Assembly (NCBI RefSeq): GCF_022965805.1
Contig: NC_133109.1
Span: forward strand, 3,325,869 to 3,389,868
Direction: 5' to 3'
Origin: Primulina eburnea
Taxonomy: Eukaryota; Streptophyta; Magnoliopsida; Lamiales; Gesneriaceae
DNA: 64,000 nt
The translations under genes and the position numbers were made by a program. Shown here in pieces: positions 1-64,000 of this stretch. Each line of letters starts with the position of its first letter. The first letter of the stretch is position 1. The notes beneath the pieces were generated by a model. That model was not told the DNA's origin. It did not search any database and worked only from the letters and a program-made list of their open reading frames with translations.

Positions 1-180
1 TCAGTTAGTTTTCCGCAACTGTTTTATTCAGTTTAACTGATTGTTATCGACCGACGAGATACTTGAGTCAGTTTGTAACAAAACTGTACCCAACCTTTCG
101 AAGAAGTTTTAATCTAGCAAGTGTTTATTCAACCCCCCCCCCTTCTAAACACTTTCACGTTGAGTTAACCGATCCTATCA
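1..180 (+). repeat. 3' end of the 5' LTR of copia A
   Basis: Identical to 9874-10051 except that the poly-C tract near position 133 has ten C instead of eight. It ends CCTATCA directly before the primer-binding site. Confidence 0.95.
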
Positions 181-182
181 AG

Positions 183-193
183 TGGTATCAGAG
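183..193 (+). other. Primer-binding site of copia A
   Basis: TGGTATCAGAG is complementary to the 3' end of initiator tRNA-Met. It lies two bases after the LTR end, as usual for SIRE-type copia elements. Confidence 0.9.
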
Positions 194-238
194 AGAAGTT
201 TATCTTGTCGTAGAACATATTCTCTCAACTGATTCAGT

Positions 239-2209
239 ATGTCTTCTTTCAACAAAATTCCTATGTTTTCCAGGGAAGACTTTGATGACTGGAAAATCAG
301 AATGCAGGCTCATTTAGCTGCACAAGATGATGATATGTGGTACGTCATAACTGACGGGCCAATGAAAATTTTGAAAGCAAACACAGCAGTTGCCATCACC
401 GAAGGGGCACCTCATAGAATTGAAAAACCCAGAGATGAGTGGACTGCTGAAGATAAAAGAAAAGCAAACCTTGACAATGTAGCCAAGGACATACTGTATA
501 AAACACTGGACAAGATAACGTTCAGTAAAATCAAGATGTGCAAGACAGGAAAAGAGATATGGGAAAAGCTGATTCAGTTATGCGAGGGAAATGAGCAAAC
601 AAAGGAAAACAAACTTTCTGTTGCTGTACAGAAGTTTGACAACATCAAAATGAAAGCTGGAGAATCAATGCTTGAATATGATGAAAGAACCAGTGGAATC
701 ATAAATGAACTAAATGCACTTGGAAAAGTGTATACAAATAAAGAAGTGGCTCTCAAGATTATCAGAGGACTTCCCAGAGAATGGGATGTCAAGACAATGG
801 CTATGAGGGAATCAAAAGACTTGAACAAAGTTGAAATTCATGATTTGTTTGCTGATCTGAAAGCTTATGAGTTTGAGTTACAAACTCGAGGAGAAGCAGA
901 ACCATCAACACCTTCATCAACTACTGCTCTAACTGCTATAAGAACAGAACCAACTGGTTCAGTTGAAAAAGCTGCAGATCAATTGAGCAATGATGCTATG
1001 TCATTGTTTATCAGAAAGTTTGGTAGATTCATGAGGAAGAATCAGGGAAATTTTCAGAAGAGCTACCAAAGAAATAACTCCAGAGAAGATTCAAACGCTT
1101 GCTATAACTGTGGAAAGCCAGGACATTTCATTGCTGACTGCCCAAAACCAAAGAAGGACAGTCAAGTCTCAACTGAACGGAAAAAGAAATCATATGAGCA
1201 CAAAAGGAGACCTAAGGATGAAAGGAAAACCTATAAAAAGAAGCATGAAGTGCTAGTAGCTGAAGAAAGTAAAGCCAAATGGGCAGAGACTGACAGTGAT
1301 GAGTCAGAAGCTGAAACTTCATACAGTTCTAGTGAAGAAGAGGAAGAAGTCAAGTGTCTGATGGCTGATGAGACAGAAGATAAATCAGACAATCAGCAGG
1401 TATTCGACTTTAGCTCAACTGATTTCACTAGAGAAGAGCTTATTTCGACTCTTCATGACATGGTCAGCGAGTATCAAAAGCTTGCTCTATCATTTGATAA
1501 AGCCAGAGCAAAGCAAGATGATCCCTTGGACAACAATACTAAAACTGATCAGTCAGTTGATATGTTGAGTCTAAAAAGGGAAATTGCTGAGCTCAATGCT
1601 GAAAAGAGCAGGAATCAATTGTTGATTCAAAAATTGATGCTTGAAAATGCAAAGCACAACGAGCTCATTCAGGCTTGGAATAAATCTTCAGCAGCTCTAA
1701 CTGATATTCAGAATTCGCAAAAATCAGTTGCTGACAAGACTGGACTAGGGTTCAGTAGTCAAAGTGAGATGTCTTCCAATGATACTCAGCCACAACTGAA
1801 TATGGACAAAGGAAAATTCATTCGCTTTGTCAAATCAGTCGTGGAACAAGAACAGCTTGAACCAAGTAAACTGATTGAACCGCCCTTTGAGAACAAGAAC
1901 AAGGCAAATAGATATGGTATTGGATATAGTCCAAAAATTTCAACTGACTCTCGTGGTCAAACATCGAAAAGAATTTCAAAACGATTTTCAAATGAATACT
2001 CCAACTACTATAACTGTAAGCCTGTTCAGAAACGATATCGGCCGAACAATCAGTTGGGAAAGGCAAAATCACATATTGATTCACCTATGCATCACACACA
2101 AAGCACACACAAAACGAGAAAGACCATATGGAATACAGCAACTGGACGGTCAGTCAGACTGATCCAAGTTTGGATTCCTAAAGGACTAATCAACTTTGGA
2201 CCCAAATAA
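239..2209 (+). CDS. Gag of copia A
   Basis: A 656-residue structural Gag that should form the cytoplasmic virus-like particle and bind genomic RNA. The ATG lies about 45 bp after the PBS. The first 220 residues match the copia Gag (UBN2/DUF4219-type) fold region (FDDWKIRMQAHLAAQDDDMW near residue 15). A CCHC zinc knuckle, CYNCGKPGHFIADC, lies near residue 290, followed by a basic stretch and an acidic serine-rich stretch. A probable coiled coil covers residues about 395-500. The frame is open throughout. It ends GPK-TAA, in the same frame as pol downstream. The same GPK-stop occurs in element B. Confidence 0.93.
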   Translation: MSSFNKIPMFSREDFDDWKIRMQAHLAAQDDDMWYVITDGPMKILKANTAVAITEGAPHRIEKPRDEWTAEDKRKANLDNVAKDILYKTLDKITFSKIKMCKTGKEIWEKLIQLCEGNEQTKENKLSVAVQKFDNIKMKAGESMLEYDERTSGIINELNALGKVYTNKEVALKIIRGLPREWDVKTMAMRESKDLNKVEIHDLFADLKAYEFELQTRGEAEPSTPSSTTALTAIRTEPTGSVEKAADQLSNDAMSLFIRKFGRFMRKNQGNFQKSYQRNNSREDSNACYNCGKPGHFIADCPKPKKDSQVSTERKKKSYEHKRRPKDERKTYKKKHEVLVAEESKAKWAETDSDESEAETSYSSSEEEEEVKCLMADETEDKSDNQQVFDFSSTDFTREELISTLHDMVSEYQKLALSFDKARAKQDDPLDNNTKTDQSVDMLSLKREIAELNAEKSRNQLLIQKLMLENAKHNELIQAWNKSSAALTDIQNSQKSVADKTGLGFSSQSEMSSNDTQPQLNMDKGKFIRFVKSVVEQEQLEPSKLIEPPFENKNKANRYGIGYSPKISTDSRGQTSKRISKRFSNEYSNYYNCKPVQKRYRPNNQLGKAKSHIDSPMHHTQSTHKTRKTIWNTATGRSVRLIQVWIPKGLINFGPK

Positions 2210-2245
2210 ACAAAGGGTACCACAATCTTATTTTGTATGTGAATG
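2207..2245 (+). promoter_or_regulatory. Gag/pol junction with conserved stop and candidate 3' splice site
   Basis: Gag and pol are in the same frame but separated by TAA at 2207-2209 and TGA at 2240-2242. The junction ends TGAATGCAG, followed by GTAACAGGT. Element B has GPK-TAG at the matching place, then TTTGCAG and GAACAGGT. A conserved stop followed by a conserved AG boundary suggests that pol is reached by readthrough, reinitiation at ATG 2243, or splicing that removes the stop. Which one operates is inference. Confidence 0.45.
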
Positions 2246-5158
2246 CAGGTAACAGGTACAACTGAAGATTCAGTTTGGTATCTGGACAGTGGATGCTCAA
2301 GACACATGACAGGTGATTCAAAACTGCTATCCAAACTGATCAAATACGATGGTCCAAAGATTAGTTTTGGAGACAACTCGAAAGGTACAACTGTGGGTAA
2401 GGGTAAGCTTATCCATGGTAATTTTATCATTAATGATGTTTTATTAGTTGAAAATCTCAAGTATAATCTGATAAGCATCAGTCAGTTATGCGATAATGGA
2501 TTTTCAGTTCAATTTGACAAACTTATTTGCTCAGTCAAAAACTCAACTGATGAGGTCATTCTAACTGGCAAAAGATGTGGAAACACATACAAAGTCAGCT
2601 GGAATGATCAACCTTATGCATCAGTATGTCTTATTGCCTCAAAATCTTCGAAAAACTGGTTATGGCATAAGAGGTTAAACCACTTGAATTTCAAATCTAT
2701 TGCATATTTGAGTAAACATGATCTTGTGACTGGGCTGCCCAAAATGGATTTTACAAAAGACAAAATTTGCTCAGCATGTCAGTTTGGCAAACAAATAAAA
2801 TCTTCTTTTAAGAACAAGGGTCGTAAATCTTCTTCCCGATGCTTAGAACTATTACATATGGATCTCTTTGGTCCAATACCGGTGATGAGCTTAGGGGGAA
2901 TGAAATACACCTTGGTGGTTGTAGATGATTTTTCTAGATTCACTTGGGTCATTTTTCTCAAGACCAAAGACCAAACTGCTGCTCAACTGATCAAGCTTTT
3001 CAAAAGATTATCAAATGAAAAATCAGTTGGAATTGACAGAATCAGATCCGATCGAGGAACTGAATTTATCAATAAAATTCTTTCAAACTATTTAGAGAAT
3101 ACTGGAATCAAACATGAGCTCTCAGCAGCAAGAACTCCTCAGCAAAATGGTGTAGCTGAAAGGAGAAATCGAACACTTAAGGAAGCTGCTAAAACAATGC
3201 TTGCTGATTCTAGTATCTCTCAAAGGTTTTGGGCAGAAGCAGTGAACACTGCGTGTTACACTCAAAACAGATCAATGATTAATAAGAATCATTTGAAAAC
3301 ACCGTATGAGATCTGGCATGGAAGAAAAAGTGTGGTTTCTTACTTTAAAATATTCGGCTGCAGATGTTTTATACTCGACAATGGTAAAACTCATTTAAAA
3401 GCTTTTGATGCTAAATCTGCAGAAGGAATATTTCTTGGTTATTCATCAGTAAGTAAAGCTTACAGAGTCTTCAACAAAAACACTTTAAATGTTGAAGAAT
3501 CTATTCATGTTGTTTTTGATGAAACTGTACTAACTGATAAGCCAACTGATACAGTTGAGCTAGCTGACAGATTTACAGATATCAGTTTGGAGGATGATGA
3601 TGAAGAAGATACTCATATTAATCAAAGCAATCTCCAAACACCTGAACCTGAGATATTAGATCAGGCTGTTGAATTGGAAGCTAATCAGTTAGTAGAACAA
3701 ACAAATGAGATTCAGTTGCCAACTGAAACAGCTCCAACTGAAACTGAAACCAATCAGTTACCTACTGAAGCAGTTACCAATTTGGAATCAACAAATGTTG
3801 AACTCAGATGGAAGAAATCACATCCTCCAGAATTGGTGATAGGTAATCCATCTGATCCGGTAAGAACGAGAAATCAAACGCTTAACTTATTCATTCATTC
3901 AGCTTTTGTATCTCAACTGGAACCAAAGAAAACTGATGAAGCTCTTGCTGATCCTAACTGGATAAATGCCATGCAAGAAGAGCTAAATCAGTTTATCCAT
4001 AATAATGTCTGGAACTTAGTTCCAAGACCAATTTCCAAAACTGTTATAGGTACAAAATGGGTATACAGGAACAAACTGAACGAGGATGGTTCAGTTGTGC
4101 GCAACAAAGCAAGGCTAGTTGCACAAGGATACAGGCAGGAAGAAGGAATTGATTATGATGAGACATATGCACCAGTTGCAAGACTGGAAGCAATAAGAAT
4201 ATTCCTGGCCTATGCATCATTCAAAAATTTCAAAGTGTACCAGATGGATGTTAAAAGCGCATTTCTGAATGGACAGTTGCAGGAAGAAGTCTTTGTTGAA
4301 CAACCTCCAGGTTTTGTTAATCATCACCTTCCTGATCATATCTATCATTTGAACAAAGCCTTATATGGTCTTAAACAAGCTCCAAGAGCTTGGTACGAAA
4401 CTCTTTCAAAATTTCTAACTGATCATGATTTTTCTGTTGGATCAGTTGATAAGACGTTGTTCAAATTTTCTAAGAATGATCATATCTTACTTGTTCAAAT
4501 TTATGTTGATGATATCATATTTGGGTCAACTAACCCCAAATTATGTGAGAAATTTGCTAAGTTGATGCAGGAAAAATTCGAAATGAGCATGATGGGTGAA
4601 CTGACATTCTTTCTTGGATTACAAGTGAAAAAATTGGATTCAGGCACACAAAATGTTGGGTTATGGTATTCTAAAGACTCATCTTTCAATTTAGTTGGTT
4701 ATTCAGATGCAGACTATGCAGGATGTAAACTTGATCGAAAAAGTACAAGTGGATCATGTCAGTTTCTAGGAGACCGACTGATTTCTTGGTTCAGCAAAAA
4801 GCAAACATCCATAGCAACTTCCACAACTGAAGCAGAATATCTTGCTGCTGGAAGCTGTTGTGCCCAACTGCTCTGGATTCAGCAACAACTGAGAGATTAT
4901 GGAGTTGATACTAAAGAATCACCTATATTTTGTGACAACACAAGCACAATTGCTATAACCTACAATCCAGTTCTTCACTCTCGAACCAAACACATAGATG
5001 TCAGACATCACTTCATCAGAGATCATGCTCTAAAGAAGGAAATCAGACTGGAATACGTCTCAACTGAACAACAAGCAGCTGATATCTTCACCAAGCCACT
5101 GGCTGAGACTAAGTTTTCTCACTTCCGCAATATACTTGGATTAATTGATTTATCTTAA
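2243..5158 (+). CDS. Pol of copia A (protease, integrase, RT, RNase H; internal deletion)
   Basis: A 971-residue copia Pol. The aspartic protease motif is [13 protein letters not shown] near residue 14. The GAG-pre-integrase/zinc region is [10 protein letters not shown]...CSACQFGK near 135-185. The integrase core has HMDLFGP and [13 protein letters not shown]. The RT begins near NNVWNLVPR and has YVDDIIFGS near residue 755. RNase H has [17 protein letters not shown], with the tail DIFTKPLAE. The RT-RNase H connection is missing: after [11 protein letters not shown] the frame jumps to TQNVGLWY, whereas element B has about 96 more residues there, including the SRPDIMFAV segment. The deletion is in frame, so the ORF is open but the reverse transcriptase is probably inactive. 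The element may have been mobilised in trans. Confidence 0.93.
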
Positions 5159-5373
5159 TTAATGATCATTGTTCGTAATTTGTTGATTAAGCTTTATTGT
5201 TGTTTTACTGAATATTTAAGTGAGTTGCTTATTCTTATGAACTATTAACTGATGTCAGCAAGTGTTTGTATTGTTCTTATGGTTATGTTTCTAACAAATC
5301 ATTGCAGGCAGAGATAAAAGAACAATGACGATAAAACATAATAAATATTTTCATTAATCAGGAGAGGAGCCGG

Positions 5374-5751
5374 TTACATTGTCACAATATTTTCCTCCAC
5401 AGAATCTATCCACAAACTCATCCATGCAGCCAGTGCTGAGGAAGAAGTTTTGCAGAAATCATGGGAGACAGCGATGCGGCAGAGGATCTCCAGCTCCTTC
5501 AGAAGAAAGAGCTTGTAGAGATAACCTTCTTTAAAAAGGTCCACCCCCGCAGGAACCTCTAGGAGCTCCCGCACCTCTTGTAGTTGGGCCTTCCGCCTGA
5601 AAGTGGAGACCCGTCCAGAGTAATACAGGAACTCCAGCTCCTGCATCTCTTCCCAGTAACGAAGGCTAGTGTAGAAGACTTCATCTTCTATGAACTGCTT
5701 CCTAGCTTGTAGAGTAAACTGAGCGTCACTTGAGCTTCCAGCTTCTGCCAT
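5374..5751 (-). CDS. Antisense ORF of copia A, unknown small protein
   Basis: A 125-residue ORF on the strand opposite to gag-pol, in the space between pol and ORF3. It resembles no family I recognise. It looks mainly helical, with a central leucine-rich stretch (YLYKLFLLKELEILCRIA) and two Trp residues in its C-terminal part. It aligns with the antisense ORF of element B: shared features are ARKQxIEDxV at the N-terminus, DxFxxxGxYLxxLLxE in the middle, and IAxxxxFxxTS followed by LxxWxxxW at the end. Retention of an open antisense frame in two diverged elements at the same place argues for selection. A TATA box lies 59 bp upstream of the ATG. Function unknown. Confidence 0.7.
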   Translation of the reverse strand: MAEAGSSSDAQFTLQARKQFIEDEVFYTSLRYWEEMQELEFLYYSGRVSTFRRKAQLQEVRELLEVPAGVDLFKEGYLYKLFLLKELEILCRIAVSHDFCKTSSSALAAWMSLWIDSVEENIVTM

Positions 5752-5809
5752 TATCTTTATCTGTGTAGAATTACTTGCTGAGATGAATTTTGGCTAACCC
5801 CTTCACTCT

Positions 5810-5817
5810 TATTTATA
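5810..5817 (-). promoter_or_regulatory. TATA box of the antisense ORF in copia A
   Basis: On the minus strand the sequence reads CCCTATAAATAAG, ending 59 bp before the antisense ATG. Spacing and sequence fit a plant core promoter. Both antisense ORFs in element B have TATAAATA at similar distances. Confidence 0.6.
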
Positions 5818-6364
5818 GGGCAAAACAAAGGAGGGATACGAAAGGACATCTCTCTGTGACGTTTGCTATACCCAGCACCATACTCATCATTAATATTCTC
5901 TGTCTATTGCCGTCATTTTGCTTTAATAGATTAAGGGGGAATAATGGTTCAAGAGGTTAACTGAGAAGACAGTCGTTAGTAAATTCTCGATTGAAAGAAC
6001 TCAGTCTTATCAACTGACCTATCAGTCGACTTTTTCACTAATCTTCTCATATAAGTTAACTAATTAACCCAATTTTATTCCAAATCAAATGACGTGACCG
6101 TCTGCTAAACTAATCATGACTCTTGATTTTCTTTACGTGGAGTTATCTTCACCACTCAATTCGTACACACGATTGTAGCACACGTACTACTTTGTTTCTT
6201 TCAAAATTCTTTGGACTGACACGTGTCCAGAGTTTGAATGGTCACGTACATATGTACTATTACCCGCCTCTTTTCAGTCTTACTTTTCGACTACGTCAAA
6301 TTCTCCTTAGGGCAAGAACTACCTCATTCCTCGAATTTTCTTTCAGGCAATTTATCAGTTATCA

Positions 6365-8998
6365 ATGGCAACCCAAATTCCCGCTTTCATGCTAAATTCT
6401 ATGACCATCAACTTTGGATCTATATTATCCTTCGGCGATGCTGAAGTTCAGAAAGTATTTCAGAAGCTTGAAGTTGCTGGTCTAAGAACATTTTTGGGAC
6501 AATCTTCTCAGGATATCTATCCCAAAGAACTTCAGGATTTCTACTCTTCTGGCGTGATTGATTCTGAGGGAAATATCAAGTCTACTATCAATGATCAGTT
6601 GCTGATCATTTCTGAAGATTCTCTTGGTGATTTCTTTCATTTACCTTCTGAAGGTATGGCACAACTCTCAGATGTCAAGGCGTCTGATATTGAAGAGATG
6701 CAAGTCTCTCTTTCTATTGATGGACGAAAGATTAAGGTTTCAGATCCTAAGAAAGAACTGAAACATGAAGTTCAATTGCTAGCTGATGTTATTGCAAAAG
6801 GAATTTTGGCAAAAGCAGGATCATTCGCTGCTCTAACTTTAGAGAAATTTCAGGCCATTACCGTTATTATGGCTGGTCAAAAATTTAACTGGAAGCGTTT
6901 CATTTTTAATGTTCTGAAGAATATGTTTCTGTCTTCTAAACAATCCAAGGGCTTTGCAGTTCAAATCAGTTATTTACTGAAAGCTAAAGGCTTAGTGGCT
7001 GAGGACTCTGAGAGAACATCGAAATTTAAGGTGTTCAATGCAAAGAACACAATGCCAATCAAATCCAAAATGGACTTGACCACTACTTAGTTTGTGAAAA
7101 TCAAACAGGAAATTGGGACTCAGTTAGCCGCTCCCAAATCAGTCAAGAAAACCAAAACGTTGGCTCAACTGCAGATTGCCAAAAGAAAGTTGGTTTTGAG
7201 TTCATCAGAATCAGAAAAGACTCCATCTCCTCACATTGTGAAGAAGCCAAGAACTCAAAGGGTTAAAACAACTTCTGAGGTAACCAGTCCGACTGACAAA
7301 ATGATTTCCTTCACTGATCAGCAACCTATAGAAGCAGTTCCTCTGCAGATTATTCCACAAGATGATTCAGCAAGTACCATAAAAAAATCGGTTAGGACGC
7401 AAGCTCCTGTTACTCAAATATCTCGACCAATTGGTGTGGCACCTGCAAGACCTAAAGGGATAAAGTTTATAGAACCGGTGGAATCAACTCGAACAGGACT
7501 GGAAATCCCTCATATCTTGAGTGGTGATAAAGGAAAAGAGAAATTGATTGTGGAACCCAGACCCTCAAACCCAATTCAGACTCATATTGATCTCGTATGG
7601 GCAAAAGTGAACAGTTTTGCTGCTGCAAAGACTAAGTCCTATGACGCTTGGGTAGCCTATCGTACTGAAGTTTTTGCCAAGCAACTGAAGGAGAAGTCCG
7701 AACTGAGAAAATTCATCAAGTTGGAGGCCCTCGTTCTCCGCACGGTCAAAGCTGCAACTATTGCTCAAGCCTTGGAGAGAAAAAGCTATTTCTTTGATCA
7801 GCTGAGAGCAAAGAAGTTGGCTCAAATTGTTGCTAAACTTAAGAACAACTACTTGCCAACTGCCCCTACTGCATATGTTGATCAAGCTGTAATCACTCAG
7901 CTTGACACTGATCTGATGGGGATACTATCTCGAATCAAATTTTGGGAATCGGATCAAGAACTCGTGGTCTACCAAGGAGATTCAGATGATGACAATGAGG
8001 AACAAGTTGAAACAGCATTCTCTGACAAAACAGCACCATCATCCGCCTTAGTTCTGGTTCCAACTGGAGAACCAGTTTCTGATAAGCTTCCTTCACCACC
8101 TGTTGAACAACTAATATATACTGAAGCGGAGCTATCTCTTGCTCATATTGATGAAGTGATTCAAGCAGTGGTAGAGGAGTCCCACTTTAGTGCACCAGTT
8201 AATGATCCAGTTGATCGCTCTGCTGATCAAACCAATCTACAGGTCACTATTTCTTCAGTCGAAATTGTTCCACCAGACCAATCTGCTGATCAGGGCTTAC
8301 AAATTGATATGCCAGTTGAATCAATTGATCATTCACTACAGGCATCAATTCAGGTTGTGTCACCATCAACTGTACAACATCCTCCCTCACCATCTTTAGA
8401 TCAAGAAGAAAAGACTGCTGATGAGACTCCGGTTCAAGGGACAATAACTGGAACTGATACTTCAGTTCAGCCAATTGCTGATACCAAGATAACTGACCAA
8501 GCCTTGGTCATTACTCAGCAAACAACAAGTGAACCAAGCACTTCTCATCAATCCAACCCTCCATCTTCAGCAGATTTTGATCTCATTTTTGAGGAAGTCC
8601 AACATATGCAGGACAGCATGAATCAAATAATTTCGGCCATTTCCAAAATTCAAAATACGCAACTTTCGCACAGTGTGAAGTTAGACGATACTCAGGAATC
8701 CATCAAAAGACTGAAGGCCATCGAATCTGCTGTTACCGCTCTTTCTTTTGCAGTCAGTGACATTCAGAAAAATAGAGGTATCATATCCGGTCTGACTGCC
8801 ACTCAAGAACTCATTAATCAACGCGTCAACAATGTGGAATCGCTTATGTCTCGGAAATTTGATCTACTGCAAGTCACACTGTCTACTGCTATTGAAAATA
8901 TGTCATGCTCTGTCACGGTTCTTTCTTCTCACGTTCGCAAGCTATCTGACAAGATGGAGCAGTTTGACAAAAAGGGGGAAGAGCAGAAGAATTCTTAG
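6365..8998 (+). CDS. ORF3 of copia A (env-position ORF) with one in-frame stop
   Basis: A third sense ORF of about 878 codons at the position of the env-like gene in SIRE elements. A single TAG at 7088-7090 splits it; the frame continues without shift. The N-terminal 240 residues form a globular region (LEVAGLRTFLGQ, LADVIAKGILAKAGS, GFAVQIS) that aligns with the ORF3 N-terminus of element B. Then come a basic segment with serines (KKPRTQRVK), a long low-complexity Pro/Ser/Asp region, and a C-terminal coiled coil of roughly 130 residues ending in KKGEEQKNS. I see no signal peptide or clear membrane span, so a classic envelope role is not supported. The N-terminal region faintly recalls the plant 'putative transposon protein' domain; this is a weak impression. 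Confidence 0.75.
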
Positions 8999-9107
8999 TA
9001 GTACAGCAGTATTGATTGTATCAGATTTCTATTATTTCAGTTGTTGATCTTATTTTATCTACTATGCAGAATTCAGTTATTTATTCCAAGTTTTGTCAAA
9101 ACACCAT

Positions 9108-9119
9108 AAAGGGGGAAAT
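9108..9119 (+). other. Polypurine tract of copia A
   Basis: AAAGGGGGAAAT directly precedes the TG start of the 3' LTR and should prime plus-strand DNA synthesis. Confidence 0.85.
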
Positions 9120-10051
9120 TGTTGGAAACTTAATTCCGGCGTTTGACAAAAGACTCAACTGAATTCAGCAACTAAAAGCTACCAACTGATCGACTTAACT
9201 GAACCTAGTTTAACTGATATTTCAGCAGATATTCTCGCCAGTTCATTCTCGCCAACTGATTTGTTATCAGCTGATCTTTCAGCTGTACACGTCATAAAGT
9301 GAAAACGACAACCAACAAATAGTACAGTCTTCTGCGAACTGGTAGTGGATCGCCGTATTTCAGAAGTTGCAGTGTACGATCTATCAGGGAATATTGACGT
9401 GGCAAACAACGGCTGTTATTCAAATAAATGTTACCGTTGACAGAAGCCTATAAATAGTCGAAGAGAGCAGCTGAAGAACTACCGATTCTGAATTACTCAT
9501 TTTACTTGCTGTTACTCTGCGAAAATATTCTCTCAACTTCGTCAAATCAAAGCTCAAGCTTATCAGTTTTATCAGTAGCATTCAGGCTACGTTTTGAGCT
9601 AGAAAAAGCACTTTGTAATCTTTGATAAATTGTACAAGTTGTGCTAAGATCAGTTGTGATCTGTAAAAGAGTTGTTAACTAAGAGTTTCAGTTTTGGCAA
9701 TAGATAAGTCCAAACTGAAGTGGGTCAGTACACGTTATTGTATTTAATCAAAGTCTTTTAGTGAATATCCTATCTTTGTGATAGAAGGGGTGACGTAGGA
9801 GTTATTCAAGTCTCCGAACATCCAGAAACATTTCCTGTGTTATTTACTTTCAGTTATTCATTCTATCTTTCAGTCAGTTAGTTTTCCGCAACTGTTTTAT
9901 TCAGTTTAACTGATTGTTATCGACCGACGAGATACTTGAGTCAGTTTGTAACAAAACTGTACCCAACCTTTCGAAGAAGTTTTAATCTAGCAAGTGTTTA
10001 TTCAACCCCCCCCTTCTAAACACTTTCACGTTGAGTTAACCGATCCTATCA
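9120..10051 (+). repeat. 3' LTR of copia A
   Basis: A 932 bp LTR starting TGTTGGAAAC and ending CCTATCA. It is dense in AACTGA/TCAGTT motifs (about 14 copies). Confidence 0.95.
9449..9456 (+). promoter_or_regulatory. LTR promoter TATA box of copia A
   Basis: CCTATAAATAGTC in the first half of the LTR fits a TATA box. Transcription would start near 9480, giving a U3 of about 360 bp. Confidence 0.65.
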
Positions 10052-10299
10052 CTAATGGTTCATTTCGAGTCGATAGGCACTAAGTTGAATCAAGAGTCGT
10101 AGGAAGAAACATTGTGTCGAATTTTGAGTTGTGTCGTTGTTGTTGATGGTTTGTTACTCTTGGGGTAATGATAATGTTTACTTGGGTTTGGTATAATGCC
10201 TTAGTGTTCTAAGAACGACTCATGGTGTCGTTTCATAGTCCGTGTAATCGAGTCTAGGATGTCAGCAAAGCATGTACAGAATTTTCGTAAGTTCGCGAT

Positions 10300-10550
10300 C
10301 ACAGTGGGTACACGGACCCGCACCCGGCCCTGACACGGGGTCCGTGCCTTTGTTTTCTTCTCGGCGTCTTTTTCCAGTATCTACACGGATGAGAGCACGG
10401 GGTCCGTGCCTTTGGTTTTCACTTAGTGTATTCTTCCAGTGCCTACACGGATGTCCACCCGGACCCTGACACCGGGTCCGTGCCTTTGCTTCCTTTCGAT
10501 GTCTATTTCCAGAGTCTACACAGACCCCTACACGGATGTAGGTACGGGGT
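10300..10550 (+). repeat. GC-rich hairpin cluster in the F 5' LTR
   Basis: Several diverged copies of an inverted unit with the core ACACGGACCC...GGGTCCGTGCC, spaced 50-70 bp. Each can fold into a short hairpin. The matching cluster in the 3' LTR is at 17975-18235; the 5' copy lacks a short piece near 10385. Confidence 0.75.
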
Positions 10551-10901
10551 TTGTGTCCTTCATATTTTTGGGAAAATATTATAACACGTTTGAGGTTTGA
10601 TGGCATGGTTTGGTACAAGGATTTACAATGTCGTGTCATGGGAAATTTTAGAATGTCCTAAGTAATGATTGAACTTGAAAGTAAGTACGATTTCTACGTT
10701 AAGTTATGCAAGTTAAGTATGCAAATTCATGTTAGTATGTGCATTAACGGCCTCGATCGAAGTTCAACGAATCCCTCAACGCCAAGTAAGTATGTATGAC
10801 GTGCAAAGAAAATATTTTAAGTTTTTGAGGTATGCTAAATGTCTTGTGACCAAATTATGAATGGGTTTGGAAGTCGGTGAACGTGGCCGAGGACCTCTCC
10901 G

Positions 10902-10990
10902 TCCCGTTAAATTATGAACGGGTTAGATCGTGGTTGGAAAGCGTTAAATTATGAACGGGGACCAACCAGCCCGTTATATTATGAACGGGG
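10902..10990 (+). repeat. ATTATGAACGGG repeats in the F 5' LTR
   Basis: Three to four near-tandem copies of GTTAAATTATGAACGGG separated by about 20-30 bp. The same block occurs at 18580-18670 and, diverged, at 37393-37505 in the D LTR. Confidence 0.8.
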
Positions 10991-11297
10991 ATCTCATGTA
11001 TGCGGCAGTGGATACGTCCCTGTCAGCCTAGTACTTTGGTGTGTCTGATCAGGCGTTTATTATGCTATGGGTCACTTGCTTGGAAACATCCTCTACGCAA
11101 AAATGATGAAGTCATGTATGTTTTAGTATGCTCAAGTATGCAGTTATGATTATGAAAGTTTCACGCTATGGCACGTCTATATATGTATGCAAGTTCAAGA
11201 TTATTATGCAAGCTCAAGTTTCAAGTTATGTACGTTCTATTTTTAAGGTGCATGCGATTTTATTATGTAGTATTCGTTATCCCAGTGTATACGTGTT

Positions 11298-11311
11298 GAG
11301 TCTTTAGACTC
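11298..11311 (+). repeat. Conserved LTR palindrome GAGTCTTTAGACTC
   Basis: Perfect 6 bp arms with a 2-base loop, about 320 bp before the LTR end. Also present at 18976-18989, 37810-37823 and 47237-47250 in other gypsy LTRs. Confidence 0.8.
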
Positions 11312-11632
11312 ACTAGACTTGATCGATGCAGGTAACTATGTTGATGAGGAGACGGGAGGTGGCGACCAAGGGGCAGGCTTGGACTGAGCGGGAGGTTAGA
11401 CCCGAGGACCGCCTACGTTATTTTAAGATTTTAAGAAAATACAGTTTTACTCTTATTTTATCACTTGTGAGACATTTAGAGACAGCTTTTCTTTTAGCAA
11501 ATTTTAGTTGGCGATATTGATTTCAAATATTGTTTTGATGAATGATGAGTGACGACCGTATGGATGGGTATATTAAGAAAATTTTTAATTTTTCCGCAAA
11601 TTTTAAGTATGAAAAGTACGGTTCGTTACAGT

Positions 11633-11644
11633 TGGTATCAGAGC
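11633..11644 (+). other. Primer-binding site of gypsy F
   Basis: TGGTATCAGAGC, complementary to initiator tRNA-Met, starts two bases after the 5' LTR end. Confidence 0.9.
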
Positions 11645-11863
11645 GGTGTTCTTGTAAAGGGTCACGCCTACTGCCAGTCGCAAGAAGCTCACGAAGTCAC
11701 ACCTCAAGTCTCTAAGGTTAAAGTTTTACATTATGTTATGTAGTAAGCTTCAAGTTATGGTTTCAGTCTGTGCATGTTTTAAGTTTGATTTACGTGCATC
11801 ATAAAATATTGATATAGGTTCATGCATATTGGGTTTACGTGTTGGGTGAATTATTGGAACAGT

Positions 11864-12947
11864 ATGCCTCCTAGACGTGTGATCGACCGGGAAGACAGGG
11901 AGGAGGACAGAGAGCCTCGAGTTGAGGAGAGGGCCAATCCTCCACCGCCACCACCACCAGATATGCAGGCTCAGATGCTTGCTGGTATGACACAGTTCTT
12001 CGCATAGTTTGCGGGGAACCAGGCAGCAGCAATGGGTGCAGGGGCGAGTCCCCAACAAGAGGCAGTATATGAAAGGTTTAGGAGGATGAGTCCTAAGGAG
12101 TTTTCGGGTACCACTGACCCGATGGTAGCAGAGGGATGGATTAAGTCCATAGAGGTAATCTTTGACTTTATGGAACTAACCGACACAGATAGGGTCAGAT
12201 GTGCCACGTTCCTTCTGACAGGGGACGCCAGATTATGGTGGGAGAGTGCATCAGTGGCAGTCAATTTGCAGGTGCTGCCTTGGAATGGTTTTAAGGAGGC
12301 CTTCTACTCCAAGTACTTCACTGAGGAAGTACGAACCAGACTCACCAACGAGTTTATGACGCTGCGGCAGGGGGACAGTAGCGTGGCAGAATTTGTTAGG
12401 AAGTTTGAGAGGGGATGTCACTTTGTGCCCCTCATTTCTAATGATGTCCAGGAAAATTTGAGGCACTTCTTAAATGGTTTGCGGCCGATCCTGCACCGTG
12501 ATGTGAGGGTAGCTGGCCCTACTTCTTATGCAGTTGTCGTTTCTAGAGCTCTGGCGGCAGAGCAAGACCAGCGAGATATTGAGGCGGACAGGCAGGGCAA
12601 GAGGCCCTATCAGGCACCATCGCAACACCAGCAGCAACAACAGCAGAGACCCCAGTTTAAGAGGCCGTTTCAGGGGCCGCCTGGGAAAAAGCCATATCCA
12701 GGACCGCCAAAGGGCAAGGGTCCAATTCAGCAGCAAGGGGCGCCTCAGAAGCCCGCTATCTTCCCAGTGTGCCAGAAGTGCAATCGCCAGCATCCCGGAC
12801 ATTGCCTATGGGGATCCGGGAAATGTTTTAAATGTGGAGCTACAGATCACGTGCTGAAAGAGTGCCCACAGTGGAAGCAGCCAACCCAGGGAAGGGTATT
12901 CGCCATGCATGCTCAGGAGGTGGACCCAGACACCACTTTACTGACTG
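11864..12947 (+). CDS. Gag of gypsy F (exon 1 of gag-pol) with one nonsense codon
   Basis: The start ATG (MPPRR) is chosen because the basic and proline-rich start is typical of Tekay Gag. A proline run follows, then the retrotransposon Gag capsid region (EGWIKSIEVIFDFMEL, ARLWWES, FYSKYF near residues 95-165). A glutamine-rich linker leads to a CCHC knuckle CFKCGATDHVLKEC near residue 325, preceded by a CxxC...HxxxC-type pair. A TAG at 12005-12007 interrupts the frame at codon 48; the same TAG is present in element D at 38411. Without splicing, the frame runs through the intron and stops at 13013-13015, giving a Gag-only product. With splicing it joins the protease frame exactly. Confidence 0.88.
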
Positions 12948-13122
12948 GTAAACTTTTCTACCTAAGCTCAGTATTATTCTGCCTTGCATGTGGAATTTTT
13001 ACTTGGGATTATTAGCGTGCTAGTAATATTTTGTTTGCCTAGGGTTATTGAGTTCTATTGTGCTTAAGGTTTATGTTAGAAATTTTGGGAAAAATAAGTG
13101 GTGTTGTACTAACGCATATCAG
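12948..13122 (+). other. Candidate spliceosomal intron between gag and protease of gypsy F
   Basis: The 175 bp segment starts GTAAAC after exon end ACTG, ends CATATCAG, and carries a perfect TACTAAC branch site at 13108-13114, eight bases before the terminal AG. Joining 12947 to 13123 restores one frame from TLLTG to [11 protein letters not shown] and the [11 protein letters not shown] protease motif. Unspliced RNA encodes Gag only. Confidence 0.75.
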
Positions 13123-16100
13123 GAAACATTTTTATTAAGAGATTATCCACAACTACACTGATAGACTCAGGAGGCACTCACTCCTTCATATCAGAGACGT
13201 TTGCTAATCATTTGGACCTCAAGTCCATTGGCCTAGACGTGAACTTTTCGGTGACAGTCCCGTCAGGGGAAGAACTGTTGGCTACCAGTGTGATCAGAGA
13301 CATTGATCTAGAACTACATGGCCACCTGGTATATGCAGATTTAATCCTATTGCCGATGCCAGAATTCGACATTATCTTGGGCATGGACTGGCTGACAAAG
13401 AACAGAGTCTTAATTGAATTTCAGAAGAGGTCAGTTTTGGTTAGATCGCCGGGCATGGAACAGTTTCTTTTCGAACCAGCTAGATGGAGAAGCTTCCTTC
13501 GCATGATTTCGTGCATGAAGGCGAGGAGGTTGATCTCCAAGGGGTGTCAGGCCTTCTTGGCTAGTATTATTTCAGTGCGTGATGTGCCCACTCCATCTTT
13601 ATTAGAGGTGCCGGTAGTCAGAGACTTCCCAGACGTCTTTCCTGATGACGTCACAGGCCTTCCACCAGAGAGAGAGGTGGAGTTTGCAATCGATCTCGTG
13701 CCAGGCACAGCGCCAATCTCTAAGGCACCATACAGATTAGCTCCAGCTGAGATGTTAGAGCTCAAGCAGCAGATTCAGGAGCTCCTCGACAAAGGATTTA
13801 TCCGCCCTAGCTTCTCACCGTGGGGCGCACCAGTGCTTTTTGTAAAAAAGAAGGATGGGAGCATGAGACTGTGCATCGATTACCGAGAGCTGAACAAGGT
13901 AACGATCAAGAATAAGTACCCACTTCCTAGAATCGAAGACTTGTTTGATCAATTACAGGGAGCTACAGTTTTCTCTAAGATAGATCTTCGATAAAGGTAT
14001 CACCAGCTGAAGGTTAAGGATGCAGATGTTCACAAGACGGCCTTCAGGACCAGGTATGGGCATTTCGAGTTCTTAGTAATGCCATTTGGTTTGACGAATG
14101 CTCCAGCAATTTTCATGGACCTCATGAATCGAGTATTTCAGCCCTACCTTGACCAGTTAGTCATAGTGTTTATTGACGACATTCTCATATACTCGAAGAG
14201 CCATGAGGAGCATAACCAGCATTTGAGGACAGTTTTGCAGACCTTGCAGAGTCGCAAGCTATTTGCGAAGTTCAGTAAGTGTGAATTTTGGCTGCAGAAA
14301 GTTGCATTTTTGGGGCATATAGTATCTAGCAGTGGTATTGAGGTGGACCCAGCGGAGGTATCAGCCGTTAAGGAATGGGTTGAGCCAAAGAACGCATCAG
14401 AAATCCGCAGCTTTTTTGGTTTAGCCGGTTACTACCGTAAGTTCATTAAGAGATTTTCGTCCATAGCAGTGCCGCTCACTTCACTAACCAAGAAAAATGC
14501 TAAGTTTGTGTGGAGTGGGGAATGCCAGAAGAGCTTCGACACCTTGAAGCAAGCTCTTATTTCAGCGCCAGTGCTAGCCATGCCATCAGGGCAAGGAGAT
14601 TTCGTATTATATATCGATGCATCTAAGCTCGTGCTAGGCGCAGTATTGATGCAGCAGGGTCGGGTCATAGCTTATGCCTCCAGGCAGTTGAAAGTGCACG
14701 AGAAGAACTACCCGACGCACGATCTTGAGTTAGCCGCCGTGGTCTTCGCATTGAAAATTTGGAGACACTATCTATACGGCGAGAAATGTCAGATTTTCAC
14801 CGACCACAAGAGTCTCAAATATTTCTTCACGCAGAAAGAGTTGAATATGAGACAGAGACGGTGGTTAGAACTTGTGAAAGACTATGATTGCGAGATTAGC
14901 TACCACCCGGGAAAAGCTAATGTTGTCGCAGACGCCTTAAGCAGAAAAGTGGCAGTTGTCGCTCAGTTGTCAGCTCAGAGACCGCTACAGTCGGAGATTC
15001 AGAAGTTTGGTCTAGAGATTTATCGTGATGGCAAGGCTCCTAGGCTGTCTAATCTGACAGTCAAGTCTGATTTGCTAGATCGCATCCGGGCAGGTCAGTT
15101 TTCAGATGAGCAGTTACAGAAATGGAGACTGAAAGACGAAGCCAAGGGTAGTGTTTTGTACACAGTTTCAGACGGCATTGTGAGATACAGAGGTAGATTG
15201 TGGGTGCCTAGTGTTGGTTCGATCAGACAGGATATTTTGACAGAGGCACACGCATCTCCGTATTCCATTCACCCAGGAGGTATAAAGATGTACAAAGACC
15301 TACAGTTATTGTATTGGTGGCCAGGGATGAAGCGAGACATCCGTAGATTTGTATCAGAATGTCTCACTTGTCAGCAAGTAAAAGCTGAACATCAGAGGCC
15401 AGCAGGGTTGTTTAAGTCACTCCCCATTCCCGAGTGGAAGTGGGACAACATTACTATGGATTTCGTGGTTGGGTTGCCGAGATCAGTCAGAGGGTCGAAT
15501 TCCATTTGGGTTATAGTGGACCAACTCACTAAATCAGCGCATTTTCTACCAGTGAAGACGACTTTCTCCATGACGCAGTATGCGGAGCTTTATCTCAGGG
15601 AGATAGTTCGTTTGCATGGATTCCCAGTTTCAATTGTGTCCGACAGGGACCCAAGGTTTACGTCGTCCTTCTGGAAGAGCTTACATGCGGCCATGGGGAC
15701 GAAGTTGCTTTTCAATATAGCTTTTCACCCGCAGACAGATGGCCAGTCTGAGCGAGTGATTCAGATTTTAGAGGATTTGCTGAGAGCGTGCATGATTGAT
15801 TTTCAAGAAACTTGGGAGTCTAGACTACCTCTAGTGGAGTTCACATACAACAACAGCTTCCAAGCTTCTATTGGTATGGCTCCCTATGAGGCGTTGTACG
15901 GGAGGAAGTTCAGATCACCAGTTCATTGGGATGAAGTTGGTGAGAGGACAGAACTTGGTCCAGAGATAGTTCAACAGACTGCAGACGTGGTGGTCAAAAT
16001 TCGTGACCGGATGAAGACTGCCCAAAGTCGTCAGAAGAGCTACGCTGATAAAAGGAGAAGAGATCTCGAGTTTGCCGTAGGAGGTCACGTCTTTATCAAG

Positions 16101-16502
16101 ATAGCACCTACGAAGGGTGTTATGAGATTTGGAAAGAGGGGCAAACTGAGTCCGAGATTCATTGGACCGTTCGAGATTTTGGACAGAGTTGAGACACTAG
16201 CCTATCGTGTTGCCCTTCCGCCGAATCTGGCCGGGGTGCACAATGTGTTCCATGTCTCGATGCTGAGGAAATATCTGGCGAATCCTTCGCATATTCTGAG
16301 TTATGAGCCGTTGCAGCTGGCTCCAGACCTGTCTTATGAGGAGAAACCAATCCAAATCCTAGACAGACAAGAGCGTAGGCTTCGGAACAAAGTGACTAAG
16401 CTAGTCAAAGTTCGGTGGCTAAACCAATTAGTGGAAGAGGCCACATGGGAGTCAGAGACAGATATGAGACTTCGCTACCCGGAGTTGTTCGGTAAGACTT
16501 AA
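13123..16502 (+). CDS. Pol of gypsy F (protease, RT, RNase H, integrase, chromodomain-like tail)
   Basis: About 1,126 codons in one frame with a single TAA at 13992-13994 inside the RT (KIDLR-stop-RYHQL). The protease has [11 protein letters not shown]. The RT has PFGLTNAP and [10 protein letters not shown]. RNase H has [24 protein letters not shown] and TDHKSLKY. The integrase zinc domain ends in [14 protein letters not shown], followed by the core with [19 protein letters not shown] and [12 protein letters not shown]. The C-terminus has the GPFEIL segment and a chromodomain-like region ([14 protein letters not shown]...YPELF). It would copy RNA to DNA and integrate it; the chromodomain may bind modified histones. 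Apart from this stop and the gag TAG it looks intact. Confidence 0.92.
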
Positions 16503-16523
16503 TTTCGAGGACGAAATCTTTAT

Positions 16524-16538
16524 AAGTAGGGGAGGAAC
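16524..16538 (+). other. Polypurine tract of gypsy F
   Basis: AAGTAGGGGAGGAAC directly before the TG of the 3' LTR. Element D has a matching tract before 35431. Confidence 0.85.
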
Positions 16539-19314
16539 TGTAGTGCCCAAATTCAGTACACGTATAACCCATGCATTTATTTAATTATTAGATCATTTAA
16601 TTATTTTTAACTGAGTTTTAGCCATGCATAATTTAGGAAAATGCATTATTTTAAATTATTCATGTTCATTGCGTTACACGTTAAAATATCCTTTTCGAGT
16701 TTCATGTTTCAGGCGTTTATTCGAGGCGGGATTGACCCGGTGAAGATCTTTGGCAATTTTAAAAGACGGTATTTTATTTTTAGTGGAGTGGGGCATTTTA
16801 AATAATTTAATCTAGTTTTAGTAATTTAAAAGCCTAATTTGACTATTAGGAGATTTTGGAGACTTTAAAGTTTTAAGGAATTGTCTCATGTGCACTTCAT
16901 TTCAATCACACGATTTTTATTTAAAGTTAGTAGTGAGTTAATCCCTTGATTGGTTGTTAATTAGTAATTAAGTATATTATTGTCCCTAATTAACACCCTA
17001 ATCTCCTACCCACTACACAAAACGCACGCACACACACACTTTACACACACCACTCACGACACTCACACATACACACACACAATTTTATTTCTCTCTTCAC
17101 TTCATTCTTTTAAAAGAAAACCTAGGGTTCTTGAGAAGCATAGCAGCCGCACCCTCCCTTTAAGTTCCAGCAAGGTTTTGTTGCATTTTATTCAAAGAAA
17201 ACGGTGCCACGTTCGTCTCGGATCAACCACGCTTCTATCTCCGCTTCGGTATCGCCGTTTCGGTAACGTTTGATATCAAAAGCCACGTATATTCTGTTCT
17301 TTCTGCATCGATCTTGTCATAGTATGCGTAGTGTATTTTTATGCGTGAAAATCCATGTGTGACGTTCGTCGTTTGAGCGGAAAACGGTTTGAATGCGTTT
17401 GAAATACTTTTTAGATCTGAAATCTCGTAACTCACTGTTCTGTTGAAAACTGCGATTTTTCTGTCGAGATTTTGAGAAAACTTTCAACTAAAAAATTGTA
17501 GAACTTTTCGATGCCTTTGATTTGATATAAAATTCGAGATTTTTGGATGAAAATTGAGTGAGTTATGATGTTTTTCGTGGGACTGCTCAAACTGCGTTTT
17601 CAGAAAAGTTATGATATTGATGTATCCTTGGAGTTTAATTGTTGCAGGCTTCGTTGGGGATCAACGGGTGATCGTTGCTGCGTATAGGTACCTCGGTTAT
17701 GTTATTTGGACGGTCACTAATGGTTCATTTCGAGTCGATAGGCACTAAGTTGAATCAAGAGTCGTAGGAAGAAACATTGTGTCGAATTTTGAGTTGTGTC
17801 GTAGTTGTTGATGGTTTGTTACTCTTGGGGTAATGATAATGTTTACTTGGGTTTGGTATAATGCCTTAGTGTTCTAGGAACGACTCATGGTGTCGTTTCA
17901 TAGTCCTTGTAATCGAGTCTAGGATGTCAGCAAAGCATGTACAGAATTTTCGTAAGTTCGCGATCACAGTGGGTACACGGACCCGCACCCGGACCCTGTC
18001 ACGAGGTCCGTGCCTTTGTTTTCTTCTCGGCGTCTTTTTCCAGTATCTACACGGACCCCTACACGGATGAGAGCACGGGGTCCGTGCCTTTGGGTTTCAC
18101 TTAGTGTATTCTTCCAGTGCCTACACGGATGTCCACCCGGACCCTGACACGGGGTCCGTGCCTTTGCTTCCTTTCGATGTCTATTTCCAGAGTCTACACG
18201 GACCCCTACACGGATGTAGGTACGGGGTCCGTGTCCTTCATATTTTTGGGAAAATATTATAACACGTTTGAGGTTTGATGGCATGGTTTGGTACAAGGAT
18301 TTACAATGTCGTGTCATGGGAAATTTTAGAATGTCCTAAGTAATGATTGAACTTGAAAGTAAGTACGATTTCTACGTTAAGTTATGCAAGTTAAGTATGC
18401 AAATTCATGTTAGTATGTGCAGCAACGGCCTCGATCGAAGTTCAACGAATCCCTCAACGCCAAGTAAGTATGTATGACGTGCAAAGAATATATTTTAAGT
18501 TTTTGAGGTATGCTAAATGTCTTGTGACCAAATTATGAATGGGTTTGGAAGTCGGTGAACGTGGCCGAGGACCTCTCCGTCCCGTTAAATTATGAACGGG
18601 TTAGATCGTGGTTGGAAAGTGTTAAATTATGAACGGGGACCAACCAGCCCGTTAAATTATGAACGGGGATCTCATGTATGCGGCAGTGGATACGTCCCTG
18701 TCAGCCCAATACTGTGGTGTGTCTGATCAGGCGTTTATTATGCTATGGGTCACTTGCTTTTAAACATCCTCTACGCAAAAATGATGAAGTCATGTATGTT
18801 CTAGTATGCTCAAGTATGCAGTTATGATTATGAAAGTTTCACGCTATGGCACGTCTATATATGTATGAAAGTTCAAGATTATTATGCAAGCTCAAGTTTC
18901 AAGTTATGTACGTTCTATTTTTAAGGTGCATGCGATTTTATTATGTAGTATTCGTTATCCCAGTGTATACGTGTTGAGTCTTTAGACTCACTAGACTTGA
19001 TCGATGCAGGTAACTATGTTGATAAGGAGACGGGAGGTGGCGACCAAGGGGCAGGCTTGGACTGAGCGGGAGGCTAGACCCGAGGACCGCCTACGTTATT
19101 TTAAGATTTTAAGAAAATACAGTTATACTCTGATTTTTATGATTGGATTGTGAGACATTTAGAGACAGCTTTTCTTTTAGCAAATTTTAGTTGGCGATAT
19201 TGATTTCAAATATTGTTTTGATGAATGATGAGTGACGACCGTATGGATGGGTATATTTAAGAAATTTTTTAATTTTTCCGCAAATTTTAAGTATGAAAAG
19301 TACGGTTCGTTACA
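16539..19314 (+). repeat. 3' LTR of gypsy F
   Basis: A 2,776 bp LTR from TGTAGTGCCC to GTTCGTTACA. It contains a CA-rich microsatellite near 17025-17085, the hairpin cluster at 17975-18235, the ATTATGAACGGG repeats at 18580-18670, and the GAGTCTTTAGACTC palindrome at 18976. I see no gene in it. Confidence 0.93.
17975..18235 (+). repeat. GC-rich hairpin cluster in the F 3' LTR
   Basis: Repeats of CTACACGGACCCCTACACGGATG and GGGTCCGTGCC halves that pair with each other. Counterpart of 10300-10550. Confidence 0.75.
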
Positions 19315-19494
19315 GGAGAAATATGTCAGATGCCCTCTCAAAATGGATGCTCCAGAGTTGGTTCTTTCCCAGGCCCATGGGCAAGCAAGGGTTGTTGCTG
19401 ATTTTCTACAGGAAAACGGTAATGTTTTCATCTATGAGCATGCTATTTTTCTACAATGTGCTATGTATGAAGAATAACCTTTATTGTTTGTGTT

Positions 19495-20050
19495 TGTTAT
19501 GAATCCATCTGCGATGCCGTATCTTCTAATTCTTGGCTGGACAACCTGCAAGTTTCAACACAACAGGAAACAATAGAATATAATGTGTTAGGATAAAAAA
19601 CCGGGCTCAGACGAACTGATTTTGGCCTCTCCAAATACACAGTAAACCAAGGCGAAGACCACAAAGATTTCCCGATCAAAACCCCGTTACTCTACACACA
19701 GTAGGAACGACACTGATCGAGAAAACACAAAGAACCGAGGACAGTTTCCAATCTCACACACTCTGGTATATCACTTTAGAAATAGAGAGGAAAAAGAGAA
19801 GAGAAAAGCTCTCATGCACAAAGCAAAGAACACTAGTATGTCGCCGAAGAAGAATGAAGCGTCCTGCTGCCTCTCAGAAAACTCACGCTTAGCTCTTCAC
19901 TCAAGTCGGCTGCTCGCACACAGATTGATACAAGAAATGTTAGGCAGCCCTCTATTAAAAGGAAAGGAAGAGAGGCTGAAGCCCTACAGCCCATATGTGA
20001 CATAAAGAGCTATGGTAATGGGCTTGGAAAAAGTTGGGCCAAACCCAACA
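19495..20050 (-). repeat. 3' LTR of copia E
   Basis: 556 bp, matching 24555-25110. It is preceded in element orientation by the polypurine tract at 20051-20063 (AAAGGTGGAGAAA on the minus strand). Confidence 0.93.
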
Positions 20051-20234
20051 TTTCTCCACCTTTCGGCCCAACGCCAGTTCACTGGACAGGAGAGTCACCT
20101 ACAGCCATCATCATCGCCCCACTTGCAGAAAACAAAAAGTTAGTACAAGTACCAATATGTAGCAAACACTGAGTAAGCTACACTACATAATAGAAACAGA
20201 ACACATCAATCAGAAGTATCAAAGTTTAAAATTT

Positions 20235-23200
20235 TTAGACAAGATATAAATTTTTCATTTGATAAACACTTAGTTCCCATGTCAGCAGGGTAAATTGACA
20301 AGGGATTTTTTCAAGATAAACTATGCCTTTTGCAACCACATCACGAATGTAGTGGAATCTAACATCAATATGTTTAGTTCTATCATGAAAAAAGAGATTT
20401 TTACACAGTTGTATACCAGACTGACTATCAGAAAATACTACAACTTCACCTTCAAGAAAACCAATTTCAGAAATAAGACCTTTCAACCAAATAGCTTCTT
20501 TTAAAGCTTCAGTGACAGCAACATACTCAGATTCAGTGGTTGAAAGAGCAACTATGTGTTGTAATTGAGATTTCCAGCTAATACAAGCACCACACAAATT
20601 AAACACATAAGAAGTTGTTGATTTTCTATTGTCCCTATCATTTGCATAGTTAGAATCCACATATCCAATCAATTTAACACCAACATAAGATTTTGAAAAT
20701 TTTAAACCATGCTTCACAGAACCATTCAGATATCTCAAAAACCATTTGACAGCTTGCCAATGGTAAACACCAGGATTAGACATATACCAACTCAAACAAC
20801 TCACAGAATAAGCAATATCAGGCCTTGTGCTAACCATTAAATACATGACAGAACCTATAGCATTTGAATATGGCACATTCTTCATGTTTTTAAAATCAAA
20901 ATATGTTTTAGGGGATTGCTCTTTACTTAGAACAAAATGACCAGCTAAAGGCACATTGACTGATTTTGCATTTAACATGGAAAATTTACTCAAAACTTTC
21001 TTAACATAAGTATCCTGATTCAACAAAATGACAGAACATTTTCTATCTCTATAAATGTTCATGCCAAGAATACGTTTAGCATCTCCTACGAATTTCATAT
21101 CAAATTTAGCACTTAAGCAATTTTTGACATGATCAATAGTTTTCACACAAGAACTAATCAATAGCATATCATCCACATAGATACGCAAGAAAACAGGAAC
21201 TTTAGCATTTTGTTTGAAATACAAGCAATGATCATAATTACTTCTAGTAAAATTCATAGAGAGCATGCATTCATCAAACTTTTTATTCCATTGCCCAGGA
21301 GATTGCTTCAATCAATACAAAGATTTCTTTAGCAAACAAACATGATCAGGATACTTAGAATCAACAAAACCATCAGGTTGTCTCATAAAATTTCTTTCAT
21401 CAAGTTCACCATGTAAAAAAGCAGTTTTAACATCTAATTGTTTCAACTCCCAATCAAACTGAGCAACAAGGACAAACATAAACTTTACAACAGGAGCAAA
21501 TATTTCAGTATAGTCTATCCCTTTCTTTTGAGTAAAGCCCTTAGCCACTAACCTAGCTTTAAATCTGACAGATTCACATTCATTCTTGACCTTAAATAAC
21601 CACTTACAGTCCACAACAGAACAATTTTCAAGTTTAGGTACAAAAATCCAAGTGTTGTTAACATGCAGCGAATTAATTTCTTCATTCATCGCATTTAACC
21701 ATTGCACAAAATTTTCAGATTTTAAAGCTTCTTCATATGACTTAGGTTCAACTTTATCAATCGATTCAAACACACTAAATGCGTGAGAAGTCATATGAAA
21801 ATCATCAAATCATTGTGGCTGCCTAATATTTCTTTTAGATCTATCCCTAGCCAATTGATAATCATTCAAATCACTAAGATCAGTTTCAGGCATATTTTCA
21901 GCAATTTCTTCATGCACATCAATATCAACTTGATTATCAAAAACAGTTTCAGACAGGTTTTCAGTTAAATCGTTCACATCAGGAACATTCTGCACATTTT
22001 CAGAATCATGACTTGGACCAAGTAAATGCTCCATCTTGTTTGGAGCAGTGGCAGGTTCAGGAGTAGGTAAAGGAACAGATAAACAGGGAAATTCAGACTC
22101 ATTGAAAACAACATCCCTACTGATTAACACTTTAAAACCAGGTTGGTCCCTTACCCATAATCTATAACCCTTAACCCCATCAGGATATCCAAGAAAAACA
22201 CATTTCACAGACCTAGGTTCAAGTTTGTCATTTTTCTGATGCACAAAAACAGAACAACCAAAAACTTTCAGGTTTGAAAAATTAATTTGCGTACCAGACC
22301 ACACAGATTCTGGACACTTACCATTCAAAGGCACAGAAGGAGACCTATTTATCAAATAAACAGCAGTACAAACAGCTTCACCCTAGAACGTTTTTGAAAG
22401 ACCTGAACTTGCAAGCATACACCTCACCCTTTCAAGTAAAGTTCTATTCATACGCTCAGCTACACCATTTTGCTGAGGCGTATAAGGGACTGTCCTATGT
22501 CTTTGAATACCAGATTCAACACATAAATTGTCAAACAATCGATTACAAAATTCAAGACCATTATCAGTTCTTAGAATTTTAATTTTCTTACCTGTTTGAT
22601 TTTCAATAAATTTTTTCCAGTTTTTAAATTTCTCAGACACATCAGATTTGTTTTTCATTAAAAACACCCAAAATTTTCTTGAAAAATCATCAATAGCAGA
22701 TAGAAAATACTGATTTCCACCATGCGTTGGCACACTAGCAGGACCCCACACATCAGCATGCAAATTCTCAAGTATTTCAGAAGTGACAGAGTGTTTGGGA
22801 ATACGGGCATTTGGAAATTTAACTCGTGATTGTTTTTCAAGAACACAAGAATCACAAAATGGCATAAAAGACAATTTATCACTACCGAAATAACCATCTT
22901 TGTGCAAAATTTCAAGACCTTTAGAACTCATATGACCTAATCTTTTGTGCCACAAATCAGTTTTGTCACTTAAGAAAACATTCACAGAATTTTGCACATA
23001 AGATTCACATTCAGCATGACAAACATACAAGTTTCTCTTTTTGGCAGCTTTGAAAATCACTAAAGACCCTTTCATAATTTGCATAACCCCATTTCCCCAC
23101 CTACCTATTAAAACATCATCTTCTAATGCATCACAGGAAATCAAATTATGACATAAATCGGGAACATGCCTCACATTTTTCAAAGTTAACACATAACCAG

Positions 23201-23876
23201 AATCAAATTTCAGCGATACATCACCGAGACCAGCAACTTGACACAATTTTTCATTTGCCATAGAAACAGACCCATGCTTCACTACTTTATAACTAGAAAA
23301 CAGATTTTTAAATGGGGACATGTGGAAAGTACACGCAGAATCAACCAGCCATTCATTTTCACACAAAGAACTAGAATGCACAGAATTTACCACAGAAACA
23401 TCACATGCCTCAGTCACCATAAAAATATCACCCATGTTTTCACTACCAGAAGCCATATTTGCATGGTCATCATGCTGATTTTTGAAGTTTTGGTTTTGAT
23501 TTTGGTTTTGCTTAGGCCAAAAACACTCTTTAATGTACTGACCAGTTTCACCACAATTATAATATTTTCTATTCTTGGGTCTCGACTTGGATCTCGCCTT
23601 ACTCTTACCTCTATTTTTAACGAACGCTTGGTTATAGTTGTTTGAAGGTTTTTGATTTTGAAATCTATGTTGAGACCTTCCTCTAACAAACATAACCTCA
23701 CCAGAATTATTACCACCCTTATTTATTTTTAAATCTATCTCTTTGCTTTTCAGACCGTTCACAACAGTTTCTAAAATTACCTGATCTCTACCATACTTAA
23801 TAGCAGATTTAACATCACTAAAAGAATCAGGTATGGCATTTAAAAGAACAATAGGGGTGTAATCATCAATATTCAT
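20235..23876 (-). CDS. Gag C-terminus and Pol of copia E, three nonsense codons
   Basis: One minus-strand frame of about 1,210 codons is interrupted by TAG at 22381-22383, TGA at 21810-21812 and TGA at 21312-21314, with no shift between pieces. In order: the end of Gag with a knuckle YYNCGETGQYIKEC; protease WLVDSACTFHMSP; GAG-pre-integrase WHKRLGHMS; integrase core HADVWGP, AIDDFSRKFW and [16 protein letters not shown] with WLFKVK and RIYVDDMLLIS; RNase H with YVDSNYANDRDNRKSTTS and the tail JHIDVRFHYIRD-like segment (KHIDVRFHYIRD). All domains are present. The stops make it inactive, but it is little decayed, in line with its similar LTRs. Confidence 0.9.
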
Positions 23877-24018
23877 TATCTCCTGTTTGCTTAATATCTT
23901 GAATTAATTTGGTAAACACATCAAGGTTTTCATCAATGTCCTTGTTTAAATCAAGTTTGAACCGGAAAAATTTCTCAAGCAAAAACAATTTACTGGGCAA
24001 CGAAGTTTCAGTATAAAG

Positions 24019-24297
24019 TTATTTTAATTTTTCCCAAAGTTCCTCAGTCGATTTCAGTTTGCCAACTTTTCTTAACACAGAGTCTGACAAGTTCAAAATT
24101 ATAGACGAATAAGCAAACTCATCCATTTCAGCCTTTTTTTCAGGAGTTTCAGCAGCAAAATATGACAAGTATATCGCTTTGAAAACTCTTTGTTGTACCA
24201 AAATACCTTTCATTTTCTGCTGCCATATTGAAAAATCTGTTTTTCCGTTAAAAGGTTCGAGATGATATCCAGTGATAGACATTTTCAAAAAATACAA
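24019..24297 (-). CDS. Gag N-terminus of copia E
   Basis: A 92-residue piece; the likely true start is the second Met (MSITGYHLEPFNGK), typical of copia Gag. It contains FSIWQQKMKGIL and STEELWEKL. It is separated from the main frame at 23876 by a frame change, with a stop at 24019. About 240 bp of leader lie between it and the PBS. Confidence 0.8.
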   Translation of the reverse strand: MYFLKMSITGYHLEPFNGKTDFSIWQQKMKGILVQQRVFKAIYLSYFAAETPEKKAEMDEFAYSSIILNLSDSVLRKVGKLKSTEELWEKLK

Positions 24298-24540
24298 CGG
24301 TTAACAAATAAGCAAAAAATGAAAACACAACAAGCTCATAAAACCTAGAGTTCTACCAGCAGCAAATCCCAGCACATAAATCCGCGGCAAGCGGTTACGC
24401 TACTAAATGCAGTAAAAGAGGTTCCAGCCAATATACCAGAGCGAAACTCTAAGTAAGAGTTTCAGATTCTGACGAACCGATGACGACGGCAGAACAAGCA
24501 GCAAGGCTCACGACAGGCAGCAAGGCGAGCAGCAACCAAT

Positions 24541-24553
24541 GGCTCTGATACCA
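24541..24553 (-). other. Primer-binding site of copia E
   Basis: On the minus strand TGGTATCAGAGCC, complementary to initiator tRNA-Met, next to the 5' LTR. Confidence 0.9.
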
Positions 24554-24554
24554 C

Positions 24555-25110
24555 TGTTATGAATCCATCTGCGATGCTGTATCTTATAATTCTTGGCTGG
24601 ACAACCTGCAAGTTTCAACACAACAGGAAACAATAGAATATAATGTGTTAGGATAAAAAACCGAGCTCAGACGAACTGATTTTGGCCTCTCCAAATACAC
24701 AGTAAACCAAGGTGAAGACCACAAAGGTTTCCCGATCAAAACCGCGTTACTCTACACACAGTACGAACGACACTGATCGAGACAATACAAAGAACCGAGG
24801 ACAGTTTCCAATCTCACACACTCTAGTATATCACTTTAGAAATAGAGAGGAAGAAGAGAAGAGAAAAGCTCTCATGCACAAAGCAAAGAACACTGGTATG
24901 ACGCCGAAGAAGAATGAAGCGCCCTGCTGCCTCTCAGAAAACTCACGCTTAGCTCTTCACTCAAGTCGGCTGCTCACACACAGATTGATACAAGAAACGT
25001 TAGGCAGCCCTCTATTAAAAGGAAAGGAAGAGAGGCTGAAGCCTTACAGCCCATATGTGACATAAAGAGCTATGGTAATGGGCTTGGAAAAAGTTGGGCC
25101 AAACCCAACA
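24555..25110 (-). repeat. 5' LTR of copia E
   Basis: 556 bp, about 97 % identical to 19495-20050. It ends CCCAACA at 25110 on the plus strand. Confidence 0.93.
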
Positions 25111-25554
25111 CCTCTGATAAGTTTGCTGGTTGACATTTGCCAGGGCCCATAATTAAATTTTTATTTGTAAACTTGATAGCTGAATATGGGTGCTAGAGTA
25201 GGAGTTTTTTTTTCCTGAGAATCTTAATTTTTATTTGAACTTATGTAAGGTAAAAGTACGTCTTAGTAGAATTTTGTTTCTGATCAACTGGAAAAACTGG
25301 CTATGCATTAATTTGGTGACATGTTACAATTTATCGCTGTATTTGTTTCCTTGACAGTTTTAGATTTTGTGGATGAGGAAGCAATTGAGGATGCAGCAGT
25401 TGTTACCGGATATTTGAGTGATACTGACTTACTTCTTGCACCAGTAGGCGGAACTTTGAGTCGGAACTTTGAAGTTGAAAATGTTGTAAAATCTGCAGCT
25501 GCTTCGGTTGCAGTGCATGGGGTGTTATTTGGGAACACTCATGCAGTGTCTTCA

Positions 25555-26855
25555 AATAACCGTCGCTAACTAAAATAAGCGACGGTTTACAAAAACTCGT
25601 CGCTTTTTTAGCAACGGTGTACAGATTACCGTCGCTATTTTAGCGACCGTTTTTTAAAAACTGTCGCTACCATTGCGACGATTTAATAAACCGTCGCCAT
25701 TTATTGCGACGACGTTAATTAAAACCGTCGCTATACAAAACAAGCGACGAGTTTTCGATAACTTTCGCTATTGTAGCGACAGTTGAAGATAAACTGTCAC
25801 TAATATTACGACGGTTTATCCACTAATAAAAATAAGCGACGGCGTTCTAAAAACCGTCGCGTTTTTAGCAACGGTTTATATTCAACCGTCGCTACTGTAG
25901 AGACAGTTTTTTGGACCCGTCGCCATGTGCGACGGTATAAAACCACCCATCGCAATATACGGAGACGGTTAAACATAAACCATCGCCGATATAAATCGGT
26001 GACGGTTTTGTATAACCCGTCGCCCATCTAGATCGGCGACGATTTTTGAAAAAGCTGTCGCTATTAGCGACGGTCAAAGATCTAACCATCCCAACTAGCT
26101 ACGGTTTTCTCATAGCCCGTCGCTATGATTCTATATATATTGAGGTTCGCGAACATTTTTCTTAAGCGATTTTCGCCTATCTCTGGTAGTAACGAATCTC
26201 TATAAATTTTTCGGAGTTTCGGTTTTTTTATTTTGTACTAACTATTTCATATTTATTTTGTAGATTTGCTACTCAGTGCGATTTTCCAGCTTTACATGGA
26301 ATTGCATGTCATCGCGCAACATCAGGTTTTAAAGCTTTTTTTTACAGAAAATTTAATACATGATTTTAATTTTAGCGTAGTAGTTTATTTGTGTAAATTT
26401 AATAAATTAATTTTTGCGTAAATTAATCTTCGCGCACATCAGGTGCGACTTTCATTACACACCGTCGCTATATTAAGCGACGGTTTTTTATAAAAACCGC
26501 CGATTAATATGCCGACGGTTTTTGTTATACCGTCGTTTAATATAGCGACGGTGTTTTTAAAACCGTCGCTTATTATAGCGACGGTTTTGTAAAAACTGTC
26601 GCTTAATATAGCGACAGTGTTCATATAACTGTCGCTTACATCGCTTACATTAGCGACGGTTGGCATATAAATCGTCGCTAAAAAGAGACGGTCTTTTTCA
26701 ATACAACCGTCGCTATAAGCGACGGGAGTTGATAAACCGTCGCTTTGGAAAAGCGACGCTAACTTCTGTTACGTACCGCTGAACCGTCGTTAAAACCGTC
26801 GCTTTAACCTTTTAGCGACGGTGTTAGCGTCGCTAATGTTTTTTTTTTTGTAGTG
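25555..26855. mobile_element. CACTA-type DNA transposon, one terminus recognisable
   Basis: Two arrays of ACCGTCGCT/AGCGACGGT units in both orientations (about 25555-26130 and 26455-26835) flank a 320 bp unique centre. The right end reads TTTTTTTTTGTAGTG at 26841-26855, the reverse complement of the CACTACAAAAA terminus of CACTA (En/Spm) elements. The arrays fit the transposase-binding subterminal repeats of this superfamily. The left side has no CACTACAA end and joins the RAD17-like exon directly. No transposase is encoded, so it is non-autonomous or truncated. Confidence 0.8.
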
Positions 26856-29330
26856 CACAATGGTGATTGTTGATGACTTCTCAAGCTATACGTGGGTAGT
26901 TTTTCCAAAATCAAATGACCAAACTACTACACATATGATTAAACCTTTTCATAATAGTTTTAAATGAAAAATCAGTTGGGATTGACAAAATAAAATCCGA
27001 TCATGGAACTGAATTTGTCAACCAAATACTCTCTCAGTTTATTGAAAATTTTGGGTTTAGTAATGAGTTCTCAGCTGGAAGAACACCACAAAAAAATGGT
27101 GTAGCTGAATGCAGAAATCGTACTCTTAAAGAGGCAGATAGAACTATGCTTGCTGATTCTAGTATTTTTCAAAGTTTTTGGGCAGAAATAGTTAACATAG
27201 CGTGTTACGTTCAAAACAGATCAATGATTAATAAGAATCATTCAGAACACCTTATGAGATCTAGCATGGAAAGAAAAGTATAGTCTCATACTTTAAAATA
27301 TTTGGGTGTAAATACTTCATTTATAATAATAGTAAAAACCACTTAACTACTTTTGATGTAAAATATGATGAGGGTATATTCCTTGGTTATTTTTTAGTAA
27401 TCAAAGCTTATAGAGTGTTTAATAAGCATACATTTAATGTTGAAGAATCAATGCATGTTATTTTTTTATGAATATGTACTAACTGATAATCTAACTGATC
27501 CAGTTGAGCTAATCAATCGCTTAACAGATATGATATTGAATTTGAAGTTCACACTATCAGAAACTTTCTTCAAACCCCAGAACCCGAAGTGGTGGATCAA
27601 CCAGTTGGACAGGAAGCAGTTCCTGATGATCAGTTTGTGGAATGATTAGATGATATTCATACCCAAATTGAAGCAATTCCAACTGAAGAAAAAGATACTG
27701 GTCAATTGCAAACTAAACCAGTTACACAAAATAGTTTGACAAATCAAAACTACAGATTGAGTAAAAATCATCCACATGATTTGGCAATAGGTAATCCATC
27801 TGATCCAGTAAAGACAAGAAAACAAATGTTCATTTTAATTGTACCCTCTGCTTTTATCTCTCAAATAGAATTGAAGAAAACTAATGAAGATCTAACTGAT
27901 CCCAGTTGGGTAAATGCTATGCAAGAGGAATTAAATCAGTTTACTCATAACATTGCCTGGACTTTAGTTTCAAAACCTCTTTCAAAATCTATTATAGGTA
28001 CAAAAAGGGTGTACATGAACAAATTGAATGAAGATGGTTTGGTTTTGTGCAACAAAGCAAGGATAGTTGCACAAGACTATAGGCAAGCAGAAGAAATTGA
28101 CTACGATGAAATGTATGCTACAGTTGCTTGAATAGAAGCAATCAGGAAATTCCTTGCCTACGCATCCTTCAAGAACTTCAAACTTTATCAAATGGATGTG
28201 AAAAATGTCTTCCTAAATGGTCTATTACAGGAAAATTTTTTGCTGAACAACCACCATGTTTTGTAAATTATTTACTTCCTGACCATGTTTATCAACTTAA
28301 CAAGGCTTTATATGGTCTCAAAACAAACTCCCAGAGCTTGGTATGAGACTCTATAAAAATTTATAATTGATCATGACTTCATTGTAAGAACAGTTGACAA
28401 GAAATTGTTACAAAAAAAGATCATACTCCACTTGTTCAAATTTATGTTGATGATATTCAGGACAAATTTGAGATGAGTATAATAGGTGAACTAACATTCG
28501 TTCTCTATTTGCAAGTGAAGCAAATGGAAACTGGTATCTATATCAGTCAGAAAAAATATACAGAGGAACTGCTCAAGATATTTGGCATGGAAATGTGTTC
28601 AGCAACATCCACTCCCTTGAGTTCATCAATTAAACTAGACAAGGAAGAAGAGGGGGATATCTGTTGATATGGCGAGGTTTAATAGGTCCATTATTGTACC
28701 TAATTGCTAGTCGTCCTGATATTATGTTTGTTGTATGCATGTGTGCTAGATTACAAGCTAATCCTAAACAATCGCATTACTTAGCTGCCAAACGTATATT
28801 GAAATATCTCAAAGGTACACAAAATGTGGGCTTATGTTATGCTGAAAACTTTACTTTCAATTTATTTGAATATTCAGATGCAGATTATGCACAATGTAAG
28901 CTATATCGCAAAAGTAAAAGTGGACCATGTCAGTTTCTAGGAGACAAACTGATTTCATGGTTTAGCAAGAAGCAAACACCATTGTGACTTCCATAAATGA
29001 AGCTGGATACTTAGCGGCTGGAAGTTGTTGTGCCCAACTGCTATGGATTCAGCATCAACTGAAAGATTTTGGAATTATTGTTGAAGAATCACCGATATTT
29101 TGTGACAACAGCAGTTTGATTGCGATCACATACAATCTATACCTCCACTCCAGAAGCAAGCATATTGATGTCAGACATCGCATCATCAGATATCATGCTC
29201 TAAAGAAGGACATCAGACTAGAATACATCTCAACGGAACAACAAGCATCTGATATCTTGACTAAGCCTTTACCAGAGACTAAGTTTTCTTAATTTAGAAA
29301 TATTTTAGGGCTTATTGATTTGTCTTAATG
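26856..29330 (+). pseudogene. Decayed SIRE-type copia relic (integrase to RNase H)
   Basis: A pol relic aligning to copia A from the integrase core (VIVDDFSSYTW, then KNGVAECRNR) through RT ([24 protein letters not shown]) to RNase H (YSDADYAQCKLYRKS, LEYISTEQQASDILTKPL) and the terminal LGLIDLS-like end. There are many stops and frameshifts. The RT-RNase H connection missing from copia A is present here ([10 protein letters not shown]). The 5' part is absent because the CACTA terminus abuts the integrase directly. It keeps the AACTGA/TCAGTT enrichment of copia A. Confidence 0.9.
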
Positions 29331-29901
29331 CATAATTTAGGAGGAACGATGATTTTTAGTTGGTTAACTAATAAGGCAGATGTCAGTTATTCCTGAAATG
29401 AACTGATTTAGTTTCAAATTGATCATTCAATACTGGAACCAACTGATCTTATCAAATAAGTTAGCTGATGTTAATTTAGTTCATTTCTACAATGAGAATC
29501 GTGACTGATTAAACTATTTTATTTCCAAACTGATTAATTTCAACTAAATAATATTATAATTTTAAATGCTTAGATTCAGTTTTTAAACTTTGACCAGCGT
29601 CCCGGTTTTAAACCGAATCCACCCGAAACTTAACAAAAAAATTTCCAACCTAAACCATGACTTCAAGCCACCCAACCAGCACCTAAACCACTTGTTCCAG
29701 ACCCATTAGGACCTACGAAACACTCCTGAAAGTTGCTGGAAATTTCCAGCGCGCACAAGTCGTAACCTTAGTTGCACCAACCCACGTTTATTCGATTCTA
29801 GACCTAACCATTAGGACCAAAGCTTAACCCACTCTCTCTAGTCCACCTCTAGACCCTCCTGGACTGACTAACCCAAACCCTCAGCCCCGTGCAAGCTGTG
29901 G
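29331..29901. other. Intergenic retroelement debris, no gene
   Basis: The first 250 bp continue the 3' region of the copia relic (AACTGAT-rich). From about 29600 the sequence becomes C-rich and resembles in composition 40690-41177, another unassigned stretch. No ORF of note. Confidence 0.5.
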
Positions 29902-30207
29902 TGTAGAACCCGATAAATCAGACTACGTATTAGCCATGCATAATTACTATTATTTAAATTAAAATGATTTATTTAATATTTAAAGCATTTTAAAAAGTTG
30001 TTTAGTCATGATAATTTATTTTAAACAAAAGTTTAGTTTTTATCTTTTCGGTTAAATAAGAGAGGCCGGACCGGAGTTGGAGTATTGAGATAAAAATTTA
30101 ATGATAAAAAAATATTCCTAGAATTTATTTAAGATAAAGAATAATTTATTTTAATGAAAAAAAAATTTTAGGGATTTAATTAATTAATTGGAGTTAAGTA
30201 GTAAATA
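29902..30207 (+). repeat. 5' part of a gypsy LTR (TGTAGAACCC family)
   Basis: Starts TGTAGAACCCGATAA and is alignable with the first 310 bp of the solo LTR at 44446. It is cut at 30207 by the D LTR. Confidence 0.75.
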
Positions 30208-30739
30208 TGTAGAGCCCAAATTCAGTACACGTATAACTCATGCATTTATTTAACTGTTAAATATTTTATTTAAGGTTAAAATGATTTTAGTGATGCATGA
30301 TTTATTTAAATTGCATGATTTTAATGTTTATGTGATGCACGTTAAAATGTTTTTTTCAAGTGTCATGTTTCGGGCGATTATTTGAGGCGGGATCGAGGAA
30401 AATACCGGTGACAATTTTGGCGATTTTAAATGTGGTATTTTATTTTAAGTTGAGGTTGGGGTATTTTAACAAATTTATTAGGTTGTTAGTATTTTAAAGC
30501 CTAGATTAATTATCTAGTGATTTAAGAGTTTGAAACTTTTAAAATTAACATTTTTGTGTGTTATATTAATTAAGGAGTTTATTTAAAAACTAGTGTGTAT
30601 TTTATTTCCGAGGAATTGTTGAGTTATTGTTTGATTAACTTTTAATTAGTGGTTAATTTATTATTAAGCAATTTATTTCCCTAAATTACACACACAACTC
30701 ACGCACACACATACTTTTACACACGCCAATTACACGACA

Positions 30740-32459
30740 TGTGAGAACCCGGATTTTTCGAAGCAAAGCACCTCAAAAAAGCTCGGAAAGTAGCTCAAAA
30801 ATAAGCCGAGGCAATGCAAAACCTTGAGAATTGAGAGTACGTCACTCGGAAGAGAAAACCCTTAGCTCACAAGCTAAATCCCTCAGCTCAAGGAAGCTCC
30901 AAGATTTTTGGAAAAGAAACCCTCAGCTCATAAGCTAAAACCATCAGCTCAAGGAAGCTCATTGATTGTCGGGGAGGAAACCCCTAGCTCATGAACTCAA
31001 TATCCTAGCTCAAGGAAGCTCGTTCTTTCTTGTCCTAAAAAGAACTAAAAATGGAGCTAGGAGAAGAGCTAAAGGATTTGACAAATTTAATGTGCAAGAA
31101 ATGACCCTTAAGTTAACCAAGAAAAAAAAAAGCTAAAGGAGAAGCTAAGAGTTTGGACAAATTAAATATGTAAGAAATGTCCCTTGAGTTGATTCAAATG
31201 ACCTTTGGTGCTTGATATACCTTGACCACATTTATTCCATTGCTCGGAGACCAATGGGCTAGGTGAAAAGCCATTTTTGTCCTATAAATACTACACTATG
31301 GTTGAAGAAAAAACACTCCATAAATCCTCTCAAAAATTCGGTTTTTCTCCTCTCCCCAAATTCTCCAAAATTTCGGCCAAGACTAGCAAGGAAGAAGGAA
31401 GAAAGTTTCATGCAGTCGAGTGCTAAAATTCTGCGTCGAAGTGCTGCTGGATTGAAGACATCATTTGTAAAAGTTACGTCGAAGTGATGCTCAAATTTCG
31501 AGAGGAAAACTTCATGGAAGAATCTGCATATTGCGAACCAAGTGTATGTGGGTTTTTGTTACGTAATTTCTTGTATTTTGAACTTTGAATATAAATATCA
31601 TGACATGCATCTCTGTGTCCTTATTTTTCGAAATTGACAGCCTATTCTTTTAAAATATTCGATCGATGATATGCTCTGTTTGTTCTTCAAAATTCTTTGA
31701 CTCTGCTGAATCGGTCTGAAATTCTGACAAGTTCTATCCGATAAATCTGAATTCTGTGTTGCACTGTTACAACTCGATTTGAAATGGGACGAGAATTGTA
31801 ATTCTGTCTGGCCCCAGTGGTGGGTATAAAATCATGTTCTGTCTGGCCCCCATCGGTGGGTATAAAACCGTGTTCTGGCCTCGTCTCTTAGAGGACTAAC
31901 ATATTGGGGACAAATTGTCCATGGAAATGAGATGAGTAACAGTGTTCTGTCTGTTCCGATCTGTTCTATTCTGAATTGTTCTGATCTGTTTCTGAATTTC
32001 TCTGAATCGTCTGATAACCCCTGTCTCATATTTGTTTCGTTTCTGTTATGATGAGTTAAAAGTAATAAGATTTGAAAGTTTGTTAAAGAAATTTTTTAAA
32101 GATTAAGTTCTATATGTATCATTGGAAATCGATCGACCCCCACTTGTTGAGTGTTTCCCAAAACACTCACCCCTTACAAATTCAGATAAAAATGAAGAGA
32201 AAATGAATGAGGAGGAACAAGAAGCCGTCTGGGGATGATAGCCGATGATCAAGATACAAGAAATCAAGACTTTATTTTCCTTTTGTTCAGTTTCCGCATT
32301 TGCAACTCTGATGTATTTTTATTCTATTGTCAGTGTAAAGACAATGTTTTATTTATGAAAAAGACTGGTTTTTGGCATTTCGATACGAGGCTGAATTGTT
32401 TTCAAGTAATTGTTAAACAATGCCGGATGTCACCGACGCTTCGGACACGGGGCGTGACA
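30740..32459 (+). mobile_element. Solo LTR inside the D left LTR
   Basis: 1,720 bp starting TGTGAGAACCC and ending GGCGTGACA, flanked by the 5 bp duplication CGACA (30735-30739 and 32460-32464). Inside are three imperfect CTCAAGGAAGCTC repeats near 30890-31020, paired TCTGGCCCC...GTGGGTATAAAA repeats near 31810-31870, and TCTGTTC/TCTGATC repeats near 31940-32000. No coding region; the rest of the element was lost by LTR-LTR recombination. Confidence 0.88.
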
Positions 32460-33336
32460 CGACACACACACAAAAGTTTCAATTCAGAATTTTATTATTT
32501 TGAGAGAGTATCACTAGGGTTCTTACCCCTAGAAGTAGCCGCACCACTTCCCCATTAAATTCCCAGCAATTTTCGGGTGTTTTATTCGAAGATTTTAGTG
32601 CCACGTTCGTCCCGGATCAATCCTCGCTCTATCTCCGCTTCGGTATCATCGTGACTGTATTTTAAATCAAAGGCACGTATAATCTGTTATTTATGCATCG
32701 ATCTTGTCATATTATGCGTTGTGTTATGTTTATGCGAAGAAATTCATGTGTGACGTTCGTCGTTTGAGCGGATGGTTTGGATCAGTTTGGAAATAATTTT
32801 AGATCTGAAAACTCGTTTTTAATGTCTTTTTAAATATTGCGAATTTTCGGTCGTGATTCGGAGAAAACTTTTAACACACAAATTGTAGAACTTTTTGATT
32901 CCTTTGATTTGACAGTAAACTCGAAATATTTGGATATAAATTGAGTGAGATATGGTGTTTTTCGTGGGACTACTCAAACTGCGTTTTTCAGAAAATATAT
33001 TATTGATGTGTTCTTGAAGTTTATTTGTTGCAGACTTCGTTGGGAACCGTCGGGTGATCACTGCTGTGTTATGGTATATGGGGTATGAGTTTGGGTTGAT
33101 TTTTGATGCCTTGTTTCGTGTCGATAGTCTTTGGGTACATTAGAAATCGTAGGAAACAATTGATGTCAAAATTTGAGTTTACGAATGTGTTGCTTGTTTG
33201 GGATGCGTTGTCGTTTGGGACGTTTTGTGGAGTCGAGTCAATGCCATAGCGTCCTAAGATGAGTCTCGAGACGTTTTTCATTGTCTGAGTAATCGAAATT
33301 GGAGAGTATAAGTTTCTGAGTAGCGGAGTCCAGTTT

Positions 33337-33490
33337 GCTCGACGCCCGAGCGGTATTTTTTTACCGCCCGAGCCCCACTCTTTCTGTCCAAGTGTCCTTT
33401 CCAATAAACTCGGCGCTCGAACGGTAATTTGTTACCGCCCGAGCGCGGACCCTGGTGCTCGAGCGGTGAAGTTTTACCGCCCGAGCGCGG
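33337..33490 (+). repeat. Hairpin cluster in the D left LTR
   Basis: Alternating GCTCGAGCGGTAA and TTACCGCCCGAGC halves give three potential hairpins. Counterpart in the full D LTR at 36841-36990. Confidence 0.75.
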
Positions 33491-33747
33491 ACCCATCTGT
33501 AAAAATGTTCGGTTCTTTCTTCTTTTCAAGTCCAATAGTGAGTTCATGTATTTTATATCGGGAAATTTTCGCACATCATTTTAGAGATTGTTCGGGGTTC
33601 GATGTCATGGGTTATTACGATGATTTAACGAGGTCAAGTCTCGAGTGATCTAGAATGTCACAAGTTATTTAATTACTTCGGCGGTGAGCACGAGTGCCTA
33701 CGTCTAAGCTATGAAAGTTAAGTACATGTAATCACGTTAGTATGTGC

Positions 33748-35400
33748 GTCTAAGAGATGGTTAGAGTTGGTGAAAGACTACGACTGCGAGATTAGCTACC
33801 ATCCGAGAAAGGCTAATGTTGTCGTAGACGCCTTGAGCAGGAAAGTGGCAGTTGTAGCACAGTTATCAATGCAGAGCCCTCTTCAGTCTGAGATTCAGAG
33901 TTTTGGTTTAGATGTTTATCGCAAGGGCAAAGCTCCGAGGCTGTCTAATCTGACAGTCCAATCTTCTCTGCTAGACCGTATTCGTGCAGGTCAGTCTTCA
34001 TATGAACAATTATAGAAATGGAGACTGAAGAATGAAGCCAATGGTAGTCTACTCTACACTGTGTCAGATGGTATTGTGAGATACAGAGGTAGAATGTGGG
34101 TGCCTAGTGTTGATTCGATCAGAGAGGATATTGTGATAGAGGCACGCGCATCTCCGTATTCTATTCACCCAGGAGGTACCAAGATGTACAAGGACCTACA
34201 GATTTTGTATTGGTGGCCAGGGATGAAGAGAGACATCTGCAGATTTGTGTCTGAATGCCTCACTTGTCAGCAGGTGAAGGCAGACCATCAGAGGTCAGCA
34301 AGACTGCTTAAGCCACTCCCTATTCTAGAGTGGAAATGAAAGAATATCACCATGGACTTCGTGGTTGGTTTGCCAAGGTCAGTCAGAGGATCGAATTCCA
34401 TTTGGGTCATAGTGGATCGACTCACTAAGTCAGTGCACTTCTTGTCGGTGAAGACGACTTTCTCCATGACGCAGTATGCAGGAACTTTATATCAGGGAGA
34501 TTGTTCGATTGCACGAGATCCCAGTTTCGATTGTGTCCGACAGGGACCCGAGGTTCACATCATCCTTTTGGAAGAGTTTGCATGCAGCCATGGGGACGAA
34601 GTTGCTTTTCAGTACAGCTTTTCACCCGCAGACAGATGGCTAGTCTGAGCGAGTAATCCAGATTTTGGAGGATTTGTTGAGAGCCTGTATAATTGATTTC
34701 CAGGGGACTTGGGAGTCGAAGATAGCTCTAGTGGAGTTTACCTACAACAACAGTTTCCAAGCATCTATAGGTACGGCTCCCTATGAGGCGTTGTATGGAA
34801 GTAAGTGCAGATCACCAGTTCATTGGGATGAGGTTTGTGAAAGGACGAAACTTGGACCGGAGATAGTTCAGCATACTGCAGATGTGGTGGTCAAGATTCG
34901 AGATAGAATGAAGACCGCCCAGAGTCGTCAAAAGAGCTATGCTGATAAGAGAAGGAGAGATCTCGAGTTTGCCGTTGGTTATCACGTTTTCGTAAATATA
35001 GCACCTATGAAGGGTGTTATGAGATTTGTGAAGAGAGGCAAGCTCAACCCGAGGTTTATTGGACCGTTTGAGATTCTTGACAGAGTTGGGACACTAGCCT
35101 ATCGTGTTGCCCTCCCGCCGAATCTGGCTGGGATACACAACCTGTTCCACGTTTCGATGCTGAGGAAGTACCTAGCAAATCCTTCGCATGTCCTGAGCTA
35201 CGAGCCGTTACAGTTGGCTCCGACCTGTCTTATGAGGAAAGACCTATCCAAATCCTAGACAGACAAGAGCGGAGACTTCAGAACAAGGTGACTGAGCTAG
35301 TCAAAGTCCGATGGCTGGACCAATTAATGGAAGAGGCCACTTGGGAGTCGGAGGCAGATATGAGACTTTGCTACCCGGAGTTGTTCGGTAAGACTTTCGA
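33748..35400 (+). pseudogene. Pol 3' half of mosaic D (RNase H end, integrase, chromodomain-like tail)
   Basis: Begins in RNase H ([13 protein letters not shown]) and aligns to F through the integrase zinc region ([14 protein letters not shown]), the core ([18 protein letters not shown]) and the chromodomain-like end ([23 protein letters not shown]). It is broken by TAG near 34013, a TGA near 34339 and frameshifts near 34480 and 35225. Upstream pol and gag are deleted. Confidence 0.88.
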
Positions 35401-35430
35401 GGACGAAATTTTTATAAGTGGGGGAGGAAC

Positions 35431-38112
35431 TGTAGATCCCAAATTCAGTACACGTATAACTCATGTATTTATTTAACTGTTAAATATTTTATTTAAGGTT
35501 AAAATGATTTTAGTGATGCATGATTTATTTAATTTGCATGATTTTAATGTTTATGTGATGCACGTTAAAATGTTTTTTTCGAGTGTCATGTTTCAGGCGA
35601 TTATTCGAGGCGGGATCGAGGAAAATACCGATGACGATTTTGGCGATTTTAAATGTGGTATTTTATTTTAAGTTGAGGTTGGGGTATTTTAACAAATTTA
35701 TTAGGTTGTTAGTATTTTAAAGCCTAGATTAATTATATAGTGATTTAAGAGTTTGAAAATTTTTAAATTAGCATTTTTGTGTGTTATATTAATTAAGGAG
35801 TTTATTTAAAAACTAGTGTGTATTTTATTTCCGAGGAATTGTTGAGTTAGTGTTTGTTTAACTTTGAATTAGTGGTTAATTTATTATTAAGCAGTTTATT
35901 TCCCTAAATTACACACACAACTCACGCACACACACACTTTTACACACACCAATTACACGACACACACACACAAAACTTTCAATTAAGAATTTTATTATTT
36001 TGAGAGAGTATTACTAGGGTTCTTACCCCTACAAGCAGCCGCCCCACTTCCCCATTAAATTCCCAGCAATTTTCGGGTGATTTCTTCGAATATTTTAGCG
36101 CCACGTTCGTCCCGGATCAATCCTCGCGCCATCTCCGCTTCGTTATCGTCGTGACGGTATTTTAAATATCAAAGGCACGTATAATATGTTATTTCTGCAT
36201 CGATCTTGTCATATTATGCGTTGTGTTATGTTTATGCGAAGAAATTCATGTGTGACGTTCGTCGTTTGAGCGGAAAATGGTTAGGATCAGTTTTGAAATA
36301 ATTTGAGATCTAAAAACTCATTTTTACTTTCTTTTTAAATACTGCCACTTTTCGGTCGTGATTCTGAGAAAACTTTTAACACAAAAATTGTAGAACTTTT
36401 TGATACCTTCGATTTGACAGTAAACTCGAAATATTTGGATAAAAATTGAGTGAGTTATCGTGTTTTTTGTTGGACTGCTCAAACTTCGTTTTTCAGAAAA
36501 TATATTATTGATGTGTTCTTGAAGTTTATTTGTTGCAGACTTCGTTGGGAACCGTCGGTTGATCACTGCTGTGTTATGGTATATGGGGTACGAGTTTGGG
36601 TTGGTTTTTGATGCTTTTTTTCGTGTCGATAGTCGTTGGGTAATTAGAAATCGTAGGAAACAATTGGTGTCAAAATTTGAGTTTACGAATGTGTTGCTCG
36701 TTTGGGGTGCGTTGTCGTCCGGGACGTTTTGTCGAGTCGAGTCAGTGCCATAGCGTCCTAGGATGAGTCTCGAGGTGTTTTTCATTGTCCGTGTAATCGA
36801 AATTGGAGAGTATAAGCTACTGAGTAGCGGAGTCAAGTTTGCTCGGCGCCCGAGCGGTTACTTTTTACCGCCCGAGCGCCACTCTTTCTGTCCGAGTGTC
36901 CTTTCTAGTAAACTCGGCGCTCGAGCGGTAATTTGTTACTGCCCGAACGCGGACCCTGGCGCTCGAGCGGTGAAGTTTTACCGCCCGAGCACGGACCCAT
37001 CTGAAAAAATGTTCGGTTCTTTCTTGTTTTCAAGTCCAATAGTGAGTTCATGTATTTTATTTCGGGAAATTTTCGCACATCATTTTAGAGATTGTTCGGG
37101 GTTCGATGTCATGGGTTAGTACGATGATTTAACGAGGTCAAGTCCCGAGTGATCTAGAATGTCATAAGTTATTTAATTACTTCGGCGGTGAGCACGAGTG
37201 CCTACGTCTAAGCTATGAAAGTTAAGTACATGTAATCACTTTAGTATGTGCAGCAGTGACCGCAAGCGAGATCCAACGAATCCCTCAACGCCAAGTAAGT
37301 AAGTATGTTCGACGTGCAAAGAAAACATTTTTAAAGTTTTTGAGGTATGCTAAATATCTTGTGACCAGATTATGTTTAGGATTGGAAAGCGTTAAATTAT
37401 GAACGGTGACCAATCCGCCTGTTAAATTATGAACGGGTTTAGATCAGGATTGGAAAGCGTTAAATTATGAACGGGGACCAATCCGTCCGTTAAATTATGA
37501 ACGGAGATCTCATGTCTGTGGCAGTGGATACATCCTTATCATCCCAGTACTGTGGTTTAGTCTGATCAGGCGATTATATATGGGTCACTTGCTTTGAAAC
37601 ATATCTCTACGCAAAATGATGAAGTATGTATGTTCTAGTATGTTAAAGTATGCAAGCATGTTTAAAAAAAGTTTATGGCACGTCTAAGTATGTATGTACG
37701 TATGTTCAGGTCTTATCATGCAAGTTCAAGTTTTAAGTATGTATGTCCTATTTTAAAGTTTCATGTGATTTTATTATGTAATATTTGTTACTTCCAGTTT
37801 ATACGTGCTGAGTCTTTAGACTCACTAGATTTTATCGATGCAGGTGAGGATGTTTATGAGGAGACAGGAGGTGGGGACCAAGGAGCAGGTTTGGACTGAG
37901 CGGGAGGCTAAACCTGAGGACCGCCATGTTTTTAAGCTTTATGAAATGTTGAATACTTTTGTCAAACTTCAAGTTTCAAATTCTTTTGTAGCAACAACTA
38001 CTGAGACGTATAGTAGTACTCATTTTTATCGAATTTTGAATTTTCACATTTTATTTAAGAAAATTTTTAATTTTTCTGCAAATTTTAAGTAGCAAAAGTA
38101 TGGTACGTTACA
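35431..38112 (+). repeat. Full LTR of mosaic D
   Basis: 2,682 bp from TGTAGATCCC to GGTACGTTACA. It has the polypurine tract GTGGGGGAGGAAC before it and a mutated PBS (TGGTATCAAAG) after it. It carries the hairpin cluster (36841-36990), the ATTATGAACGG repeats (37393-37505) and the GAGTCTTTAGACTC palindrome (37810-37823). Confidence 0.88.
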
Positions 38113-38268
38113 GTTGGTATCAAAGTCGTGTTCTTTTAAAGGGTTATGCCTACTTCCAGTCGCAAGAAGCTAACGAAGTCACACCTCAAGTCTGTAAGTT
38201 TTAAGGTTTCAAATTTATATCATGTTCATGCATTTGGGGTTTACGTGTTCGGTAAATTTTGGAACAGT

Positions 38269-39868
38269 ATGCCTCTTAGACGTGATCGACCATGAAGCAA
38301 AGGATGAGAACAGGGAGCCCCGAGAGGATAGGAGATGATGCTCCTCCACCTCCACCCCCACCTCCAGACATGCAGCACAGATGCTTGGAGGCATGACTCA
38401 GTTCTTCGCATAGTTTGCGGGGAACCAGGTTGCAGTTGATGCAGGGGCGAGGCCCCGACCCGAGGCGGTGTATGAGAGATTCAGGAGGATGAATCCTAAG
38501 GATTTTTTGGGTATCACCGACCCGATGATAGCGGAGGGATGGATTAGGTCCATCGAGGTGATTTTTGACTTTATGGAACTGACCGATGCAGATAGGGTCA
38601 GGTGTGCCACGTTCCTTCTGTCAGAGGACGTCAGATTATGGTGGGAGAGTGCGTCAGTGGCAGTAGACTTACAAGTGTTGCCTTGGAATTGTTTCAAGGA
38701 GATTTTCTACTCTAAGTACTTCACTGAAGAAGTACGTTCCCGTCTGACCAGAGAGTTCATGACGCTACGACAGGGAGACAGCATCATGGCAGACTTTGTC
38801 CGGAAGTTCGAAAGGGGGTGTCACTTTGTACAAGGGATGTAAATGATCCAAACCAAGCCGAACAGTATCAGGCTTGAGCTTGGCTCGTTTAAGATTAATT
38901 CAAGCTCCAGCTCGAGCTCGAGCTTGATTCGAGCTTTTATCATCTGGCTTGAGTTCGGCTCGTTTAAAATTGATAGAGCTCGAGCTCGAGCTCGAGCTTT
39001 ATTCGAGCTTTTATCTTCAGGCTAGAATTCGAATTGTCTTGAAATTACTAAGCTTGTGAAAAGCTTGAGTTCGACTCGTTAAAAGCTCGTTTATCATGTT
39101 AATCAAGCCGGGCTCGAGCTTGGTTTATTAATAGCTCGTTTATCATATTTAACAAGCCTGACTTGAGCTCGGCTCGTTTTCGAGCTCGTAAAACATACAA
39201 TTGAGCTCGAATTTGAGCTTGATTCGAACTTGTTAAAATTTAATATATCTATGAACTAATTTTATATTAGACATAAAAGTTTAAATTTTATTAGTACTAA
39301 TATTTTTATTTGTCACTCAACAAATGAGTCAAGCTCGAGCTTACAAGCCACCTAAACGAGCCGAGTTCGAGCTCGCGAGCTTATTAACGAACATGTTTGC
39401 GAGCTCACGAGCCGAATACGCTTAGACTTGGGCTTGGTTTGATTAAAATGTCGAGCTCAAAATCGAGCTTGAGCTTGGTTTTATATGATTAACAAACGAA
39501 CTCAAACAAGCTTTTTATCGAGCCGAGCTCCGAATAGCTCGCGAACGGTTTGGTTTGTTTACATCCCTACTTTGTACCCCTGATAGCTAATGATCCCCAT
39601 AGTAAGCTGAGGCATTTTATGGATGGGTTACGGCCAGTCTTACGCCGTGACATCTGAGTTGCTGGTCCTACTACCTACACGGTTGCCGTGTCGAGAGCTT
39701 TGGCAGCGGAGCAGGACCTAAGGGACATCGAGGCGGACATGCAGGGCAAAAGGCCCTATCAGGCACCACTGCAACACCAGTAGCAGCAGCATCAGAGGCC
39801 CCGGTTTAAGAAACAGTATCAGGGGCCGCCAGGGAAGAATCCTTACCAGGGACCGCCAAGAGGCAAGG
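38269..39868 (+). pseudogene. Gag fragment of mosaic D, cut by a hAT element
   Basis: Starts ATG CCT CTT AGA like F gag but has an early frameshift. The capsid region (EGWIRSIEVIFDFMEL, LWWESASVAVDL) is readable at 38468-38830. A TAG at 38411-38413 sits at the same codon as the F gag TAG. The frame resumes after the transposon at 39578 and ends before the zinc knuckle near 39868, where unrelated sequence begins. Confidence 0.8.
38832..39569. mobile_element. hAT-type non-autonomous element
   Basis: 738 bp bounded by AAGGGATGTAAA and TTTACATCCCTA (11 of 12 terminal bases match in inverted orientation), with the 8 bp duplication CTTTGTAC at 38824-38831 and 39570-39577. The 8 bp duplication and termini fit hAT. 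The interior is full of GAGCTCGAGCTTG/GCTCG repeats and has no transposase. Confidence 0.9.
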
Positions 39869-41177
39869 GGCTGGCTGGCTGGCTATAGAGGGGTGGGAGT
39901 CATTGGTCTTCCATGTATTATTATTATATGCAATAAGGTCTGTCAAACTATTTGGTCCTTTTATCATAAAAATTCATAATCGTTTAAAATAAATATTTTA
40001 ACATTTTACAAATCCATAAACATTTAAATTAACATTTTAACATCATAAACATTTAAAATAACATTTTGACATCTTAAATCATAAACATTTAAAATAAACA
40101 TTTTGACATATTAAATCAAAATTTAAAATCAATATCATAAAAATTCATAAATATTTAAAATAATCATATTAGCATGCAAAATAACATTCAGAACACTGTC
40201 ATGACGTTTACTAATTTTCGGGGTTTAAAAGTACTGTTTTACCCCTAGACGTAAAATTTCACATTTTTGAATTTTTCTTAATTCAATTGACCCTAACATG
40301 TCCCAAATAATTATTTAAGCTTACATGAATTTTCTCATATTTTTATTTAGCTTAAATCGATGACTTTAATTTATTCTTTAAATATAACATATTACTGCGT
40401 TTTAGTCCCGAATTAAACCAAACTTTAATATAAAATTCTCAAATTAAAAACTTATACTTTTAATAATTATTTGAGCATAAATATAATTTTTCATAATTTT
40501 ATCCCGCATAAAACTAGGCGTTTCAATTAATTCTTTAATTAACGTTTCGTGCGGCGATTAAATCCCGGATAAATCCAAAACTCTTTATTTTGATCCCAAA
40601 TTTTAAATATAACATTTTTATTATTTATTCTACCCTTGGGAGCCATGAACAAAACCCGTGGACCCATAGTTCAAATTTTAGTTCTTTAATTTTCGTTTGT
40701 GACCCTTAACCGATCAATTCGAGCCATCTCCTATTTTAGTCAAGCCACGCCCGAGCCACTTCAAGCCAAACCCTAGCCAACCGACCTAGGCTCCCTCCTG
40801 AGCACGTCCAACCAATATAACCTAGCCCTAGCTCGGCCAAACCCTGCTGGAACCGAACCCAAAATCTGTGTCTATGGTGAACCTCACGCCCAAGTCTCCT
40901 AGACAAACCTGGACACTTCCAGCAAAGCCACCAACGAGCCCACCTGACCCTAACCATCCCCGAACCACGCTCAGACCCATCCTAGACCAGCCCAATCCCT
41001 AGACCCAGTAGCAAAGCTCCTGAACCAAGGACAACAACCTGTGCATACACCTTGCTGCCATTCTCACGTTTTTCATGAGCCAGGACCCAACCGAGCCACC
41101 TCATGAGCCCAACCCTTCCTACCCTCCCTGGACCTTCCTAAGGCACTCTCTAGACCACCTAGCCCCCGCGCCCCTAC
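39869..41177. other. Unassigned non-coding stretch
   Basis: 39890-40680 is A+T-rich with many TTTAAAATAA-like words. 40690-41177 is C-rich and gene-poor. In reverse orientation the composition is like the body of a gypsy LTR, but I found no paired copy or ends. No credible ORF. Confidence 0.4.
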
Positions 41178-43290
41178 TGTGAGACCCCGAAAATAAAGTA
41201 GTATTGATGGCATTTTTGTAAATAAGTTGAAAAATATTCAATTTATTTTGATGGCATTTTCGTAAATAAGTTGAAAAATAATGAATTAATTTTAAGGAAA
41301 AAATTGTAATTATTGACATATCTTAGTCATATGAAGTCCAAATGATTTGAGATTTGGATATAACGTAGAAAACTCAAAGATATAGAAGTTTCATGTTTTG
41401 AGTTTTGGAAAATTTGATCGTTTGACTGGTTCAAAGGGATATACCGGTGTTAAAGTGTTAAATAGTATATAATATATTATATTTTATTATTAATATATAA
41501 TATAATAAAAAATAAAAAGATAAATATGAAAAGGACGAATGAATCAAAATTCATTCGAAAGTTTTTAACATAGGAGAGAGATAGAAATAGATATAAGGTT
41601 TTTGATTTTTTTTTATCGTGCGACTTATCGGTTTATCCAATCGACAAACCGATTTCAGTTCTGGGATCGTTGACATGAGGTCTTCGATTTGAGGTATAAA
41701 TTTTATAGTTTTGGTGATGTTTGAAATTTGTCGATTTTTGGAATAAATCCGATAAATTGTTAAATCATATAGAAATTGAAGATTGTTGAATAGTGTATGA
41801 TTTTAACGAAGTAGAGAAGATTATATTGATGTTGTTTTGAATTATTCCCAATTTATTATAATTAGGGAATTTTAATCGTTGAATTGAGATTGAAGAATTA
41901 TTTTTCAGTTATTATTAATTCTGATAAATATATGCGGTAGAATAACCGACAAGAAACTAAGTTTTGAAGTCGAAATTGAATTATGTTATGATTTTGATTT
42001 GATATGAATCAAAAGATGTTTGAAACTTAAATTATTGAATTAGAATGATGTTATTGATTGAAATGAATGTGTTATTGATGTAGATATAATTTTATACTGA
42101 TATTTTCAAGCTACATCGACTGGAACGAATAATTGAGGTATGTTGCGACCGGATGACATACGATAGGTATTTGTATTATATGATACATGTTTGATTGATT
42201 GGATTGAAAATACATGTCTATATGCTTTATTTGCTGAGTTTATGTGGCATACTTGACATGCACGTTGAGCTATGATCCTTGGATACTCTGATATGATTGG
42301 ATTTGATTCTGAGGTTTGTAAACACGATGTTATGTTTGGCATTTTGTGGCCCTTAAAGCGTAGGCATTAGTGGCCCCGATGATTGATTGAGATTTGGGAT
42401 TTGATGGCGCTTTGTCGATGCTATCATACGAGTATCTCTGATTGAGGCCAGTGTGGCAGCTCGAGCATTGATTTGATAGCGATTCGATTGATTCTGACAT
42501 GTGCTCAGTGGATGGGCATTTTACCTGATACATCCACTACATACATGTATTGCATATCATATATCGTTGTTTAGATATCTGTGGTATATATTGTGGTTGC
42601 TTCAGACTGAGCTTTGCTCACCCAGAGGGGGCTGTTGTTGTCTTTATATGTGGACAATGACAGGTACTCCAGGATATCAGGAGCCCGGAGAGATATATAT
42701 ATATATGTATGTATCTATATACCGGGGCATGTCCCGAGAATATGAGTTGTTTGTATGTGGTTGGTTTTGATTATGTGTGGGCATGTTTTATGATATGAGA
42801 TGAAATACTATTTTTAGTATTCAAACAAGATATTTTGGGCTCATTGTAAAGAAAATTTAAACTCGTTTTCCGTTGTAATTAATTATTCTAATCAAATTGT
42901 ATTGGGTGCAATAATTGTCCCTGCTGGGTAGAGCGATCGAACCGTGGTGCTTGAACTGCTGTGTGGTTTAAAAGATTTGAGTTGCACCATTACTACGAGC
43001 TATAGCTTTTGGTAAAGCGGCAAGCGCTCAGTCCTGCAATTGGTATCAGAGCCAAGGTCACGGGTTCGATTCCCATTGATTTCAATGAGTGCAATTATTG
43101 GGAGGGAGATTGTCGGGTGCAATAATTGTCCCGGCTTGGTAGAGTGATCGAACCGTGGTGCTTGAGCTGCTGTGCGGTTTAAAAGATTTAAGTTGCACCA
43201 TTACTACTAGCTATAGATTTTTTGTAAAGCGGCAAGCGCTCGGTCCTACAAATTGTATTGTAATAATGATTAGGAGTTAAGGGCCCCACA
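41178..43290 (+). repeat. 5' LTR of gypsy C, interrupted by a TRIM
   Basis: Starts TGTGAGACCCCG and ends GGGCCCCACA. It is followed by a decayed PBS-like GTGATCAGAGCATAG. Without the TRIM and its extra duplication it is about 1.76 kb. It lies upstream of a gypsy gag. No second copy of this LTR is in the window. Confidence 0.75.
42900..43250 (+). mobile_element. TRIM (terminal-repeat retrotransposon in miniature)
   Basis: Two direct repeats of 139 and 140 bp (42900-43038 and 43111-43250; start TATTGGGTGC / TGTCGGGTGC, end CCTGCA / CCTACA) flank a 72 bp interior. The interior holds the PBS TGGTATCAGAGC at 43041-43052, a GGTTCGATTCCC box at about 43065-43076, and a GGGAGGGAGA polypurine tract before the right repeat. 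The duplication AATTG lies at 42895-42899 and 43251-43255. It encodes nothing and depends on enzymes supplied in trans. Confidence 0.9.
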
Positions 43291-43500
43291 CGGAGTGATC
43301 AGAGCATAGCTGGGAATGCTCGATTGAGTCTTGTGTACACTTGAATAGGCACAAATGAATTGTGCGCCTGTGTTTGATTTATTTGTATTACTTGCTCCTA
43401 CTTGATTCAGTTTGAGTAAGTTATTGATGAGATTGATGATATGAGATGATGATGATGTGAAATTGATATTGATTTGTGATATTCATCCTTTGATTTGTAG

Positions 43501-44445
43501 ATGGATCCCACGAATGAAACTGAGAGTAGCAGTACTGAGAGGATAGTTGGACAATTTGAAGGATTTTCCATGGATCTGGTGATGGCTCGATTCCAGGATT
43601 TGAAACCACCGAAGTTCTTTGGCACTGAGAGTGCAGAAAGAGCTGAAGCCTGGTTAAAAGATATCGAGCATCTGTTTAACATTGTTGAGTACTCCAAGCC
43701 TCGGAGAATTAAACTTGCTCTGTATCAGTTGACAGACCGAGCAAAATCTTGGTGGGAAGCCGCTGAGATTGGACTGAAAGAGGCCGGGATTGAAGTCACA
43801 TGGGATGTTTTCAAGGCCCAATTTCCTGAGCAAAACTCTCCTACATCTTATTACACTGTCAAAGAGACTGAATGCAATAGTCTGCAGCAGGGAACGATGA
43901 TTGTTGCAGAATACGTTTCGAAATTTTCAACGTTGTTGAAATATGCACCTCATGTAGCGGCAATGCAAAAGAGAAATATAACATGTTTGTGAATGGGTTA
44001 CATCCTGCTATGTATACTTTTGTTGTTTCTGGTTTGCCTATGAGCTACGCAGAGGCAGTTGAACGAGCCAAGGTAGCCGAAGCTGGGTTAAGGCGAGGAG
44101 GTCCATAGTATACTCCTCCACCTCTAGTGAAAGCTCAGCAGCCTACCTTGCGTCCGAAAGGTAGGAAGTTTAAGAAGATTGGTTCCACTGTTTCTTCATC
44201 TTCTTCGAGTTCCAGTGGACCCCAGAGAGCGAGTCCTATGATTGCTCTTTATTGTAGCCGTTGTGGAGGCAAACATACTATCGAGCAGTGTCAAGGTATG
44301 TTTGGCACTTGTTATCAGTGTGGACAGGAAGGCCATTTCTCTCGTGTATGTCCGAACAGGGGTACGACTTCTTCCCAACCCCAGCCAGGATTTAGAGGTG
44401 GCCCCAGTATGATGAGACATGTTGTTCCTGTTCTCTCTTTTTAGA
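43501..44445 (+). pseudogene. Gag of gypsy C, frameshifted
   Basis: Starts MDPTNETESS after a 210 bp leader. The capsid region has FQDLKPPKFFGTESAERAEA-like text and ALYQLTDRAKSWWE. The frame shifts near 43975, and a TAG lies near 44107. Two knuckles follow (CSRCGGKHTIEQC and CYQCGQEGHFSRVC, near 44263-44350). A solo LTR cuts the gene at 44446; its end resumes at 47559. Confidence 0.85.
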
Positions 44446-47400
44446 TGTAGAACCCAATAAGTCAGATTACGTATAAGCCATACACAATTGCTATTATTTA
44501 AATTAAAAATAAAATTTTTTTATGCATTCATGGAGTGTTTAATTCATTTCAAAATTTGTTAAGTTATGATTATTTATGTTAATCGCAAGAGTTTAGTTTT
44601 ATCTTTTTTGATAAATACGCGAGGTCGGACTGGAGTTTGGAAAATTGAGATAAGATTAATAATAAGAAAATATTCCAAAATTTAAATTAAGCCAAGGAAT
44701 TTTATTTTAATGAGAAAGAAGGTTTTTAAGATTTATTTAAATTAATTGGATATAAGTTATTAAACAAATTCTTTTATGTTTAATATTTAATTAAAATCCT
44801 AAATTAGAATGTGTAATCAATTGGGATAAATTAATCTAAGCCTCAAGAAATTAAAACCTAACATTTTAATAATAAATTGTTAGCCCAAGCCATGCCATGC
44901 AAGAAATTGTTACCCTAATTTAATTTACTAATTTATTAAAATACTTAATAGGTGTTTAAAAATTTAAGAATTTAAAATACAAGATTTAAGCATTATTTTT
45001 CCTTGCATTTAGACATGAAATTTGGCCACCCCCTTAGACAATTTAATTATGTTTGGCAACTCTCTAGTCTAGACTCCCTTCAATGGCCATTCATGGTATG
45101 ATATCTCCTCACCTTTAACTCACAAATTAGTGATAATTCAAACACCATTATTTCCCTCAACCTACCAATCCCCACCCACTTTCGTGTGACAAGAAAAAGG
45201 GAAGGAAACATTTCCTTTTGCCATTCAATCTTCTCATATGAAATTTCCATCTAGGTGCATTCTTGACCCATTTAATTTGTAACCTTCCCCTTCATTCCTT
45301 AACATCTCCCCACCCTCTCATTCGAAAACTTCAGAAAGAACAGCAGCTAGAATCGAGAGCTTTCATCAAGAAAATAAGAAAGAAAAGATACTCCGACTCC
45401 ACCGTACCGTGATCGTCGTATTGGTTTATTCTTTCAAAAACCGATTTCCAGGCATGTACATATTGATTCTTATCTCTTCAATCAAGTCCTATAGATATTT
45501 TAAAAACATTATATGTTCATGATTTAAGTAGCAAAAACCAATTTTTGACAGCAACTTTGCAAGAAATTATGCACAACCCCTTCTCAGCTTCTTTGCTTTG
45601 TGCTTCACGGTTTGGGTCGTTTTTGTGATTTCAGGAGGTTGGCTCGGCTCCAGGAGCTCAAGGCTGCATCTAGGAATGTACTAGAGTGTGTTAGAGTCAT
45701 GTTGGTTCATTGGATTCAACCCATGCACGCAGGAGGAAGGCTTGACAGCAACTCTCCCATAGTTGCAAGTTTGAGTCTCGATTTTTGGGGTTTGGTTGTC
45801 TAAAGTGAGGGTTCGAATCTTGGTTGACCCAGGGCCTGTAACCATGGTTAGAAACTTCCCTTATAATGTCTAAGACATGACCAAGATGGCCTCTCCAGCC
45901 TTGGTTCACGGAAACATCACCATCTTTTTTAAACAACATCACAAGTGCCCCTCGGTTTTATTGTTTCTGGTGTGAGTGAGTTTGAGTTTTAAGGGATTGG
46001 GGTGGATCGTGGTTGGCTTTTAGCCCTTAGCCATGGTTAACACAATACCTCATCATGACTAGATCGAGCCATGCTCGGTCATATGGCCACTGGAACGATA
46101 CAAGACAACTAACAATGCAACACAACATACTACACGAAAGTTGGTGCTCTCGGTGGGAGCTTTGGGTTGTCCTAGGTGTTTGCTTGAATTGTGGTTGGCC
46201 AAGTGCCCTTAGACATTGTTCGGGCCACCCCTTAGGATGTTGGTAAGAGACTTTGGTCGATGGTTCAAGCCCCAATGGCCATTGATTTCACAAACAATGC
46301 AAGGGAAGCACAGCTGCTGTCACGGCTTTTGACAGCGGCTTTGTTGCGGTTCAGAGGTGGTGTGCAAGTTCTTGCTTGGCTTTTATCCTATGGCCTTGGA
46401 CTGGACAGTACCTCAATGAGTTGGGAAGGTTATGTTTTTGGCCGTTCGTGATTCGGTTAAGTTTACCGGTCGTACGAGAATTTACGGTGCAATGTGCCAA
46501 AGTGACTCTCGAAGGAGCGTTTTATGATTTTGGCCTCCATTCACTAATTTTCGTGGATTACCATTCTTAGGGTTATTATTTCATCATGTTAGGTGTATTT
46601 TAATCATGACTAAATGATGGTTCGATGTCGGTTCGGGTTGGCATGGAGTCATGGTTGGAAAATTAGTTTGTTGGTCGCGTTTGTCTCGTTTTTTGTTCGG
46701 ATATCAAGTTTCTGCCAAGTTGAGATTATTTGCACATTTCTCATGTTAGAATTAGGTCGCAGCAAGCCTGGGAACAATCCAACTCATACGGTGAAAACTG
46801 GGTTACAATTATATTACGCGCATAAAATATAAAATGTTTATTTTGAGATATATGTGATATGTCTTGTGGCCACCTAACGCTTATGGTATCTCTACCCAGT
46901 GACTTACGACCGGTTTATGTTTATGTATGGGTACGGACATCCAGTCCAAGGGCTGTGGTGATCTCTACCCTCAGTATACTGTGGTTTAGTCTGATCAGAC
47001 GTTCATGTTATGTTACGGGCCACTTGCGTAGAAATATTATCTCTACCAGAAAAATCTCATTATGATATTTTATGACAGGGCTCTATCGAGCAAAACTTTT
47101 ACGTACGATTTTCAAATATGCATGTATTTATAATTACTCATGACACGATTTTCATCTTACGCTTTACGATACGATATTTTTATGTTGCATGCGATCTTAT
47201 GATCTTTTTACTCGTTATTCACGATATATGCATGTTGAGTCTTTAGACTCACTATACTTGATTGTAGTAGGTACTGATGAGGTCGGGACTGAGGGCGGGG
47301 ACCAGTAAGCTAGCTTGGGTCAGCAGTAGTAGGAACCCGAGGACCTCACATTTCATCATTTAGTTTTTATGTTCAAACCAGTTTTAACATGTTGAATTAT

Positions 47401-47558
47401 TTTTAATTTTTGGTTTTGAAACAATGTTTACTTCCACTGTTACTTTAAAGTTAAACCCATTTATCAGTCTATTTTATGAAGGATGCATGTTATTCATTTA
47501 AAGAGAAATTTTTTAAATAATTCCGCAAATTTACGAATACGAAATACGGGCCTCTACA
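44446..47558 (+). mobile_element. Solo LTR in gag of gypsy C
   Basis: 3,113 bp from TGTAGAACCC to GGCCTCTACA. The flanks TTAGA (44441) and TCAGC (47559) may be a decayed 5 bp duplication (3 of 5 match). Removing it rejoins the gag reading frame. The last 500 bp share blocks with the F and D LTRs, including CTGATCAG and GAGTCTTTAGACTC (47237-47250). No gene inside. Confidence 0.8.
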
Positions 47559-49550
47559 TCAGCGGTCGAGTGTTCCACGATATAGAGGACCTAGTAGTCA
47601 GACTGTCCAAGGCCCTCCTCAAGTTCGAGTGTATGCTATGACCGAAGATCAGGCAAAAAAAGCTCCTGGTGGTGTGATTATTTGCATGCTTTGAGATTAT
47701 CTTGCACGTGTTTTATTTGATACAGGAGCATCTCACTCATTCATATCTCATGCATTTGTTGCATCGCATGATATTATGTGTACTCTGTTTTATGATACTT
47801 TATCGATAGCCATGCCAGCAGGAAAGATTATTTTGTCTGAGAAAGTTGTGCATAACTTTGTATTGATATACGAGGATAATTTTATATTTCTGAATTTGAT
47901 TGTCCTCCCAATGCACAACTTTGATTGTATTGTTGGCATGTATGTCCTGATAACAACTCGAGCTACTGTCGATTATTTCCATGGAGTGGTTCGATTTTGA
48001 CATATTGATGGACCCAAGTGGAATTTTTAGGGCAAGGGTTCCCAAGCCAAAATTCTATTGGTATCCTCTTTGAAAATGTCTTGACTTTTGACTAGCGGAG
48101 ATGAGGGTTATCTTATCTACTCTATTGATATCTCTAAGAAGGACCCTTATTTATCTGAGATTCCTGTTGCGAAAGGTTTCCCGGATGTATTTCCCGATGA
48201 AGTTCCTGATTTTCCTCCTTATCGAGAAGTTGAGTTTAGTATTGATCTTGTACTGAGGACTGCGCCTATTTCGAAAGCTCCTTATCGCATGGCACCTCTG
48301 GAATTGAAAGAACAATTACAAGATCTTCTCGATAAGGGATATATTCGACCGAGTGTATCACCTGGGTAGCTCCAGTTTTATTTGTTCGGAAAGAAAGATG
48401 GTACTATGCGAATATGTATCGATTATAGGCAACTGAATCGGGCTACTGTGAAAAACAAGTATCCACTTCCTCTTATTGATGATTTATTTGATCAGCTTCA
48501 GGGTAATTCTGTCTACTCTAAGATTGATCTTCGTTCTAGGTATCATCAAGTACTAGTTCGAGACGAAGATGTGCCTAGGACTACTTTTCGTACCAGGTAT
48601 GGACACTATGAGTTTTTGGTTATTCCTTTCGGTCTCACGAATGCTCCTGCTGTTTTTATGAATCTAATGAATCGTTTGTTTCGAGATTATCTTGACCGAT
48701 TCGTTATTGTATTTATTGATGATATTCTTGTGTATTCGAAATCGAAAAAGGAGCATACTGAACATCTGAGAATAGTACTTCAAACTCTTCGTAATGGACA
48801 TTTATATCCTAAATAGTCTAAATGCGAATTCTAGATGGACAGAGTAGTATTTTTAGGCCACGTCATTTCGAGACATGGCATCTCTGTTGATCCTGCTAAG
48901 GTTGAAGCCGTATTGAATTGGCCGAGACCTACGAATGTTCCTGAGATCCGTAGCTTCATGGGTTTAGCTAGTTATTATCGTCGTTTTATTGAAGGATTTT
49001 CGAAAATAGCTAAACCTATTACTCAACTGACACAGAAGAATCGACGATTCATTTGGTCTGATGAATGTGAAGCTAGTTTTCTTGAATTGAAGACGAGATT
49101 TACCACAACACCTGTGCTTACTATTACTTCAGGTATCGGAGGATTTGTGGTATGTACAGATGCGTCTGGTAAAGGTTTGGGCTGTGTTCTGATGCAACAT
49201 GGCAAAGTGGTTTATGTGTCTTGTCAATTGAAATCTCATGAAACACGTTATCATGTTCATGATCTTGAATTGACCGCCATTGTGTTTGCACTGAAGATTT
49301 GGCGTCATTACTTGTATGGAGAGACGTTTGTTATTTATTCAGACCATAAGAGTCTGAAATATCTCTTTTCTCAATCTTATTTGAATATGAGGCAACACAG
49401 ATGGATGGATCTCTTGAAGGATTTTGATTGTGAGATTCAGTATCACCCGGGATCGGTAAATGTTATTGCAGATGCACTTAGTCGTAAAGTTCATGATTCT
49501 GTTTTAGCTTATGTCAATGTCGCCAAAGTACAAGAGGGTTTAGCTCTTTG
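47559..49550 (+). pseudogene. Gag end, protease, RT and RNase H of gypsy C
   Basis: After the gag tail (VRVYAMTEDQA) come protease (VLFDTGASHSFIS near 47715), a short damaged linker, RT ([36 protein letters not shown]) and RNase H ([37 protein letters not shown]). Stops occur near 47692, 47998, 48367 and 48814. No intron is seen between gag and protease, unlike F. The integrase is missing; sequence passes into the pararetrovirus fragment near 49550. Confidence 0.88.
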
Positions 49551-49923
49551 TAATGATTTAAAATTAAATAACCAATTAAAAGACAAAATTTAATGGAGAA
49601 AAAACAATTAGGTCAATTTTGTGATCAATTTGGTATGGATCTACCTAATAGAGGAAAAATGAAAATTAAAGATAAAGTAGAAAAAGTCTATAAGAAAAGA
49701 CATTTGTCTGATAGGAAAAAAGATAGAAAAAAGAAAAGAAAAGAAATCTGTGATTTACGGAAAACTGATAAAAAAGCTGAAAAATTTAAAAATAAATTAA
49801 TCATTTGTAGAAAATTTAAAAAGCCAGGACATTATGCAAATCAATGTTGGGCTAAAAACAAAATTAATAATTTAGATATAGATGATATTCTAAAAGAAAA
49901 AATAAATAAAATAATTATGGATT
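49551..49923 (+). pseudogene. Endogenous Caulimoviridae-like fragment, capsid C-terminal region
   Basis: An A+T-rich open stretch encoding a very Lys-rich segment followed by a zinc-knuckle-like motif (GHYANQC), the arrangement at the capsid C-terminus of plant pararetroviruses. The second Cys position of the knuckle is Phe, so the metal site is broken. Its left border with gypsy C near 49550 is not exact. Copia B splits the viral sequence at 49923; the rest is at 62203-63223. Confidence 0.65.
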
Positions 49924-51023
49924 TGTTGAGGATCGGGTTGAGTTTAGACGGGGAGGGGGTTGAATAAACTCAATGACAAACTTAATAAATTCTTCGTTTG
50001 ATGTCTAAAATCTTGTTAGAGATATTAGCAATTCTTGTTCAAGTTCAAAGACCAGCAGATCACAAGATAATGTGCGGAAAACGATCTGTTGGTTAGTGGG
50101 TGAAAAATGATAAAGCAGAAAAGCAGTAGATAGCACAAGGTTTGTTTCTGGAAGTTCGAAGATGAATCTTCTACGTCTCCCCTTCTTTTGTTTCCAGAAG
50201 GTATCACTAAAAGACTTTGGTGAATACAGTACAACAGTTGTACACTCCAACTTCAACAGGACTTAGCCTTCGCCTATTGAAACTCTTAGCTTTACAACTC
50301 AACTTCTTGAATGATCTTAAGTTCTGGAAAAGACTCTTTTCCAGTTACAAATTCTTCTATCAATGAATTGGTGAAATGAATAGCTTAAGAAGATATAACT
50401 GAGAATGGCTAGCACAATATGATCTTGATGATCAAAAGTATGCAATGAAGCGTGTGCTGCTTTTTCAGTGTTGAGCTTTTTAGATAACTGAAAGTTCTAA
50501 CAATGCTCGAATGATATTCTTGATTCAGATTTTTTGTTTCAACACCGATACACTTGACAAAATCCTTCATCTCCATATATAGGCTCCATTTAACGTTCCA
50601 AAATCTGAACGGGTCTTTTAACTTTTCAGTGGTTCAGCTTTATTGCTTAAAATGGACCCTGCAAGATACATTAAAAGTAATCAGTCTCAGTTCATACCAA
50701 AAATGGTAAACCGTCTTAAATGTTCTTCGTATAGCATTTAATGGCATTTAATGAAGCAATAAATGCTAGTATCACGTTAATAGATCAAAGGTAATATTTA
50801 GAGACTTTGAGATACGCAAGATTCTGTTAGTGTATATTTCGAAATTTGTATCCTTCTAGTTTTGGTTTTAGCTAAGAGATAATTTGTTTAAGCAGTACTT
50901 GATAAGTGCTGCTACTGTTTTTAGTGCGATCTAAGTGCTTCTGGTTTACATCTACTAGTTTTGTACTAAGCCAACATCTACTGGTTTTTCCTTAGCATCT
51001 CCACAATAAATTTAATTCTAACA
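49924..51023 (-). repeat. 3' LTR of copia B
   Basis: 1,100 bp; in element orientation TGTTAGAATT...GATCCTCAACA. A TATATA-type box lies near 50574-50581 on the minus strand. The polypurine tract AAAGTGGGAAAT is at 51024-51035. Confidence 0.93.
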
Positions 51024-51189
51024 ATTTCCCACTTTGTGGTGATGCCAAAACCTAGATGTTCTGTGTTAGTAGAGAAAAGAACGGATTAGATAAACAAAAC
51101 AATCGATATCCAGAGAAAATCACGTAAAACACAAATTAGTTAATTTGGACACAAAGAGAACTATTTTTTTCCAGTATCTCTGAAGGTAG

Positions 51190-53948
51190 CTAATTTGTTC
51201 CAATATCTCGGAAGGTAACTTCATCTGGATTTTGATTCCTTCCAGTTAAATGAAGTCTGCTGCTACTTGCTCCAGTTCTATCTTCTTCCCCCTTTTTGGC
51301 ATCATCAGGAATGACCCTAGCAAGTAGTTCATCCATTCGCCCAGATAAGTTGTGAATGCCATTTGTCAGCATCTCCAGAAATAGAGCCTGATTAGAAACT
51401 CGATCATTTATATCCGTGAGAGTTTGAGATTGAGAATCAATCTTGGCATCCAGCAGGTCCATGGTAGTGGAGATTGATCGAAACATATCATCATGCTCGG
51501 TGATCCTGGTAAGTATGTCCGATTGAGCAAGCGTGATTTGACCGTAACTTCTTGAGGTAGCTTGTCGAAAAAGAATTATCTCAGCATAAATTTTATGCAT
51601 CGATTCCGCCGTGTTCTGTATTTATTTAGACATGCGGTAGTGAAAGAACTTAGCGTCAGAAGTTTCTGCGGCATTATCATAAGATATCCGCTTGACTATG
51701 TCTGAAAGATTTACAAGATCCCTCTGTAGAACATCAATTTGGAATTCTAGATCAAATGGTTCCATAACTGGGGAAGGAGTTCTTGCTAGCAATCGTTGTT
51801 TAATTTCCTCTATTCTGGCAATGCGCTCAGGAGGCTGCAAAGAAGGAATAGAAGAATGTGCAGCTTCTGCTTGAGTCGTAACAACTGGTTCTGGTTCAGC
51901 AGAAGGTCCTTCTGAAGCAGTAGACTGTTCTTTTGGCCTTTCTTCTGGTTGCTGTAAGTCAGCAGCAGGTTCGGATATATCTTGTGGATAAACAACAGAG
52001 GGTGAAGTATGCAACAAAGTTTCCATGTCAGCTTGACGAGCTTCTGAAAAATGCTCAAGTGCTGGAAGGGATGAGGAAGCAGTAGCCAAACAGTAGCATT
52101 GGCAGCAGCAGTTGCAGATTCTGGAGAAGGATCAGTAGAAGTAGGAATAACTTGAAGCAAGTCATCTTGTGGTCTTTGGGTCGGCACAATCGATTCAATT
52201 ACCTCATCAACAGAGGCGAGATCATGAACAGAGATCAGAGATGATGATTGAGTAGGAACTTCTACAGGTGCAGGAGTACTAGAGACCTTGACTTCAGAAG
52301 AAGCTTTGATCGGTTCCTCAACTGTCTGACTTTTCAAAATGGTGGGAACAGAAGTGATACTGAACTTTGGAGGCCGAGAAAAGGTCTTTTCCTTATTAGC
52401 AATTTGTTCAGATGAAATTGTCAGCTGCTTTGACAAAATTTGAATGACATTCTTGTCATGAAAAGCAGTAGGACTGGAAGAGTCAAAATTTGACTTTAAA
52501 GTTTTCAGAACAGTGTCCATCTTCTGCAGTTTGAGTTTTTCCAGAATGTAATTTCGACGATTTATAGCTTCTATCACATTTCGTGTCCCGGCAGCATCAA
52601 AAATCTTTTTCTCATTTTCGACTGTTTGAGCATAAACACCAGTAGTTTTCAAAAAGGTGATTGGATGGTAGACTCGTACCTTAAGCCAATCGTCAAAGAA
52701 TTTCATTTCTCCTTTGGTTGAGATCTCAATTTCTTCCAGATGAAGATCAATTGCTGTTTGGATTGAAGAGGGAGCCACCGGTAGTTCAGACAACTCAGTA
52801 ATCTTACCTTTCTCTTTTTCAGAAGAGGCAGAAACTAATTGTTTAAAAACAGAAGAACCAGTAGCTGATTCTCGAATGACCACACCAGAAGTTGGTCTGA
52901 AGCTTTGAGCTGGTGAAGTCCCTGATTCAATTGGTTTGGCTTTGGTGGATGAGACAACTGGTGGAAAAACTTGTCGAATAGGGACATTTTCCAGTTCAGA
53001 AAGAACTGTTGTTTTCTTGATGAGGATGGTGGTGCGTGGCTTCTTCTTGGATGGAGTGGGAGGCAGTGAAACTTGCTGAGTGGGTGCTGCAGATTCTCCA
53101 GATTCCGTTTTGTCAGAATCAGACAAAACCACAACTCGTTTTCGTTTAATTTTCTTTTGCCCCTCAGCCTGAGATTCTCCAATCTCCTTCTTAATGGCCA
53201 CAAACTCACCAACGGTTGGCTTTGGCCTTAAAGCAAGCACGCTATCAGAATCAGTCATGGTCACCGAAGATCCATCCTCTTCTGCTGTTCCAGGAAAACC
53301 AGCATCTTTCTACATTGTACTGATTTGTACAGCAAATCCAGTATTTTGCTTGAGAATCATATCCTTCATAATGCGAAACTGAAAACGACCCCAATCTACT
53401 TTCTTTTCAGAAGTGATGGCCACCATCACTTGAACCTTTTCTTTTGTTAGTTTGTCAAAGGTTCCAGCCTTAACTAACAAGGCTTTTGCTACTATATCAG
53501 CGAGTACCTGGTACTCAATTTTCAGTAGCTTCTTGAAGCATGAGGGTGAAAGTTCTTCTCCAGTGGCTGAAAAATTTTTCAAGGTGATGGACATGTCTTC
53601 CTTTGATATGTCTGAGAGCTTGGAAAGTCCAGAAATCGGTAGGAAAAAGGTGGAACCGAGAAGTGCAGCATCAATAGAGATTGACGCATCTCCCTGTGTA
53701 TATGTAATCTTTCCTTCCACAACTTCTGCTTTAGCATAGAAATCCAGAAGAGCAGACTTGTAGATAATAGCAGGCGATTCCAAGAATTTTCGAAGCCCAG
53801 ACTTTTCCAATGATTTGAACATCTTGACAAAATTCTCATCCTTAATAGTGAGAACAGATGCAAAATTCACCTGATAAGCATTCAAAGTATAAGATGCGGC
53901 CATTTCTAAGTTTGAGAGAGAAAAGAGGTATATTAGCAGTAGAGGCAA
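51190..53948 (-). pseudogene. ORF3 of copia B, broken
   Basis: Homologous in plan to ORF3 of copia A. The start is MAASYTLNAYQ on the minus strand (near 53900). The N-terminal domain shares LADIVAKALLVKAG and GFAVQIS with A. An in-frame TAG at 53310-53312 follows GFAVQISTM, then a basic region (KKPRTTILIKK), a Pro/Ser-rich region, a frameshift near 52090, another stop near 51622, and a C-terminal coiled coil (LTDINDRVSNQALFLEML) ending near DDAKKGEED. The TAG is not at the same codon as the TAG in A. Confidence 0.78.
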
Positions 53949-54411
53949 GGAAATAATCTGAGTTCGTAAAGCGTAATGAAGACGAAAAATGATCAGTTAA
54001 CAAATGATATGTACAGCCATTTAGTAAACATAGGGACACGTGTCGATATGTTAGTAGAGATAGAGGCAAATGTGTCGGTTACTCTAATCATTTCAAAATA
54101 TTTTAAAAAATTGGCGGGCTGTCCGAGACGGTTGCTAAATGAAAAACAGAAGCTGACTTGTCGTTTTATGATAATATCTACTGGAAGTGGATAAGGTGCT
54201 GAAACAAATGCATCACTTCAACAACTATTGGTAGATATACTGTTTTATCGAAAAGACAAATCAGTTTCCAATATAAATGCCATAAAGATGTTCCCCCTCA
54301 ATTAATGCAGTAATAATGAATATTAAACACCAGGCGACCCTTGGCAATCTTTTCAATCTAAACCGTTGAATTTGATCAGTCGCAATGATCCTTATCTCCT
54401 TTGAATATCAC

Positions 54412-54757
54412 TATAAATACCTGCGAGGAGTAAACAAGGTTAAGTATACATTTAAATAAAACTCAAATGAAAAAATCTGATCCAGAAGCCGAGGCAAGAA
54501 TGTTCAGAAGACAGCTTGCTGCGAAGAGGATGTTAGAAGAAGTCGTTCTGTTCATAATGATCCTTGGATCAAACTCCTGGAGTTGTAATATCAACAATCA
54601 AAAAGATTGTTTGCTTTCATTAAGATTGAGATGTAGCATCAATCTCTTTCAGAAGCAATCTGATGCAATAAGAGAGTGCTGGTGGATCGATGGTGCTGAT
54701 ATCTTCTGTGAGGCATCTGATTTATACATTAGTGCTGACAAGACCCAAGCTTGCTAG
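54412..54757 (+). CDS. Second antisense ORF of copia B with TATA box
   Basis: TATAAATA at 54412-54419 lies 48 bp before ATG 54467, which opens a 96-codon frame antisense to the element. The first 25 residues (AEARMFRRQLAAKRMLEEV) recall the start of the antisense ORF at 55347. DGADIFCEASDLYI near residue 75 loosely matches its DSADVFSDDGVYLL. The middle is unrelated, perhaps because of frameshifts. It may be a decayed paralogue; confidence is low. Confidence 0.4.
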
Positions 54758-55298
54758 ATTCTTACAAGACCCAAGCTTGCTGGAATCTTTTCGAAGAAGA
54801 TCCTCCTTTTCTTGCTGAAGTACTTTGCGACAAATATACAAGCTGCTGATATTACTGAAGACATAAGCTTAATTAGTCTAGAATTTCAGAAGACGTTTCG
54901 ATTGTCTAGAAATTTTTGTAACTTCTGCTTTGTTTGATGTACTGGGAAGATTTCTAATAAAATTTCAGTTGAAGTACTTGATGTTCCTTTATTCCTTTCT
55001 GCAAACAACTCAAGGTTAAATGAATAAATGGTAGATAATGATTTAAGTTCAGAAGGAAATATTTCGTCTTATGATAGCTTCTACTGGAAGATGAAAAATG
55101 CCTTGTTTTGATAATGAGATAAAATACCTTCTGCATCTGACACAAAATCACAGAGAATCAGAATAAAGATTTACCTAAATTAGTGCAATTATTTAATGAT
55201 AGTACTTGGTAACTGAACCGATGATAGCTTGATATGGTATGCTTCATATCTTTACTGTAGGCAAGACTATTTTGAACTTTGTTGCCTGGTCTGTCATC

Positions 55299-55306
55299 TA
55301 TAAATA
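55299..55306 (+). promoter_or_regulatory. TATA box of the antisense ORF in copia B
   Basis: TCTATAAATATG, 41 bp before ATG 55347; compare 5810-5817 in copia A. Confidence 0.6.
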
Positions 55307-55346
55307 TGAATCAAGTAGGTAAACCAGATAGTCATTCTTAAGAGAA

Positions 55347-55754
55347 ATGGCAAGAGATAATAGTCCTGATTTGGCCGAGGAGTTTATGAAGGAGGCGATT
55401 GCTGCAAGAAAACAAGCAATAGAAGACAAGGTGCTGAAGAAAGCACTTGCCACTTGGACTAAGGTCCATGAGATTCTGTCCACCTTTGAAGCTGGGTTGA
55501 CGGGTACTACCAAACAGCTGGTAGCAATGAAGAAGTATTATCGACGTTTCCATAGTGCTGATAGTGCAGATGTCTTCTCTGATGATGGCGTCTACCTCCT
55601 CATGCTCTTAAAGGAGCAGAGGACTCTGAAAAAGATTGCTTTTTCAGAGGAGTTCTTGCGTACCTCCACCGGAGAGCTGCCCACTTGGTTGGCATTCTGG
55701 AGAGAGTACATTAAGGAAGAAGTCAAGGATGTACGCCCCCGCTTTTATTATTAA
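55347..55754 (+). CDS. Antisense ORF of copia B, unknown small protein
   Basis: A 135-residue protein on the strand opposite to gag-pol, between pol and ORF3. It is charged and mostly helical, starts MARDNSPDLAEEF, and ends with WLAFWREYIKEEV followed by a basic tail. It aligns over most of its length with the antisense protein of copia A. An AATAAA at 55753-55758 overlaps the stop and could be a poly(A) signal. The frame is fully open although gag, pol and ORF3 of the same element are broken, which hints at longer selection or chance survival. Function unknown. Confidence 0.7.
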   Translation: MARDNSPDLAEEFMKEAIAARKQAIEDKVLKKALATWTKVHEILSTFEAGLTGTTKQLVAMKKYYRRFHSADSADVFSDDGVYLLMLLKEQRTLKKIAFSEEFLRTSTGELPTWLAFWREYIKEEVKDVRPRFYY

Positions 55755-55876
55755 TAAAACTTCATATTTTGTCTACTGATTGTCTCCTTTGCTCAGCTTT
55801 TATTTTCTGCAAACTAAAACTTGAACAACCACAAAATAAAATTAATCCATACTATGAGATGAAAACAACAAAATAA

Positions 55877-58800
55877 TTAAGTTAAACCTATCAATCCAAG
55901 TGTATTTCGAAAATAAGAAAATTTATTCTCTGGCAGAGGTTTAGTAAATATGTATGCTGCTTGTTGATCAGTAGGAACGTATTCCAGACGAATGTTATTC
56001 TTTTGCACATGATCTCTAATGAAATAATGTCTGATATCAACGTGCTTAGTTCTGGAATGCAATACTGGATTATGCGATATAGCAATTGCACTGGTATTGT
56101 CACAAAGTAAAGGTGATTCAGAAGCTTGAACTCCATAGTCTTTAAGTTGTTGTTGTATCCAAAGTATTTGAGAACAGCAGCAAGATATTCTGCTTCTGCA
56201 GTAGACGTGGCTATGGAAGTCTGCTTTTTGCTAAACCAAGAGATCAACCTATCACCAAGAAATTGACAAAAACCACTTGTGCTTTTCCTATCCAGTTTAC
56301 ATCCTGCATAATCAGCATCTGAGTATCCAATAAGATTAAACGACGAATCCTTGGGATACCAGAGGACTACATTTTGAGTTCATTTCAAGTACTTTAAAAT
56401 ACGTTTAGCAGCAATATAATGAGATTGTTTGGGGTTAGATTGAAATCTCGCACTAATACAAACAGCAAACATAATATCGGGTCTACTTGCAGTAAGGTAT
56501 AATAATGATCCAATAAGTCCACGGTACTGAGTTACCTCTACTGGAATTCCCCCTTCATCTTTATCAAGTTTGGTAGACGAACTCATAGGAGTGGAAGCAG
56601 CAGAGCATGCTTCCATCCCAAACTTTTTCAGTAGTTCCATTGTATACTTAGCTTGATTTATGAAGATTCCAGTATCAAGTTGTTTGATTTGAAGTCCAAA
56701 GAAAAATGTTAATTCTCCCATCATGCTCATCTCGAACTGTTCCTGTATTAACTTAGCAAACTTTGCACATAACTTGGGGTTAGTTGAACCAAATATGATA
56801 TCATCGACATAGATCTGAACTAATAATATGTGCTTGTTTTTTACTAGGGTAAACAAGGTCTTATCTACGGTACCAACAGTGAAATCATGATTGATGAGAA
56901 ATTGTGAAAGTGTGTTGTACCAAGCCCTATGTTCTTGTTTCAGACCATACAATGCTTTGTATAATTTAAAAACATGATTTGGTAATAAATGATTAGAAAA
57001 ACCTAGAGGCTGTTCAACATAGACTTCCTCTTGTTGTAGACCATTAAGAAACACACTCTTCACATCCATTTGATATACTTTGAAGTTTTTGAAAGCAGCA
57101 AAGGCTAAAAATATTCTGATAGCTTCGAGCCTAGCTACTGGTGCAAAGGTTTCAACATAGTCTATTTCTTCTTCTTGTATGAATCCTTGTGCAACCAGTC
57201 TTGCTTTGTTTCTTACAACTGTTCCTTCCTCATTTAGTTTGTTTCTGAATACCCACCGAGTTCCAATGACATGGTGAGAAGGTCTAGGTACTAGAAACCA
57301 AACCTTATTCCTCTCAAATTGATTCAGCTCTTCTTGCATAGCTTCTATCCAACTAGGATCTAGAAGAGCTTCTTCAATCTTCTTTGGTTTATCTTGAGAA
57401 ATAAAAGCAGCATGCATGTATTCATTTATCATCTGTCTTCTGGTCCTTAGTGGAGCTTCTAGATTTCCAATTACCAAAGATGGAGGGTGAGATTTTCTCC
57501 AAATAAAAGGATTTAGATTATCTTCATACAAGGCAGTAGATTGTTTTGGAGTATCGGCTGCTGGTTCTGAAATGTTAGCTGCTAGTTCTGGAATGTCAGC
57601 TGCTGGTTCTGGAGTAGCAACTGCTTGTTCCGGAATGTGAATGTCTGGTTCTGGATTTTGAATATCATTGACACTTGCTTTTGCATCATCTTCACTGTCT
57701 AATTCCAGATGAACCCTGTATAACCTTTTACTTAAATTAGATATGTTAGTAATCTTGGAAGCACTGTTGTCTTCATCAAAGACAACATGAATTGATTCTT
57801 CAACATTGATTGTTTTATTATTGAAAATTATAAAAGCATTACTAACTGCTGAATATCCAAGAAATAAACCAGTGTCAGATTTTGAATCAAATGCAGCTAA
57901 ATAATTTTTGCCATTATTATGCACAAAACATCTACAACCGAAAACATGAAAGTAAGATACGTTCGGTTTACTTCCTTTCCATATTTCATAGGGAGTCTGA
58001 TTGTTTCTCTTGTTGATCATTGTTCTGTTTTGTGTGTAGCAAGCTGTATTAATAGCTTCTGCCCAGAAGCGCTGAGAGGCATCTGCTAGCATTGTTCTAG
58101 CAGCTTCTTTAAGTGTTCTGTTTCAACTCTCAGCTACTCCATTTTGTTGAGGTGTCCTGGCAGCTGAATATTCATGATGAATGCCCTGTTCATCTAGATA
58201 TATCTCAAGAATCTTGTTAGTAAATTCAGTACCTCGATCACTTCTGATTCTAATGACAGAAACTTATTTTTCATTCTTAATTTTTTTCAGAAGTTTGATC
58301 AGGAGGCTACTGGTTTGATCTTTTCCAGCAAGAAAAATTACCCAAGTAAAACTAGAGAAATCATCAACCACAACAAGGGTGTATTTCATTTCCCCTAAGC
58401 TCATGATAGGGATTGGACCAAATAAGTCCATATGTAATAGTTCTAAACATCTTGAGGATGATTTGCTGTCTTTATTTTTGAAGCTAGATCTTACTTGCTT
58501 ACCAAGTTGACATGCAGAACATACATGATTCTTAATAAATTTTATGTCTGGCAATCCATCAACTAAGTTCTGATTTTTGAGATTTTTAATAGACTTGAAG
58601 TTCAGATGATTCAATCTTTTGTGCCACAACCAGTGTTTATCACTTAGAGATGCAACTAAACATGTAGTGGCAATGATATGATCTATGTTCCATGAAATTT
58701 TATAGGTGTTGCCTTTTCTTATTCCAGTTAAAACAGTAGAATCATCAGCATTTTTAACTGTGCAAGTGTGCTTCTGGAATGCTACTGAAAATCCATTATC

Positions 58801-59058
58801 ACATAATTGACTAATACTGATCAAGTTATAACAAAGATTTTCAACTAAGAGGACATCCTTAATAGTGATGTTACCATGGATAATCTTACCCTTACCCACG
58901 GTTTTACCTTTTGAGTTTTCCCCAAAAGTTATCTCTGGTCCGGCACAATTTACTACTTCTGATAGTAGACTCCTCTGTCCAGTCATATGTCTTGAACATC
59001 CACTGTCCAAATACCACGTTGAGGTACTGATCTTGGTTTTCTTCACCTGTTCCTGCAA
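55877..59058 (-). pseudogene. Pol of copia B, broken
   Basis: Protease [13 protein letters not shown] (near 59010), [10 protein letters not shown], integrase HMDLFGP and [11 protein letters not shown] with NKVWFLVPR and YVDDIIFGS (near 56810), the complete RT-RNase H connection ([10 protein letters not shown], lost in copia A), RNase H and the tail DIFTKPLPE. Stops lie near 58262 and 58120 and at 56380. A frameshift lies in RNase H near 56170. Confidence 0.9.
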
Positions 59059-59103
59059 ACATAAATTTAGTATCTGGTACCAAGTCTATTTGGGTCCAAT
59101 CCT
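59059..59103 (-). promoter_or_regulatory. Gag/pol junction of copia B
   Basis: Gag ends GPK-TAG; the frame then continues in register through about 11 codons to TTTGCAG/GAACAGGT. Same plan as 2207-2245 in copia A. Confidence 0.45.
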
Positions 59104-61055
59104 TATCAGTCCCTTTGGAACCCATATTTGTACAATTTTCGTACTTCGGGTATCCATGGAGGTGTGTGCAACAGAGAGTTTGTTATTTCTAACATTATGC
59201 ATCTTAACATGTTGTTCTTCCCTTCTGCTTCTGTTGTCCAGCCTGTATCTCTTCTGAACAGGTCTAGAATTGTAGTACTGGTAGTTTTTAACCTTCATAG
59301 GAGGTTGTCTTCCTGAGTTGAATCCTCTTCTGATTCTAGAACTCTGGTCAACTCTTTCCTTAGGTTCAACATAACCCAGACCATAATGCATTCTTTTGTT
59401 CATCTGGTTTACATTCCTTTCAACTGAGGCAGTAGATACTTCTGGTTTCTGTACCACACTGATTACTTCCCTTTGCACATATCAAATTTTGTCTTAGTAT
59501 TCGTTTCAGAAGTGCCTTCATTATTACAAAATCCGAGACCACTCCTGTCTCCAGATTGTTTTTGTAACTCTTGCATCTTTTCCAGTGAAATATATGACTT
59601 GTTCCAAACATTCACCAGTAGTGATAACTTCTGGTTTTCAGAAAGCATCGTCTGGTAATCTGCTTTTTCTCTTTCATTCTCCGTTTTTAATTTACTCATC
59701 TCGAGTTGTAAATCATTACAGCTTTCTACTTGCAAGCAAGTTAACTTACTGTTCTGATCTTTCAAGTTCTGATTTTCGATCTTAACTTCCTCGAATGATT
59801 GAGAAAGTCTGGAATACACTTCTACCATGTCGTTTAATGCTTTGACTAACTCAGTGCGTGTAAATTCATCAGAATCAAAGTCAAATACCTCTCCATATGT
59901 CGAGGTTGAATCAGTATTTGCCATCAGACATTTGATCTCATCTTCATCACTTTCACTTGAATGGATTTAAGAACCAGAAGATTCAGAACTTGAGTCTGCC
60001 CATTTGGACTTACTTTCTTCTGCAATCATCGCCTTTCTGTTTCTTCAAGTCTTTTTATCATTGCGTTTGAAACCCTTCTTCCTCTGATCATCGTTCTTTG
60101 GTTTTGGACAATCAGCAATGAAGTGCCCAACTTTTCCACAGTTAAAGCATGCCATATCACTAGGTGATGATTCCTTTTTGAAATTGCGGTTGGGACTTTA
60201 AAATGTTCTGTGATTCTTTATCATGAATTTGGAAAACATCTTAACAAATAATGACATTGCGTCATTGCTTATCTGTTCAGCACTTCTCTCAGAAGTGTTC
60301 TCTATAGCAGCAGCAGAAGATGGACTTGGGGCAACTGTAGTAGTAGAGTTAACAGTAGCTGCGAGAGCTTTGGTTGGTGGATTTGCTAAGGGCTCTTCTC
60401 CACTTCGAACTTCAAGCTTAAACTCATATGCCTTTAAATCCGAGAACAAGTCATGCAATTCTAACTTGTTTAGATCTCTGGAAGCTCTCATTGCCATTGT
60501 TTTGGCGTCTCATTCTATGGGTAGGCCTCTCATTACCTTTAATGCAATTTCTCTATTGCCAAAGTCTTTCCGAAGAGCTGAGAGTTCATTGACGAGGCTG
60601 CTGAATCGTTCATCAAATTCATTCATAGTTTTTCTAGCCTTCATCTTCATATTCTCAAACTTCTGCATGGCTACAGACAGTTTGTTTTCCTTTGTTTCTT
60701 CTTTTCCTTCACAAATCTGAATTAATTTTTCCCAGATTTCCTTGGCATTATGGCACATCTTGATTTTGCTGAAGGTATTTTTGTCGAGTGTCTTGTAAAA
60801 AATGTCCTTCGCAACGTTGTCAATATTGGCTTTCTTCTTGTCCTCACTTGTCCATTCATATCTTGGTTTTTCAAGCATCTGAGGTGCACCTTCGGTGATA
60901 GCAATATCTGGATTTGGCTTTAATATTTTTAATGGACCATCTGTGATGACATACCACATGTCATCATCTTGAGCCGCAAGATGAGCGTGCATTCTGATCT
61001 TCCAGTCATCGAAATCTTCTTTTGAGTACATTGGAACTTTGCTGAAATGAGCCAT
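59086..61055 (-). pseudogene. Gag of copia B, broken
   Basis: Starts MAHFSKVPMYSKEDFDDWKI (an earlier Met 16 codons upstream is less likely). The capsid region is as in copia A. The knuckle CFNCGKVGHFIADC is near 60110-60150, followed by basic and acidic stretches and a coiled coil. Breaks: TGA near 60508, TAA near 60198, a stop near 60050, a stop near 59967, and a frameshift near 59465. Confidence 0.88.
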
Positions 61056-61090
61056 GTCTGTTAAATATTTTTCAGAACAAGAATAACTCT

Positions 61091-61103
61091 GCTCTGATAC
61101 CAC
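61091..61103 (-). other. Primer-binding site of copia B
   Basis: On the minus strand GTGGTATCAGAGC, next to the 5' LTR, complementary to initiator tRNA-Met. Confidence 0.9.
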
Positions 61104-61104
61104 T

Positions 61105-62202
61105 TGTTAAAGATCGGGTTGAGTTTAGAAGGGGGGTTGAATAAACTCAATGACAAACTTAATAAATTCTTCGTTTGATGTGCTAAAATCCTGTTAGAGA
61201 TATTAGCAATTCTTGTTCAAGTTCAAAGACCAGCAGATCACAAGATAATGTGCGGAAAACGATCTGTTGGTTAGTGGGTGAAAAATGATAAAGCAGAAAA
61301 GCAGTAGATAGCACAAGGTTTTTTTCTGGAAGTTCGAAGATGAATCTTCTACGTCTCCCTTTCTTCTGTTTCCAGAAGGTATCACTAAAAGACTTTGGTG
61401 AATACAGTACAGCAGTTGTACACACCCACTTCAACAGGACTTACCCTTCGCCTATTGAAACTCTTAGCTTTACAACTCAACTTCTTGAATGATCTTAAGT
61501 TCTGGAAAAGACTCTTTTCCAGTTACAAATTCTTCTATCAATGAATTGGTGAAATGAATAGCTTAAGAAGATATAACTGAGAATGGCTAGCACAATATGA
61601 TCTTGATGATCAAAAGTATGCAATGAAGTGTGTGCTGCTTTTTCAGTGTTGAGCTTTTTAGATAACTGAAAGTTCTAACAATGCTCGAATGATATTCTTG
61701 ATTCAGATTTTTGTTTACACCGATACACTTGACAAAATCCTTCATCTCCATATATAGGCTCTATTTAACGTTCCAAAATCTGAACGGCTCTTTTAACTTT
61801 TCAATGGTTAAGTTTTATTGCTTAAAATGGACCCTGCAAGATACATTAAAAGTAATTAGTCTCAGTTCATACCAAAAATAGTAAACCGTCTTAAATGTTC
61901 TTCGTATAGCATTTAATGGCATTTAATGAAGCAATAAATGCTAGTATCACGTTAATAGATCAACGGTAATATTTAGAGACTTCGAGATACGCAAGATTCT
62001 GTTAGTGTATATTTCGAATTTTGTATCCTTCTAGTTCTTGTTTAGCTAAGAGATAATTTGTTTAAGCAGTACTTGATAATTGCTGCTACTGGTTTTTGTG
62101 CGATCTAAGTGCTTCTGGTTTACATCTACTGGTTTTGTACTAAGCCAACATCTACCGGTTTTTCCTTTTCCTTAGCATCTCCACAATAAATTAATTCTAA
62201 CA
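61105..62202 (-). repeat. 5' LTR of copia B
   Basis: 1,098 bp, a close match to 49924-51023 with scattered substitutions and a few small indels. It shares the TATATA box near 61747. Confidence 0.93.
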
Positions 62203-63223
62203 GGATTCTAATCAAAATTCTGATAGTGCTAATAGTGAGTATGAAAATACTTCAGATTTATATGACTCAGAAGAAATCATAGCTATTGAATTCATTAATT
62301 CAGATCAAGAAGAATGTGAAAATTGTATACAAGGAAAATCTTGTATAAATCATTTAAGTGATACTGATAATAAAAATGATGAGTTTTATAAACTTATGTC
62401 TCAATTTTAGGATCTGAATATTAATGTATTAACTAATAATAATATTTTAGAATTTCTTAAAATGATAAAAGATCCAATCTTAAAATCTACAATTAATGAT
62501 CAAATGGAGAATACTGCTTCAACAAGTAGTAATAATAATATTCTTTTAAAAAAAGAACAAGCTTATTCTATGAAAGAAGTTACCAATCTTTTACAGAAAA
62601 AATATAGTAATCAAAATCATGTTACTATACAAGATTTAGTTAAAGAGATTAATAATCTTAAAGAACAAATAAAATTCTTACATCAAAATAATAATCAACT
62701 CAGTTATCGTATTTCTGTTATTGAAAATAACAAAGAAGATTTAAACATTAGTTCTGAAAATTTTGAAAATCTTCAGGATATTTCTTTTTTGATAATAATC
62801 AAAACCACTTATCTGTTTTAAGTATGAAAATATCTCAAAAATGGTATACAAATATTACTTTGTTAATAAATAATTCTTTTAAAAAGAATTTTATTGCTAT
62901 GATTGATAGTGGTGCAGATTTAAATGTTATACAGGAAGGATTAATTCCTACAAAATATTTTCATAAAAATACTCATTCTCTCTCCCATGCAGGAGGAGAA
63001 CCTTTAGAAATAAATTATAAATTACTTAAAGCTTATATTTGCAAAGATAAAAATTGTATTCAAACCAGTTTTTTATTAGCAAAAGATATTTCTAGCCAAT
63101 TAATACTTGGTTTACCATTTATTTATCAAATATATCCTTTAAAACATGTTGATGAAAAAGGTATAATAGGAACTTATCAAGGAAATCCTATTTCTTTTCA
63201 GTTTATAACTAACTTATTCATAG
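62203..63223 (+). pseudogene. Endogenous Caulimoviridae-like fragment, coiled coil and protease
   Basis: Continues the viral sequence broken by copia B. 62208-62410 is an acidic stretch ending in TAG at 62408. The same frame reopens with an Asn-rich coiled-coil region (to about 62790). After a frame change, 62824-63223 encodes a retropepsin-like aspartic protease with DSGA near residue 28 and a LILGLPF-type flap-end motif near residue 98. Codon use is extremely A/T-rich, unlike the neighbours. The reverse transcriptase is not in view because a B-family LTR starts at 63224. The genus is uncertain; clearly non-functional here. Confidence 0.72.
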
Positions 63224-64000
63224 TGTTGAGGATCGGGTTGAGTTTAGAAGAGGTGTTGAATAAACTCAATGACAAACTTAATCAATTCTTCGTTTGATGT
63301 GCTAAAATCCTGTTAGAAATATAAGCGATTCTTGTTCAAGTTCAAAGACCAGCAGATCACAAGATAATGTGCGGAAAACGATCTGTTGGTTAGTGGGTGA
63401 AAAATGATAAGGCAGAAAAGCAGTAGATATCACAAGGTTTGTTTCTGGAAGTTCGAAGATGAATCTTCTACGTCTCCTCTTCTTCTGTTTCCAGAAGGTA
63501 TCACTAAAAGACTTTGGTGAATACAGTACAGCAGTTGTACACACCCACTTCAACAGGACTTACCCTTCGCCTATTGAAATTCTTAGCTTTACAACTCAAC
63601 TTCTTGAATGATCTTAAGTTCTGGAAAAGACTCTTTTCCAGTTACAAATTCTTCTATCAATGAATTGGTGAAATGAATAGCTTAAGAAGATATAACTGAG
63701 AATGGCTAGCACAATATGATCTTGATGATCAAAAGTATGCAATGAAGCGTGTGCTGATTTTTCAGTGTTGAGCTTTTTAGAAAACTGAAAGTTCTAACAA
63801 TGCTCGAATGATATTCTTGATTCAGATTTTTTGTTTCAACACCGATACACTTGACAAAATCCTTCATCTCCATATATAAGCTCTATTTAACGTTCCGAAA
63901 TCTGAACGGCTCTTTTACTTTTCAGTGGTTCAACTTTATTGCTGAAAATGGACCCTGCAAGATACATTAAAAGTAATCAGTCTCAGTTCATACCAAAAAT
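63224..64000 (-). repeat. Third LTR of the copia B family, cut by the window end
   Basis: Starts TGTTGAGGATCGGG and matches 49924-50700 closely. It marks a second B-type insertion in the same viral fragment, in the same orientation, or a solo LTR. The candidate duplication on the left is CATAG; the right end is outside the window. Confidence 0.9.

Follow-up and report, generated by a model that had tools for sequence, protein, structure and literature searches.

Element A, the Copia element with which the 64-kb window (the whole stretch of DNA analyzed here) begins, is saturated with the hexamer AACTGA and its reverse complement TCAGTT, and we propose, with a probability of roughly 0.7, that it combines a Sirevirus-like Copia LTR retrotransposon architecture with VANC-type self-recognition, using a DNA word of its own and a reader protein encoded by ORF3a, the N-terminal part of ORF3. 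The word is enriched in A, is retained in a damaged relative (B), and is at background in a sister element (C), which carries another word. A VANC21-like fold is predicted for A's ORF3a; from these results we infer that ORF3a binds DNA, that protein and word are paired, and that the pairing counteracts silencing. The evidence comes from one window and three elements (A, B, and C), with sites compared among the three in pol. The features of A are as follows.

1 to 10051, plus strand: Copia element A, with 78 dispersed words; the window start truncates its 5' LTR
1 to 180, plus strand: remaining 3' part of the 5' LTR, with 4 words; the same sequence as 9874 to 10051 apart from poly-C length
183 to 193, plus strand: TGGTATCAGAG, which we take to be primer-binding-site-like
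239 to 2209, plus strand: gag ORF, with Retrotran_gag_2 and a zinc knuckle, 13 words
2243 to 5158, plus strand: pol ORF, with integrase core and RVT_2, 30 words
5374 to 5793, minus strand: antisense ORF (stop to stop), with a relative in C at 55332 to 55754; modeled as a helical bundle
6365 to 7090, plus strand: ORF3a, the proposed VANC-fold reader, with a weak match to Transposase_32; terminated by an in-frame TAG (7088 to 7090)
7091 to 8998, plus strand: ORF3b, the ORF3a frame continued past the TAG, with NLS-like basic clusters
9120 to 10051, plus strand: 3' LTR of 932 bp, 14 words, poly-C at 10006 to 10013

Two poly-C bases are the sole difference between the 180-base 5' LTR piece and the 3' LTR. 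Sireviruses are described as having several polypurine tracts (PPTs) and, close to the end of the LTR, a C-rich signal (PMC2829016), and A has PPT-like AAAGGGGGA at 8971 and 9108 together with poly-C at 133 to 142 and 10006 to 10013. A VANDAL/MULE DNA transposon was ruled out as the identity of A by the Copia gag-pol and LTRs. The pol of A lacks about 96 amino acids near 4645 that are present in C, and B likewise has extra sequence there. Judged by this gap and the in-frame TAG in ORF3, this copy of A is probably not autonomous, and the reader protein would thus come from other copies. A gypsy-type element adjoins A's end (10049 to 19300), and its long repeats at 10049 to 10680 and 17714 to 18358 carry short ACACGGACC repeats.

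The exact count in A is 78 (43 AACTGA on the plus strand and 35 TCAGTT, the minus-strand word), in line with the roughly 75 copies on both strands in 10 kb given in a preliminary description, and is the highest among all 2,080 hexamer pairs. That description's expectation of 5 to 7 copies was too low, although its conclusion of enrichment stands: plain dinucleotide shuffles (n = 60) gave 12.1, and 200 shuffles that preserved codons in ORFs and dinucleotides in the rest of A gave a mean of 19.4 and a maximum of 30 (mean 19.0, maximum 28 when the antisense ORF was also treated as coding; 200 shuffles). With codon-junction dinucleotides kept as well, the mean rose to 28.4 and the maximum to 38 (60 shuffles), such that the observed count exceeds every shuffle in the codon-preserving comparison that the description had called for. 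Enrichment was seen in both the coding parts of A (52 versus 16.3 expected, maximum 27, 200 shuffles; 24.1 expected, maximum 35, in 60 shuffles under the stricter null) and the non-coding parts (26 versus 3.0 expected, maximum 7, 300 shuffles).

The word occurs in 19 of the 20 500-bp bins of A, agreeing with the earlier statement that it spans LTRs, gag, pol, ORF3, and spacers, but its density is uneven and low in ORF3: the sequenced LTR piece has about 22 words per kb, the stretch 8999 to 9873 has 13.7, pol 10.3, gag 6.6, the linker and ORF3a 4.1 each, and ORF3b 3.1. In gag (13 versus 4.9 expected, maximum 12, 200 shuffles), AACTGA ranks second, behind the overlapping CAACTG; in ORF3 taken alone, it is absent from the 8 most enriched hexamers. 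The flanks of the sites are unrelated (0.00 to 0.17 bits per flanking column), and most sites therefore seem to have arisen singly. A single array of the word was found in A, of 2.5 units at 3736 to 3750.

Within this window, the word is enriched in its own family, and neighboring elements outside that family show no such enrichment. Equal enrichment in unrelated elements, which the preliminary description had named as refuting its proposal, was not found: an unrelated gypsy element (G) has 5 copies versus 7.5 expected and another copia element (D) 8 versus 5.2, and neither has a comparable dispersed hexamer, their most enriched hexamers being rare or local. Outside A and B, the window holds 43 copies in 51,204 bases; in 62203 to 64000, which includes a third C-type LTR, there are 5 AACTGA versus 1.7 expected and 4 CAGWAG versus 1.4. 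Elsewhere, AGCTCG/GCTCGAGC words are densely clustered at 38909 to 39536.

Two relatives of A lie in the same window.

49922 to 62202, minus strand: element C, a related Copia element with 81 CAGWAG and 32 AANCAGNAG, AACTGA at background
53310 to 53903, minus strand: ORF3a of C, 37.6% identical to A's ORF3a (tblastn)
26856 to 29600, plus strand: element B, related to A and damaged (pol plus the sequence after it), with 17 AACTGA versus 2.9 expected

C has the same layout as A, and its LTRs are 96% identical to each other. At the protein level, A and C share 67% identity across most of pol, 51% across gag residues 1 to 526, 38% in ORF3a, and 29% in the antisense ORF. AACTGA is at background in C (11 versus 10.8 by pieces; 12 versus 12.9 over the whole stretch), and C is enriched in CAGAAG (51 versus 15.6) and CAGTAG (30 versus 7.5), jointly CAGWAG (81 versus 23.2), and in AANCAGNAG (32 versus 4.6). 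These words exceed every codon-preserving shuffle, in coding and non-coding parts alike, and are found in 24 of 24 bins of C; in A, CAGWAG occurs 23 times versus 18.5 expected and AANCAGNAG 2 times versus 3.0. A sister element that lacks A's word and is enriched in another fits the expectation for a reader and a word that change in step. On its other strand, A's word reads WTCAGTTR, with the core CAGTT. Around a central CAG, the favored bases in A are T in front and T, T, and A/G behind, and those in C are C in front and A/T, A, and G behind; a preference for A/T two bases before CAG is common to both. A third C-type LTR copy (96% identical) at 63224 to 64000 runs off the window end, and an ORF of 157 amino acids with AMIDSGADLNVI, aspartic-protease-like by eye, lies outside C at 62824 to 63297.

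B, whose pol DNA is 77% identical to A and 65% to C, keeps A's word in pol (12 versus 2.4 expected; 17 when the downstream stretch is included), and part of its downstream stretch still aligns to the linker of A. Among alignable sites of A in pol, 9 of 22 are exact in B, versus 12 of 77 other CAG/CTG hexamers (p 0.017), and 0 of 27 are exact in C, versus 10 of 93 (p 0.11). Ten of these 27 are one change short of AACTGA in C, indicating that a single mutation can create or remove a word. Where codons differ between A and C, the difference is nonsynonymous for 38 of 53 codons within A's sites, a larger share than the 255 of 532 in the remainder of pol (p 0.0013): either selection at the DNA level altered the protein, or the sites lie in weakly constrained parts. 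Repeats rich in AGCGACGG/ACCGTCGC lie upstream of B at 25566 to 25912.

When the predicted model of A's ORF3a was searched against 350,542 PDB chains, the best match was VANC21 with its target DNA (9lnj), well apart from the rest. The preliminary description had offered ORF3 or the antisense ORF as partner of the word; ORF3 gained from this match and from the different word in C, and the antisense ORF, with only unspecific matches, did not. Its analogy with VANC, a guess at the time, is now supported by two tests that could have failed, the word switch in C and the PDB search. Transposase_32 was found in 11 of 21 ORF3a family members, and DUF1985, which along with DUF287 would mark a VANC protein by sequence, was listed for none of the 21 at E up to 10, in a search whose filters drop weak matches. 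Lysines K129, K133, K145, K150, K161, K173, K185, and K192 of ORF3a are conserved. The named relatives of ORF3a found were proteins of Dorcoceras hygrometricum (Gesneriaceae, Lamiales) only, making a related plant the probable host. No DNA relative was confirmed in the viral or genome contig collections searched, and the plasmid collection gave none that was usable. Two plasmid records from soil actinomycetes (H1 and H2), each about 5 kb long, carry a Copia pol match over 91% at 32% identity and are perhaps contaminated with plant DNA.

In the model that we propose, the N-terminal part of ORF3 would fold like VANC21 and bind the core-CAGTT word (WTCAGTTR) as double-stranded DNA. The word would have accumulated by dispersed point mutation across LTRs, genes, and spacers, and its repetition would raise local occupancy, allowing a protein of modest per-site specificity to concentrate on its own element and spare the host. 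By analogy with VANC21, DNA methylation and silencing may then be lost over the element. In sister C, protein and word would both have changed, the latter to the core CAGWAG.

All evidence for an element-encoded reader fits equally well with a role other than anti-silencing, such as the element's own transcription, cDNA or nuclear trafficking, or insertion steering, and a VANC-like fold would then mean DNA binding only. The extension of sites into the LTRs (14 words in the 932-bp 3' LTR) suits such a role, yet we consider it unlikely, given that the best structural match has an anti-silencing role in the published accounts (PMC5735166, PMC10398659) and that saturation of the whole element would seem to exceed promoter needs. 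It is quite unlikely that the reader is the antisense ORF or gag instead of ORF3a. The antisense ORF is conserved in position and also fast-evolving (29% identity), but its model yields unspecific helical matches only; gag contains a zinc knuckle, but gag zinc knuckles typically bind single-stranded RNA, which sits poorly with a strand-symmetric word.

Host transcription factors could alternatively use the word, accumulated as an enhancer array. MYB proteins recognize sites of the type YAACTG, and C or T precedes AACTGA at 51 of 77 sites; however, 52 of 78 sites fall within coding sequence, and sister C, in the same genome, has a word that is not of this type, making this explanation very improbable. 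We give equally little weight to a word without function left by context-dependent mutation, codon or peptide bias, or gene conversion between repeats. CAG/CTG is a CHG methylation context contained in both words, on which methylation history could act, and 6 of the 13 sites lost in B are now AATTGA or AACTAA, forms expected from deamination. Nevertheless, deamination would destroy CTG and not make it, shuffles that keep codons and dinucleotides fall short of the observed count, the site flanks are unrelated, and within a single genome the word differs between two related elements.

The role of extra ORFs between pol and the 3' LTR in plant retrotransposons is presented as an open question (PMC7264820). 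Under the self-recognition reading, one such ORF can be assigned a predicted fold and a candidate DNA word and can be tested directly, and a system of VANDAL DNA transposons is extended to LTR retrotransposons. We lean somewhat toward the broader view that VANC-type sequence-specific anti-silencing reaches beyond VANDALs, in a Copia family that has a VANC-fold reader at the position of the Sirevirus envelope-like gene and has turned the sequence of its genes into dispersed binding words, perhaps at amino-acid cost, with reader and word co-diverging. If true, this would be a mobile element whose coding sequence bears the mark of selection for a DNA word. Readers of this kind may also be encoded by further extra ORFs that carry the annotation putative plant transposon protein (Transposase_32), and A and C offer two natural candidate reader-word pairs for studying specificity shifts.

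Several known systems resemble A in part. The antisense TRP28 proteins of Retand elements are likewise encoded by extra ORFs between pol and the 3' LTR and predicted to bind DNA, but they belong to Gypsy elements, lie antisense, and fall in another Pfam family (PF04195); the account of Retand reports tandem repeats and, as far as it goes, no element-wide word (PMC11963269). Sireviruses, too, are Copia elements in which a short motif is repeated many times, and A further resembles them in having a PPT-like sequence twice and a poly-C run close to the end of the LTR; their motifs are described as palindromic, most of them built on a CGG-CCG core, and as lying in LTRs and around the env-like gene (PMC2829016), whereas A's word is non-palindromic, has a CAG core, and spans the whole element. 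A further parallel is with VANC21 and VANC6, proteins of the VANDAL DNA transposons of Arabidopsis, each described as lowering methylation of its own family; VANC21 binds YAGTATTAY, and VANC6 targets carry AGTTGTCC/AGTTGTAC (PMC5735166). Shared with A, as far as those accounts describe (PMC5735166, PMC10398659, PDB 9lnj), are an element-encoded protein, with a predicted and possibly similar fold in A, a short word with AGTA/AGTT enriched in its own family, a related family with another word (here element C), and a fast-evolving protein next to a better conserved core gene. No sequence match of ORF3a to VANC was found, nor, among the filtered matches, one to DUF1985, and A is a class I Copia retrotransposon, not a DNA transposon. 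VANC words are reported mainly in tandem repeats of non-coding DNA (PMC5735166), with effects that extend over coding regions (PMC10398659); A's word, with 52 of 78 sites coding and the one short array, is instead dispersed through coding DNA on both strands. What A would add to the VANC system is a new class of element and a word dispersed through genes without arrays.
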